From Calditrichaceae bacterium (GTDB lineage: Bacteria > Calditrichota > Calditrichia > Calditrichales > Calditrichaceae): a DNA stretch of 45,809 nt. The notes beneath the pieces were generated by a model that did not search any database, was not told the origin of the DNA, and was given only the letters and a program-made list of their open reading frames with translations. This document shows, piece by piece, positions 1 through 45,809 of the stretch. Each line of letters begins with the position of its first letter. Positions within the stretch are counted from its first letter, which is position 1. Location of the stretch: assembly GCA_016928315.1 (NCBI GenBank), contig JAFGKZ010000203.1, positions 1 through 45,809 on the forward strand, in the 5' to 3' direction. Position numbers and translations under genes: made by a program.

Positions 1-125
1 ACGCCAATTTTTAAAAATTGCGCCGCCGTCGTTCCGCTTTTATTGCTGTTTCCCTGTGCCCGCAGGTTGTCTGACCAGGTGTTTAAAACGAGTAAACATA
101 CAAGTACAAGCAGGAACTGTTTCAT
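1..125 (-). CDS. PorV/PorQ-family outer-membrane protein, N-terminal fragment
   Basis: Only the first 41 codons are in the window; the gene continues past base 1. Reading leftwards from the ATG at 125 gives a signal peptide (MKQFLLVLVCLLVLNTWSDNLRAQ) followed by SNKSGTTAAQFLKIGV. The 'GTTAAQFLKIG' stretch just after the signal peptide is the hallmark start of PorV/PorQ-type beta-barrel proteins, which in FCB bacteria accompany type IX secretion and often sit beside TonB-dependent receptors. A Shine-Dalgarno-like AGAGGA lies 7 nt before the ATG. It is the last gene of the envelope run, 70 nt after the large secreted protein, so a role in handling secreted cargo of that locus is likely. The exact subfamily cannot be decided from this fragment. 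Confidence 0.75.
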   Translation of the reverse strand, partial: MKQFLLVLVCLLVLNTWSDNLRAQGNSNKSGTTAAQFLKIG

Positions 126-195
126 ATTTAATCCTCTTTTTCTTTCCACACACGTCATAAATAAAGGCTCTTATGTTTTAATACATTCAAAATGA

Positions 196-3081
196 TTACC
201 GAATAATGGCAAATTTTCCGATATGTTTATCTTTATCCGGTGTCTCGATAACATATACATAAACACCGAAAGCCAGCGCCTGATTGGAGCTGTTTACCAG
301 GTTGAATAATTCTTCACCAGTGTAATTATCATGTTTGATTGTATTAACTTTCTCGCCGCCAATTGAATAAATATCTATTGTACAGACCGGAGGCAGAAAC
401 ATGAATCGCACCTGATGTGAATTCTGTAAAAGTTCCCAGGCTGCCCCAACCAGATAAGGATTTGGCACAACGCGAATTTCCTTCAGGTTAACCTGATCCG
501 GATCGAAGCTAAATTGTCTAAACTGCAGAGTGTAGACATCGTCGCTGCGCAGACTGCGGAATGATTCAATCCTGATTACATCGCCTGTTTGCGGCGGCGT
601 GTTCTCGGTATCCTGAGCATAATTATTGATATTTACGCGATAGGGAAAGTCGGCAGGATATGCCGCCGGTAATAATTCACCTATTTCAGGATCTGCATAT
701 GGTTGACTTACGATATTGATGGCTTCACCTTCATCGAATACCTGATTACTATTAACATCCTGAATCTGGAAACAGATTTTAACTTCCTGGTCATGATCAG
801 TTATATCCCATACTTCAAAGGGCGCCTGAAAAACAGTCTGTGATGATGCCGGTAGTCCCCAGCCATATGCTAATGAGCCATTGTTCACAAATCTTATTTC
901 GTAATCATGCACACGGTTTTCCAGGGCTGCCTGAAAGCGGTCGGTTACTTCCACATACCATGACTTGCTGCTGTCCGGATTGGAAGAACCCATCACATTA
1001 AAACCAAATCCATCGCTTATAGATTTGAGTCCGCCCAGTTTGCGCTCACTGTCCACCGTTACCATAAAACCATCAATAACCGCATTGTCAATAGTATTTA
1101 AAGGCAAATCAGAAAGTAATGATGATGCACTGCCGGCGTTGTATATATCAAATCGATTGGCCGGATCACCTTTAAAACGAATTTCATAGGTATCTGTTGT
1201 CAGAATATTTTCATCAATGATTGAAATGTTTATTTCTCCCTTTCCGTTTCCGGCCGTGTGAAGCAATGACTCAACATCTGCATCTACTTTTCCGCTAAAA
1301 TTGGGACGCGGTGTGACCGTTACAAAATTTTTATCGGCATTACTGGTTCCCCGCGCTGATTCCAGAGAATATATAATAGAATCACCGCGATCATAAGCTA
1401 CAACCGTGTAAGCGTAGCTGATTCCATTTTTCACCGTCTTGTCTTCATACATATGACGGATACCGGTATTATCACCCAAATAAACGAATGGATTTCTGGA
1501 ATCCGCACCACTGATATCATTATCAATATCAAATTGCGCCAGGGGAAAATATCCAATGAGATTGCCCTTAGCATCGATAATTTCTTTTCCCCAGGTCTGT
1601 CCGTTATCCTGACTTCTGTAAATCCGATAGCCTTCGAAATCCGAGTCGCCGGTAAACACATCAACAGCCCGTTCTGCCTGATCATCCCAGTATAAAGTAA
1701 CTTTACCGTCACTGGGCACCACAGAAATAGCCGGAGCCGGTGGTGCGGCAGGCCCAACAAAATTGAAATTGTACATTTGAACAGCCTGATCAATCTGATC
1801 ATAAAAATCATCATCCGATTCATCTACGGCTACTACAATGGTAGATTTAACAACTTCTCCCGGTTCCAGGGTAAACGGACCCGTGGCTACGATAAATACA
1901 GCGTCAAAACCTTCGCTGATCAATGAGACGTCGTCAAAATTTTTATCCGCACCATGAAAGTACCGGTCCGAAAAATCTTTGATATCCGAGTCGGTTGGAT
2001 CGTTAGAAATGATCGGCCACAAAATATCATCCTCTGTGGGGCCGGCGTCATCGTAATAATGAAAGGTGGTTACTCCAATATCTTTAGGAGTCTCCAGTAC
2101 AGCCATTCCAAAAGAATAATATTCCGTTACTCCTTTACTGTTAGGTCGGGTCGCGCCATCAATATCACGCTGTAAAATGATATCGGGAATATCCGGATTA
2201 TCAAATTTCGGATCCGGAAGAATCAGAATTTCCTCACCATAGTCGCTGCAATCGGGATCCTGATAATAACCGACATAACAATTATCAATAGGCGTGCCGC
2301 TGGTATTGTGAATATAGAATTCATAAAACTGAAACTTATCCGCATAGGGACGACCATAACAGTAGGCCATCATTTCAACTTCCAGCCCAACCACATCGCC
2401 CTGCTGATTATTATCGTCTGTGAAAACAGCATACACATCCCGGTCTGAGGCAAATTCGCCTTCAATAAATTCATCTGTCACCGGATCACGACGGAAGTAT
2501 CCCGGCCAAAACGGGGCGCCTGTTTCATCTACCGGCCAGGTAATAGGCAAATCGCTGTGTGCCAAATAGGGTGTGGTCGGATTATCCGGCGGGTATTTTA
2601 AGGGCTCATGCGGATTCGGATCGGTTGAGGGATTATAATGCGTTAAACCGTATGAACCGTCTTTTGCCACCCAATCTTCGTTATCATTATCCGTCCAGCC
2701 TTCAATCACATTGCCATTATTATTATTCATACTGTTTTTGGGGATGGCAACAAAAATGGAAAAATCATCAATTAAGCCAGTAAAGTCTTTTCTCGGATAG
2801 CGAAAATCAAAAAAATACTGTGTCGGTGCATTCCCGACATCTTCATAGCGCGTATCGGTTATCATACCGTAATTCATGGTTAAATTTTGCAGCTGCCCTT
2901 TATCCATAACACCCACTGCCTCGTCAGCAAAACTACTTACTTTATGCAGAACCGGCGGATGATCGTGTGCGGCAATATCATCCACTTCATTATTTTGAGC
3001 TGACAGGTCAACAACAAAAATACTTAAAGGCAGAAGACAGAGAAAAATAATCAGTTGATTTAAATAAATTTGCTTCATCAT
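196..3081 (-). CDS. large secreted protein with C-terminal sorting-like module
   Basis: A protein of 961 residues with a signal peptide (hydrophobic run ending LSAQ) and no other membrane segment. Around residues 450-600 there is a fibronectin-III-like stretch (GKVTLYWDD... GYRIYRSQDNGQTW). The last about 95 residues (IRVVPNPYLVGAAW ... GVYVYVIETPDKDKHIGKFAIIR) match the beta-sandwich tail that FCB bacteria use as a type IX secretion signal or anchor. The reading frame can be extended to a TTG at 3096, but that TTG overlaps the GGAGG ribosome-binding site. The ATG at 3081, 8 nt after GGAGG, is therefore the better start; a second ATG follows at once. It begins 17 nt after the TonB receptor and is probably co-transcribed with it. 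The middle of the protein is unrecognised and its substrate is unknown. Confidence 0.75.
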   Translation of the reverse strand: MMKQIYLNQLIIFLCLLPLSIFVVDLSAQNNEVDDIAAHDHPPVLHKVSSFADEAVGVMDKGQLQNLTMNYGMITDTRYEDVGNAPTQYFFDFRYPRKDFTGLIDDFSIFVAIPKNSMNNNNGNVIEGWTDNDNEDWVAKDGSYGLTHYNPSTDPNPHEPLKYPPDNPTTPYLAHSDLPITWPVDETGAPFWPGYFRRDPVTDEFIEGEFASDRDVYAVFTDDNNQQGDVVGLEVEMMAYCYGRPYADKFQFYEFYIHNTSGTPIDNCYVGYYQDPDCSDYGEEILILPDPKFDNPDIPDIILQRDIDGATRPNSKGVTEYYSFGMAVLETPKDIGVTTFHYYDDAGPTEDDILWPIISNDPTDSDIKDFSDRYFHGADKNFDDVSLISEGFDAVFIVATGPFTLEPGEVVKSTIVVAVDESDDDFYDQIDQAVQMYNFNFVGPAAPPAPAISVVPSDGKVTLYWDDQAERAVDVFTGDSDFEGYRIYRSQDNGQTWGKEIIDAKGNLIGYFPLAQFDIDNDISGADSRNPFVYLGDNTGIRHMYEDKTVKNGISYAYTVVAYDRGDSIIYSLESARGTSNADKNFVTVTPRPNFSGKVDADVESLLHTAGNGKGEINISIIDENILTTDTYEIRFKGDPANRFDIYNAGSASSLLSDLPLNTIDNAVIDGFMVTVDSERKLGGLKSISDGFGFNVMGSSNPDSSKSWYVEVTDRFQAALENRVHDYEIRFVNNGSLAYGWGLPASSQTVFQAPFEVWDITDHDQEVKICFQIQDVNSNQVFDEGEAINIVSQPYADPEIGELLPAAYPADFPYRVNINNYAQDTENTPPQTGDVIRIESFRSLRSDDVYTLQFRQFSFDPDQVNLKEIRVVPNPYLVGAAWELLQNSHQVRFMFLPPVCTIDIYSIGGEKVNTIKHDNYTGEELFNLVNSSNQALAFGVYVYVIETPDKDKHIGKFAIIR

Positions 3082-3098
3082 AAATTTTTCCTCCAAAC

Positions 3099-5825
3099 CT
3101 ATAAGCGAATGATTATACCGGCACGAACCTGCCTGCGTATGTCCACATTATCCGGATTAGCCTGGCGATCTTTGCTGTAATTGGAAGTGGGACCTTGATC
3201 CCAGGGATCGCCAGTAGCTGTCCATACACGTTTTACATTGATATTATCAAACAGGTTTTCTATTCGGGTGTAAACATCCAGATCAATTTTCCAGAATTTA
3301 ATTCTTTTGTTGATTCGCAAATCTATTTGTTTTGTACTGCCTTTGCGGGCTGAATTCTTTTCCGGTAAAACACTGGCATCCGGATCCCGTGACGTAGGCG
3401 TATAGGGTAACCCGCTGGCTGCGGTAATTAATACACTGGCATTAATATTACTAAATGGATGTAATTTTAAAATTTCAGGACCGAACATTGCAGGAAAATG
3501 CAATCCCACATTTAAACTGAAAGTATGACGACGATCAAAATCCAGATAATAGTTACGATTTGGCTTCAGATAAGCGTCTTCTTCCCGGTATTGCAGGTAA
3601 CCTTCTGATGGATCAGATTCGTTACCTTTGGCAATCATAAACGAATAATTAAGTGCTCCACTAAAATAATTACTAGGGCGTTTGGTCAAAGTAACATCCA
3701 CACCCTGCACCCTTCCGTAATCCGCATTAATGTATGTTGTATAATCCCGGCCGGAAAAGTAATAAAAACTGGAAATTAAATTACTGATATCCTTATAATA
3801 AGCGCTTACATCGACTGCATAATCCAGACCAACCTGCTGCTTAAATCCGGCTTCGAAAGCAACGGTCTCTTCGGGTTCAAGTCCCGGATTTCCAACCAGG
3901 GCATCGTTAGCCAGGATATCTTCCAGATCGTTATTCAGATAAAGATCATACAAACGCGGAACCTGAAAAAAATGACCATAAGCAAAATGAAAAACAGTCG
4001 TTTCTGTTATCGGATGTGCCAGGCCGATTCTTGGGCTAAAATGATAGCGTGCCGGAGTTTTTTGGGGTGGAACAGTCGTAATGATACTTTGTCCGGTTTG
4101 ATCGGTTGTTATTTGAATAATTTTTCCCGGGTCTTCAAAATAATTCGACTTCGGATTAAAATAGTCAAAACGCAAACCGACATTCATCACAAGATAGCTC
4201 AACTCAATCTTATCCTGAATATAAATAGCCGCTTCATACGGTTTTTCTTCAAAAAATTCAATATTTGATCGTGGAGGCATTCCAATCCGATGCCGGAATA
4301 TATTATGCTGCCGGAACTCAATACCGCTCTTTAACTGATGATAGCGGTTTATCTGACTCACAAAATCAAGATCAACATCAAAAGTTGTAGAATGTGTACG
4401 GCTCCAATATCGATCATCCCCTATCTGAAAATTACCCTCCGCACCCTGGTAATAGCCGCGTGTAAGGTAATCTGAAGATATCAGCGCACCGGTTTCTTTA
4501 TTATAGAGTACGTTGCGTTCTTCAATTTCTCTTTTAGCCTGATTATAAATACGTGATAAGCTTAACGTATAAAAAGTAGATGAACTCAATGTATGCGTCA
4601 TTTTTAGTGTGTAGCGGTTTTTAAAATCCGACAGTATTGGATAACTTCCCTGATTGGTTTTTTCCATATACTGCCAGTATTTGTACTGATGATTGTAGGG
4701 TTGATACCAGCGGCTTGACCAATCAATATTTGCTTGAACGTTTATCGAGGTTATTGGACGATAACTCAATTTAGCCGATATATCCCGATCCAGGGAAAAT
4801 CCATAAGGCAAATAGCTGTCTTCATTGCGAAAGGTTCCGGCCACAAAGAAATTAGCATTTTTAATATACGGGATTGGCCCGCTTAAACTGCTGTTAAATT
4901 TTCCCAGAACGCCTAATACTGTTTTATCCGGCGCATATTTACTGTCGAGAACACCGACATGCTTATAAACAGAATTGCCATTTTCGTCTCTAACCACGTC
5001 CAGATATTCCTGTTTTTGTTCAACATCCAGACCTTTCACCAGGTCAGTTTCCAGCAGCCAGTCTGCTTTATGATATGGCGAGCTATTAAGCATGGGTGAT
5101 TCATACTGGAATTTAAATTTTACATCCGGCGTACCTTCTTTAGTAACAACATTTACAATGCCGGACAGCGCATTACCATATTCTGCATTAAAAGTACCTG
5201 ATATAACTTCCATCTCCTGTATAGCTTCTATATCAACATTGCCGCCCAAACTGTTATCAAAAGGATCCCGGACATAAGTACCATCCACCAAATAAGCAAC
5301 TTCACCTAAGCGGCCGCCTCTGATATGAATATTGCCATCTTCATCTGAAGTGACACCTGCCTGAAGGGCAAGAACATCATTAATCGTCGAAACAGGCAAT
5401 TCATCGGCAATGGCGCTTCCATCAATGACTGAGCGTTTGGATGTGACATCCTTTCTGATCAGATCACGATCAGCGACAATGGTTATGGTTTCACTCATTT
5501 CCAGAGCCGATTCACTCATCGCTATTTCAATTTCCGTAGTCTGGTCAACGGTAACGATAACGTCGGTTATCTCTATATTGGTATAACCAATATAACTGGC
5601 CCTTAACGTATACTTACCCGGAGGAATATTAATGATCATAAAAAAACCTTCTTCATCACTAGACCCGCCGAGCACAGTCTGAAGAAGTTCAATATTAACG
5701 CCGATTAACGCATCACCTGTAACCCTATCAATTACTGTACCCACAATTTTCCCTGTAATCCCAGCCTGCAAAAAAGATATTCCCAGTACAAGTATTATGA
5801 GGATAAGGTGAATTAATTTATACAC
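3099..5825 (-). CDS. TonB-dependent outer-membrane receptor
   Basis: A protein of 908 residues. It has a signal peptide (to about residue 21), a carboxypeptidase-regulatory-like beta-sandwich (about 23-105, including GTVIDRVTGDALIGVNIEL and PPGKYTLRASYIGY), a plug domain (about 120-235, including NIHIRGGRLGEVAYLVDG and VSGTFNAEYGNALSGIVNVV) and a beta-barrel to the C-terminus. Such receptors take up bulky ligands across the outer membrane using TonB energy, or in type IX systems act with secreted partners. The start is GTG at 5825, with GGAGG 6 nt upstream. It lies between the Asp-box propeller gene (separated by a terminator hairpin) and the large secreted protein. No TonB box can be assigned with confidence and the ligand cannot be inferred. 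Confidence 0.9.
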   Translation of the reverse strand: MYKLIHLILIILVLGISFLQAGITGKIVGTVIDRVTGDALIGVNIELLQTVLGGSSDEEGFFMIINIPPGKYTLRASYIGYTNIEITDVIVTVDQTTEIEIAMSESALEMSETITIVADRDLIRKDVTSKRSVIDGSAIADELPVSTINDVLALQAGVTSDEDGNIHIRGGRLGEVAYLVDGTYVRDPFDNSLGGNVDIEAIQEMEVISGTFNAEYGNALSGIVNVVTKEGTPDVKFKFQYESPMLNSSPYHKADWLLETDLVKGLDVEQKQEYLDVVRDENGNSVYKHVGVLDSKYAPDKTVLGVLGKFNSSLSGPIPYIKNANFFVAGTFRNEDSYLPYGFSLDRDISAKLSYRPITSINVQANIDWSSRWYQPYNHQYKYWQYMEKTNQGSYPILSDFKNRYTLKMTHTLSSSTFYTLSLSRIYNQAKREIEERNVLYNKETGALISSDYLTRGYYQGAEGNFQIGDDRYWSRTHSTTFDVDLDFVSQINRYHQLKSGIEFRQHNIFRHRIGMPPRSNIEFFEEKPYEAAIYIQDKIELSYLVMNVGLRFDYFNPKSNYFEDPGKIIQITTDQTGQSIITTVPPQKTPARYHFSPRIGLAHPITETTVFHFAYGHFFQVPRLYDLYLNNDLEDILANDALVGNPGLEPEETVAFEAGFKQQVGLDYAVDVSAYYKDISNLISSFYYFSGRDYTTYINADYGRVQGVDVTLTKRPSNYFSGALNYSFMIAKGNESDPSEGYLQYREEDAYLKPNRNYYLDFDRRHTFSLNVGLHFPAMFGPEILKLHPFSNINASVLITAASGLPYTPTSRDPDASVLPEKNSARKGSTKQIDLRINKRIKFWKIDLDVYTRIENLFDNINVKRVWTATGDPWDQGPTSNYSKDRQANPDNVDIRRQVRAGIIIRL

Positions 5826-5855
5826 GAAAAACCTCCAAGTTCAGATATGTAAAAA

Positions 5856-5885
5856 ATTCTGTCCGGCTTTTACTCCGGACAGAAT
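5856..5885 (-). terminator. Rho-independent terminator after the Asp-box propeller gene
   Basis: A perfect 11-bp inverted repeat (ATTCTGTCCGG and its complement) with an 8-nt loop is followed on the minus strand by a run of six T. It lies 22 nt past the stop of the 5907-7445 gene and before the TonB receptor start. It should end or attenuate transcription coming from the propeller gene, so the receptor may need read-through or its own promoter. Confidence 0.85.
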
Positions 5886-5906
5886 ATATGTATTAGATGC
5901 AAGGAT

Positions 5907-7445
5907 TTAACGTATGAATGTCATTTTTTTTATGAGCTGTTCAGTGCCATTGGACAGCTTATAAAAATAAATGCCGCTTGAAACAGTTCGTCCTAAATCA
6001 TTTTTACCATTCCAGTTTGCGGAATATTTTCCGGCTTGCAGTGTGCCAATCATCAAAGTTTTAATTTTCTGACCTAGCAGATTATAAACGGACAATGTGT
6101 AGTCATCGGTCTTGCTGACAGAGAAGGTAATATGAGTCGACGGATTGAATGGATTTGGGAAATTTTGCTGTAAATCGAATATTGCCGGACTATTGCCATT
6201 TCCATCATGTAATGCCGTTACCGCGGCCAGTTGAATATAAGGGATAGAATACGGACCGGAAGTTGTAGCCACACTGTCTGTTTCACGCCATACGGCAGCA
6301 ACATGATCCGACGCAACCGCAATAGAAGCATAAGCCGCATCATGAGCATAACGGCTGATACGATTTTGCTCTGTCCATGTTTTTCCGCCATCAGAAGACA
6401 TGGTGTAGGCATTTTCCCAGCTTACTGTTAAGGCATCCTGAGCTTTACGCCGGAAAGTTACATGAATATTGTCATTAGCATCAATTACCATAAAAGGATA
6501 GGATGTTTGGAAGCCTCTGTTAACGATGGTATCTGCTGCTGCAGGCCATTCTGCATCATCCCAGGCCTTGGTATGCATTTTTAAAAATCTGTTGGCATTG
6601 GATTCATAATCCTGAATAAGAATATGGATACTATCCTGGGAATCTACCACAACTGAAGGAAATCGGTCATTTATAACCCGGCTGGAATCAGAAACCAGGG
6701 CTGGTTCACTCCAGCTTGATCCATTGTAAATATTACAAAAGGTTTCCATTTTCGCATATGCGGTGTTGGGTTTATTAGCCCATACGGCAACCATTTTACC
6801 GTCCGATCCGGCGGCAAGCACGGCTCTTCCCGCATCACTTTGATCTCTTAACTCAGCATGACCGGCGCTTAGCTGCACAGCATCCGACCAGGTATCCCCG
6901 CCATCTGCGCTGTTCTTTGTAAATACTGCTTCAAGACTATCATCGCCATCGGTATTCCAAACGATAAAAACTGTGCCATCTGAAGCTACATTAATGCTTG
7001 CTTCACCATTATCAAAATCATAACCGGTAACATCCACAGGTGCGGACCATGAAGTACCATTAAATTTTGAGAAAAATAGAGCATCCCTTTCTTTATAGGT
7101 TGACGTATCATCCTGTTGCTGCCATAAAGCATAAATATTCCCGCTCTGATCTGCAGCCAGTGCCGGATTCATCGCTTGAAAAACAGCCGTTGATATTTCC
7201 TGCGGCGCCCCCCATTCACCAAACTCGCTGTCATAAAGTGAAACAGCAATCTGCGATACATCCGCGGCAGTCTGCCAGGCCACCACGGTCTTGCCCTCAC
7301 TTGAGATGGCAATATTGGCAGCATTTTCCAGATAAACCAGGGCGCTATTATCCACCTGATCCACAACAATGCTGGAATCGGCCTGGCTGAAAACCATTTG
7401 AAAACCAATCACTGTTAACATCAGTAAAAATAAACAAATCTTCAT
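5907..7445 (-). CDS. secreted Asp-box beta-propeller protein with type IX sorting domain
   Basis: A protein of 512 residues with an N-terminal signal peptide (MKICLFLLMLTVIGFQMVFSQ). Residues 25-415 contain repeats of the form '..GxxxxxW.....W..P..[IV]S' and two Asp boxes (SADGGDTW, SSDGGKTW), which indicates a sialidase/BNR-like beta-propeller. No sialidase catalytic set was recognised, so enzyme activity is not claimed. The last about 85 residues start with NFPNPFNPST and end in SSGIYFYKL...KKMTFIR. This is the classic FCB type A sorting module, so export by type IX secretion is expected. The start is supported by AGGAGG 5 nt before the ATG. It is the first gene after the regulator's control region, and a possible sigma-54 promoter lies about 100 nt upstream. 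Confidence 0.82.
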   Translation of the reverse strand: MKICLFLLMLTVIGFQMVFSQADSSIVVDQVDNSALVYLENAANIAISSEGKTVVAWQTAADVSQIAVSLYDSEFGEWGAPQEISTAVFQAMNPALAADQSGNIYALWQQQDDTSTYKERDALFFSKFNGTSWSAPVDVTGYDFDNGEASINVASDGTVFIVWNTDGDDSLEAVFTKNSADGGDTWSDAVQLSAGHAELRDQSDAGRAVLAAGSDGKMVAVWANKPNTAYAKMETFCNIYNGSSWSEPALVSDSSRVINDRFPSVVVDSQDSIHILIQDYESNANRFLKMHTKAWDDAEWPAAADTIVNRGFQTSYPFMVIDANDNIHVTFRRKAQDALTVSWENAYTMSSDGGKTWTEQNRISRYAHDAAYASIAVASDHVAAVWRETDSVATTSGPYSIPYIQLAAVTALHDGNGNSPAIFDLQQNFPNPFNPSTHITFSVSKTDDYTLSVYNLLGQKIKTLMIGTLQAGKYSANWNGKNDLGRTVSSGIYFYKLSNGTEQLIKKMTFIR

Positions 7446-7542
7446 AGTTACCTCCTAATGGTTTGAAATAAAAGGTTATTAATGATCAGAATTATTGAAT
7501 ACATTAATCCGGCTGTAAAAACCGGTGATTCCAATAATATGT

Positions 7543-7558
7543 GTCAATTTTTATGCCA
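7543..7558 (-). promoter_or_regulatory. possible sigma-54 promoter
   Basis: On the minus strand the sequence TGGCATAAAAATTGAC has the sigma-54 layout: GG at -24 and a TTG element at the correct spacing. The invariant C of the -12 GC is replaced by A, so the match is imperfect. It points towards the propeller gene, whose ATG is about 98 nt downstream. An NtrC-type activator gene lies directly upstream and two matching dyads lie 105-170 bp upstream, which is the usual activator distance. The call rests on this combination. Confidence 0.4.
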
Positions 7559-7663
7559 CATAAGTAATCAACATAACCTTTAAAAAAAAATCCATATAAG
7601 ACAGGCATCAAAAGGAAATTCACTTAATAAAGAAATCTATTTCCGAAAGAAAATTAGTTTTCT

Positions 7664-7679
7664 GTGAAAAAAAAATCAC
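7664..7679. promoter_or_regulatory. dyad 1, GTGA-N8-TCAC, possible activator site
   Basis: The sequence GTGA-A8-TCAC is extended to TGTGA/TCACA by the flanking bases. It has the same 16-base architecture as the dyad at 7696-7711 and starts exactly 32 bp from it, about three helical turns. It lies about 110 bp upstream of the possible sigma-54 promoter. The N8 spacer differs from the N6 of CRP sites. Binding by the neighbouring NtrC-type regulator is an inference. Confidence 0.45.
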
Positions 7680-7695
7680 ATTCAAGGGAAAAATC

Positions 7696-7711
7696 GTGAA
7701 ATGTAATTCAC
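7696..7711. promoter_or_regulatory. dyad 2, GTGA-N8-TCAC, possible activator site
   Basis: CGTGAA-ATGTAA-TTCACG is the second copy of the GTGA-N8-TCAC design, 13 bases past the stop codon of the NtrC-type gene. On the minus strand it is followed by ATTTTTC, so it could instead, or also, be a weak terminator for that gene. The shared spacing with dyad 1 and the 32-bp offset favour a pair of protein-binding sites. Confidence 0.42.
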
Positions 7712-7724
7712 GGTAAATGTCTAT

Positions 7725-9131
7725 TCATGTTTTAATTCCGTACCTTTTAATTTTTTTACTAAGGCCCTCTCTGGATTCGCCAACTTCATCAGCGAGCCTG
7801 CTGATATTTCCATTATTAGTTTTTAAATGGTGATTCAAATACAATGCTTCAAATTGTTCTATCAATTTTTGTTTGGCATTTTTTAAAGGTAATTTAATAA
7901 GGGAGGTTAATAAATCGTCATTTAATTTGGGTTGTATTGTATTATCAAAATTAAGGTCAGCTTTTTGTACTATCTCATGCGGACCGATAACATACATACT
8001 TTCCAGAAAATTTTTTAATTGCCGTACATTGCCCGGCCAGTTATAATCTTTTATGGCCTGAATTGTCTCCGGCGTAAATTTTAGTTTTCTGCTTTTTTGA
8101 GTTTCATATTTAGTGCAGTAATAATCGAATAAAGCAGGAATATCACTTTTTCGTTCTCTTAATGGCGGAATAAAAATATTTATTACATTTAATCGGTAAA
8201 ACAGATCCTCACGAAATTGTGAATGCTTAACCAGTTCCTTTAAGTCTCTGTTAGTAGCGGCAATTATGCGCACATCAGCCGTCCTGTAATCATCACTACC
8301 CACCGGAACAAATGTTTTGTCCTGCATAAATCGTAACAATTTTACCTGAAGTTCCAGAGGAAAATCACCAATTTCATCGAGAAAAACAGTCCCGCCTGAG
8401 GCTGATTCAAAAAAACCGCTATGTTTTTGCAGCGCATTTGTAAATGATCCTTTTTCATGCCCGAATAATTGACTTTCTAATAAGGTTGCAGGGATACTGG
8501 ATATATCAACAACTACGAACTTATTTTTAGAGCGAACAGGACTGGCATTATGAATTGAACGCGCTACCAATTCCTTACCTGTTCCGCTTTCTCCGGTTAT
8601 CAGGACGGTTGAGTCATTATCCCGGCCAATTCGGGCAATTAAATTTAATATATCGAGCATTGTCTGGCTCTCACCAATCAACGGATCGGATTCAACCAAA
8701 TTTATCGCATACTTACTCTGCAAATCATCAACACGTTCGGATAATCTGATATTTGACAGCCATAATTTTCTCGTATCGAGCAGCCGTTCAATTTTTATTA
8801 TGATTTCTTCCTGCGAAAAATCCTTAGTAATATAATCATCTGCTCCGGCTTTCATGGCTTCAACGGCGCTATTGACGGATCCGTAGGCAGTAATCATTAA
8901 TACCGGAGTTAACGGATATCGTTGTTTAATAAATCGAACAAGTTCCAAACCATTTTCCGCTGAAGGAAGATGTAAATCACTGATTATAAGATCAAATTCA
9001 TTCATTTCAATCATTTTTTTTGCCTGTTGATAACTATCTGCTTCTTTAACTTCCCGGACGGCGGATTTCAATATAAAGTACAGACCTTTTCTGGCGGTTC
9101 GTTCATCATCGACAATTAATATTTTTTTCAT
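7725..9131 (-). CDS. NtrC-family sigma-54-dependent response regulator
   Basis: A protein of 468 residues with the complete three-part layout. The receiver domain covers about 1-120, with acidic pocket D8/D9, phospho-acceptor D52, T81 and K103. The AAA+ domain covers about 145-380, with Walker A GESGTGKE at 180-187, Walker B GTVFLDE at 247-253 and WPGNVRQLKN at 365-374. A Fis-type helix-turn-helix occupies about 435-468. The sigma-54-contacting loop reads GSFTNA (228-233) instead of GAFTGA, a notable departure. The gene starts one base after the sensor-kinase stop, with AAGGA inside the kinase end, so the two are translationally coupled and almost certainly a cognate pair. Likely targets lie in the envelope genes immediately downstream. 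Confidence 0.93.
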   Translation of the reverse strand: MKKILIVDDERTARKGLYFILKSAVREVKEADSYQQAKKMIEMNEFDLIISDLHLPSAENGLELVRFIKQRYPLTPVLMITAYGSVNSAVEAMKAGADDYITKDFSQEEIIIKIERLLDTRKLWLSNIRLSERVDDLQSKYAINLVESDPLIGESQTMLDILNLIARIGRDNDSTVLITGESGTGKELVARSIHNASPVRSKNKFVVVDISSIPATLLESQLFGHEKGSFTNALQKHSGFFESASGGTVFLDEIGDFPLELQVKLLRFMQDKTFVPVGSDDYRTADVRIIAATNRDLKELVKHSQFREDLFYRLNVINIFIPPLRERKSDIPALFDYYCTKYETQKSRKLKFTPETIQAIKDYNWPGNVRQLKNFLESMYVIGPHEIVQKADLNFDNTIQPKLNDDLLTSLIKLPLKNAKQKLIEQFEALYLNHHLKTNNGNISRLADEVGESREGLSKKIKRYGIKT

Positions 9132-9132
9132 T

Positions 9133-12100
9133 TTATCCTTCTAAAGTAACTATAGGTAAACCAATTGTAAAAATACTGCCTTTGTTTATCTCACTTTCTA
9201 CATTAATACAGCCGTTATGATTTTTAATTATATTTTGTGTTATGGCTAAACCGAGCCCTCTGCCAGTTCCCCTCGTTGAATAAAATATATTAAAAATTTC
9301 ATTAATTTGTTCATCGGCAATTCCTGTACCAAAATCTTTTATCTGAATTTGCAGTTGCTGATCATGCGCCGCAGTCGTTACATTTATTTCTACAGTTTTA
9401 TCAGAATTTGCAGCTTCAATAGCATTTTGAATAATATTTTCCAGAGCAAAGCCTAACTGTTCACGATCGCCTTTAATAGTAATATCCTCTTTTACCTTAT
9501 AATTAATTTCTATTTTTTTTGATATGGACAAGTAACGTTGAACAATATGCTCTAACCAGGGAATTACTTTTATATTATCGTTCAGAGGCGTACGATTGGC
9601 TATAAAATCGAATGATTTCATTAATTGATTTTTTAAGTTGATAATACCGTTGTGCAGTTCGCTGATATATTCAAATCTTGAATCTGTCTTTGGTATTTCC
9701 CGATATAACAATTCAATTATCATGCGTAATCCATCGATAGGATTTTTTAGATTATGAATTAGTCCGCCGGCAAACGTACCGATAGCGCTTATTTTTTCCT
9801 GTTCTCTAAGATTCTGCATAATACGAATATTATCAAGGGCAATGGCTAACTGCAGGCACAAATATCTCATGTCTTCCCAGCCGTCCATCTGGTTATTTAA
9901 CGCATCAGGCATTAGAATAATTATACCTAAAAATTGCCGTTTTCTAACCAGATTAAAAGCATGTACATTTTTAGTATTTATATGTTGAAAAATGTTAAAA
10001 CACAGCGCACCGGGTAATAATTTTATATCCTGCGAGACTGTTTTTACCGTATCCAAAGACAACATAATTCGAACCGGAGCTTCATATTCACTAAAGCCCT
10101 GGATTGATTTACGGTATAGATGATTTCCAAACTGGTTGTAAACATAGATGGCTAATTTCTTATGCGGTTTAATAATTTCGAGAGATTCTTTAAAAATTTG
10201 CAGCGCTTCATCATCATTATAAGTACGCGAAAGATTTAATCCGGCTTCTTTCAATTTTTCCTGCTGTTGACGCTGGATATAGTTGCTTATTCTAATCGGT
10301 TCATTTATACCGACGAGTACGAGCAGCACGAATCCAATGATGGTAAAAGGCAGAAAATGAAAAATGAATCCACTGTCACGCAAAATATATGTTATGGATA
10401 AATAAAAAAGAAGAAGAAGGATTACATAAAAAACCGTATGGGAAACGCGCCAACGATAACGGAATTCTATAAAACGTGCACTTAGAAATATGATGAGCGT
10501 AAAAATTATAAATTTTAAAATTTCTAATCCAATATAAGGAATATGCATAAATTGTAGAAATCGTCTGCCAGAAAACAAAAGAATTTTTAATAAATTTGAA
10601 GATTGCTGAATTTTAATATTCGAACCAGCCTGAATATTATATATCCATTTTTCATCACCATTCAAGAATCGTACTTGAATATCATAGTATTGATTCTGAT
10701 CAACTGTAAATTGCGGTCTGATTTCACTCTGGGAAAACAAACCGGTACTAGGTAATAATTCATAATATCCGGATAAGGTTTTTAATGTGTCGTTGTTCTG
10801 ATTTTTCCATAACCAGATTTTTGCGCCCAATGCCTCGCGCGTATCTTGTACTCCCTCGATAGAAACCGTTATACCAGATAAGGATTCAATTTGATTTTGA
10901 AGCAGGGATGACCAATAATCAGCATTGCCAACGACCAAATCGAAAGTGCCATTACCCTCAATATCTAATTTTGCCAAACCGGTATTATAGCCGCTTAGAT
11001 AACCGGATTTTGAATATATTAGCTTTGAAGCTTTTTCTTCAAAAAATTTATTGTCCCGGTTCAAATACAGCAAATCCGGACCATAACGCGTAATAAAAAC
11101 ATCGTTTGTTCCGTTCATATCAAAATCTGCAATGGCAGCGCTGTAACTTCTTCCGCCTTGTTTAATATTCCAATGACTGGATTCATTTAAATACTTATTT
11201 TTATCTTTATGGTAAAACAAAACGGCATCATTTCCATCTTCAGCACACAGAAATATATCCGTATAGCCATCTCCATTAATATCGCCGACTGAGATTGAAT
11301 TAATAAAATCAGAATAGTCGCCGATAAAAAATGAAGTGTCTGCAAAATGCCAACGATCTCTGCCATCGTTCAATAATCCCATTGGTGGCTGATGATGGAA
11401 TACTACAATCACATCCTGCAAATTATTATTGTCTAAGTCAAGAACTTTACAGGCACGAATGCCGGTTTTTTTAACATTATCAGGCAATTCTAAATATTTA
11501 CGGAAGGTGTTATATTTGGTATTTATAAATATCAATAATCCCTCATTTTCATCTGCCATTATGAGATCCGGATAACCGTCAATGTTAATATCAGCTATTG
11601 CACCGTCAATGAGTTCCAGATTATTTGATAATCCGCATAAATCAGTCTCATCCGAAAAAACAGCTTTACCATTATTTACAAAATATCTTGTTGTCTGCCT
11701 TTTACCAGCCAGCAGAAGATCCGTATCTCCGTCCCGGTCAAAATCGGCGGCTAATGAGCCATATTCATATTTTTGCTTACCAACCCTTGTTTCGATATTA
11801 CCTCCCGTTCCGGACTCGATTACATAATCGAGATAATATCCTTTGCCCTGATTTATCAATAAGTGATTCAGGCTGCGATAACAGGTAAGATAAATATCTG
11901 TTTTTTCATCATTATTAAAATCTGCCGCTGTAATTCCCCAAACATCATCAATCCGGTTGATCAAGTAATCGCTGCCTAAATGAACCTGGTCTGCAAAAAT
12001 CAGAGCATTATCCAGACCGGTTTGTTTTGAGGTTTCTGAAAAATGAAGAATTGTCCCCCTGGCTCCAACAGCAAAACCTTTGCCGGGATTTATCATTTCA

Positions 12101-12996
12101 ATATCATGAAGATCTACCTGAGGATTGAAAGGAAATTTATCCCAGTATTCGCCATTATATTGCAGAATTGTACCGTTGGTACCTACGGCAAATCCATAAT
12201 CAGCCCTAAGCATATCAACCGCCCAGAGATTTTCTATAGTCTCGGCTAATTCCTGTTCCAGATGTCCATCCTTATAATGAAAGATGACTCCATTATAACC
12301 AACGAACCATCCTTCATCCTCCGAAATAAAATCCATATCACGTAATACCACATCAATATCATTTTTAATCAGATTCCATTTTCCCGGACTTCCGATCAAA
12401 ATAACTCCTTTATCACCGCAAATAGCAATTTTATTATTACTGATATATTGTACCTCTCTGAAATCCAAACTGACCGGCAGGTTAATCGAATTCCACCTCC
12501 CATCTTCAAAAAAACAGGCGCCTCCATCACCCACCGCTATTCCCTGGTTGTTTTTATTAAAATCCAGTGCACGTATTTTTATCGGGAGCTGGTTTAATTT
12601 ATAACTCTGCGATAAAGGATTAAAATTAAATAAACTATATATACTTTTTTCAACATGATTAATAGCTAACCAGCCATTTTTTTTATCCGGAACCCGAAGC
12701 GTGTAAATATCTCCGATTTCCGCCACCGATTTGGTTAAAGAGTCCGAAAGAGATTTATAATATTGCTGTATTGTTGTAATTGAATCATAATTAATCCAAC
12801 TGTCCCCGTTATATTTCAAAATCATTCCATCATACGAAACTGTAAAGCCAAGCGAGTCGGAAAGCATATCCAAACGAGCCAGATTTTGTCTGGTGGGTGA
12901 TGGCATCAGATTCCAGGTTTGGGCAATTACCCATCCGTTTAACAGGATAAAAATTAAAAGATATTGAGGTAATCTATTCTCTTTATTAGAAGTCAT
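9133..12996 (-). CDS. sensor histidine kinase with double beta-propeller sensor region
   Basis: A protein of 1287 residues. A signal-like hydrophobic segment (about 11-26) precedes a YCF48-like propeller (about 28-323, repeated 'GfaVGxxGtIlhy' units). Seven FG-GAP/VCBS-type calcium loops follow near 359, 419, 469, 520, 572, 624 and 678 (DFDRDGDTD, DINIDGYPD, DINGDGYTD and variants), then an ASPIC/UnbV-like stretch (about 709-795). Membrane segments lie at about 826-842, 852-871 and 878-897. A GAF-like region (about 920-1060) leads to the kinase core: phospho-acceptor H1081 in HNLKNP, N box ENIIQNAIEAA, G1 DFGTGI and G2 GRGLGLA. The extracytoplasmic 800 residues should sense a ligand or bind a partner; the ligand is unknown. 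The coupled downstream NtrC-type gene is the expected phosphotransfer partner. Confidence 0.9.
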   Translation of the reverse strand: MTSNKENRLPQYLLIFILLNGWVIAQTWNLMPSPTRQNLARLDMLSDSLGFTVSYDGMILKYNGDSWINYDSITTIQQYYKSLSDSLTKSVAEIGDIYTLRVPDKKNGWLAINHVEKSIYSLFNFNPLSQSYKLNQLPIKIRALDFNKNNQGIAVGDGGACFFEDGRWNSINLPVSLDFREVQYISNNKIAICGDKGVILIGSPGKWNLIKNDIDVVLRDMDFISEDEGWFVGYNGVIFHYKDGHLEQELAETIENLWAVDMLRADYGFAVGTNGTILQYNGEYWDKFPFNPQVDLHDIEMINPGKGFAVGARGTILHFSETSKQTGLDNALIFADQVHLGSDYLINRIDDVWGITAADFNNDEKTDIYLTCYRSLNHLLINQGKGYYLDYVIESGTGGNIETRVGKQKYEYGSLAADFDRDGDTDLLLAGKRQTTRYFVNNGKAVFSDETDLCGLSNNLELIDGAIADINIDGYPDLIMADENEGLLIFINTKYNTFRKYLELPDNVKKTGIRACKVLDLDNNNLQDVIVVFHHQPPMGLLNDGRDRWHFADTSFFIGDYSDFINSISVGDINGDGYTDIFLCAEDGNDAVLFYHKDKNKYLNESSHWNIKQGGRSYSAAIADFDMNGTNDVFITRYGPDLLYLNRDNKFFEEKASKLIYSKSGYLSGYNTGLAKLDIEGNGTFDLVVGNADYWSSLLQNQIESLSGITVSIEGVQDTREALGAKIWLWKNQNNDTLKTLSGYYELLPSTGLFSQSEIRPQFTVDQNQYYDIQVRFLNGDEKWIYNIQAGSNIKIQQSSNLLKILLFSGRRFLQFMHIPYIGLEILKFIIFTLIIFLSARFIEFRYRWRVSHTVFYVILLLLFYLSITYILRDSGFIFHFLPFTIIGFVLLVLVGINEPIRISNYIQRQQQEKLKEAGLNLSRTYNDDEALQIFKESLEIIKPHKKLAIYVYNQFGNHLYRKSIQGFSEYEAPVRIMLSLDTVKTVSQDIKLLPGALCFNIFQHINTKNVHAFNLVRKRQFLGIIILMPDALNNQMDGWEDMRYLCLQLAIALDNIRIMQNLREQEKISAIGTFAGGLIHNLKNPIDGLRMIIELLYREIPKTDSRFEYISELHNGIINLKNQLMKSFDFIANRTPLNDNIKVIPWLEHIVQRYLSISKKIEINYKVKEDITIKGDREQLGFALENIIQNAIEAANSDKTVEINVTTAAHDQQLQIQIKDFGTGIADEQINEIFNIFYSTRGTGRGLGLAITQNIIKNHNGCINVESEINKGSIFTIGLPIVTLEG

Positions 12997-13038
12997 TCTT
13001 TAATAACCTGCCACTATGTGAGAACTTTTTTGGTTTAT

Positions 13039-13072
13039 TTTGAAAAGCGTATTTTTCAAATCCCGATTTGAA
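13039..13072. promoter_or_regulatory. overlapping TTTGAA/TTCAAA dyads upstream of the sensor kinase
   Basis: A perfect 18-base palindrome, TTCAAATCCCGATTTGAA (13055-13072), lies 59 bp upstream of the kinase ATG. Its left arm can also pair with TTTTGAAAA at 13038-13046, giving three alternating TTTGAA-type half-sites. It may be an operator or an RNA element that switches between two hairpins. No known regulator could be assigned. Confidence 0.35.
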
Positions 13073-13164
13073 TGGACGGGACGAAAACGTCAAAATTTAC
13101 AAAAATTGATAATAATGACAAATTATCTTTTTAGATTACAGATTGAAAATAGATGGCCTGAATA

Positions 13165-14025
13165 TTACAAAATTTCCAAATGGTATATTTGGTTGTAAAG
13201 CAAGTTTATATCAGAAACTGATCTTTTATGCTGGTTATACAGATATTTTATAAGTAATTCTCCACCATAATAAAAGATTATGCGGTTATAGGGTTTTTCT
13301 TTTCCATAGAAATTTTCTTTTAGACCTAATTCCTGTTTAATTCTATTTTCAATGTAGCGGGCAAATCCTTCCTTCCATTCCTGCCAGGTCATGTATTCAT
13401 AATCTAATTCTGTCAAATGATTTTTTAACTGTTTTTTGCTTTCGATTATTTTGGCTTTACTTTTTTCGTTCAATGCAGATAAAAATGCATCGTAATATTT
13501 AACAAATATGGAATCCGAATAAGGAAAGGGGTGATTTATCTCCCACATATAATCTTTATTCGTCATGGCCTGCTGGTATATTTTAAGCTGCTCTTTTAAC
13601 CTAAATTCAACGGTACTGTATTGAACACAATGCATAAATTCATGAAAAATTAATACAATTTCTTCATCTTTTTCAAATACATCAGGGCTGACAACACAGG
13701 CGGGAATATTCTCATACACCGATAATGGAAATGACGCCCGAATTCCCGGGCTCATCGGAAACGGCGAATCAGCTTTTTTAACCAGTTGGTATTGCGCCAA
13801 AGATGAATCATAATCATAAATGAATAATTTTTCATCCTTATACACGGCTATCGGATGGAGTTCACTCAGGAACGTATGGATGTGCTCAATCTTTCTTTGG
13901 ATTTCCAATACTTTCCTTAAGCCGGTGTCCATCTTCTCTAAAAACTGATTATCCGCAGAATCTCCGGCAGTAAGTATTTGAATTAATATGAATACGGTTA
14001 ATAAAGAATGATACAATCGTTTCAT
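13165..14025 (-). CDS. secreted HExxH zinc metalloprotease-like protein
   Basis: A protein of 286 residues. After a signal peptide (MKRLYHSLLTVFILIQILTA) it is largely alpha-helical. The sequence IFHEFMHCVQYS places a zinc-binding HExxH at H128-E129-H132, and EGFARYIE (E219) is a good candidate for the third, glutamate ligand of a gluzincin-type site. Residues that commonly follow in named peptidase families were not recognised, so the family is open. The frame can be extended to a GTG at 14040, but that extension contains the GGAGG ribosome-binding site. The ATG at 14025, 5 nt after it, is the real start. It lies between the zinc-ribbon gene and the sensor kinase on the same strand, with 168 nt to the kinase; a functional link is unproven. 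Confidence 0.65.
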   Translation of the reverse strand: MKRLYHSLLTVFILIQILTAGDSADNQFLEKMDTGLRKVLEIQRKIEHIHTFLSELHPIAVYKDEKLFIYDYDSSLAQYQLVKKADSPFPMSPGIRASFPLSVYENIPACVVSPDVFEKDEEIVLIFHEFMHCVQYSTVEFRLKEQLKIYQQAMTNKDYMWEINHPFPYSDSIFVKYYDAFLSALNEKSKAKIIESKKQLKNHLTELDYEYMTWQEWKEGFARYIENRIKQELGLKENFYGKEKPYNRIIFYYGGELLIKYLYNQHKRSVSDINLLYNQIYHLEIL

Positions 14026-14172
14026 TAAGCCCTCCATCACTTAAGAATTATTTTTTTCTGGATTATAAACAATCAAATTTACGATGCATAAATTTAATTG
14101 TTGCTTCAAAATTGAATTGAATCCACGCAGAAAAAAAATAAGTCACGGCAGAAATAAATCACCATGAAAAAT

Positions 14173-14205
14173 AAAAAAAAGGTACTACATATAATGCAAT
14201 ACCTT
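14173..14205 (-). terminator. Rho-independent terminator after the zinc-ribbon gene
   Basis: On the minus strand AAGGTA pairs with TACCTT, with an inner GCAT/ATGT pairing, followed by a run of eight T. It lies 30 nt past the stop codon of the small cysteine-rich gene and before the metalloprotease gene. Confidence 0.7.
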
Positions 14206-14235
14206 ATAAATATTTGATCTGTAAAACTTAATATG

Positions 14236-14433
14236 TTAATGGGTTATCGTACAGGTCATATCCTGGCCGCAGCATAGCGGCGATTTAATTTTACCATGAC
14301 CATTGGGGCATTTTGAAATTTGTACCTCGCTTCCATTATCCAGCTTAAGCGTATCGTTAACCAGCGGGGCATCACATTTTGCGCAGGTAGCATTAACAGC
14401 CATCCCGCAAACTGAGCATGTATAAGTTGCCAT
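14236..14433 (-). CDS. small zinc-ribbon-like protein
   Basis: A protein of 65 residues with eight cysteines: C6-x2-C9, C17-x2-C20, C42, C54-C55 and C61. The first two pairs look like a zinc ribbon (YTCSVCGM ... TCAKCDAP). CPNGHG and the C-terminal CCGQDMTC resemble the metal-site ends of small rubredoxin/desulfoferrodoxin-type proteins, but no full family match is claimed. The frame extends upstream to 14484, but the ATG at 14433 is preceded by GGGAGA at normal spacing and begins the conserved-looking part, so the shorter form is chosen. It appears monocistronic, with its own terminator. A metal-binding or redox role is inferred only from the cysteines. Confidence 0.7.
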   Translation of the reverse strand: MATYTCSVCGMAVNATCAKCDAPLVNDTLKLDNGSEVQISKCPNGHGKIKSPLCCGQDMTCTITH

Positions 14434-14561
14434 AAAATTCTCCCTTTTATTAAACAGTATCCGCCAACATAACGGATTAATCATATCTTTATACTATTTT
14501 TATTATTTTAAAATTCCCTTAAGCGACAGGCTATTAAAAACATGCAACAAATCTGTGAACA

Positions 14562-15305
14562 TCAGCTGATATTTTTCATAATATAAAATGCATAACCGTA
14601 ATAGTCCGAGTATTTGCGATACAGATCGATTTCCAACTGAAGTTCTGCGAACATAGCTAAGGCTTCTTCATTATCCGCATATTTTTTCCGCATTGTGCTC
14701 AAACGTTTTTCAAGTGGCGTATAATAGGGCTCCCAGAAAACTGATTCATCCAGCCGAAAGAAATCGATAAGTTTATATCCATTGTCTGCGATCAATTTTA
14801 TATTCTCTTCCACAGATACCATGTCGGGACATTCATTGGCAAAAAAGGCAGCCAGTTCTTTAGGATGATTCCTTTTAAACCAGTTCAGGTCACTGAATGC
14901 AGCGTACCCGTTTGGTTTTAAGAATGATTTTATTTTGCGCAGCCCGTTAGCAAATCCGATATGATAAATAGAACCTTCCGCCCAGATCAGATCAAATTGG
15001 TTTTCTTCAAACTCCAGTTTTGCCATATCCATATTTTTACAGATTATTTTGTCGGATAAATTTTCCGTGCTGGCCTGATCAGCGAGAGTATCTAAAAATG
15101 GCTGATAATTATCCGTTGCTATTATTTTACCGTTTATCATTTTTGCCAGAACCAGGGTTTGGGCGCCTGTCCCACAGCCGATATCGAGAATCTCTATTCT
15201 CTTTGATCCTAATCCGGTTGCTTTGAATGCTTTCTTTGTGGCTTCAGCGCTGCCCGGTCCCAGACGCGGCATCGTGTCGAAAACTTCATAAAAAATCTCG
15301 TTCAT
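14562..15305 (-). CDS. class I SAM-dependent methyltransferase
   Basis: A protein of 247 residues with a Rossmann-type methyltransferase fold. Motif I is ILDIGCGTG (residues 39-47), motif II ends near IIATDNYQPF, and the motif IV region contains FDLIWAEGSIYHIGF. These bind S-adenosylmethionine; the acceptor is unknown. The C-terminal half (FFRLDESVFWEPYYTPLEKRL, then a Tyr-rich helix) suggests a small-molecule rather than a nucleic-acid methylase, but this is weak evidence. An AGGAA lies upstream of the ATG. It is divergently oriented from the YkgJ-like gene across 154 nt that show no clear promoter motif. Confidence 0.85.
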   Translation of the reverse strand: MNEIFYEVFDTMPRLGPGSAEATKKAFKATGLGSKRIEILDIGCGTGAQTLVLAKMINGKIIATDNYQPFLDTLADQASTENLSDKIICKNMDMAKLEFEENQFDLIWAEGSIYHIGFANGLRKIKSFLKPNGYAAFSDLNWFKRNHPKELAAFFANECPDMVSVEENIKLIADNGYKLIDFFRLDESVFWEPYYTPLEKRLSTMRKKYADNEEALAMFAELQLEIDLYRKYSDYYGYAFYIMKNIS

Positions 15306-15459
15306 ACACTGTTTCCTGTTTTAATAACAAAAATAACTTTTTTCATAATGGGCTATCAATATAGATGATATTATTTTAAACCACCAATTTTTTTAGGAAG
15401 AAATTGATTGTACGTAGCCTTGCATCATAATCGAACATTTAATTAGATTGTTTGCACTT

Positions 15460-15861
15460 ATGAAACGTTTTTATCATCAATCGGAAATTAAATTTGAATG
15501 CCAGCCGGATTGCGCTAATTGCTGTAAACTTTCCAATGGTTTTGTTTTCCTGACCGAAAAGGAGGCATTGAAAATCGCTGAAAATTTAGCTATTTCAGAA
15601 GATGAATTTTTACAGTATTTTACCCGGATTATTGATGATCAGATCTGTTTAGTCAACGGCGAAGATGAACATTGCGTTTTTCTTGAAAATCATAAATGCA
15701 ATATCTATGAAGTCAAGCCTCTGCAATGCCGGACCTATCCATTCTGGCCGGAAAATTTGAAATCCAAATCAAGATGGCAATTGACGTGTAACGAATGCCC
15801 GGGCGTCGGAAAAGGCAGAGTCTATTCTGTGGAAGAAATTGAAAAAATTCTAAAAACATAG
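15460..15861 (+). CDS. YkgJ-family cysteine-cluster protein
   Basis: A protein of 133 residues with C14-x3-C18-x2-CC (ECQPDCANCCK) near the start, then HCVFLENHKCNIYEVKPLQCRTYPFWP and a final LTCNECPG. This cysteine pattern and the 'Y..RP..CR.YPF' core are typical of the YkgJ/UPF0153 family, which probably binds zinc or an iron-sulfur cluster; the biochemical role is not established. The frame opens at a TTG (15448), but the ATG at 15460 is preferred because similar proteins begin close to the first cysteines. No good ribosome-binding site precedes either. It is followed by an AT-rich gap and the acid phosphatase gene. Confidence 0.8.
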   Translation: MKRFYHQSEIKFECQPDCANCCKLSNGFVFLTEKEALKIAENLAISEDEFLQYFTRIIDDQICLVNGEDEHCVFLENHKCNIYEVKPLQCRTYPFWPENLKSKSRWQLTCNECPGVGKGRVYSVEEIEKILKT

Positions 15862-16003
15862 TATTAATTATGAACGGTGAATGATAAATTATGGATTGTA
15901 ATATATAGTTTTTTTTGATATAGGATTGAGTATGTAGTAATCCATAGCCTAATAACCAAATAACTCAATAACTCTATTAATTAAATATGGCGGGAGTTAA
16001 AGT

Positions 16004-16837
16004 ATGAATTATCGAATTTTATTTATTTTATTACTTGGTATAATTTTTATGTCTTCATGCCGGCAGCAACCCGAAGTGGAGGAAATACAGAATGTATATG
16101 AAAATTTACATGCAGTTTTATGGATGCAGAAATCGGCTGAATATAAAGCGAACTGTTTACAGGCCTATAAATTGGCGGAATTAAAAATGCAATCCGCATT
16201 AAAAAATAGAAAATGGACGGCAGCGCTTGAACAAAATGGAAATTACCTTAATCTGCCGGCAGCCGTTATCTTAGATGTGGATGAAACCGTTTTGGATAAT
16301 TCACCTTATGAAGCGGAACTCATTCAAACCGGAGATCACTATTCGAGTTCAACATGGAATGCCTGGTGCAATAAAGCTGCGGCTGAAGCGATTCCCGGCG
16401 CCCTTGAGTTTTGCCGGTCAGCAGATCAACAAGGTATAACGGTATTTTATGTTACCAACCGGCGGGATCATTTAAAAGAGGTGACCCGGAAAAACTTGAA
16501 GCAACTTGGATTCCCGTTAAAAGAAAATGTTGAAACTATTTTGCCTCGCCTGGAAAGCTCGGATAAAGGCACCCGGCGGGAAATTATAAGCGAAAATTAC
16601 AGGATTCTCTTACTGATCGGTGATAACCTGGGCGACTTTGCCAGCGGGTTCACCAACGGATCCATGCAGAGTCGGGATTCACTGTTAACGGAATATAAAG
16701 ATTATTTCGGCACTAAATGGATATCACTGCCTAATCCTGTTTATGGCGACTGGGAAGGCGCCCTGTTTGAATACAATTACGGTCTGAATGATGAAGAAAA
16801 ACTGAATATTAAAATGAATTTGTTGATTAGAAAATAG
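16004..16837 (+). CDS. lipoprotein acid phosphatase, e(P4)/class C HAD family
   Basis: A protein of 277 residues with a lipoprotein signal ending MSSC (lipidated Cys19), so it is anchored in the envelope. HAD motif I is ILDVDETVLD with nucleophile D91 and acid/base D93. Motif II lies in VFYVTNRRD and motif IV is LLIGDNLGDF. The DVDET form and the downstream NPVYGDWEGALF tail are typical of the e(P4)/class C acid phosphatases, which remove phosphate from nucleotides such as NMN and 5'-nucleotides outside the cytoplasm. GGGAG 7 nt upstream supports the ATG. It could feed nucleosides to the cell, but it is not close to the nucleotide cluster. Confidence 0.9.
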   Translation: MNYRILFILLLGIIFMSSCRQQPEVEEIQNVYENLHAVLWMQKSAEYKANCLQAYKLAELKMQSALKNRKWTAALEQNGNYLNLPAAVILDVDETVLDNSPYEAELIQTGDHYSSSTWNAWCNKAAAEAIPGALEFCRSADQQGITVFYVTNRRDHLKEVTRKNLKQLGFPLKENVETILPRLESSDKGTRREIISENYRILLLIGDNLGDFASGFTNGSMQSRDSLLTEYKDYFGTKWISLPNPVYGDWEGALFEYNYGLNDEEKLNIKMNLLIRK

Positions 16838-16868
16838 ACCATTTTTCAATAATTCCAAAACATTTTAA

Positions 16869-16954
16869 AAATGTCATTCCAGAATTTCGCCTCAGTGAAA
16901 TATCTGGAATCTATGGATCCTGGATTCCCACTAAAAACATGTGGGAATGACATA
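16869..16954. repeat. dispersed palindromic element (ATGTCATTCC...GGAATGACAT)
   Basis: An element of about 85 bp begins AATGTCATTCC and ends GGAATGACATATT, so its ends are inverted repeats. The interior contains GGATCCTGGATTCCCAC and a second inner arm GTGGGAAT. Its layout is that of the small non-autonomous palindromic repeats common between genes in many bacteria. It fills most of the gap between the phosphatase and the 592-residue protein gene. Confidence 0.65.
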
Positions 16955-17065
16955 TTTATTAGAGGATATTGTTTCCCATTTTCTGAGATTAAAAATATTT
17001 CCATTTACCTTTTCATTCCATTTGATATTTATTCGGTAAATACTCATTAAAGGAATGCAAAGGCA

Positions 17066-18844
17066 ATGCAACTTTCAAGGAAAGAAATATCACAGAATTA
17101 TTTTGAGGCTTTAAAACTAGCCTTAAAGCTGATACACCAGACGCGCAGAGAAAATGGATATTCTGCCGATTTATCCCCTGACCTGCTGACCGAATTGGCA
17201 CAATCCGCCGCCGGATCTGAATCCATAGTAAATCTGATTCAATCCAAAGCATTTAATCCCGATGCTTACCAGCCGTTTTTACTGGAAGCCATTGATCAGG
17301 TCAAAAAACAATTATTTCCAGATGTAAAAAAGCATCGGTTTATTTCCTTATCACAAACGGATATGGAAATATCCATCGAAGATGTTCAGGAAATTAATCA
17401 GCCATCGGGATTTCATTTTGACAATTCGGCTGCGCTTATTCTGCATCATCTGAAATCCAATTTAAACGGCATCGACTTTGAATACATCAATCACTTACTT
17501 CTAACTAAATCGATAAATCTTTCAGTATTACTACGGGCATTAAATATCAATGATGAATTTGATCACACCCCCGATTATAAACTAATCATTCAAAAGATTA
17601 AGATGCTTAGAAAGTTTTATCCATCCGGCCAGATTTTTGATTCGTCGCTGATTGATGCATCGCAGAAATTGGATAAAATAACCATTATAAACATCTATAA
17701 AAATGTTTATCTTGGAATCGACCGTGCTTTCCCCCTATCATTTTTAAAGAAGAATGACTCAAGCCGGGCAGCTATTCTGACCCGTTTTTTGATTGAAGAA
17801 ATCTTGGAGAAAAATCCAAAGGACGTTCTGGAAAAAGAGGACGAGACCTTTTTTATCCGGCATAAATTGCAGAATGTTTACCGGATGTTTAACTATTCTG
17901 CCAACAGGGTTTTAGCCAATGCCTACCCGGAACTCATTCATCCCTGGCTGTCCAGTAAAACACCTGAAAATTACTGGGAAGACCCATCCAACCGAATTCA
18001 AGCGATCCAATGGCTGGTTGAAGACCGAATGAAAATTAGTCCTGACAAACTTTATGCGAATTCGCTTAGCCGGAAGTATTTCGCCGGAAATGGTCTTTCG
18101 TATATGTTTAATCGCTATTACAATTCTGTTTCCAAAGCATTAAATGACGCCTACCCGCATTTACATCTGTGGGAAATCGGTCCGGTATCTCTTCAATACT
18201 GGCATGATAAAAACGCAATTAAAGCTATACATTGGCTGGTTCAAAAGAATAACTGGAAAATTACGGATTTACCAAAACTGGTATCCGACAAAAAGCTGAC
18301 CCGGAAAACATTCAGTCAATTCGGATTGGCAACTTTATTCGAGAAGAAATTTAATAAAAACATTTACCAGGCTATCAACCTGGCTTATCCGGGACAATTT
18401 GAACCCTGGGAGTTTGGGAAAGTTTCTTCATCCTATTGGTCGGATTATAAAAACCTGCATCGGGCTTCATACTGGATAGCAAAACGGGAAGGCGTCGAAA
18501 CTCAGAAAATCCCAGCTGCCCTTCGCTCCGGAAAACTAACTCTGCAATCACTAAAAAAATATTCAGTTGGCGCGGCTCTAAAGAGGATTTCCCAGGGCAG
18601 TCTGGAACATCTGTTCGCGCCTATCCTTTGGAAAGAACATGCCCACTATTTGGATGAACAGCGGATAATGACCAAGCTGCAATCGATGATCCGAAAAGAA
18701 AAACATCGCAAACATTTGGGATTTTATTTACTCTATGGATTTTTTGCACCAAACGTACATTTGATTTCCGACGCTTACGTGGATCATTATGAGAGGATGA
18801 TAAGACGCATCAAACGAAGAAGAGATTATATAAAATCAATTTAA
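17066..18844 (+). CDS. uncharacterised protein with tandem about 75-residue helical repeats
   Basis: A protein of 592 residues without a signal peptide or membrane segment. At least three clear modules start at YW303, YW378 and YW457: 'YWxDxxNxxxAxxWLvxxx...(S/T)RKxFxxxGLxxxFxxxxNxxxxxAlnxAYPxxxxPWE'. Two more degenerate copies precede them (about 173-226 and 228-301, the latter ending NAYPELIHPWL). The C-terminus is strongly basic (RRIKRRRDYIKSI). The modules recall DNA-binding-like helical repeats in uncharacterised Firmicute proteins (DUF4046 type), but that is from memory and uncertain. The start at 17066 has AAAGG very close upstream. The stop overlaps the stop of the convergent 128-residue gene by two bases. 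I do not assign a function. Confidence 0.75.
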   Translation: MQLSRKEISQNYFEALKLALKLIHQTRRENGYSADLSPDLLTELAQSAAGSESIVNLIQSKAFNPDAYQPFLLEAIDQVKKQLFPDVKKHRFISLSQTDMEISIEDVQEINQPSGFHFDNSAALILHHLKSNLNGIDFEYINHLLLTKSINLSVLLRALNINDEFDHTPDYKLIIQKIKMLRKFYPSGQIFDSSLIDASQKLDKITIINIYKNVYLGIDRAFPLSFLKKNDSSRAAILTRFLIEEILEKNPKDVLEKEDETFFIRHKLQNVYRMFNYSANRVLANAYPELIHPWLSSKTPENYWEDPSNRIQAIQWLVEDRMKISPDKLYANSLSRKYFAGNGLSYMFNRYYNSVSKALNDAYPHLHLWEIGPVSLQYWHDKNAIKAIHWLVQKNNWKITDLPKLVSDKKLTRKTFSQFGLATLFEKKFNKNIYQAINLAYPGQFEPWEFGKVSSSYWSDYKNLHRASYWIAKREGVETQKIPAALRSGKLTLQSLKKYSVGAALKRISQGSLEHLFAPILWKEHAHYLDEQRIMTKLQSMIRKEKHRKHLGFYLLYGFFAPNVHLISDAYVDHYERMIRRIKRRRDYIKSI

Positions 18845-19227
18845 ATAAGTGCAGAACTGAGAAAATTATTTAAATCCTGCAAATGAGTGCAAAGAACTTT
18901 CTTAAAGCGGCGCTGGTCTTCAATATAGCGTTTTGTATTTTCAGATGAATAATCATCTTTTTTTAAATATTCTAACGTTGGAGTCAGTTCATCTATTTGC
19001 TTACAAATGTAATTCAATTGCATAAACAGTTTGTGTTGTTCTTTATTTTCTTTTACCGTTTTAAGCCGCGCCAGATTTTTTTGACATTCACGCCTAAAAC
19101 AATCGAATAATAATTCAAACTCTTGTGCCGATTCACTTTGATTCATTTTGAGCAAGTTCTGTTGTGCGTCTTCAAACTGATCCAGAAAACGCTGACAATA
19201 TATCCGATGAATTTCCAACATTTGCAT
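18841..19227 (-). CDS. small alpha-helical protein of unknown function
   Basis: A protein of 128 residues, almost entirely charged heptad-like sequence predicted as helices or coiled coil (for example CRRECQKNLARLKTVKENKEQ and LNYICKQIDELTPTLEYL). There is no signal peptide or known motif. It converges on the 592-residue repeat protein: the two stop codons share bases 18842-18843. Its ATG at 19227, or the one two codons later, lacks a strong ribosome-binding site, and a 9-bp-arm palindrome lies 29 nt upstream. It is probably a real gene because the frame is fully used and the intergenic layout fits, but no role can be proposed. Confidence 0.55.
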   Translation of the reverse strand: MQMLEIHRIYCQRFLDQFEDAQQNLLKMNQSESAQEFELLFDCFRRECQKNLARLKTVKENKEQHKLFMQLNYICKQIDELTPTLEYLKKDDYSSENTKRYIEDQRRFKKVLCTHLQDLNNFLSSALI

Positions 19228-19255
19228 AGGGAAAACCTATTTTTTTTACTATTTT

Positions 19256-19278
19256 AAATGTCATGCTATATGACATTT
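19256..19278. promoter_or_regulatory. perfect dyad AAATGTCAT-N5-ATGACATTT
   Basis: Perfect 9-bp arms around GCTAT lie 29 bp upstream of the ATG of the 128-residue gene. There is no T-run directly after it on either strand, so an operator is more likely than a terminator. The bound protein is unknown. Confidence 0.4.
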
Positions 19279-19465
19279 ATAACAACACACCTAATACAGA
19301 ATCCGATAGCTGAAACTTAATTTTATTACACTCCGGATGCCGCAATATTCAAAAAAAATTTGGAACAGGTCGTTGATTTTTGTCAAACGGATAATAAAAA
19401 AATCAGTTCCCATTATTTTTTTAATATCATTGACATGAATTTTCTAAAACTATTACATTACAAAA

Positions 19466-20473
19466 ATGAAAAAAATATTGACGCCTTCATATCTGAAACT
19501 GCACAAATCAGGAGAATTGTCAGAACGTTTAAGGGGCCTTGAATCCAGACTGGAATCCTGCGATTTGTGTCCTCATGTATGCAGGGTAAATCGTTTTAAA
19601 ATGGCTAACGGTAAATGCAAGGCCGGCGCTGATCCAATAATCTCTTCTATCTGCGATCATCACGGTGAAGAACCGGTTTTATCCGGCGTCAATGGATCCG
19701 GCACCGTATTCTTCGGCAGCTGTAATCTGAAATGCGTCTATTGTCAGAATTACCAGATCAGTCAGGACATGAACGGCTCTGAGCAATGGCGGATTTCCAC
19801 ATCAGAGGCAGCGCAAAAAATCGTCGACCTGCAAAATAAAAGACAGGTGCATAATATCAACTTTGTTTCACCCAGTCATTTTATCCCTCAAATGGTAAGA
19901 ATCATATATGAAGCTATTCAATTAGGTTTGAATGTGCCCATTGTTTATAACTCCAACGGATATGATTTGATCGATAGTCTAAAACTACTGGATGGAATTA
20001 TTGATATCTATCTGCCTGATTTTAAATATGCTGATGATGAGACCGCCTATTCATACTCGGGAATTAAAAACTATCCGGAAATTGCCTTAGCTGCTATAAA
20101 AGAAATGTATCATCAGGTTGGCAATTTAAAAGTAAATCGTGATGGAATTGCCACGCGCGGACTGCTTGTCCGACACCTGATTCTGCCTAATGATCTGGCT
20201 GAAAGTAAAGAAGTATTAACACTGTTGGCGGATGAGGTTTCACCTGATATCTCAATCAGCTTGATGGCGCAGTACCATCCTTCCCATAAAGCAATGAATT
20301 ATCCGCTGCTATCCCGACCGGTGAGTTATAATGAGTACAACCGGGTATTGGAATATATGGGAAAATTACATTTAAAAAAGGGATTTGCTCAACAGCTCGA
20401 CGCCCCGGAATATTACCTGCCGGATTTTCACAAGGAAAAACATCCCTTTGAGTTAAAAGAAAAAAGTGACTAA
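19466..20473 (+). CDS. radical SAM protein, PflX/pyruvate-formate-lyase-activase-like
   Basis: A protein of 335 residues with radical SAM motif C96-x3-C100-x2-C103 (CNLKCVYCQNY). An N-terminal cysteine group (CDLCPHVC, residues 42-49, plus C61) precedes it. The opening 'YLKLHKSGEL..R' and later SPSHF and NSNGYD motifs match the PflX branch (COG1313-type) of glycyl-radical-enzyme-activase homologues, whose substrate is not known. No glycyl radical enzyme is encoded in the window, so an activase role is not supported here. The start lacks a clear Shine-Dalgarno sequence but fits the family N-terminus. Confidence 0.87.
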   Translation: MKKILTPSYLKLHKSGELSERLRGLESRLESCDLCPHVCRVNRFKMANGKCKAGADPIISSICDHHGEEPVLSGVNGSGTVFFGSCNLKCVYCQNYQISQDMNGSEQWRISTSEAAQKIVDLQNKRQVHNINFVSPSHFIPQMVRIIYEAIQLGLNVPIVYNSNGYDLIDSLKLLDGIIDIYLPDFKYADDETAYSYSGIKNYPEIALAAIKEMYHQVGNLKVNRDGIATRGLLVRHLILPNDLAESKEVLTLLADEVSPDISISLMAQYHPSHKAMNYPLLSRPVSYNEYNRVLEYMGKLHLKKGFAQQLDAPEYYLPDFHKEKHPFELKEKSD

Positions 20474-20520
20474 AGTGAACTAAAATAAGAAAATGTATTA
20501 TTTTATACTTTAGTCATTTT
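20462..20520 (-). terminator. hairpin terminator between radical SAM gene and uvrC
   Basis: Two-part stem: TGACTAAAGT pairs with ACTTTAGTCA, and TAAAATAA pairs with TTATTTTA, with a short bulge and a loop of about 9 nt. On the minus strand the stem is followed by CACTTTTTTC, a usable U-tract, so it serves uvrC. On the plus strand it contains the stop codon of the radical SAM gene but has only a short T-run. Confidence 0.65.
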
Positions 20521-20573
20521 AGCGCACTTTAGGCACTACGAATTAAGGAATAATTACTAAATTTCACTGATAC

Positions 20574-22394
20574 TCAAACCTCATCAAAATACTTAATTAT
20601 ATTCCTCGCTGTATTTATCGGAATTTTCCCTTTCCCAACCAACTCTTCTACCGATAACCCTTTAATTTTTTTTATTGATCCAAATGTTTTCAGTAATTGT
20701 TTTCGTCTTTGCGGTCCAACGCCTTCAATTTTATCCAGTTCGGAAGTGATGGTTCGTTTCCTGCGACGCTCACGATGAAACGTAATGGCAAACCGGTGGG
20801 CCTCATCACGGACCTGCTGCATCAGCCGTAAACTGGATGATGTGTGCGGCAGCATTTGCGCATCGCTGTTGCCTGGAAAGAACACTTCTTCCAGCCGCTT
20901 AGCCAGACCAATGATCTGCTGATTTTGTATGCCCAATTCATTAAGAACACCTAACGCGCTGGAAAGCTGTCCCTTACCGCCGTCGATCATAATCAAATCC
21001 GGTAATTGTTTCTTTTCCCTCAATAATCTTGAATAACGCCTTTTAACCACTTCGCGCATCATGGCAAAATCATCGGGGGTATCTTTAGTCTGAATTTTAA
21101 AGCGCCGGTATTCTGATTTCTTTGGCTTTCCATCAACAAAACAAACCATGGAAGCCACCGGATCGGTTCCCTGGATATTGGAGATATCGAAACACTCAAT
21201 GTGTCTGGGTTCATTTTTTAATCCCAGATCACGCTGCAACGCTTTAACCATATAAGGTATATAATCTTTTAATTTTAATTTTTGCAGTTTCAATTCCTCC
21301 AGCAGGTATCTGGCATTTTTCTGAGCCAGATCAACCAGTTTCTTTTTTTCGCCCTGCTGCGGAACGACGATACTAACTCTTTTACCAAGCCGGTCTGTCA
21401 GCCAGGTTTCAATAGGGGTTTTATCTTCTATATTTTCCTGAATAAAAATTTCCTGGGGAATTTCATCCGATTTGAAATAATACTGTTCAATAAATGTCCC
21501 GATTATTTCCGGAATCGTCTTCCATTCCACCTGGGCCATATAATAATGGATCCGTCCGGTAATTTTACTCTCTCTTACTTTAAACAAAGCAGCACAGGCG
21601 TCATCATCCTCTTTAGCCACTGCCAGAATATCGCGATCAACCGAATCCTGATAAACTACCTTCTGTGAATTACGGTAATTTTCCAGCGCATTCAATTTAT
21701 CCCGAAATCGAGCGGCTTCTTCAAATTCCATGTGTTCGGAAAAGGTATTCATTTCATTTCTGATCTCTTTGACCAGGCCGTCTGTTTTACCTTTTAGAAA
21801 GCGATGGACACGGTCAATCTCCCTGATGTAATCGGCTTTAGATTGCAATCCCTGACAGGGACCTCTGCATTTATGAATGTAATAATCCAGGCAGAGCTGC
21901 ACTTTTCCTTTTTCAATCGTTTCCGACGTCAGATTATATTTGCAGGAGCGGATGGTAAAAATCTGCTGCAGTGTTTTAAGCGTAAAACGCACATTCTTTA
22001 CGTCTGTATAAGGACCAAAATAGTGAGAGCCGTCGCGGACTACTTTGCGGGTAACAAATACCTGAGGAAAATCTTCATTGGTGATACGGATATAGGGATA
22101 GGTTTTATCATCCTTCAGGTTAACATTATATCGCGGTTTGTATTTTTTTATCAGATTATTTTCAAGGATCAGCGCTTCCACTTCAGAGTCGGTTACAATA
22201 TATTCGATATCAGCAATCCGTTTAACCAGCGCCTTAATTTTAGGGTGAACCGGACCGGATTGAAAATAAGATCGAACGCGATTCCGCAGGATGCCCGCTT
22301 TACCAACATACAGGATTTTTTTATTGTTATCCTTAAATAGATAGCATCCCGGTTTAACCGGTAGATTTTTCAATTTATCTTCAACTGCATTCAT
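20574..22394 (-). CDS. uvrC: excinuclease ABC subunit C
   Basis: A protein of 606 residues from the ATG at 22394. The order of domains is complete: a GIY-YIG nuclease (PGCYLFKDNNKKILYVGKA, about 15-90) for the 3' incision, the UVR helical hairpin that contacts UvrB (EHMEFEEAARFRDKLNALE, about 210-235), the RNase H-like 5' nuclease (ECFDISNIQGTDPVASMV through LIMIDGGKGQ) and a C-terminal helix-hairpin-helix pair (KIEGVGPQRRKQLLKTFGS). It cuts damaged DNA on both sides of the lesion in nucleotide excision repair. A TTG start nine codons upstream (22421) is possible; the ATG matches the usual 'LKNLPxxPG' N-terminal distance better. It appears monocistronic. Confidence 0.96.
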   Translation of the reverse strand: MNAVEDKLKNLPVKPGCYLFKDNNKKILYVGKAGILRNRVRSYFQSGPVHPKIKALVKRIADIEYIVTDSEVEALILENNLIKKYKPRYNVNLKDDKTYPYIRITNEDFPQVFVTRKVVRDGSHYFGPYTDVKNVRFTLKTLQQIFTIRSCKYNLTSETIEKGKVQLCLDYYIHKCRGPCQGLQSKADYIREIDRVHRFLKGKTDGLVKEIRNEMNTFSEHMEFEEAARFRDKLNALENYRNSQKVVYQDSVDRDILAVAKEDDDACAALFKVRESKITGRIHYYMAQVEWKTIPEIIGTFIEQYYFKSDEIPQEIFIQENIEDKTPIETWLTDRLGKRVSIVVPQQGEKKKLVDLAQKNARYLLEELKLQKLKLKDYIPYMVKALQRDLGLKNEPRHIECFDISNIQGTDPVASMVCFVDGKPKKSEYRRFKIQTKDTPDDFAMMREVVKRRYSRLLREKKQLPDLIMIDGGKGQLSSALGVLNELGIQNQQIIGLAKRLEEVFFPGNSDAQMLPHTSSSLRLMQQVRDEAHRFAITFHRERRRKRTITSELDKIEGVGPQRRKQLLKTFGSIKKIKGLSVEELVGKGKIPINTARNIIKYFDEV

Positions 22395-22634
22395 AGCCGT
22401 ATCATACCCGTGATAGTTCAATCCGTTCCAAAATTACTTTTTTCTGCACTTTACTGCAACTGCATAGCCGCAGAGAACGCCCATAAACGGTTATTTTTTT
22501 AACAGCCCTCTTCGTTTAAAGTGGCAAAGAGTACTTTTATTTAATTGTTTTTTTGATTATTTTTAATAGGCAATGACTGATACCTAATTACATTTATTGA
22601 TTATGGACTTCTAAAAACAGAGTTAGCGAAACAA

Positions 22635-23267
22635 ATGAAAATTAAAATCAGAGAATTCTTTTATCTCTCTAATCTATTAAGTTTGAGCCGGATTATTCTG
22701 TTAATTCCTTTTATATATTTAATCCGGCTGGACAATTTGACTGCTCACATACTTTTTGTTCTTGTATCGGCTATAATAATACTTACCGATGCGCTTGATG
22801 GATATTTTGCCCGTAAACTGAATCAGATTACCGAGCTTGGTATTGTGCTCGATCCTATTGCCGATAAAATTGCCATGGCCATCGGTATGATTGTATTAAT
22901 CATCTATCGCAATTTTCCCGTTTCTCTGGTTGTTTTTTTACTATACCGGGATTTAATGATTGTTATAATCGGCTGGATTGCCATTAAAAAAACCAGCAAG
23001 CCGGAAATGGCCAATATGTATGGTAAAATAAATACGGTTGTTGTTTCATTTACAGCGTTTCTCTGTATTATAAAAGTACAGAACATTATATTTGATATAT
23101 TTGTCTATCTCAGTTACGCCATCATTTTGATATCGGGCATATCATACGCTGGTGTAGGCCAAAGAAAATTGTGTAATAAAATATATGAAAAAGTTGGATA
23201 TTGGCTATTTCTTATTATATTAACAGCAATCATAATTTACTACACCTGGAAATTGGGCTGGTTATAA
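22635..23267 (+). CDS. CDP-alcohol phosphatidyltransferase (PgsA-like)
   Basis: A protein of 210 residues with several hydrophobic helices. Residues from DALDG to DPIAD follow the family signature D-x2-DG-x2-AR-x8-G-x3-D-x3-D without deviation, giving the two metal ions and the CMP-releasing site. It transfers an alcohol to CDP-diacylglycerol in the inner membrane. Size and sequence suit phosphatidylglycerophosphate synthase, but inositol- or other-alcohol-specific members cannot be excluded. It is followed after 17 nt by a glycerophosphodiester phosphodiesterase, so the pair looks like a small phospholipid operon. No strong ribosome-binding site is visible. Confidence 0.88.
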   Translation: MKIKIREFFYLSNLLSLSRIILLIPFIYLIRLDNLTAHILFVLVSAIIILTDALDGYFARKLNQITELGIVLDPIADKIAMAIGMIVLIIYRNFPVSLVVFLLYRDLMIVIIGWIAIKKTSKPEMANMYGKINTVVVSFTAFLCIIKVQNIIFDIFVYLSYAIILISGISYAGVGQRKLCNKIYEKVGYWLFLIILTAIIIYYTWKLGWL

Positions 23268-23284
23268 ATAGAAATTCATACTAT

Positions 23285-24025
23285 ATGAACCTGACAAAAA
23301 TTCCACTTGTTATTGCGCATCGCGGTTCCGGCGGATTGGATGCTCCTGAAAATACCATAAAAGCCTGTAAGCTGGCGTTGGAAAATGGCGCGACTGCCCT
23401 CGAAATTGATATTCGTCCCACACGGGAAGGCAATATTATCCTGTTTCATGACCCTCTGTTGTTGAGGCATTTCGGCAAACCCATTCCGGTGCCTTTCTGT
23501 TCTCTGAAAGAACTGAAAAAACTGGAATTTTCAAAAAAATCATACCAGCACCAGGACCGGATTTGTACCCTAAGCGAATTTTTTGAAGAATTTAAAAATA
23601 CAGTACCAATCAATTTGGATTCTAAAACCATGTGGTCGAACTACTGGCCATTTGCTAAATCATTAATCAGGGAAATTGAAAAATTCGGAATGAATGATCA
23701 GGTCTGGATATCTTCTTTTAATCCGGTATTTTTAAAACTGGTTAAGGTATTTAAACCGACGTTACGCACGGGTTTTTTATTTAGAAATTTAGCTATTGCA
23801 AACCGATACATTGATATCATATCCCGGGCTGATGCCTGGCATCCGCATCACAGCCTCGTAACTGATCACTTCTTTGAACTTGCTCAAAAATTGAAAAAGG
23901 AAATTTACGTCTGGACCATCAATGAAGAATTAACGCTTGAACGTATCTTAAAATATAATTTTGATGGTATTATAACCGATACACTTCATAAAGGTTTTCA
24001 AGCCAGGTTTTCATACTCGTGTTAA
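23285..24025 (+). CDS. glycerophosphodiester phosphodiesterase
   Basis: A protein of 246 residues with the complete GDPD signature: HRG at residues 12-14, PENT, the metal-binding ExD (EIDIRP) and the catalytic HD in ILFHDP. It hydrolyses glycerophosphodiesters from phospholipid turnover to glycerol-3-phosphate and an alcohol. There is no signal peptide, so it is probably cytoplasmic. The frame extends upstream into the phosphatidyltransferase gene (to 23201), but the ATG at 23285 gives the standard family N-terminus and length and is chosen. It sits 17 nt after the CDP-alcohol transferase gene, which supports a shared role in lipid metabolism. Confidence 0.92.
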   Translation: MNLTKIPLVIAHRGSGGLDAPENTIKACKLALENGATALEIDIRPTREGNIILFHDPLLLRHFGKPIPVPFCSLKELKKLEFSKKSYQHQDRICTLSEFFEEFKNTVPINLDSKTMWSNYWPFAKSLIREIEKFGMNDQVWISSFNPVFLKLVKVFKPTLRTGFLFRNLAIANRYIDIISRADAWHPHHSLVTDHFFELAQKLKKEIYVWTINEELTLERILKYNFDGIITDTLHKGFQARFSYSC

Positions 24026-24046
24026 GTTAAACAAGATTTGCCTAAC

Positions 24047-24169
24047 CGTCATGCTGTATCACGCCGATAGGTTGAAAATGCGCCTTCTGGCGTGCGGATC
24101 AGCCCTTCTGGCTGACTTGTTTCACATCATTTAATAAATCAAGGATTCCGAAATAAATTCGGGATGACG
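24047..24169. repeat. palindromic repeat element with twin TTCT-loop hairpins
   Basis: Bounded by CGTCAT (24047) and ATGACG (24169). Inside lie two hairpins in a row, CGCC-TTCT-GGCG (24081-24092) and CAGCC-CTTCT-GGCTG (24100-24114), and then a third imperfect one, ATTCCGAA/TTCGGGAT. It fills the gap between the convergent glycerophosphodiesterase and pyrK genes. It is probably a dispersed non-autonomous repeat and may also stop transcription from either side. Confidence 0.55.
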
Positions 24170-24212
24170 ATATCGACTTTTCAGTCTTAACTCAACACTA
24201 GTAGGTTTAATA

Positions 24213-24992
24213 TTAGACTCTTCGTCCTGAAGCGTCGCGGTGTTTCATGCCTAGTTCCGTTATTTGAGCAATATCTTCTTTTTTCAGCACAGGGCCTTCA
24301 ACACACAAACGTATCCCCGAACCATCCAGACAACATTGACCGCAGATACCGATGCCGCATTTCATATAACGTTCCATACAAAACTCATACGGTATATTCA
24401 AAGGATCGATGATTTCTTTAACTTTAACGAACATGATTTCCGGACCCGCAGCATAAATATATTCGATTTTTTCATTTTCAATAATTTCAGTCAAATCATC
24501 AGTGACCAGTCCCTTTTTACCCTTTGAACCATCGTCTGTGGTAAAATAGGTCTTGCCGGCTTTTTCAAAATCCGATGCAAAGATGATTTCATAAGCCACT
24601 GCCGCGCCGAGCAGATTAACAAAGCGGTATCCTTTGGCGGTAAGTTCCTGAGCCAGGATACGCAGCGGGGCGATACCGATGCCGCCGCCGATTAACAGCG
24701 CATTGTCATGTAAGGTAAATCCGTGTCCGAACGATCCGCGCAGGCCCAGACGGTCCCCGATTTTTTTGATCATCAGGTCTTTGGAAAAGGGACCGTACGC
24801 CTTTACCGATACTTCAATCATATCATCGATAACCGCGGAAACCGAGTAGGGTTTTTCATCGACGCCCGGCGACCAGACATTGACAAATTCACCGGCACGA
24901 ATTTCAAAATCCTTGTCAAAATAAAAAGATTTCACGCCGGGACCATGCTCATGTATTTTCCGGATAGGATAGGTTTTCATTAAATCACTCAT
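24213..24992 (-). CDS. pyrK: dihydroorotate dehydrogenase electron-transfer subunit
   Basis: A protein of 259 residues. The FAD-binding loop reads KPYSVSA (usually RxYS; here Lys replaces Arg), the nucleotide-binding glycine motif is LIGGGIGIAPL (100-110), and the [2Fe-2S] cysteines are C212-x4-C217-x2-C220-x9-C230. It passes electrons from the PyrD FMN to NAD+ in class 1B dihydroorotate dehydrogenase. The ATG at 24992 overlaps the pyrD stop (ATGAGTGA, 8 nt), so translation is coupled; a second ATG four codons later is also possible. The frame extends further upstream inside pyrD, but that part is not family-like. It is the last gene of the nucleotide cluster. Confidence 0.93.
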   Translation of the reverse strand: MSDLMKTYPIRKIHEHGPGVKSFYFDKDFEIRAGEFVNVWSPGVDEKPYSVSAVIDDMIEVSVKAYGPFSKDLMIKKIGDRLGLRGSFGHGFTLHDNALLIGGGIGIAPLRILAQELTAKGYRFVNLLGAAVAYEIIFASDFEKAGKTYFTTDDGSKGKKGLVTDDLTEIIENEKIEYIYAAGPEIMFVKVKEIIDPLNIPYEFCMERYMKCGIGICGQCCLDGSGIRLCVEGPVLKKEDIAQITELGMKHRDASGRRV

Positions 24993-25899
24993 GCGCAGCG
25001 CCCCGGATCTGTTCAATGGATTTGTAACCCTTTTCTAGCAAATATTTTTCAATGCCTTCATTCAGTTTTCGGAAAACCTCTATACCCTCATAATACACCG
25101 CCGTTCCCACGCCGATTGCAGTCGATCCGGCCAGTATCATCTGGATGGCGTCGGAAGGTTTTGTCACACCGCCTGTTCCGATGATAGGTATTTTAACATT
25201 TTTATAAACTTCATAAACAGATTTAACGGCTACCGGCAGAATTGCAGGTCCTGATATCCCGCCGGTCAAATTGGATAAGACCGGTCTCTGCACATCAATA
25301 TCAATCAACATGCCCGGGCCTACGGTATTTATTGCTGTAATGGCATCGGCTCCATTTTCTTCACACACTTTTGCAATAACGCCAATACCCGGCCCATGCG
25401 GTCCAAGTTTAATCGCTACCGGAATGTTACCGGCATGCTCTTTAACAATTTGTACAATTTTCGCCGTATCCGGACAGCTATCACCAAAAGGTTGTCCAAA
25501 TTCCGAGTGCACATTCGGGCAGGATATGTTTACTTCAATCATATCCGGTTCCGCTTCGCATGTCCGTCGGGTAACTTCGCCAAACTCTTCAATGCTGCGC
25601 CCAAAAATGGATGCAATAATTGGCGTGTCACATTCTTCTTTGTAAAGTTGAATTTCTTTAATCATCTCATCCAGGCCGGGATTGGATAATCCAACAGCAT
25701 TCAACATGCCGTGTTCAAACGGTACAATACTTGGATTTTTGTGACCTGTGCGCCAGTCTTTATTAAACGATTTACTGGTCACAGCGCCTGCTCCAAACTC
25801 GATTACCCGTTTCATTGAAGAGGCAGTAAGTCCTAAAATACCAGAGGCTAAAATTAGCGGCGATTTTAAATAAAAATTTAAAAGTCTTGTTTTAATCAT
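24985..25899 (-). CDS. pyrD: dihydroorotate dehydrogenase, class 1B catalytic subunit
   Basis: A protein of 304 residues with an FMN-binding TIM barrel. The active-site base is cysteine (C127 in IEVNISCPN), which marks class 1 rather than the serine-using quinone-linked class 2. KSFNKDWR and NAVGLSNPG bind the orotate and FMN regions, and the C-terminal IPIIGTGGV holds the FMN phosphate. The directly overlapping pyrK makes this the NAD+-dependent 1B type. It oxidises dihydroorotate to orotate in the cytoplasm. It lies 36 nt after pyrI. Confidence 0.96.
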   Translation of the reverse strand: MIKTRLLNFYLKSPLILASGILGLTASSMKRVIEFGAGAVTSKSFNKDWRTGHKNPSIVPFEHGMLNAVGLSNPGLDEMIKEIQLYKEECDTPIIASIFGRSIEEFGEVTRRTCEAEPDMIEVNISCPNVHSEFGQPFGDSCPDTAKIVQIVKEHAGNIPVAIKLGPHGPGIGVIAKVCEENGADAITAINTVGPGMLIDIDVQRPVLSNLTGGISGPAILPVAVKSVYEVYKNVKIPIIGTGGVTKPSDAIQMILAGSTAIGVGTAVYYEGIEVFRKLNEGIEKYLLEKGYKSIEQIRGAAHE

Positions 25900-25935
25900 C
25901 GATTATCTTTTATGCATTCCAGTTAAAAATCGAAG

Positions 25936-26412
25936 TCAGGGAATAACTACATCCAGTTCATCCAAAGCAAAAATTCGTTCGCAGTAGTAACACTTGACCT
26001 GTTTAGCGCTATCATCAATGGCAGTAAACAGAGTCCCAATATGAGCTTCTGAGTTGGTAATGCAGTTAGGATTTTTACATTCCAGTAAATTTTTGATTTC
26101 CTTTGGTGGATGCACAACCACCTTGCTATGAACTTTATAATCTTTTACCGCTTTCACGGTAACACCTGGAACCATAATCGATATATGTTGAATAATCTCG
26201 GGCGCCAGATAGTCCATCTGTAGTTTTATTAAATCCTTTTTCCCAAGTTTTTTACTTGTATAGTTGAGTCCCAAGGTAACAGGCACATCCTTCATTTCTT
26301 CATACTGGAAAATGATGTCCAGTATTTTAGGCCCCTGCCCTGCCGGGATATGGTCAATTACTATGCCCAGTTCAATTTTAGGAATTAGAAGCATTTCATT
26401 ATTATTACTCAT
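25936..26412 (-). CDS. pyrI: aspartate carbamoyltransferase regulatory subunit
   Basis: A protein of 158 residues with the two PyrI domains: an N-terminal allosteric nucleotide-binding domain and a C-terminal zinc domain with C122-x4-C127 and C151-x2-C154. The zinc domain holds the regulatory chain against PyrB. Its presence implies a holoenzyme regulated by nucleotides such as CTP and ATP. The ATG overlaps the pyrB stop (ATGA). The regulatory chain is a little longer than the common enterobacterial form but shows no defect. Confidence 0.95.
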   Translation of the reverse strand: MSNNNEMLLIPKIELGIVIDHIPAGQGPKILDIIFQYEEMKDVPVTLGLNYTSKKLGKKDLIKLQMDYLAPEIIQHISIMVPGVTVKAVKDYKVHSKVVVHPPKEIKNLLECKNPNCITNSEAHIGTLFTAIDDSAKQVKCYYCERIFALDELDVVIP

Positions 26413-27329
26413 AGCTGCACTCCCAAATGTTTTAGCAGAATAGCCTGACGTATAATGACTCCGTTTTTCATCTGAGGAAAGTAACCGGCATGTTTGGTTT
26501 TATCTACATCATAGGCAATTTCTCTGACGCGCGGCAGGGGATGCAGAACGCGGGCATGCTCCTTAGCTTCCTTTAGCATGGAAGCGGTCAGCACATAAGA
26601 ATCTTTAACTTTTTCATACTCCACTAAATCCGGAAATCGTTCACGCTGAATACGTGTCATATATAAAACGTCACAATTCTTAATAGCCTCTTCAATGTCA
26701 TCCGTTTCTTTAAATTGATATTTTCCCGGCTCATCATTGGACATAAAATATTTTTGTAACCGCAAAGACTCCGGAGCCACCAGGGTGAAATCGGTTACAT
26801 TTAATTTCATCAGTGCACGGATAAGTGAATGTACTGTGCGGGAATATTTTAAATCACCAATGAAGGCCATTTTAATGCCTTCAATTTTTCCGAGGTCTTT
26901 CTGAATTGTGTATAAATCCAGCAAAGTCTGCGAGGGATGCTGATTGGAACCATCACCGGCATTAAGAACAGGCAGATGACTTTCTTTCGCCGCCAATCGA
27001 GCTGTTCCCTCTCCCGGATGGCGAATAACGAGGATATCAGAATAATTTTCGACCGTATGAATGGTATCCGTAAAAGACTCGCCTTTTGATACCGAAGTGG
27101 CTGATTGTTCTGCAAATCCAATTACGCTTCCTCCGAGTTGATGCATAGCGGATTCAAAACTAAGCCGTGTGCGTGTACTTGGTTCGAAAAACAAGGTTGC
27201 CATAATCCTGCCGGGTAAAAACTGAACCCGCTCATTCAGCGGCATCGCTTCCACTTTTACCGCGGCTGTCAGGTAATCCGTAATTTCCTGAATGGATAAA
27301 TCCTCCATTGAAATTAAATCTTTTTTCAT
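26409..27329 (-). CDS. pyrB: aspartate carbamoyltransferase catalytic subunit
   Basis: A protein of 306 residues. The carbamoyl-phosphate loop is STRTR (51-55) in FFEPSTRTRLSFE, followed by HPSQTLLDLYTI and the C-terminal LHPLPR aspartate-binding motif. It condenses carbamoyl phosphate with aspartate. AAGGA 6 nt before the ATG supports the start, and the gene is coupled to pyrI by an ATGA overlap. It begins 34 nt after the pyrF-receiver fusion. No carbamoyl-phosphate synthase genes (carA/carB) are in the window, so they must lie elsewhere. Confidence 0.97.
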   Translation of the reverse strand: MKKDLISMEDLSIQEITDYLTAAVKVEAMPLNERVQFLPGRIMATLFFEPSTRTRLSFESAMHQLGGSVIGFAEQSATSVSKGESFTDTIHTVENYSDILVIRHPGEGTARLAAKESHLPVLNAGDGSNQHPSQTLLDLYTIQKDLGKIEGIKMAFIGDLKYSRTVHSLIRALMKLNVTDFTLVAPESLRLQKYFMSNDEPGKYQFKETDDIEEAIKNCDVLYMTRIQRERFPDLVEYEKVKDSYVLTASMLKEAKEHARVLHPLPRVREIAYDVDKTKHAGYFPQMKNGVIIRQAILLKHLGVQL

Positions 27330-27363
27330 AGTTTTCCTTTTAACGAATCCGGCATATCCTTAT

Positions 27364-28407
27364 TTAAATAAATTTTGAAAAAGCCATTTGTAATTTATCC
27401 GCAGAGAACGGTTTTATAACAAAGCTTTTTGCGCCTGATTTAATAGCCTCAATGCCTGTGGCTTTATCCGCAAGTGATGTAACTGCAATAATCTTTACAT
27501 CGCGGTCTATTTTTGCCATCTCCCTAATTACGCTTAATCCATCCAGCCTTGGCATAACGATATCCATAGTAACTATATCCGGCCGTTTCCTTCTAAAAAT
27601 TTCTAAAGCTGTTTCACCGTTCGAAGCCTCTCCGACAATTTCCAGATGGTAGTCATCCACATGACGCTTAATAATTCTGCGAATGATGGAAGAATCATCT
27701 ACAATCATCAACTTTTTGGTGGCGATTTTTTTTCTTACCAATTCGATATATTCAACCGGATTATCAGCTTCCAGTAAAGACCGGCCGATGATTAGGTAAT
27801 GGGTTTTTAAAAATCCAAATTCCGCCTCATCCCCACCCTGCTTGCCAAATCCGGGTGAATAAAAAACACATTTATCATCCAGTTTAGCCTGCTCATACAA
27901 ATTGTAAGTTTCATCCGGCTTGGTCAGAGGAACCACAAACGAATGCACGCCCATACTGTGGCTCATGCTGTATATCTTGCTGATGGATTCATCTGTGATG
28001 AATCCACCTTCTGAGACGACAAACTTGGGATGCGTCATAATACCGCCGACAATCACCTTTAGATGCTGATCCTGTAAGGCCTTCACCCAGCCTTCCAAAG
28101 TAGCCGGACCCGCCTGAGGGAAAAGGATTACTTCATCCATCCCGCTGTCTTTCATCACTTTGGCAAATAATTTTCCGGTATCGGGAATATCCGTAGCGGC
28201 TTTTTGATGGTCGTAAATAATGGGTTTATCAGAAATGGATTTGATCGTATCGACTATTTTGGGAAGTCCATAGGTCAGGCCAAGAGTAAATCCAACCTTG
28301 TAGCCGTAAACAAAATCCACATCTGCAATTTTCTTAATTAATTTTTTCAGCTGATTTAAATCCGTGATATCGAGAGCCGGAATTATTTTACGTATTTTAC
28401 CCTTCAT
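27364..28407 (-). CDS. pyrF: orotidine-5'-phosphate decarboxylase fused to CheY-like receiver
   Basis: A protein of 347 residues with two domains. Residues 1-227 are a decarboxylase-type TIM barrel: lysine in DVDFVYGYKVG, catalytic stretch YDHQKAATDIPDTG (65-78), and phosphate motifs YSPGFGKQGGD and IIGRSLLEADNP. Residues 230-347 are a complete receiver domain: acidic pair D237/D238, phospho-acceptor D282 (VTMDIVMP), T310 and K332 (IKPF). The catalytic stretch has D66-x2-K69-x3-D73, wider than the classical D-x-K-x2-D, as in variant archaeal-like members. The ATG at 28407 has AGGGGA upstream and overlaps the pyrE stop by 11 nt. The longer open frame upstream runs inside pyrE and is ignored. 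The fusion suggests that phosphorylation may control UMP synthesis; this is inference. Confidence 0.9.
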   Translation of the reverse strand: MKGKIRKIIPALDITDLNQLKKLIKKIADVDFVYGYKVGFTLGLTYGLPKIVDTIKSISDKPIIYDHQKAATDIPDTGKLFAKVMKDSGMDEVILFPQAGPATLEGWVKALQDQHLKVIVGGIMTHPKFVVSEGGFITDESISKIYSMSHSMGVHSFVVPLTKPDETYNLYEQAKLDDKCVFYSPGFGKQGGDEAEFGFLKTHYLIIGRSLLEADNPVEYIELVRKKIATKKLMIVDDSSIIRRIIKRHVDDYHLEIVGEASNGETALEIFRRKRPDIVTMDIVMPRLDGLSVIREMAKIDRDVKIIAVTSLADKATGIEAIKSGAKSFVIKPFSADKLQMAFSKFI

Positions 28408-29023
28408 AGGTCCCCTCGTAAAAATCATTGATTGTTTTTGCATTGGGATCCCCCTGGCGTTCCAGGTACCCAATGATATTAGGCAGTGAAACAATCGAAC
28501 TAAAAGGATAATCGCCTAATCCCAAATCCACTCCTTTTGCCCGCCGGTCAACCGTAACAATGATACCGGAAATTGTAACATCAAAGGTAGATTCAATCAT
28601 TTTAATAGCGTCTATCTTGGTACCGCCCGTTGTCAGCACATCATCTACCACGATGATACGATCGCCTTTTTGGGGCAGTTTACCGACAAACATACCGGCC
28701 TCGCCATGCGTCTTAGTCTCTTTTCTATTATAGCAGGTGTAAATTGGCTTTTTAAATATCTGCTGCCAGGCTATAGCGGTTGCAGAAACCAAAGAAATGC
28801 CTTTGTAGGGCGGACCGAATAAAATATCAACAAAACCAAAATCATTTTTTATTTTCCCGGCAAAAACCTGACCAACAAATTGAAGCGCTTCGCCGGAACA
28901 GATATCGCCAAGATTAATAAAAAATGGTGAGGTTCCCCCGGATTTAAGTGTAAAATTACCAAAACGCAAGGCTTTTTCTCTGATTAAAAATGCAATAAAA
29001 TCATCCTGACTGATTGTGATCAA
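28397..29023 (-). CDS. pyrE: orotate phosphoribosyltransferase
   Basis: A protein of 208 residues. The PRPP-binding loop VVDDVLTTGGTK (125-136) and the N-terminal orotate region FTLKSGGTSPFFINLG are clear. It joins orotate to PRPP to make OMP. The start is TTG at 29023, one base after the pyrC stop, with GGA 8 nt upstream; no in-frame ATG precedes the conserved part. The end overlaps the pyrF start, so pyrC, pyrE and pyrF are translated as a coupled block. Confidence 0.95.
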   Translation of the reverse strand: MITISQDDFIAFLIREKALRFGNFTLKSGGTSPFFINLGDICSGEALQFVGQVFAGKIKNDFGFVDILFGPPYKGISLVSATAIAWQQIFKKPIYTCYNRKETKTHGEAGMFVGKLPQKGDRIIVVDDVLTTGGTKIDAIKMIESTFDVTISGIIVTVDRRAKGVDLGLGDYPFSSIVSLPNIIGYLERQGDPNAKTINDFYEGTYEG

Positions 29024-29024
29024 T

Positions 29025-30293
29025 TTAGATTTCCATTCCTTTTATTTGGGTGAAAAATTTTTTATTATCATATTTAATAACACCGTTTACCATTGTTACG
29101 GCTGCCTGCCATTTAAAATTAAAATTTTTATACAGATTCCGGCCGGCCTTGGTCTGCATCTGTTCATTTTGAGTGCCGTCCGTATTTTTTATAAATACCA
29201 GATCGGCAAAATTCCCTGGTGTAATACCATCGCGACTTTTTATCGAGTAACATTCGGATGCACGGGTACAAATCAATTTATGAAACTGTTTCCAACTTAA
29301 CAATCCCTCATCGATAAAATGTAATAATTGCGGCATCAGCCATTCGATGGCCGCAATTCCCGAAGGCGGATTAGCGCTTTCCTTTTCTGATTTGGAATGC
29401 GGCGCATGATCGCTGCCGATAAAATCGATAATACCGGAAGCGACGGCTTCCCGTAACCGATTCTGATCGTCTTTGGTTCGGATTGGTGGATTGACCTGGA
29501 ATGCGGTGCCTTTTTTGATATAATCATCCTGCGTAAAATAAAGATAATGCGGACAGGTTTCTCCCCACACATCAAAACCTACTTTTTTCATTCGGGTGAT
29601 CCACTCGACTTCATCTGCGGTATTCATGTGGCAGATAACTACCCGTGGACGTTTATTTTCCGGAATATCTTTCAGGATTGATTCAATTTTTTGCAGAGCA
29701 CCGGTTATGGCCTTACGCGGACGATTCTCATGATGCAGCGGGCTGCGCTCCGGGCTCATATCAAATTCACTGTCATCTTCTGCGTGAATCGATACGATTG
29801 GGTATTTTATGAACAGCTTTTTCAGAATTTCGGGTGAATTTATTGACGGCAGGGCTGAGGATTTGGCCATATAAATTTTTGCGGATTTAATCTGATCATT
29901 CAACTCTTCGTTATTATGCGGCGTAGTGTGCAGCATTACTCCCCAGTTGATCAGGCTCTTTTTCCTGAATAATTTTTTCTTTTGCTGAACACGTTTTCCG
30001 GTGGAACAGGGTGGTTTGTTATTAGGCATATCGATGATTGTGGTAACGCCTCCGCGCAGGGCTGCCTTGGATCCGCTTACAATGCCCTCTTTGTATAGCT
30101 GACCCGGTTCGCGAAAGTGGACATGGGGATCAATGGCGCCGGGAACGATAAGATAATCTGCTGCATCAAATATTTCTTCATTTATTGATGAGATTGACGG
30201 AGAAAGTTCAGCAATTTTTCCATTTCTTATCAGAATTTCAGATTGAACAAATTCGCCGTCACTATTTAACCACTTTGCATTTTTAATTAACAT
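29025..30293 (-). CDS. pyrC: dihydroorotase
   Basis: A protein of 422 residues of the amidohydrolase superfamily. Metal ligands H57 and H59 lie in DPHVHFREP, the lysine of KIYMAKSS is at the carboxylated-lysine position, and later ligands lie in VSIHAEDD, VICHMN and the aspartate of IGSDHAPHS. The full set indicates an active enzyme rather than the inactive partner type found with some aspartate transcarbamoylases. It closes carbamoyl aspartate to dihydroorotate. It begins 33 nt after purF, with a weak ribosome-binding site, and marks the change from purine to pyrimidine genes in the run. Confidence 0.95.
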   Translation of the reverse strand: MLIKNAKWLNSDGEFVQSEILIRNGKIAELSPSISSINEEIFDAADYLIVPGAIDPHVHFREPGQLYKEGIVSGSKAALRGGVTTIIDMPNNKPPCSTGKRVQQKKKLFRKKSLINWGVMLHTTPHNNEELNDQIKSAKIYMAKSSALPSINSPEILKKLFIKYPIVSIHAEDDSEFDMSPERSPLHHENRPRKAITGALQKIESILKDIPENKRPRVVICHMNTADEVEWITRMKKVGFDVWGETCPHYLYFTQDDYIKKGTAFQVNPPIRTKDDQNRLREAVASGIIDFIGSDHAPHSKSEKESANPPSGIAAIEWLMPQLLHFIDEGLLSWKQFHKLICTRASECYSIKSRDGITPGNFADLVFIKNTDGTQNEQMQTKAGRNLYKNFNFKWQAAVTMVNGVIKYDNKKFFTQIKGMEI

Positions 30294-30326
30294 TTACAGA
30301 TGATTTTCCTTCTCTGTTCATAAAAA

Positions 30327-31760
30327 TCAGACCCGGTTCGATCCTAATTTTTCCTGTTCAATTTCATGCAGTAATTCTTTGGAAATACCGGTTGGATATT
30401 TTCCCGAAAAACAGGCATGGCAAATCGGTAAATCGCTGTACATTTCTTCTAAATCTTCCAAGCTCTGGTACACAACTGCATCTGCGCCAATATAACGGGC
30501 AATTTCATCAATTTTATAATTTGACGCCAGTATCTCTTTTTTAACCGACATATCAATCCCGTAAATACAGGGATGTTTAATGGGCGGCGAGGCCGATACA
30601 AAATATACTTCTTTGGCTCCGGCATCCCGCAGCAACTGAACGATGCGTTTTGATGTGGTGCCGCGGACAATAGAATCATCCACCACGGCAATTTTTTTAC
30701 CGACAACAATATCACGAATCGGATTCAGCTTCTGCTTAACCATTTTTTCCCGGGCCTGTTGATTCGGCGTAATAAAACTGCGTCCCATATGACTGTTCTT
30801 GGCTAATCCCCTGCGATATGGCACTTCCAGTCCTTCAGCCAAACCGGATGCAAAAAAGTACGCTGAATTGGGCACATCGATAACAATATCCGGCTGAAGG
30901 CCCGATTTTTTAAAGGTCACAGCTAATTGCTTGCCCATGCGCACCCGTTCACTGGCAACCAGCCGCTTATAAATTGTCGTATCTTCACGAGCAAAATAAA
31001 TATATTCAAAAACGCAAAAGGCTTGTTTTTTGGTTTTACCGATTCTGGTATGAACCTGATGCTTTTCATCGATAAAAACCATTTCACCGGGAGTGAGATC
31101 ATGCATCAATTCATATCCAAGATAATCAAAGGTCGTACTTTCTGAAGCAAAGGCATAAACGACGCCTTTGTCTGTAAATTTTCTCCCCATAACCAGCGGT
31201 CGGATTCCATACGGATCGGTGAAGGCCAGAAAACCATGGTTGGCAATAATCGTCATTGCCGAGTAAGCGCCTTTAACCTTTTTCTGAACTTCTTCAACGG
31301 AATCAAAAATATCATCTACACTTAAGTTTTTAAGATCTTTACTTTCCAGAACAGAGGCAAAAGTATATAAAATTAAAGCAACATCGTTGGATGTATCGAC
31401 CAGCCGATGATTTTCTTCGTACAGCGTTTTTCGTAATTCCTTAAAATTAACTACATTGCCATTATGCACCATGGCCAGACCAAACGGGTAATTGACTGCG
31501 ATGGGCTGCGCGTCTTCCGCATCGGTTGAACCCATGGTTGAGTAGCGAACATGTCCGATTCCACTGTAGCCGCTTAAAGCTTTTAAATCAACATCTTTAA
31601 ATACCGTGCTGACCTGCCCGTTACCTTTTTTCAATTTAAATGTACCTGAAAATGTAACGACGCCGGCGGCATCCTGGCCCCGATGCTGAAGGGTGGTCAT
31701 GCCATTGATTATTTCCGATGCCACATCCTTGTGACCAATAACGCCTATAATTCCACACAT
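30327..31760 (-). CDS. purF: amidophosphoribosyltransferase
   Basis: A protein of 477 residues. C2 directly after the initiator Met is the Ntn-type glutaminase nucleophile (MCGIIGVIGH), so no propeptide is present. The PRPP site is VVDDSIVRGTTS. Cysteines C259 (CVFEYIYFARED), C398 (HPCIYGIDM), C447 and C450 (CHACFSGKYP) occupy the four positions that hold a [4Fe-4S] cluster in the Bacillus-type enzyme. It makes phosphoribosylamine, the first step of purine synthesis. The ATG directly abuts the purN stop (TAG-ATG). Confidence 0.97.
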   Translation of the reverse strand: MCGIIGVIGHKDVASEIINGMTTLQHRGQDAAGVVTFSGTFKLKKGNGQVSTVFKDVDLKALSGYSGIGHVRYSTMGSTDAEDAQPIAVNYPFGLAMVHNGNVVNFKELRKTLYEENHRLVDTSNDVALILYTFASVLESKDLKNLSVDDIFDSVEEVQKKVKGAYSAMTIIANHGFLAFTDPYGIRPLVMGRKFTDKGVVYAFASESTTFDYLGYELMHDLTPGEMVFIDEKHQVHTRIGKTKKQAFCVFEYIYFAREDTTIYKRLVASERVRMGKQLAVTFKKSGLQPDIVIDVPNSAYFFASGLAEGLEVPYRRGLAKNSHMGRSFITPNQQAREKMVKQKLNPIRDIVVGKKIAVVDDSIVRGTTSKRIVQLLRDAGAKEVYFVSASPPIKHPCIYGIDMSVKKEILASNYKIDEIARYIGADAVVYQSLEDLEEMYSDLPICHACFSGKYPTGISKELLHEIEQEKLGSNRV

Positions 31761-32363
31761 CTATGGTTTACTCCCCTCTTCCAATTTATATTCACCGCTA
31801 AACACCTTGCGCAGCGCTTCACTGTAAAAACTGTGTTCCATTGCCAATCCAGCCTTTTCGACTTCTTCCAGTGTTTTACATCCCTGCAGATCAACAATCT
31901 GTTTACCAATAACCTTTCCTGTATCGACACCTTCATCCACAAAGTGAACGGTTATTTTTGTAAACGCTTTCTTATTTTCAAACGCCCATTCATAGGCGCC
32001 GATTCCCTGAAATTCTGATGTGTCTGCCGGATGAATATTAATAATTTTATTTCGATAAGCGGCAATAAATAACGGGCTTAATATGCGCATATATCCGGCC
32101 AGAACAATATAATCAAGATTATACTCTTTCAAGAATTCAACTACTTCCCGATCAAAGTCTTCGCGTTTTTTCCCTTTGGATTCAATACAGGCTGTCGGTA
32201 CGCCAAATTCTTCAGCAATCTTTAATCCGGCTGCCTCGGGCTTATTGGCGAAAACCAGTTCGACCCGGCATAAATCTTTCAGAATCCCCTCTTTGATATT
32301 ATTTAACAGGGCAACCATATTGCTGCCCCGGCCGGAAATGAATATGGCAATCTTTTTCTTCAC
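31761..32363 (-). CDS. purN: phosphoribosylglycinamide formyltransferase
   Basis: A protein of 200 residues. N-terminal FISGRGSNM binds substrate phosphate. The catalytic Asn-His-Asp set lies in NIHP and in the TVHFVDEGVDTG region. The usual 'NIHPSLLP.F.G' loop reads NIHPADTSEFQG here, a local variation beside the active site. It formylates GAR with 10-formyl-tetrahydrofolate. The start is GTG, overlapping the purD stop as GTGA, so translation is coupled. Confidence 0.94.
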   Translation of the reverse strand: MKKKIAIFISGRGSNMVALLNNIKEGILKDLCRVELVFANKPEAAGLKIAEEFGVPTACIESKGKKREDFDREVVEFLKEYNLDYIVLAGYMRILSPLFIAAYRNKIINIHPADTSEFQGIGAYEWAFENKKAFTKITVHFVDEGVDTGKVIGKQIVDLQGCKTLEEVEKAGLAMEHSFYSEALRKVFSGEYKLEEGSKP

Positions 32364-33607
32364 GATTGGATTCCCTTTTTGGCAATATCCTTACGATAAA
32401 ACATATGATCAAATGATACTTTTTTTACTTCAGCATAAGCCTTGTTGATAGCTGACTTTAGATCCGAACCTGTACCAACTATATTTATAACCCGTCCTCC
32501 GGACGTAATTATTTTTCCATTATCCATTCTTGTACCGGCATGGAAAGCAAATGAATCAGAAGATATTTTATCCAATCCTTTAATAACCTTATTTTTTTGG
32601 TACCCACCCGGGTAGCCTCCAGACGCTAATACTACATCAACGAAATAGCCATTATTAAATTCCATTTTAAAAGATGATAATGTTCCATTTAAGCAGGACA
32701 GAACTAGTTTCAGCAAGTCACTCTTCAATGAAGGTAAAATAACTTCCGTTTCCGGATCACCAAAGCGAACATTATATTCCAATAACATGGGACCAGCTTG
32801 GGTCATCATAATTCCGAAATAGATTACACCTTTGTAATTCAATCCATCCGCCTGAATCCCTCTTAATGTAGGATCAACTATTTTTGTCTTAATTTCGGCC
32901 AGTACCGATTCAGTCGCCAGGGGTACGGGACAATAGGCGCCCATACCGCCGGTATTGGGTCCCTTATCGCCATCGTATGCGGGTTTATGATCCTGAGATG
33001 TCAGTAATAATTTGATATCATGGCCGTCGGTAAATCCGATAATGGACAATTCCTGTCCGCTGATTTTCTGCTCAACAATATACTTGGCATCTTTGCCGTA
33101 TCGTTTTTTAATTTCTGCAAGAGCATCCATGGCTTCCTTAACCGATGAACAGACAAACACTCCCTTACCTGCAGCCAGACCATCGTATTTAATTACAATG
33201 TTACCATTATTCTGCTGAATGACCTTTTCAATATCATCACCATCTTCTTCCAGCCAGAAATCGGATGTAGCAACATCATACTTTTTCATGAATCGCTTTG
33301 CATGAATTTTAGAACCTTCCAGCCGGGCGGCTTCTTTATCCGGCCCGAATATTTTAATACCTTTATTCTGAAAATAATCCACAATGCCATTAGCAAGCGG
33401 ATCCTCCGGCCCGACAAAGATGAGCTCAATTTTATTTTCTTTACAGTACTGTTCAATGGCATTAAAATCATTTGGATTGATGTTAACATTATTTTTTGTG
33501 CCCCCGTTTCCCGGAATTACGAAAATATCCTCTTCAGGGATGCTTTGGGCGAATTTCCAGACGATAGCATGTTCGCGCCCGCCTGAACCGATGACTGCAA
33601 TTTTCAT
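32360..33607 (-). CDS. purD: phosphoribosylamine-glycine ligase
   Basis: A protein of 415 residues with the PurD order: an N-terminal Rossmann-like domain (MKIAVIGSGGREHAI), an ATP-grasp core (VIKYDGLAAGKGVFV, then NVRFGDPETE for metal binding) and a C-terminal domain. It joins glycine to phosphoribosylamine using ATP. AGG lies 8 nt before the ATG. It follows a 147-nt spacer packed with two palindromic repeats and overlaps purN by 4 nt. Confidence 0.96.
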   Translation of the reverse strand: MKIAVIGSGGREHAIVWKFAQSIPEEDIFVIPGNGGTKNNVNINPNDFNAIEQYCKENKIELIFVGPEDPLANGIVDYFQNKGIKIFGPDKEAARLEGSKIHAKRFMKKYDVATSDFWLEEDGDDIEKVIQQNNGNIVIKYDGLAAGKGVFVCSSVKEAMDALAEIKKRYGKDAKYIVEQKISGQELSIIGFTDGHDIKLLLTSQDHKPAYDGDKGPNTGGMGAYCPVPLATESVLAEIKTKIVDPTLRGIQADGLNYKGVIYFGIMMTQAGPMLLEYNVRFGDPETEVILPSLKSDLLKLVLSCLNGTLSSFKMEFNNGYFVDVVLASGGYPGGYQKNKVIKGLDKISSDSFAFHAGTRMDNGKIITSGGRVINIVGTGSDLKSAINKAYAEVKKVSFDHMFYRKDIAKKGIQS

Positions 33608-33640
33608 TTATTATACCTGTTTTATTATTCTCATTACTTT

Positions 33641-33684
33641 ACCCTTAAGCTTCCCCCTTTATCAAGAGGGGACCGAGGTGGGTA
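33641..33684. repeat. C-rich/G-rich palindromic spacer repeat, copy 1
   Basis: ACCCTTAAGCTTCCCCC pairs imperfectly with GAGGGGACCGAGGTGGGT. It belongs to the same family as the elements at 33704, 36515, 39343 and 42474, each of which reads CCCC-rich then GGGG-rich on either strand. It lies in the purB-purD spacer. Confidence 0.6.
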
Positions 33685-33703
33685 TTTTTACATTTTTCTA
33701 CTT

Positions 33704-33755
33704 ACCCTCCCCTGGCCCCTCCCTGCTTGCAGGGAGGGGAATAAAAGGGGTGGGT
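33704..33755. repeat. C-rich/G-rich palindromic spacer repeat, copy 2
   Basis: ACCCTCCCCTGGCCCCTCCC leads into an inner palindrome CCCCTCCCTG-CTTG-CAGGGAGGGG and ends AAGGGGTGGGTT. Its outer end touches the purB stop codon. In the minus-strand transcript it would fold into a very stable hairpin immediately after purB. Confidence 0.7.
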
Positions 33756-35113
33756 TAATTAATTATTGTTTTTGCTTCTTTGATCACCCGCTCCGTTATA
33801 TTCTTTGCCTCACCCATGTAATCCATTACACTTAACGACTTTAACTCGTTTTTCACATGATTTTCAATATCCAGTTGATCAATAAATTTACCCAGATCGT
33901 CTTTAGATATATCCTGCCCGCGGGTCAATTCCTTAAGCAAATTGTAGGGATTTTCCAGATCTTCGCGCCGGAGAATCGTTTGAATCGGCTCGGCCAGCAA
34001 CTCCGGATGTGCGTTTAATTCATGTTCACAGCGCACTTTATTGATGCTCAGTTTTTTCAATCCTTTTATGGTTTCCTGAATAGCCAGATAGCTGTGTGCC
34101 AGCGCTACACCTACATTTCGTGTTACGGTACTATCTGATAAATCTCGCTGCAAACGGGAATTACCAAGTTTGTCAATCAGACCATTTAGTAATGCAGTGG
34201 ATACCTGCATATTGCCTTCACTGTTTTCAAAATTAATCGGATTTACTTTATGTGGCATGGTGGATGAACCCACGGCCCCTTTATCCGCGCTGATGGTCAG
34301 ATAACCAAGTGTTAAATACAACCAAATATCGCGATCCATATCAAGAATGATGTTATTAATCCGCTTAGTAATTGAAAAATATTCTGCCCAGGTATCATGA
34401 TCTTCAATTTGAGTGGTTACTGGATTATTTTTTAAACCATATTTCTGCATGAATTTTTCGGAAAAGGCAATCCAGTTATATTTTGGAAAGGCTGCTTTAA
34501 GGGCTGAATAATTTCCTGTTGCGCCGTTTAATTTACCTAAAAAGGTAAAGGATTTCAGTTTTTCGAATTGACGTAACAATCGGATTAGAAATACTGCCAT
34601 TTCCTTTCCACCGGTGGAAGGCGAAGCCATTTGTCCGTGAGTTCGTGCAGGAAATGGGACATCTTTCCAGTTTGCAGCATGATCTACAAGATTTTTTAAA
34701 ACAGTTTCAATTTGAGGAAGCTGTTCTTTTTCCAGATAATCTTTAAATAAAAAGGTATAAGCCAGATTGTTGACATCCTCGGAAGTCAATCCAAAGTGAA
34801 TCATATTGGGGTGGCTCAATCCCAGTTTTTCCTGAAGGAAAATCTCACAGGATTTAACATCATGATTGGTCGTCTTTTCAATTTCCTTGATACGCTGATA
34901 ATCTATATCTGAAAAATTATTCTGATAATATTGAATCTTTTCAATCTCATTTCCGGCGAATTTCTTAAATAAACCGCTTTCATCCAGGGCTAGCAGAAAT
35001 CGCAACTCCACCAATACCCGGGAGCGCATGAGGGCAAATTCGGAAAAGTAATTTCCCAAATGCGAAAGACGATCAGCATAACGTCCGTCAAGCGGTGAGA
35101 TTTCTTTAAACAT
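33755..35113 (-). CDS. purB: adenylosuccinate lyase
   Basis: A protein of 452 residues of the fumarase/argininosuccinase fold. The signature loop is SSTMPHKVNPINFENSEGN; THGQMASPS and the N-terminal PLDGRYADR mark the PurB branch with the Escherichia-type layout. It acts twice: it cleaves SAICAR to AICAR and adenylosuccinate to AMP. The ATG at 35113 lies inside the end of purCE (overlap ATGTTTAA, 8 nt) with AGAGGTG upstream; a longer frame start at 35143 is less likely. Confidence 0.95.
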   Translation of the reverse strand: MFKEISPLDGRYADRLSHLGNYFSEFALMRSRVLVELRFLLALDESGLFKKFAGNEIEKIQYYQNNFSDIDYQRIKEIEKTTNHDVKSCEIFLQEKLGLSHPNMIHFGLTSEDVNNLAYTFLFKDYLEKEQLPQIETVLKNLVDHAANWKDVPFPARTHGQMASPSTGGKEMAVFLIRLLRQFEKLKSFTFLGKLNGATGNYSALKAAFPKYNWIAFSEKFMQKYGLKNNPVTTQIEDHDTWAEYFSITKRINNIILDMDRDIWLYLTLGYLTISADKGAVGSSTMPHKVNPINFENSEGNMQVSTALLNGLIDKLGNSRLQRDLSDSTVTRNVGVALAHSYLAIQETIKGLKKLSINKVRCEHELNAHPELLAEPIQTILRREDLENPYNLLKELTRGQDISKDDLGKFIDQLDIENHVKNELKSLSVMDYMGEAKNITERVIKEAKTIIN

Positions 35114-36497
35114 TTTCACCTCTGATGGTTCTATCCGCTTCAATTAAATCGGCTTTCATTTTCTGAATTTCTTTCATGAAGATATTTTTCAACCGTGACA
35201 AATTAAGACTGCGCAGGGCAATCTGGGCGGCATTCTTTGGATCAACCACCGTAGCAGCCGGTGTATTGGACGGCATCATCAGAGATGAATTAATATTCAC
35301 CATCATATCATCCTTATCACTGAACGGCGGACAACTGAAAACCGGAATTGTCAAATTGGCTGCCAGCGCCCCACCGAGGCCATTTGAGCGGCCGGCCACA
35401 GCAATCACCGCGCCAGGCTCAACGGAATTATTGTAGTCTTCAATAACTTTTGGAATTTCCTCACCATTTTTATGCGCCGATACAACACGCATATCCACTT
35501 TGACATCGTACTTCTCTATGATGTCTTTCATTTTATTGCAGTGCTCGATATCCGATGGCGAACCCATAATAACAGCAATAAATCCATCTTTAATGATTTT
35601 GTGTTTAACCAGATTCGAATGAACACGAGCCAGCACATTATCTTCAATTTCCGGTAAAGATTCACCGGTAATCATACCATAGATATCCCGGTAACGCCTG
35701 GTGGTCTCCTGAACCACATCATCAGGCAAAGAATCCGGATAGACATCATTCTTTTTATTTTTAAGCAAGTAACTGCGAACATATTCTTTATCCAACTGTT
35801 CTGCATTAACCGGATCATTTTCATAATTTTCTTTTGACCAGAAGCGGGATGAATCCGGCGTATGGATTTCATCAATTAGTACCAGCTTATTATCAATCAG
35901 GCCAAATTCATATTTTGTATCTACAAGGATCAATCCCCGTTCTTCAAGCATATTGCTGCCGCGTTCAAACAGTGCCAACGAGACTTTTTCCATAGCTTTA
36001 TAAATATTGGCAGCCACCCAGCCTTCATCCACCAGTTCCTTTGGAGTGATTTCGCGGTCGCTGTCCTCTTTGGTTGTCGGCGTAACGATCGGCTTGGTAA
36101 AAGCCTGATTTTTTTTCATCCCTTCCGGAATGGTTACGCCCGAAACTTTGCGTTTACCCTTTTCATATCCGCGCCAGGCTGAGCCTGTCAGATAGCCACG
36201 AACAACCATTTCAACCCGTATAGGGCTGGCTTCTTTAACCAGTGAAATATTGGGATCAATCAGTTTAATGAAATGGTTGTCAATAATATCCCTGGTATTT
36301 TCAAACCAGAATGCCGCCAATTGATTGAGCACAGCGCCCTTGCCGGGAACAGCCGTTTTAAGCACAAAATCAAAACTGGATATGCGATCGGTGGCAACAA
36401 TCATCCGGGTTTGATCATCTATGCGAAAACTCTCCCGCACTTTACCTGAATGAATTTTCTTTAACTGAGGTGTTTTAAAATTGACCAAACAATTCAT
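35106..36497 (-). CDS. purC-purE: SAICAR synthase fused to class II AIR carboxylase (PAICS-like)
   Basis: A protein of 463 residues. Residues 1-303 are SAICAR synthase of the yeast Ade1/bacterial long type (HSGKVRESF, ATDRISSFDF, VRGYLTGSAWRGY, VDTKYEFGL). Residues 305-463 are a PurE domain with MGSPSD, SAHK, AGRSNGLGG, SCPP and a C-terminal LIEADRTIRG. AGRSN and SCPP are characteristic of class II PurE (animals, Treponema), which carboxylates AIR directly with CO2, instead of the AGAGGAAHLPG of class I. No purK is found in the cluster, which fits. Human PAICS has the same domain order but a different SAICAR-synthase subtype, so the fusion looks independent. AAAGGAG lies 6 nt before the ATG. 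Confidence 0.92.
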   Translation of the reverse strand: MNCLVNFKTPQLKKIHSGKVRESFRIDDQTRMIVATDRISSFDFVLKTAVPGKGAVLNQLAAFWFENTRDIIDNHFIKLIDPNISLVKEASPIRVEMVVRGYLTGSAWRGYEKGKRKVSGVTIPEGMKKNQAFTKPIVTPTTKEDSDREITPKELVDEGWVAANIYKAMEKVSLALFERGSNMLEERGLILVDTKYEFGLIDNKLVLIDEIHTPDSSRFWSKENYENDPVNAEQLDKEYVRSYLLKNKKNDVYPDSLPDDVVQETTRRYRDIYGMITGESLPEIEDNVLARVHSNLVKHKIIKDGFIAVIMGSPSDIEHCNKMKDIIEKYDVKVDMRVVSAHKNGEEIPKVIEDYNNSVEPGAVIAVAGRSNGLGGALAANLTIPVFSCPPFSDKDDMMVNINSSLMMPSNTPAATVVDPKNAAQIALRSLNLSRLKNIFMKEIQKMKADLIEADRTIRGENV

Positions 36498-36514
36498 AAC
36501 ATCTCCTTTGTTAC

Positions 36515-36568
36515 TAGCCCCCTGCCTTCGGCATCCCTCCTTACTAAGGGGGGACTGAGAGGGGTGTA
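36515..36568. repeat. C-rich/G-rich palindromic spacer repeat, copy 3
   Basis: TAGCCCCCTGCC followed by a GCCTTCGGC mini-hairpin and CCCTCCTTACT, then AAGGGGGGACTGAGAGGGGTG. It lies 18 nt upstream of the purCE ATG, in the purH-purCE spacer. The rest of that spacer (36570-36701) is AT-rich with several AATTCT/AATTCAT repeats and no other recognised element. Confidence 0.6.
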
Positions 36569-36701
36569 TATTTTACTTATTTAGCACTAACTTTTATCTT
36601 ACTCAATTTAAAGTTACGGGATCCTTGATCCTCGATACTGGATGAATCAGTTCAACAATTCTCAATTCATAATTCTACATTCTAAATTCTATCTTTTGCT
36701 T

Positions 36702-38330
36702 TTAATGTTTAAAATGCCTCAATCCTGTAAACATCATCGCAATGCCCAATTCATCGCATTTGGCAATGACTGATTTATCACGGATGCTTCCGCCCGGCTG
36801 AAAAATCTTTTTAATGCCTGCCGCACCGGCCAGCTCAATATTATCCGGGAATGGAAAAAAAGCATCGGATACCAGAATTGCTTCGCCCATTTCCTGCTGA
36901 ATGTATGCATTCACTTCTGACTCAGAACCTGTAAATTCCAGCTTTAAATTTTCTATGGATCGGCTGATTGCCAGTTGCGTGGAATTCACCCTGTTCGGTT
37001 GTCCGCAGCCCATACCCAGTAACTGATTATCACCATTCTTTAATTTCCGTACAATGGCAATGGAGTTGGACTTAAGCTGACGGCAGGCAATTAAACCAAA
37101 ATCCAGTAGATTGTCATCGACCTTCATCTGAGCTTGTGTGACTGTTTCAGCTTTATCCTTCAATTTATCATCTGGATTCTGGACAAGAATAGAATTATAT
37201 AAAAATTTTACATCTTTATCTGTTGTCAGCCGGGCAGGATCAAATTCAACTACCCGTAGATTTTTATTCTGGAATAAGTAGTCCAAAGTGTTCTGATCAA
37301 ATTCCGGCGCGATAATGACTTCAACAAACTTGCGCAGCATTTTGTTTTCATTATCCAGATCAAGAAATTTAGCTGTTTCCAGTTCCAGTTTACGATTAAA
37401 AGCAATTACAGAACCAAAAGCCGAAACCGGATCCCCTGCCCAGGCCTGTTCAAATACTTTTCGCTGATCTGCACCTTCAGATAGTCCGCAGGGATTATTA
37501 TGCTTAATGACAGCACAACCGGATTTCTTTAAATCACGCACAGAATCGATGGCGCTATACATATCCACCAGATTATTGAAGGATAATTCTTTACCATGAA
37601 GAACATTCATATCATACAGCGAATCGGAAGTACCATTCTGCTTAAGAAAGAAAGCGCTTTGATGGGAATTTTCACCGTAGCGTAATTCTATGGCCTGGCT
37701 ATATGACATTCTTTGCGAAAGCACACCTGCTGTTTCATCCATGGTTGTGGCAATCATCGCATCATAATCCGCTGTGGCATTGTATGCTGCCCGCATTAAT
37801 TCAAATCGGGTATGATAGGATAAACTGCCGTCATTAGCCTTAAGTTCTTCAACAATGTCCGGATAGGTTCTGGGATTGGTCACAATGGCAACGTATTTGA
37901 AATTTTTGGCCGCCGCCCGTACCATGGTCGGTCCGCCAATATCGATATTCTCAATCAGTGTATCAAAATCAGCGCCCTGTTTTTTTACTCGTTCAAATGG
38001 ATACAGATTGCAGATGACCATGTCAATCGGTTCAATATTCAGTGAAGCTGCTTCTTTGGCATCCTTTTCACGATCAAATAACAAGGCCGACTCAATCTGG
38101 AATGAGATGGTTTTCATCCGTCCGCCAAAAGCCTCGGGATTACCCGTTACCTTGGAAATCTCGGTTACCGGCAAACCGGCTGATTCCAGAACTTTTTTTG
38201 TGCCGCCAGTCGAAATAATCTCACATCCAATCTGATGCAAAGTTTTAGCCAGAGATTCAATTCCGGATTTATCCGACACGCTTATCAAGACTCGTTTAAT
38301 CTTAATTTTATCAATATCTGATGATTGCAT
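36702..38330 (-). CDS. purH: bifunctional AICAR formyltransferase/IMP cyclohydrolase
   Basis: A protein of 542 residues. The N-terminal MGS-like cyclohydrolase domain (ISVSDKSGIESLA, STGGTKKVLESAG, about 1-195) is followed by the AICAR formyltransferase domain (LRYGENSHQ, IKHNNPCG, DPVSAFGSVIAFN). It performs the last two steps to IMP. The usual 'GR(V/M)KTLHPKIHGG' segment reads GGRMKTISFQIESALLFDRE, a subtype variation in the cyclohydrolase half. The ATG has only a weak ribosome-binding site. It is flanked by spacers of 142 nt (from purQ) and 204 nt (to purCE), so it may have its own control signals. Confidence 0.95.
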   Translation of the reverse strand: MQSSDIDKIKIKRVLISVSDKSGIESLAKTLHQIGCEIISTGGTKKVLESAGLPVTEISKVTGNPEAFGGRMKTISFQIESALLFDREKDAKEAASLNIEPIDMVICNLYPFERVKKQGADFDTLIENIDIGGPTMVRAAAKNFKYVAIVTNPRTYPDIVEELKANDGSLSYHTRFELMRAAYNATADYDAMIATTMDETAGVLSQRMSYSQAIELRYGENSHQSAFFLKQNGTSDSLYDMNVLHGKELSFNNLVDMYSAIDSVRDLKKSGCAVIKHNNPCGLSEGADQRKVFEQAWAGDPVSAFGSVIAFNRKLELETAKFLDLDNENKMLRKFVEVIIAPEFDQNTLDYLFQNKNLRVVEFDPARLTTDKDVKFLYNSILVQNPDDKLKDKAETVTQAQMKVDDNLLDFGLIACRQLKSNSIAIVRKLKNGDNQLLGMGCGQPNRVNSTQLAISRSIENLKLEFTGSESEVNAYIQQEMGEAILVSDAFFPFPDNIELAGAAGIKKIFQPGGSIRDKSVIAKCDELGIAMMFTGLRHFKH

Positions 38331-38472
38331 CTACTTATTTCCCAATTTTTTTGTTAGTTCTCCACAAAAGTCTCAAAACTCGCAAATTTATAAAAGCTCA
38401 ACATAGTAAATATTTTATTTTTAATCCTAATATTCTTATTATATTTTTTGTGTCTTTTGTGCCTCTTCGTGG

Positions 38473-39297
38473 TTAACTATTTTCCTTAATATGATTTACT
38501 ATATTTTTAAAGATTTTCAATCCGTCACCTTCATCACTCATATTGGGATTTTGACGTTTCTTTTTGCCCCAATTGGGATGATTATATACTGAAAGAAACG
38601 CTTCCGGATGCGGCATCAAACCAAAGACCTGACCCGATGGATCACACAAACCGGCACAATTCAATTCCGAACCATTTGGATTCTGCGGGTATTCAGTAGT
38701 TGGTTGACCATTTTTGCCAGCGTATGACATACAATTTAAATTTTTATCAATGATGATCTGCCGGGTAGCTTCATCTTTAAAAATGAGCTTTCCCTCACCG
38801 TGACGCACCGGCATATCGAGCGTAATAATATCCTTTATAAAGGGTGTTTTGGAATCCGGATTAACACAGCAGGTCACCCAGCGATCTTCAAACTTACCGG
38901 AGCTGTTATGGGTGATGGTGGCTTCCTGTTCAAAATTGCCGCTTGCATTAGGCAGAAATCCCATTTTCACCAATGCCTGGAATCCGTTGCAGACACCAAT
39001 CATGTATTTGCCTTCATTCAGAAACTTTTTAAGTTCATCTAAAAACAATTTTCCTGATGCCATTCGTTTAAATCTGAATTTATTACCCAGCACCTTGGCC
39101 GAACCAAGATCATCACCAAATGAAAATCCGCCGGGAAAATTGAGAATATCATAATCGTGAATGCTGGTCCGCTCATTGAAAACTTCACTTAGGTGGACAA
39201 TATCCGCTTTGGCGCCGGCCAGCCGGTTTGCCGCAGCCATTTCCTCTTCACAATTAATTCCGAATCCGGTTACTACCAGTCCTTTTACGTCTTTCAT
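38473..39297 (-). CDS. purQ: phosphoribosylformylglycinamidine synthase, glutaminase subunit
   Basis: A protein of 274 residues of class I glutamine amidotransferase type. Nucleophile C103 lies in MIGVCNGFQALV, the catalytic His-Glu in GLMPHPEAF, and FPGGFSFGDD is the oxyanion-loop region. It supplies ammonia to PurL. The frame extends to a TTG at 39348, but that part lies partly in the repeat element and is not family-like. The ATG at 39297 begins the typical KGLVVTGFGINCEEE start and is chosen. The stop codon falls in a short TTCGTGGTTAAC sequence of dispersed-repeat character at the start of the 142-nt purQ-purH spacer. PurL and PurQ together match the length of the single-chain large enzyme. 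Confidence 0.94.
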   Translation of the reverse strand: MKDVKGLVVTGFGINCEEEMAAANRLAGAKADIVHLSEVFNERTSIHDYDILNFPGGFSFGDDLGSAKVLGNKFRFKRMASGKLFLDELKKFLNEGKYMIGVCNGFQALVKMGFLPNASGNFEQEATITHNSSGKFEDRWVTCCVNPDSKTPFIKDIITLDMPVRHGEGKLIFKDEATRQIIIDKNLNCMSYAGKNGQPTTEYPQNPNGSELNCAGLCDPSGQVFGLMPHPEAFLSVYNHPNWGKKKRQNPNMSDEGDGLKIFKNIVNHIKENS

Positions 39298-39342
39298 ATA
39301 TTTCTCATGCGTTTTCGAAAAATTTACCTTTAATTCATTGCA

Positions 39343-39412
39343 ACCCAACCCTTAATCCCCTCCGTTGGATGGGAAACTGAATTCCCCTCTTGGTAAAGGC
39401 TAGGGGTGGGTA
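39343..39412. repeat. C-rich/G-rich palindromic spacer repeat, copy 4
   Basis: ACCCAACCCTTAATCCCCTC pairs imperfectly with AAAGGCTAGGGGTGGGT. It occupies most of the purL-purQ spacer and supplies the spurious N-terminal extension of the purQ frame. Confidence 0.6.
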
Positions 39413-39426
39413 TCAATTTTTTTCTG

Positions 39427-42426
39427 TTAGAACACAAGTCCGCTCCGCCAGGCATTTAGAAGCACATCATTGTCCAGATCAATCAACACTTTGCCAGCCT
39501 TACTTATTTGTACTTTATATGATTCATTGACTTTACCAATTAGTTCAGCATCATTTCCAAATAATTGTTCGAATTTATCTTTATCATCCGGGTTTACCGA
39601 AACGATGAAACGTGAATGGGATTCAGAAAATAAATTGGCGTTGATCGATAGTCCGTTATTCGGCAATTCAATCGATACACCCAATTCGCTGCCAAATGCT
39701 GACTCAGCAAGAGCCACCGCCAAACCGCCATCGGATAAATCATGGGCAGAAACCAACAGGCTTCTTGTATTTGCTTCCATCATCTTATAATAAATACGCT
39801 TTGCATCTTCTTTGCGAACCACCGGCACATTAGCGCCAATTTCATTAAATAATTTATAGAAATCCGATCCGCCCAGTTCATCATATGTCTTTCCAATCAG
39901 ATAGATGAGATCGCCAGTTTGCTTAAATTCGGCGGTTAGGGTTTTTCGTATATCTTTTATTTTAGCAACCATCGAGTATAAAATTGTCGGCGGTACGGAT
40001 ATTTTAACACCCTCTTTGATGAAGTCATTCTTCATGCTGTCTTTGCCCGATGTCATCGGGATATTAAAGAAGGTGGACATATCAAAGAGCGCTTCATTCA
40101 TGCGCACCAGTTGAGCCAATTTATATTTGCCGTCGGGATTAGATTTGGGATTGTATGCTGAATCCGGCACACAGAAATTATCATTCACCGACCAGAAGTT
40201 ATTATCTGCATCATCCGGATCGGGCAGTTTACCTCCAACCGCAATGATACTCCGAACTGCTTCATCAAATGAACCGGCCGACATTTGGTAAGCATCAATA
40301 TCGCCGAATTTTGGCAGAATACCATTGGACACTGCAATACCGGCATAGGAATCAAATCCCAGCCGCATAATGGCGGCATCCTGCGGCGCAAATCCGTCCA
40401 CACCCATTAGCGGTTTGATCACTGATTTCCCTTTAACCTCATGGTCATAACGGCGGATAATAGATTCACGGGAGCAGATATTCAGACTGCCCAGCAATTT
40501 TAACAGAATATCATTATAATCCAGATTATTTTTTAGCTTGGGTTCGCGAACGGCAGGTTTTTTCCATTCCGCTTCCATATATTTCTTTGGTACACCATCA
40601 TGCAGAAATTCAAGATCGAGATAAGCGATACTTTTATCTTCCCAGCGGACATCCAGAAAGCCACTATTAGTAAACTGACCAATATCTGTCAGCTCAACTT
40701 CAAAATCAGCCGCCATTTTAAATAAATTTTTAATTAGATCAGGTTTGACTACAAAGGACATGCGCTCCTGTGATTCGGATACAAAAATCTCCCAGGCTTT
40801 CAATCCTGAATATTTCAGGGGTACTTTATCAAGCTGAATCTTCGCCCCACCGGAAATAGTAGCCAGCTCGCCAATGGATGAGGACAATCCCCCGGCGCCG
40901 TTATCCGTAGAACATTTTATCAATCCGAGCTTCACAGCCTGTTCCATAAAATCGGACATATTCTTTTGTGTAATGGGCGATCCAATCTGCACAGCAGAGC
41001 GTGGCGAATGTTCATCAATTTCCAGCGAAGAGAAAGTTGCGCCATGGATGCCGTCTTTACCGACACGGCCACCAGCCATTACAATCCGGTCACCGGCAGC
41101 GATGGGTTTTTCCCATGAATTCACGCCGGCATACTGATTTTGCATCACTGCGCCGGTTCCGCAGAATACCAGCGGCTTGCCGCGAAAACGATCGTCAAAA
41201 ATAACCGAACCATTGACCGTAGGAATTCCGGATTTATTTCCGCCATCCTCGATGCCTTTAACCACGCCGGTCATTATTTGTCTTGGATGCAGCTGACCCG
41301 GTAATAATTTTCCCTCATAATAAGGCGATCCGAAACAGAGCACATTGGTATTAAACAACAATTTGCCGCCGCCGATGCCCGTGCCAAGCGGATCGCGGTT
41401 TACGCCAACGATACCGGTCAAAGCGCCGCCATAGGGATCCAGCGCGGAAGGGCTGTTATGCGTTTCCACTTTCCAGATAAACACGCGGTCGTCATCAATA
41501 CGCACCACCCCGGCATTGTCTGAGAATATTTTAAGCAGCCAGTTGTTGCCCTTTTCTTTTAATCGATCCTGAATAATTTTAGTCGATTTATAAATATAGG
41601 TTTTAAATAGTGAGTCAATCGTTTTTTCCTCACCCGTTTCCATATCCTTGTAGGATATAATGGCATTAAACTCTTTATGTTTGCAGTGTTCCGACCAGGT
41701 CTGAGCCAGAATTTCCATCTCACAATCCGTGGGCAGTTCGGGCAAACCGGCCTCTTTACGTCCCGCAATGGTGGATTCATTTTTAAAGTAAGCCTGAATA
41801 GCAGCCATCTCTTTTAAATCCAAAGCCAGCAGCAGTTCTTTGGATAATTTTTCCAGCCGGGCTTCATCGACAAAAATATCGATGGTTTTGATGGTTGTAT
41901 CGGATTCGATATGTACAGTAGGTATATATTTAATCTTACCATCAAATGTGCCGTACTCAAAATGATTGATCAGCGGATTGCCGAGTAACTCTTCACCCAA
42001 TTGGGCCAATTGTTTATCACTTAGTTTATTTTCGATGTAATAAATATCCTGGGTAAAAATCCATTGTGCACTAAAATCAAAGGGGATATTCAATAAATCG
42101 CACAGCGCTTTTTGCGCAGAAACACCTTCATCATCAGTAACGCCGGGCAGTTTGGAAATTAGGATATAGGATTGATAGGCAGAATCGTTAAACAACATGT
42201 TGATATAAGCATCATGAATAATGGGATCCCGAAGTGATTCATTAGAAAATTGAGAAATCTGATCGGAAGATAAATCGTAAAGAACAGAAAAGATCTTACC
42301 GGATTTTACCTTGCCGGTATTCAATTGAAGATATTTCTGTGCGCTCTCACAGACACGTTGCCCTGCCACATCAACGACATTCGGTTTCAACAAAAGCTGA
42401 ATGTGATTAATGTTTGTGGACTGCAA
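39427..42426 (-). CDS. purL: phosphoribosylformylglycinamidine synthase, PurS-PurL fusion
   Basis: A protein of 999 residues, longer than the small PurL (about 740) and shorter than the single-chain form (about 1290). Residues 1-175 show two PurS-like halves (HIQLLLKPNVVDVAGQRV ... KLPGVTDDEGVSAQKAL). A linker and two AIR-synthase-type halves follow: TWSEHCKHKEFNA, FKVETHNSPSA-like VETHNSPSALDPYGGA, DNGAGGLSSSIGE and SAHDLSDGGLAVALAES. It lacks the C-terminal glutaminase, supplied by the next gene, purQ. It converts FGAR to FGAM with ATP. The start is TTG at 42426 with AAGGA 7 nt upstream; the next in-frame Met would remove a PurS strand. The 164-nt spacer before it contains a repeat. Confidence 0.94.
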   Translation of the reverse strand: MQSTNINHIQLLLKPNVVDVAGQRVCESAQKYLQLNTGKVKSGKIFSVLYDLSSDQISQFSNESLRDPIIHDAYINMLFNDSAYQSYILISKLPGVTDDEGVSAQKALCDLLNIPFDFSAQWIFTQDIYYIENKLSDKQLAQLGEELLGNPLINHFEYGTFDGKIKYIPTVHIESDTTIKTIDIFVDEARLEKLSKELLLALDLKEMAAIQAYFKNESTIAGRKEAGLPELPTDCEMEILAQTWSEHCKHKEFNAIISYKDMETGEEKTIDSLFKTYIYKSTKIIQDRLKEKGNNWLLKIFSDNAGVVRIDDDRVFIWKVETHNSPSALDPYGGALTGIVGVNRDPLGTGIGGGKLLFNTNVLCFGSPYYEGKLLPGQLHPRQIMTGVVKGIEDGGNKSGIPTVNGSVIFDDRFRGKPLVFCGTGAVMQNQYAGVNSWEKPIAAGDRIVMAGGRVGKDGIHGATFSSLEIDEHSPRSAVQIGSPITQKNMSDFMEQAVKLGLIKCSTDNGAGGLSSSIGELATISGGAKIQLDKVPLKYSGLKAWEIFVSESQERMSFVVKPDLIKNLFKMAADFEVELTDIGQFTNSGFLDVRWEDKSIAYLDLEFLHDGVPKKYMEAEWKKPAVREPKLKNNLDYNDILLKLLGSLNICSRESIIRRYDHEVKGKSVIKPLMGVDGFAPQDAAIMRLGFDSYAGIAVSNGILPKFGDIDAYQMSAGSFDEAVRSIIAVGGKLPDPDDADNNFWSVNDNFCVPDSAYNPKSNPDGKYKLAQLVRMNEALFDMSTFFNIPMTSGKDSMKNDFIKEGVKISVPPTILYSMVAKIKDIRKTLTAEFKQTGDLIYLIGKTYDELGGSDFYKLFNEIGANVPVVRKEDAKRIYYKMMEANTRSLLVSAHDLSDGGLAVALAESAFGSELGVSIELPNNGLSINANLFSESHSRFIVSVNPDDKDKFEQLFGNDAELIGKVNESYKVQISKAGKVLIDLDNDVLLNAWRSGLVF

Positions 42427-42473
42427 AATAGGTTCCTTATTAGAATCTAAAAGTTGTATTATGTACTTCCATT

Positions 42474-42566
42474 TTTAACTCTCCCCATTCGCCAACTGGC
42501 GGATTGTCCCTCCCTGATATCAGGGAGGGGATGCCAAAAGTTTATTTTTTGGCGGGGTAGGTTAAG
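42474..42566. repeat. C-rich/G-rich palindromic spacer repeat, copy 5
   Basis: Outer arms TTAACTCTCCCCATTCGCCAA and TTGGCGGGGTAGGTTAA enclose GCCAACTGGC and a perfect 22-base palindrome at 42508-42529 (CCCTCCCTGAT and its complement). It is the fullest member of the family, in the purM-purL spacer. Confidence 0.7.
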
Positions 42567-42590
42567 TTTTTAAACATCAAAAAATCAAGT

Positions 42591-43676
42591 CTAATATTGA
42601 TAAAACAACCTCTGCGGTTGCATACCTTTTGATTCTATCGTTATCGTAAATTTATCTATTATGTGGCCGCACTCACAGGCCTGGTAATCGTTTTGTTTGA
42701 TTGTTGCAAGGGCGGCGTCCAATTGATCCCGTTCTAAAATAATGAGCATACCATTACCCATATTCCATAATTGATAGGCCTGCTCTTCCGATACCTGTCC
42801 TAGCTCCTGTATTTTTTTCATAACCGGCAGCGGTTCAAAAATGTTATCGAGTACAGCGCCAACCTGATTGATTTTTAATATCCGTGACAGATTATCAGCC
42901 AATCCTCCGCCTGTCACGTGAACGATGCCGTTTATTTTTATATTTTGTTTGACCAGCTTGGTAATCAGCGGTGAATAAATCAATGAATGAATCAGTAGGA
43001 TTTCCCCCCAACTGGTATTATTATCAAACGCCGATTTGTGCCATTCCGGCCCGAAGGTGTTTTCCATTATCTTTCGGAGCAGTGAAAAGCCGTTGCTGCG
43101 GAATCCACGACTTTTTAAGGCGATTACCACATCACCGGATTTTATATTTTTACCATCGATCAGCTCTTTACCTTCAGGAAGTATACCGATGCCGGTTGAG
43201 CACCAGTTAAAATGCATCCGCTCACCGTAACCGCCGATGCGTGATCCCAGCTCGGCAATTTCTCCTCCGGTTACCGTGATACTGGCAAATTTGGCCGCTT
43301 CATACAATCCTTCCATAAGTTGATCGACGATCTCAGCATCCAGAAAGTCCACATCGAGGATATTGGACAGATTGACTGTTTCGATGCCATTCGCAGCAAG
43401 ATCATCGGCTACCATAGCAACCAGATCAAATCCAATGGTGTTATAAATGCCGGTGCGCTCAGCCAGCTCAATCTTTGTACCGATACCATCGGAGGACAGA
43501 CCTATCTTTACGCCGTTAAAATCCATCAGACTGGAAAATCCGCCATCGGCTGACATTAATGGATTACCTGTACCAGGCTCGCGGTGAGTGAAAGATTTTT
43601 TAGCCCAGTTGTAGGCAATTCTCGAACAATGGTTGCCAAGATCGATATTAATTCCGCTGTTTTTTTTGATGGTCAT
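42591..43676 (-). CDS. purM: phosphoribosylformylglycinamidine cyclo-ligase
   Basis: A protein of 361 residues. The AIR synthase signatures are present: GLSSDGIGTKIELA for the ATP/phosphate loop, DLVAMVADDLAANG, VTGGEIAELG, and the C-terminal VHVTGGGLADNL. It closes FGAM to AIR. The ATG at 43676 has only a weak ribosome-binding site (AAAAAGT). The gene is separated from purA by 260 nt of tandem repeats, so it may be expressed from its own promoter or depend on read-through. Confidence 0.95.
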   Translation of the reverse strand: MTIKKNSGINIDLGNHCSRIAYNWAKKSFTHREPGTGNPLMSADGGFSSLMDFNGVKIGLSSDGIGTKIELAERTGIYNTIGFDLVAMVADDLAANGIETVNLSNILDVDFLDAEIVDQLMEGLYEAAKFASITVTGGEIAELGSRIGGYGERMHFNWCSTGIGILPEGKELIDGKNIKSGDVVIALKSRGFRSNGFSLLRKIMENTFGPEWHKSAFDNNTSWGEILLIHSLIYSPLITKLVKQNIKINGIVHVTGGGLADNLSRILKINQVGAVLDNIFEPLPVMKKIQELGQVSEEQAYQLWNMGNGMLIILERDQLDAALATIKQNDYQACECGHIIDKFTITIESKGMQPQRLFYQY

Positions 43677-43710
43677 ACTTTTTTATTATCTTCTAACTTT
43701 TCTATTATCC

Positions 43711-43931
43711 TGTTATTCTGAGGAGTCAAATGACCAGGAATCTTATTTTAATTATATAGATCCTTTGTTATTTCACTCAGGATGAAAACTTAATTCTGTC
43801 ATTCTGATGAGTGTAGCGACGAAGAACCTCACAGATCCTATGTTTCACTCAGGATGACAACATAATTCTGTCATTCTGAGGAGTGTAGCGACGAAGAATC
43901 TCACAGATTCTTCGCTTTGATCAGGATGACA
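43711..43931. repeat. three tandem palindromic repeats (TGTCATTCTGA...TCAGGATGACA)
   Basis: Three copies start at 43711 (degenerate), 43797 and 43869. Each begins TGTCATTCTGA-like and ends TCAGGATGACA-like. Copies 2 and 3 share GGAGTGTAGCGACGAAGAA-type interiors. Copy 3 also contains the perfect inner dyad CGAAGAATCT-CAC-AGATTCTTCG. Copies 2 and 3 are 72 bp apart. They fill the purA-purM spacer and look like a tandem array of a dispersed non-autonomous repeat. Confidence 0.75.
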
Positions 43932-43936
43932 AAATC

Positions 43937-45157
43937 CTAAAACAACGCTTCCTTAAAAATTATATTATTCCTGTCCGGTCCGGTGGAAATCATGCCAATC
44001 GGCGTTTCCAGATACTCTTCAATAAAATCAATATATTTAACACAATTGGCCGGTAATTTGGATATGTCGGTAATGCCTTCAACTTCCTCTTCCCAGCCTG
44101 GGAATTCCTTATAGACCGGCTGCCCTTTACTGTCATAATCCACGGCAGCCAAAATCTTTTCAAATCCCGAAAGACAGCTCAATTTACTAAGGGATATATA
44201 ATTAAATCCGTTTATCATGAATGATCTTTTCAGCAATTTTAAATCCAGCCAGCCGCAGCGACGTGGTCGGCCCGTTGTAGCGCCGAATTCATTTCCATTC
44301 TTTCTTAATCGTTCACCAGTTGCATCATTAAGTTCTGTAGGAAAAGGTCCTTCACCCACCCGGGTCGTATACGCTTTAACAATTCCGATACGTTTATCAA
44401 ACTCCATAAAAACACCCGAGCCCGTATAGGCCCCGCCAATACTTGTCGATGATGATGTTACGAAAGGATAGGTGCCATGATCGATATCCAGAAAAGTCCC
44501 CTGGGCGCCCTCGTACAGAATATTGGCGCCTTTTTTCAGAAAACCATAAATCACTTCAATGGAATCCTGAATATATGGTTTTAAATATTTGCCGGCTTTT
44601 TCCATCTCCGCAACGGCTTCATCCACATCAATGAACGGTTCATCATAAACCTGATCGCAGATACTTTTATAATTGCCGGCATGTTCGCAAAAACGATCAA
44701 TAAAACTGCCGTCCAGAATATTTTCCGCGCGGATACCTGTCCGGTGTATTTTATCTCCGTAAGCCGGACCAATACCGCGACCGGTGGTGCCGATTTTTTT
44801 ATTTAATACCTTATCCAAATATTTATGTACCGGTGTGACAATATGCGCCTGGCTGGATACAATCAATTTATCCGGCGATACCTTAACGCCTTTATCCTGA
44901 AGATATTTCACTTCTTCGCTAAAAATGATCGGATCAACCACGCAGCCGTTGCCGATCACATTGGTTGCCTTGCCCGAGACAATACCGCCGGGAATAATAT
45001 GAAGCACGTATTTCTTATCCCCGATAATGACCGTATGTCCGGCATTGGCTCCACCCTGAAAACGAACCACCAGATCCATTTTACCGGATAATAAATCTAC
45101 AATCTTGCCCTTACCTTCATCACCCCATTGAGCGCCTAATACAATATATTTTGCCAT
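43937..45157 (-). CDS. purA: adenylosuccinate synthetase
   Basis: A protein of 406 residues. The P-loop and catalytic D13 lie in QWGDEGKGK, H41 in NAGHTV; YEGAQGTFLDIDHGTYPFVTSS, TTRVGEGPFPTEL and GATTGRPRRCGWLDL are all intact. It joins IMP and aspartate with GTP on the way to AMP. It is about 20 residues shorter than common bacterial forms but has no visible loss of an active-site segment. The ATG is one base after the guaB stop, with GGGG 8 nt upstream, so the two IMP-using genes are coupled. Confidence 0.96.
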   Translation of the reverse strand: MAKYIVLGAQWGDEGKGKIVDLLSGKMDLVVRFQGGANAGHTVIIGDKKYVLHIIPGGIVSGKATNVIGNGCVVDPIIFSEEVKYLQDKGVKVSPDKLIVSSQAHIVTPVHKYLDKVLNKKIGTTGRGIGPAYGDKIHRTGIRAENILDGSFIDRFCEHAGNYKSICDQVYDEPFIDVDEAVAEMEKAGKYLKPYIQDSIEVIYGFLKKGANILYEGAQGTFLDIDHGTYPFVTSSSTSIGGAYTGSGVFMEFDKRIGIVKAYTTRVGEGPFPTELNDATGERLRKNGNEFGATTGRPRRCGWLDLKLLKRSFMINGFNYISLSKLSCLSGFEKILAAVDYDSKGQPVYKEFPGWEEEVEGITDISKLPANCVKYIDFIEEYLETPIGMISTGPDRNNIIFKEALF

Positions 45158-45158
45158 G

Positions 45159-45809
45159 CTATTCGCCCCAGTTTATTGCTGTATAATTTGGATCATTGCC
45201 GGGCAAATAAATATCATGCACCTGGCCTTCCCTGATCGATAATGCCGAGACGACTTCCAGCTCGGCTTTTTTATGCAATTCTTTTATGTTGGCCGCCCCA
45301 ACCGATGACATGGAAGCTTTAATTTTTGACAGAGCTTCCGGCAGGTTATCGCGCAATTTTCCGGCATATTGAACAAATCCCTCAACGCCTTCCACAAAAT
45401 TAATCTGATGATAACGAAGCGCCTTCCATTCCCGTGCGCGTGCGGAGCCCTCACCCCAGTATGGTTTCATCACCTGGTTGCGCAGTGTAACCTTTTCAGT
45501 TGGTGATTCATCCATGCGGGCAAAGTAGCGTCCCATCATGGCATAATCCGCGCCGAGCGCCAGCGCAATGACGATATCTTTCGAATTGACGATACCACCA
45601 TCAGCAATGAGTGGAATATATTTACCGGTTTTCTTTAAATAAGCGTCACGCGCTTCCGCTACTTTTATAATTGATGTTGCCAGTCCGCGGCCGGTGCCTT
45701 TTTGTTCCTGCGTGATGCAGATCGAACCGCCGCCCATACCTACCTTGACTGCGCGGGCGCCATTTTCAACCAGGTAATTAAATCCTTCCCCCGTGATAAT
45801 ATTGCCGCC
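45159..45809 (-). CDS. guaB: IMP dehydrogenase, C-terminal part
   Basis: The gene runs off the right edge; 216 codons are present. Reading in from base 45809 gives GGNIITGEGFNYLVENGARA, then VKVGMGGGSICITQEQKGTG with the catalytic Cys of the SIC motif. A later IPLIADGGI binds the IMP phosphate, and EGSARAREWKALRY supplies the mobile flap with Arg-Tyr. The loop form CITQEQKGTGRG, instead of CTTR..GVG, resembles the branch that includes the Tritrichomonas enzyme. It oxidises IMP to XMP with NAD+. Whether CBS domains are present cannot be seen. The first ATG inside the window (45737) is internal, not a start. Confidence 0.93.
   Translation of the reverse strand, partial: GGNIITGEGFNYLVENGARAVKVGMGGGSICITQEQKGTGRGLATSIIKVAEARDAYLKKTGKYIPLIADGGIVNSKDIVIALALGADYAMMGRYFARMDESPTEKVTLRNQVMKPYWGEGSARAREWKALRYHQINFVEGVEGFVQYAGKLRDNLPEALSKIKASMSSVGAANIKELHKKAELEVVSALSIREGQVHDIYLPGNDPNYTAINWGE

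Follow-up and report, generated by a model that had tools for sequence, protein, structure and literature searches.

An OMP decarboxylase that looks to be genuinely fused to a CheY-type receiver domain in a single Calditrichaceae lineage

Does one polypeptide in a member of the Calditrichaceae join OMP decarboxylase (PyrF) to a CheY-type receiver, and might two-component signalling act on UMP synthesis through it? De novo pyrimidine synthesis is usually known to be controlled allosterically and through transcription or attenuation. The locus lies in a stretch of 45,809 nucleotides (contig JAFGKZ010000203.1 of GCA_016928315.1; hereafter the window), which belongs to one draft metagenome assembly of 291 contigs and 87% completeness. 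PyrF-REC looks like a genuine fusion that is private to one lineage.

The pyrF-REC gene (28407-27364, minus strand) translates as a single open frame of 347 residues with one terminal stop. The Pfam OMPdecase profile matches residues 7-221 (61.8 bits, cut-off 27), and Response_reg matches residues 234-342 (95.7 bits, cut-off 30.2); neither match is close to chance, and in having a receiver and an enzyme on one polypeptide the protein is built like a response regulator with enzymatic output. The ORF listing offers an upstream TTG at 28494 as an alternative start, but ATG at 28407 was taken as the start because it agrees with a strong Shine-Dalgarno sequence (GAGGGGACCT-ATG) and with the relatives. 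A sequence-only reading of the locus had described an uninterrupted frame encoding an OMP decarboxylase and a complete receiver behind their own ribosome-binding site; these features are all found here, on a strand (minus) that it had not named.

By profile matches, the gene order is pyrC-pyrE-(pyrF-REC)-pyrB-pyrI-pyrD-pyrK, all on the minus strand. Upstream of the fusion gene are a dihydroorotase gene (29025-30293; Amidohydro_1, named pyrC from its operon context) and pyrE (28397-29023; TIGR00336, 118 bits, cut-off 106.8), whose last 11 bases are also the first 11 of the fusion gene. Downstream, pyrB (26409-27329) starts 34 bases past the fusion stop with a Shine-Dalgarno sequence of its own, followed by the operon genes pyrI (ATCase regulatory chain; 25936-26412), pyrD (dihydroorotate dehydrogenase; 24985-25899), and pyrK (DHODH electron-transfer subunit; 24213-25016), found by profile search. 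Elsewhere in the window, a SAICAR synthetase is fused to an AIR carboxylase (35106-36497; PF01259 and PF00731), a fusion known from animal PAICS. At 7725-12996, an NtrC-type regulator stands beside a 1287-aa protein with FG-GAP repeats and HATPase_c, and the two are likely to form a two-component pair. A 966-aa frame without a Pfam match (196-3096) adjoins a TonB-dependent receptor.

Residues 1-229 (27721-28407, minus strand) constitute an OMP decarboxylase domain according to Pfam, an AlphaFold2 model, and structure comparison. The model is confident over these residues (mostly pLDDT >90) and has the OMPDC barrel fold; its C-terminal helix (residues 217-229) extends up to the fusion junction. 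Against solved archaeal OMP decarboxylases (M. thermoautotrophicus 3qmr and M. jannaschii 4luj) it gives TM-scores of 0.87-0.90 (target length), with a common TIM barrel at ~25% identity and with Lys and Asp-Lys-Asp as candidate counterparts of their catalytic residues; it differs from them in the DHQKAATDIP motif and in carrying a C-terminal receiver. The candidate catalytic residues K37, D66, K69, and D73, of which the last three fall in the motif YDHQKAATDIP, are nearly invariant in a PyrF subfamily that occurs in Calditrichaceae, DPANN archaea, Patescibacteria, and a few other MAGs. The subfamily motif, YDHQK[AG]x[TN]DIP (window 28180-28216; loci L002-L057), is two residues longer than the classic DxKxxDIP, and H67 and Q68 are likewise nearly invariant. 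The PyrF half misses the cut-off of the NCBIfam equivalog PRK13813 (86 bits vs. 208), which denies it the equivalog name only, not membership of the superfamily.

A profile search of this 87%-complete draft genome returned one PF00215 protein, which is the fusion protein; likewise, PyrF is the only full-length PF00215 protein in each of the 14 family genomes that have any. A second PyrF that might free the fused copy for another role was sought in the genome, and none was found. As the sole PF00215 protein of the genome, encoded within the pyr operon, the fusion protein is predicted to be an active decarboxylase. In the PyrF tree, its closest relative is the PyrF of G001, which is unfused, and the PyrF half shows no acceleration, its branch being 0.29 vs. 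0.38 in this sister.

Residues 231-347 (27364-27717, minus strand) are a CheY-type receiver domain by Pfam. All phosphotransfer residues are kept, at the positions given by the sequence-only reading: the acidic pair D237/D238, the putative phospho-acceptor D282, T310, and K332. The fused receiver is thus probably competent for phosphorylation, judging from this residue set. The AlphaFold2 model is not confident past residue 230, and hence for the receiver half and the orientation of the two domains; its alignment held no suitable receiver rows, and one window receiver row was misaligned. The closest relative is a free 123-aa CheY of the same genome (G000:C131; 72% amino acid identity), to which the fused receiver is sister with 100% ultrafast bootstrap. 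CheY relatives in other genera of the family reach at most 57% identity to the fused receiver, and several show 60-67% to the free copy. Free CheY-type regulators of the family (G000:C131, G001:C198, and G003:C268) have the same phosphotransfer residues, with identity to the fused receiver lower for the latter two; they are stand-alone proteins, encoded beside CheX and kinase-like genes where these were read (C131 and C268), whereas the fused copy has no translation start of its own. DNA homology between the fused and free copies runs from 27715 to 27360, that is, from codon 231 to just past the stop, and so covers the coding region and a few bases. Free cheY begins AAGGAGGATGC-ATG-AGT; the corresponding codon of the fused copy is AAA, and neither a start codon nor a Shine-Dalgarno sequence is present there. 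The receiver is evidently a duplicate of the free cheY of the genome that has since lost its start codon and ribosome-binding site. No relative of either the PyrF half or the receiver half was found among the viral contigs searched.

In the receiver tree, the branch of the fused copy measures 0.50 and is ~16 times longer than that of the free copy (0.03), which is compatible with relaxed constraint. Differences between fused and free cheY fall 24/13/62 across the three codon positions over 110 codons (chi-square p = 2e-9 vs. equal), a signal that pools the synonymous changes of both paralogue branches; dN is ~0.16, and dS is saturated. With caution because of this pooling, we infer from the codon pattern that purifying selection has acted on the receiver during much of its history since the duplication.

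The two domains meet almost without a linker, and the junction (27709-27734) contains an A8 tract (about 27726-27733) followed by TC GCC ACC AAA AAG. A one-base error in this tract might have joined a neighboring pyrF and a separate cheY, and indels of -2 to +2 were therefore placed in it. With one A removed, PyrF stops at 232 aa, as long as its orthologues, and its stop codon overlaps a start codon (TGATG). Translation of a detached receiver, however, could begin only at a TTG or ATG within beta strand 1, which puts its start six to seven residues beyond that of free cheY and leaves it without a Shine-Dalgarno sequence. If the assembly was built from short reads, moreover, an A8 tract would not usually trouble it. 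We regard such an error as improbable. An assembly chimera of two genomic places, for which the fragmentation of the draft into 291 contigs might speak, is rejected as hardly credible, because the receiver lies between pyr genes and because free cheY, its sole further match in the genome, is 71% identical at the DNA level and thus too different for a collapsed repeat. The position in the middle of the pyr operon had already been held against a chimera in the sequence-only reading, and that argument holds. The fusion and the origin of its receiver are, in our judgment, very probably genuine.

The fusion was sought in the family, in the phylum (40 genomes), and in 58 genomes outside the phylum, and no second case was found. 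Twelve family genomes, all of other genera and including that of the PyrF sister G001, are informative in having a readable pyrF 3' end, and none of them (0/12) shares the fusion; G010, whose pyrF is cut off by the contig end, and G011, whose assembly has no pyrF, were left out of the count. In all 12, pyrF is stand-alone, with an open frame of 227-254 codons, and the C-termini differ in length and sequence. The pyrF-pyrB spacer, where measurable, spans 42-268 bases in nine family genomes and is longer in two that have another small gene there: a 23S_rRNA_IVP family gene in G005 (L003:1107-1457) and a GIY-YIG gene in G013 (L013:966-1265). Since the spacer in relatives takes up small genes, the landing of a cheY copy there fits the pattern.

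Across the phylum sample, no other PyrF appears to be fused to a receiver. The frames of other families (251-303 aa) leave too little room for one beside a PyrF domain, and the long frames (474-523 aa) of f2, a sister family in the same order, are PyrE-PyrF in the one example checked (L093). This UMP synthase type of fusion resembles the window protein in joining PyrF to another domain within the same bacterial order, but its partner is a pathway neighbor rather than a signalling domain. OMP decarboxylase thus varies by family in the Calditrichota (G000-G039), between the DHQKA type, PyrE-PyrF, and the 251-303-aa frames, which suggests gene replacement. The prospect of related genomes sharing the PyrF-receiver architecture, raised in the earlier reading, is contradicted by the informative relatives. 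Its view of a phosphorylatable domain on a housekeeping enzyme is supported at sequence level for this protein, given the complete motif, the receiver origin, and the evidence against a simple chimera, and the control by a histidine kinase that it suggested is compatible with the sequence. The distribution marks the fusion as derived and private, not as part of an established regulatory system, and does not demonstrate an artefact. As no relative has the fusion, nothing shows that the arrangement has been kept over long times.

What, then, might the receiver do? The genome encodes at least two CheA-like kinases (C21 and C276) that are of CheA type (Hpt plus HATPase) and have the Hpt histidine and N-box motifs; no kinase gene adjoins the fusion gene. 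Free cheY (L058; G000:C131:9000-18000) has as neighbors a CheX gene and the genes of two kinase-like proteins. The Hpt histidine is gone from both the larger (1332 aa; Reg_prop/Y_Y_Y/GAF) and the smaller (499 aa) of these; the smaller one includes an ATPase-like region, from which the N-box asparagine and the glycine motifs are also lost. Both look like pseudokinases, and they are unlikely to be phosphoryl donors because of these losses. The family also includes a 907-aa protein (L059; G003:C268, 3468-6191) that joins a ROK-family domain to PAS, Hpt, and HATPase_c, and so is another metabolic-type domain combined with two-component parts.

The explanation that we favor, tentatively and at somewhat less than an even chance when taken as a whole, is that an in-frame cheY duplicate tunes UMP synthesis through CheA-type phosphorylation at D282. 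The duplicate of free cheY would have inserted into the pyrF-pyrB spacer after the split from the closest sampled relative and become an in-frame C-terminal extension of the one OMP decarboxylase found in the genome. The product would be a decarboxylase with a phosphorylation-competent receiver directly on the last PyrF helix. CheA-type kinases of the genome may then phosphorylate D282, and the phosphorylation-dependent alpha4-beta5-alpha5 face of the receiver may alter how the protein self-associates or how its last PyrF helix packs, by which UMP synthesis would be tuned. Because the receiver sits on the last barrel helix with almost no linker, phosphorylation could change self-association or strain the helix; the lack of a regulatory linker also counts against this explanation. 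The sequence itself shows the fused frame, the source of the receiver, the sole copy of PyrF, the intact phosphotransfer residues, the purifying codon pattern, and the lack of the fusion in relatives; phosphorylation, the kinase responsible, and an influence on the decarboxylase are steps that we infer. That the receiver controls PyrF activity, as the architecture suggests, is plausible but less likely than not, and a phosphorelay acting directly on the final step of UMP synthesis, from a CheA-type kinase through the built-in receiver to a switch in activity or assembly, is somewhat less likely again.

Two other accounts accept the fusion as real, and we consider each of them rather improbable. 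PyrF may be unregulated and serve as a stable, abundant dimer that carries a receiver with a CheY-like role of its own, for example as a phosphate sink or as a dimeric competitor of free CheY for kinases or the CheX phosphatase. The retention of free cheY with its adjoining CheX-type phosphatase gene is in keeping with this, as are the intact phosphotransfer residues and the normal rate of the PyrF half, which gives no sign of co-adaptation. From residue 244 on, however, 32 receiver positions have changed, three of them from acidic to arginine, and the kinase and phosphatase contacts may therefore not be kept. Alternatively, the cheY duplicate may have been fused by readthrough in a near-neutral accident tolerated by a permissive PyrF C-terminus, leaving a receiver that is drifting and has no present function. 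Restriction to a single lineage, the fast receiver branch, the small genes in the spacer of relatives, and the variable PyrF C-termini all agree with such an accident. Yet the frame is open and every active-site residue is kept at saturated synonymous divergence, the fused/free differences are concentrated at third codon positions, and simulated random substitution to the same divergence leaves the frame free of stops in only ~3.5% of runs.

A class of receivers attached to standard metabolic enzymes, narrow in phyletic range, has been described, with KaiC-REC, glycosyltransferase-REC, thioredoxin reductase-REC, and pyruvate phosphate dikinase-REC as examples (PMC5847659). PyrF-REC resembles these response regulators in joining receiver and enzyme on one polypeptide with a narrow distribution; in contrast to the class as presented there, its enzyme is an OMP decarboxylase, its receiver follows at the C-terminus with hardly any linker, and it has been found in one genome only. 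The pairing of PyrF with a receiver does not appear among these receiver-enzyme examples (PMC5847659), nor was it found in the open-access papers searched, a set that lacks many journals. The sequence-only reading had called the arrangement unfamiliar; this applies to the particular pair, for which no report was found, but not to fusions of receivers with metabolic enzymes as such, at least as that source describes them.

As far as could be found, phosphorelay control of OMP decarboxylase would be a form of pyrimidine regulation without earlier description. If the receiver does control PyrF, de novo pyrimidine synthesis in this organism would come under the direct influence of two-component signalling. 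Even without such control, the locus offers an unusually readable snapshot of the birth of a receiver-enzyme fusion: one genome, read beside its relatives, reveals the sister copy of the donor, the place where the duplicate landed, the loss of its start codon, and the unequal divergence of the two copies.

Follow-up and report, generated by a model that had tools for sequence, protein, structure and literature searches.

A prokaryotic PurC-PurE fusion in the Calditrichaceae with the domain order of animal PAICS and a probable origin of its own

Introduction

Yeast Ade2 resembles the protein reported here in being a fusion that bears a PurE domain, but there a class I PurE is joined to PurK. 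The parts of the present system are known, namely animal PAICS and the class II PurE of Treponema denticola and some archaea, both of which are treated in PMC3261824 and PMC9376930. PMC3261824 calls fused PurCE common in eukaryotes, PMC4177761 places AIR carboxylase almost exclusively in eukaryotes, and PMC9376930 has the type II PurE of animals carboxylating AIR with CO2. Our searches of an open-access library turned up no account of PurC and PurE fused in a bacterium.

Here we describe such a fusion, purCE, from a 45,809-nt stretch of DNA (the window) of a Calditrichaceae bacterium. From its sequence we read it, with a probability of roughly 0.8, as a bifunctional AIR carboxylase/SAICAR synthetase that was fused independently of PAICS and probably spread together with a pur gene cluster.

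The purCE gene

The purCE gene (35106..36497, minus strand) is a single open reading frame with an ATG start and no internal stops, encoding 463 aa. Pfam recognizes two domains in it, each above its cut-off: residues 14-249 match SAICAR_synt with 232 bits (cut-off 20) and residues 307-435 match AIRC with 115.6 bits (cut-off 30), so the preliminary description of this interval as a PurC-PurE fusion is borne out. The N-terminal SAICAR synthetase half (residues 1-284; 35646..36497, minus strand) was assigned to the Ade1 type by a PDB search, structure alignment and trees. A linker of about residues 285-303 (35589..35645, minus strand) leads into the C-terminal class II PurE half (residues 302-463; 35109..35594, minus strand), and in most fused proteins the two halves are offset by 301-303 residues. 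The AGRSN, SCPP and C-terminal ADRTIR motifs previously listed for the PurE half are all present: AGRSNGLG spans residues 368-375, SCPP 388-391, and ADRTIR lies at the C-terminus; SAHK occupies residues 340-343. Among 35 aligned fused proteins, SAHK and AGRSN are invariant, as are K195, E197, D209, D215, R218, K237 and R241 of PurC.

Of the NCBIfam models, PRK13961 is passed by the PurC half (262.8 bits, cut-off 251), which scores 354 against PRK12607 (cut-off 371). purCE is the only AIRC-family match in the source genome, a draft of 3.69 Mb in 291 contigs that is 87% complete. The 45,809-nt window contains no regulatory RNA matched by Rfam at gathering thresholds.

The PurE half and the absence of purK

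Searched against solved structures, the PurE half scores 94 bits with Bombyx PAICS, 88 with human PAICS, 74.5 with T. denticola PurE and 58 with M. jannaschii PurE, and 33 bits with the class I PurE of E. coli. An AF2 monomer model of purCE, built from an alignment (A4) of the 35 fused proteins, has a mean pLDDT of 91.9 and a pTM of 0.87; its residues 304-460 align with T. denticola PurE (PDB 3rg8) at Z 21.7 and rmsd 2.1 over 156 residues, and class I PurE entries reach Z 19.3 at most. In the PurE tree, class I separates from class II at 100/100 and the PurE half groups with the known class II enzymes. By alignment, 17 of the 18 human AIR-carboxylase active-site residues listed in PMC9376930 are identical in purCE, the sole difference being human T275, which corresponds to P314. 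Together with T. denticola PurE as the nearest PurE fold, this agrees with the class II assignment of the preliminary description. T. denticola PurE, a bacterial class II enzyme, shares SAHK, AGRSN and CPP with purCE, but it stands alone, is about 35% identical, and falls outside the fused clade, on a branch that is long.

The same description held that a class II enzyme would explain why purK is missing. The missing gene itself was confirmed: no purK exceeds the cut-off in any of 15 Calditrichaceae genomes, among them the source genome and a single-contig genome given as 100% complete, in a search that, applied to 14 named control genomes, detects an above-cut-off purK in 11. Beyond the family, we scanned a collection covering 84,980 species for a single peptide pattern, confirmed at least 571 relatives of the PurE, and analysed the best 80 of these. 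Of the 73 scanned loci outside Calditrichota in this best 80 of at least 571, purK was tested in 50 (44 of 44 fused, 6 of 29 unfused), and 43 of the 44 fused genomes outside Calditrichaceae have no purK over the cut-off. The single exception, L104, has a class I purE adjoining its purK. Among the six unfused genomes tested, G107 carries a class I purE beside a cut purK on a 3.3-kb contig; separately, 395-aa purK-like matches in G107 and G109 were identified as PurT and set aside.

The explanation offered for the absence is not supported as evidence: the class includes 25 genomes that do not have the fusion, and 24 of them equally lack purK. We therefore rejected its absence as proof of class II chemistry. 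Stand-alone PurE is carried by 23 of these 25 genomes, with the class I motif in the loci read. Elsewhere in the domain, purK matches at E<=1e-15 occur in 6 of 20 genomes and pass the cut-off in 3. Since relatives without the fusion lack it too, purK was probably already absent when the fusion arrived, and its absence is uninformative about chemistry. As a separate observation, six genomes of a sister family (L048-L053) have no purK, a class I PurE was read in 5 of their 6 loci, and they carry a divergent PurC frame of 353-372 aa and, in 5 of the 6, a different long form of PurL.

One might then ask whether the PurE half works instead as an N5-CAIR mutase, acting on N5-CAIR formed non-enzymatically from AIR and bicarbonate, so that purK would be unneeded. 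Such a route may operate in these relatives, as 22 of the 23 PurE-bearing non-fusion genomes of the class lack purK and the stand-alone PurE read there carries the class I motif, and PMC3261824 discusses non-enzymatic N5-CAIR and a class I-like PurE without PurK in archaea. We nevertheless consider this unlikely for purCE. Its PurE half has the class II SAHK and AGRSN in place of the class I SAHR and AAHL(P/A)G of the sister genomes (AAHLPG in the corresponding class I motif), it fails TIGR01162, the class I/N5-CAIR mutase model (103 bits, cut-off 149.6), which a sister-family PurE passes with 174.7 bits, and the animal type II enzyme uses CO2 on AIR according to PMC9376930. Class II carboxylation thus remains our preferred reading of the PurE half.

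Fused and split forms across phyla

The fusion occurs in 51 of the best 80 of at least 571 PurE relatives, whose record names span more than a dozen phyla; phyla were taken from record titles or tree origins, mostly of binned genomes, and all counts by phylum refer to this best 80. They comprise Cloacimonadota (10), Bacteroidota (9), Calditrichota (7) and Neomarinimicrobiota (6), two fusions each in Spirochaetota, Chlorobiota, Pseudomonadota, the Ozemobacter group, Bdellovibrionota and Wirthbacteria, and one each in Verrucomicrobiota (L104), Armatimonadota, Chlamydiota, Ignavibacteriota, Woesearchaeota, another archaeon and another bacterium. The other 29 of the best 80 of at least 571 have a separate class II-type PurE, with an Ade1-type PurC on the same strand in 28 of the 29 loci (the locus without PurC, L145, was left out of the PurC trees). 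In 24 of these 29 unfused loci the PurC gene lies at most 106 nt from purE, often overlapping it or one base away. Because the unfused genes mostly adjoin, the fusion looks like the joined form of a pre-existing purC-purE pair.

The Wirthbacteria fusions fall inside the split group in the PurC tree, and the starred branches of the PurC and PurE trees force at least two changes between the fused and split states, whether by gain or by loss. An AU test does not reject a single clade of all prokaryotic fusions (p-AU 0.209), which leaves more than one fusion event among prokaryotes unproven.

L104, an Opitutales MAG, holds this fusion and a class I purE-purK in one genome. Its fusion groups with the Calditrichota rows and its locus lacks neighbouring pur genes, so the contig may have been misbinned or the gene recently transferred; every count includes L104.

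The PurC half and the comparison with PAICS

The PurC half belongs with a different branch of SAICAR synthetases from that of PAICS. A PDB search gives 177 bits with yeast Ade1, 153.7 with M. abscessus PurC and 35.7 with Bombyx PAICS, and human PAICS is absent from the 13 sequences found at E<=10. Model residues 3-282 align with yeast Ade1 (2cnq) at VIA Z 34.3 and rmsd 1.8 over 274 residues; yeast Ade1 and the M. abscessus PurC, both of the long type, have this same fold across about 274 residues (34-36% identity) but have no PurE fused to them. In two PurC trees every fused or split PurC row groups with yeast and Mycobacterium (99 and 100/99), and animal PAICS is placed with short bacterial and archaeal PurC. 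For the AU test, three long rows (L163, the f2 PurC and the f1 second PurC) were removed from the PurC tree and the remainder thinned, which together took the set from 94 rows to 56; a constrained clade of the main fused group and animal PAICS was rejected (p-AU 0.004). The preliminary description had called the PurC half Ade1-type rather than animal and had taken the shared domain order as a hint of convergence, and separate phylogenies of the two halves, run as it had proposed, uphold both points, with PurC alongside the Ade1 type and outside the animal PAICS lineage and PurE alongside class II.

Animal PAICS (human and Bombyx) is thus alike in having PurC and then PurE in one chain, a class II PurE with 17 of the 18 active-site residues listed for human AIR carboxylase, and the same two predicted reactions, and it differs in the type of its PurC. 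It also differs in the predicted arrangement of the halves. Both Bombyx and human PAICS align with the two halves of the purCE model in sequence order, but at an rmsd of about 21 A, with Foldseek TM values of 0.36-0.47 on query length; given this poor whole-chain superposition, the PurC and PurE halves are placed unlike those of PAICS in the monomer prediction.

Could bacterial fusion and animal PAICS nonetheless descend from one fusion event, with the PurC half exchanged later? The identical domain order would be accounted for in this way, and in the PurE tree animal PurE together with L163 is the nearest outgroup, at weak support (84/73), of a 48-row fused clade (100/98) that leaves animal PurE outside. 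But the PurC halves fall on either side of a deep split between types (100/99) and their joint clade is rejected, the two parts also occur as pairs of separate genes, and the halves are predicted to sit differently; on this evidence we find a shared event decidedly improbable. Since the PurC half groups with yeast Ade1 and a clade with animal PAICS is rejected, we take the likeness of purCE to PAICS to be convergent as judged from these trees. L163, from an uncultured archaeon, is a divergent fusion on long branches in both trees: its PurE half joins the PurE of animal PAICS (98/89), and its PurC half remains with the Ade1 type.

A second, short PurC

A second PurC, of the short type, is present in 10 of the 14 other Calditrichaceae genomes (L064-L067, L074-L078 and L080), and the source genome has one in two pieces (L006 and L007), with motifs kept in both. 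Where its flanks were read (L006, L007 and L077), it lies outside the pur cluster, with htrA-like and psd/pssA-like ORFs on either side, names that we assigned by reading the ORFs. The Lys of its K-x-E-F-G motif, equivalent to human Lys191, is lost in 7 of 11 genomes and kept in the source genome, which points to a short PurC that is degenerating or repurposed. The fused PurC keeps the equivalent Lys in 35 of 35 aligned fused proteins, and this difference suggests that the pathway is carried by the fused PurC. Because the second PurC of the source genome keeps its motifs, the fused PurC may not be the sole SAICAR synthetase there.

The presence of this second gene, in 10 of 14 relatives and in two pieces in the source genome, is what could lend credit to a purCE with one catalytically dead half serving as a scaffold, the second PurC supplying SAICAR synthetase. 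We think this very improbable, given that catalytic residues of both halves are invariant in 35 fused proteins, that the second PurC is without its key Lys in 7 of 11 genomes, and that, where flanks were read, it is found away from the pur cluster, with htrA on one side and psd-pssA on the other. A purCE with two active halves is the reading we retain.

Spread within the Calditrichaceae

Among 40 Calditrichota genomes, the fused type is confined to Calditrichaceae, where 11 of 15 genomes have it, including the source. Of the 14 other family members, 10 carry the fused PurE, and these are all the PurE-bearing ones of the 14; their open frames measure 465-502 aa, except for one of 339 aa that is ended by a contig edge, and 2 of these 10 genomes also contain a weaker AIRC-family match in a frame of 274-275 aa. 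The family is thus not uniform in having the fusion, since no PurE was found in 4 of the 14 (one of them 93% complete). PurL was likewise not found in 3 of these 4, and missing contigs or loss of the pathway may lie behind these absences. The draft state of the source genome (291 contigs) could raise the suspicion of a misassembly or frameshift, but the same single-frame fusion in 10 of 14 family relatives and in 44 genomes outside the family refutes such an artefact and makes it next to impossible.

The pur cluster and its neighbours

The purCE gene stands in a purine run on the minus strand. Downstream of it, and overlapping its stop by 8 nt with its ATG start, is purB (33755..35113), encoding adenylosuccinate lyase, which acts in the step after SAICAR; then follow purD (32360..33607), purN (31761..32363) and purF (30327..31760). 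On the other side are purH (36702..38330), purQ (38473..39348), purL in a 999-aa form (39427..42426), purM (42591..43676; 233.3 bits against TIGR00878, cut-off 236.35), purA (43937..45157) and part of an IMP dehydrogenase gene, truncated where the window stops (45159..45809). The assignments of purH, purQ, purD, purN and purF rest on profile matches and conserved gene order.

The order purL-purQ-purH-purCE-purB-purD-purN-purF recurs in 10 Calditrichaceae loci, as far as contigs reach, and in most of 38 further loci (L099-L135 and L137, of which L111 is the Calditrichota member), with purB, purH or purF sometimes missing. The PurL of the window is 66-75% identical to PurL of the family in near-full matches, 45-64% identical to PurL of clusters in other phyla, and 30-43% identical to PurL in the rest of its own class, where the frames have 741-810 aa (near full) or, in 5 of 6 sister-family genomes, 1207-1269 aa. 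None of the pur genes of the window has a match at E<=1e-12 in the six PurE loci of the sister family. Because the gene order is shared across phyla and PurL is closer to that of other phyla, these comparisons fit a replacement of the native purine genes of Calditrichaceae by a transferred pur block.

A pyrimidine block adjoins the cluster (24213-30293, minus strand), with a DHODB Fe-S subunit, DHO dehydrogenase, pyrI, pyrB, pyrF and an amidohydrolase. Within it, 27364-28494 (minus strand) encodes PyrF (OMP decarboxylase, residues 36-250) in frame with a response-regulator receiver domain (residues 263-371). In 13 other Calditrichaceae genomes the PyrF match ends before the receiver part, and the source genome has, on a different contig, a separate receiver that is 72% identical; the PyrF-receiver ORF is either a species-level fusion or an assembly artefact.

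Discussion

How might purCE work? We infer both activities from the enzyme families to which its halves belong. The C-terminal class II PurE would carboxylate C4 of AIR directly with CO2, giving CAIR with no need of ATP or PurK, and Ser340 and His342 would be the counterparts of human Ser301 and His303. The N-terminal Ade1-type PurC would then convert CAIR, with ATP and aspartate, to SAICAR, which PurB, the product of the overlapping next gene, would take on. It is also plausible that the PurE domains form an octameric core bearing the PurC domains and that the hand-over of CAIR is eased. The fusion probably arose by the joining of an adjacent purC and class II purE pair, independently of animal PAICS, and Calditrichaceae probably received purCE with the whole pur cluster through transfer between phyla.

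A broader proposal is one that we put forward tentatively, at somewhat less than even odds: that a prokaryotic AIR carboxylase/SAICAR synthetase separate from PAICS, with an arrangement of its halves unlike that of PAICS, was formed from a purC-purE pair, possibly repeatedly, and moves between phyla within a complete, collinear cluster for IMP synthesis that replaced the native genes in Calditrichaceae.

If the class II reading is true, AIR would be carboxylated with CO2 in many poorly known bacterial phyla, frequently by an enzyme fused to the one that acts next. A missing purK is no marker of this chemistry, as most sampled genomes of the class keep a stand-alone PurE without purK. On the same condition, the protein would be a natural replicate of PAICS built from other parts, and selection on the fusion itself, for channelling or stoichiometry, would therefore become testable. 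Evolution apparently arrived at such a PAICS-like fusion more than once.
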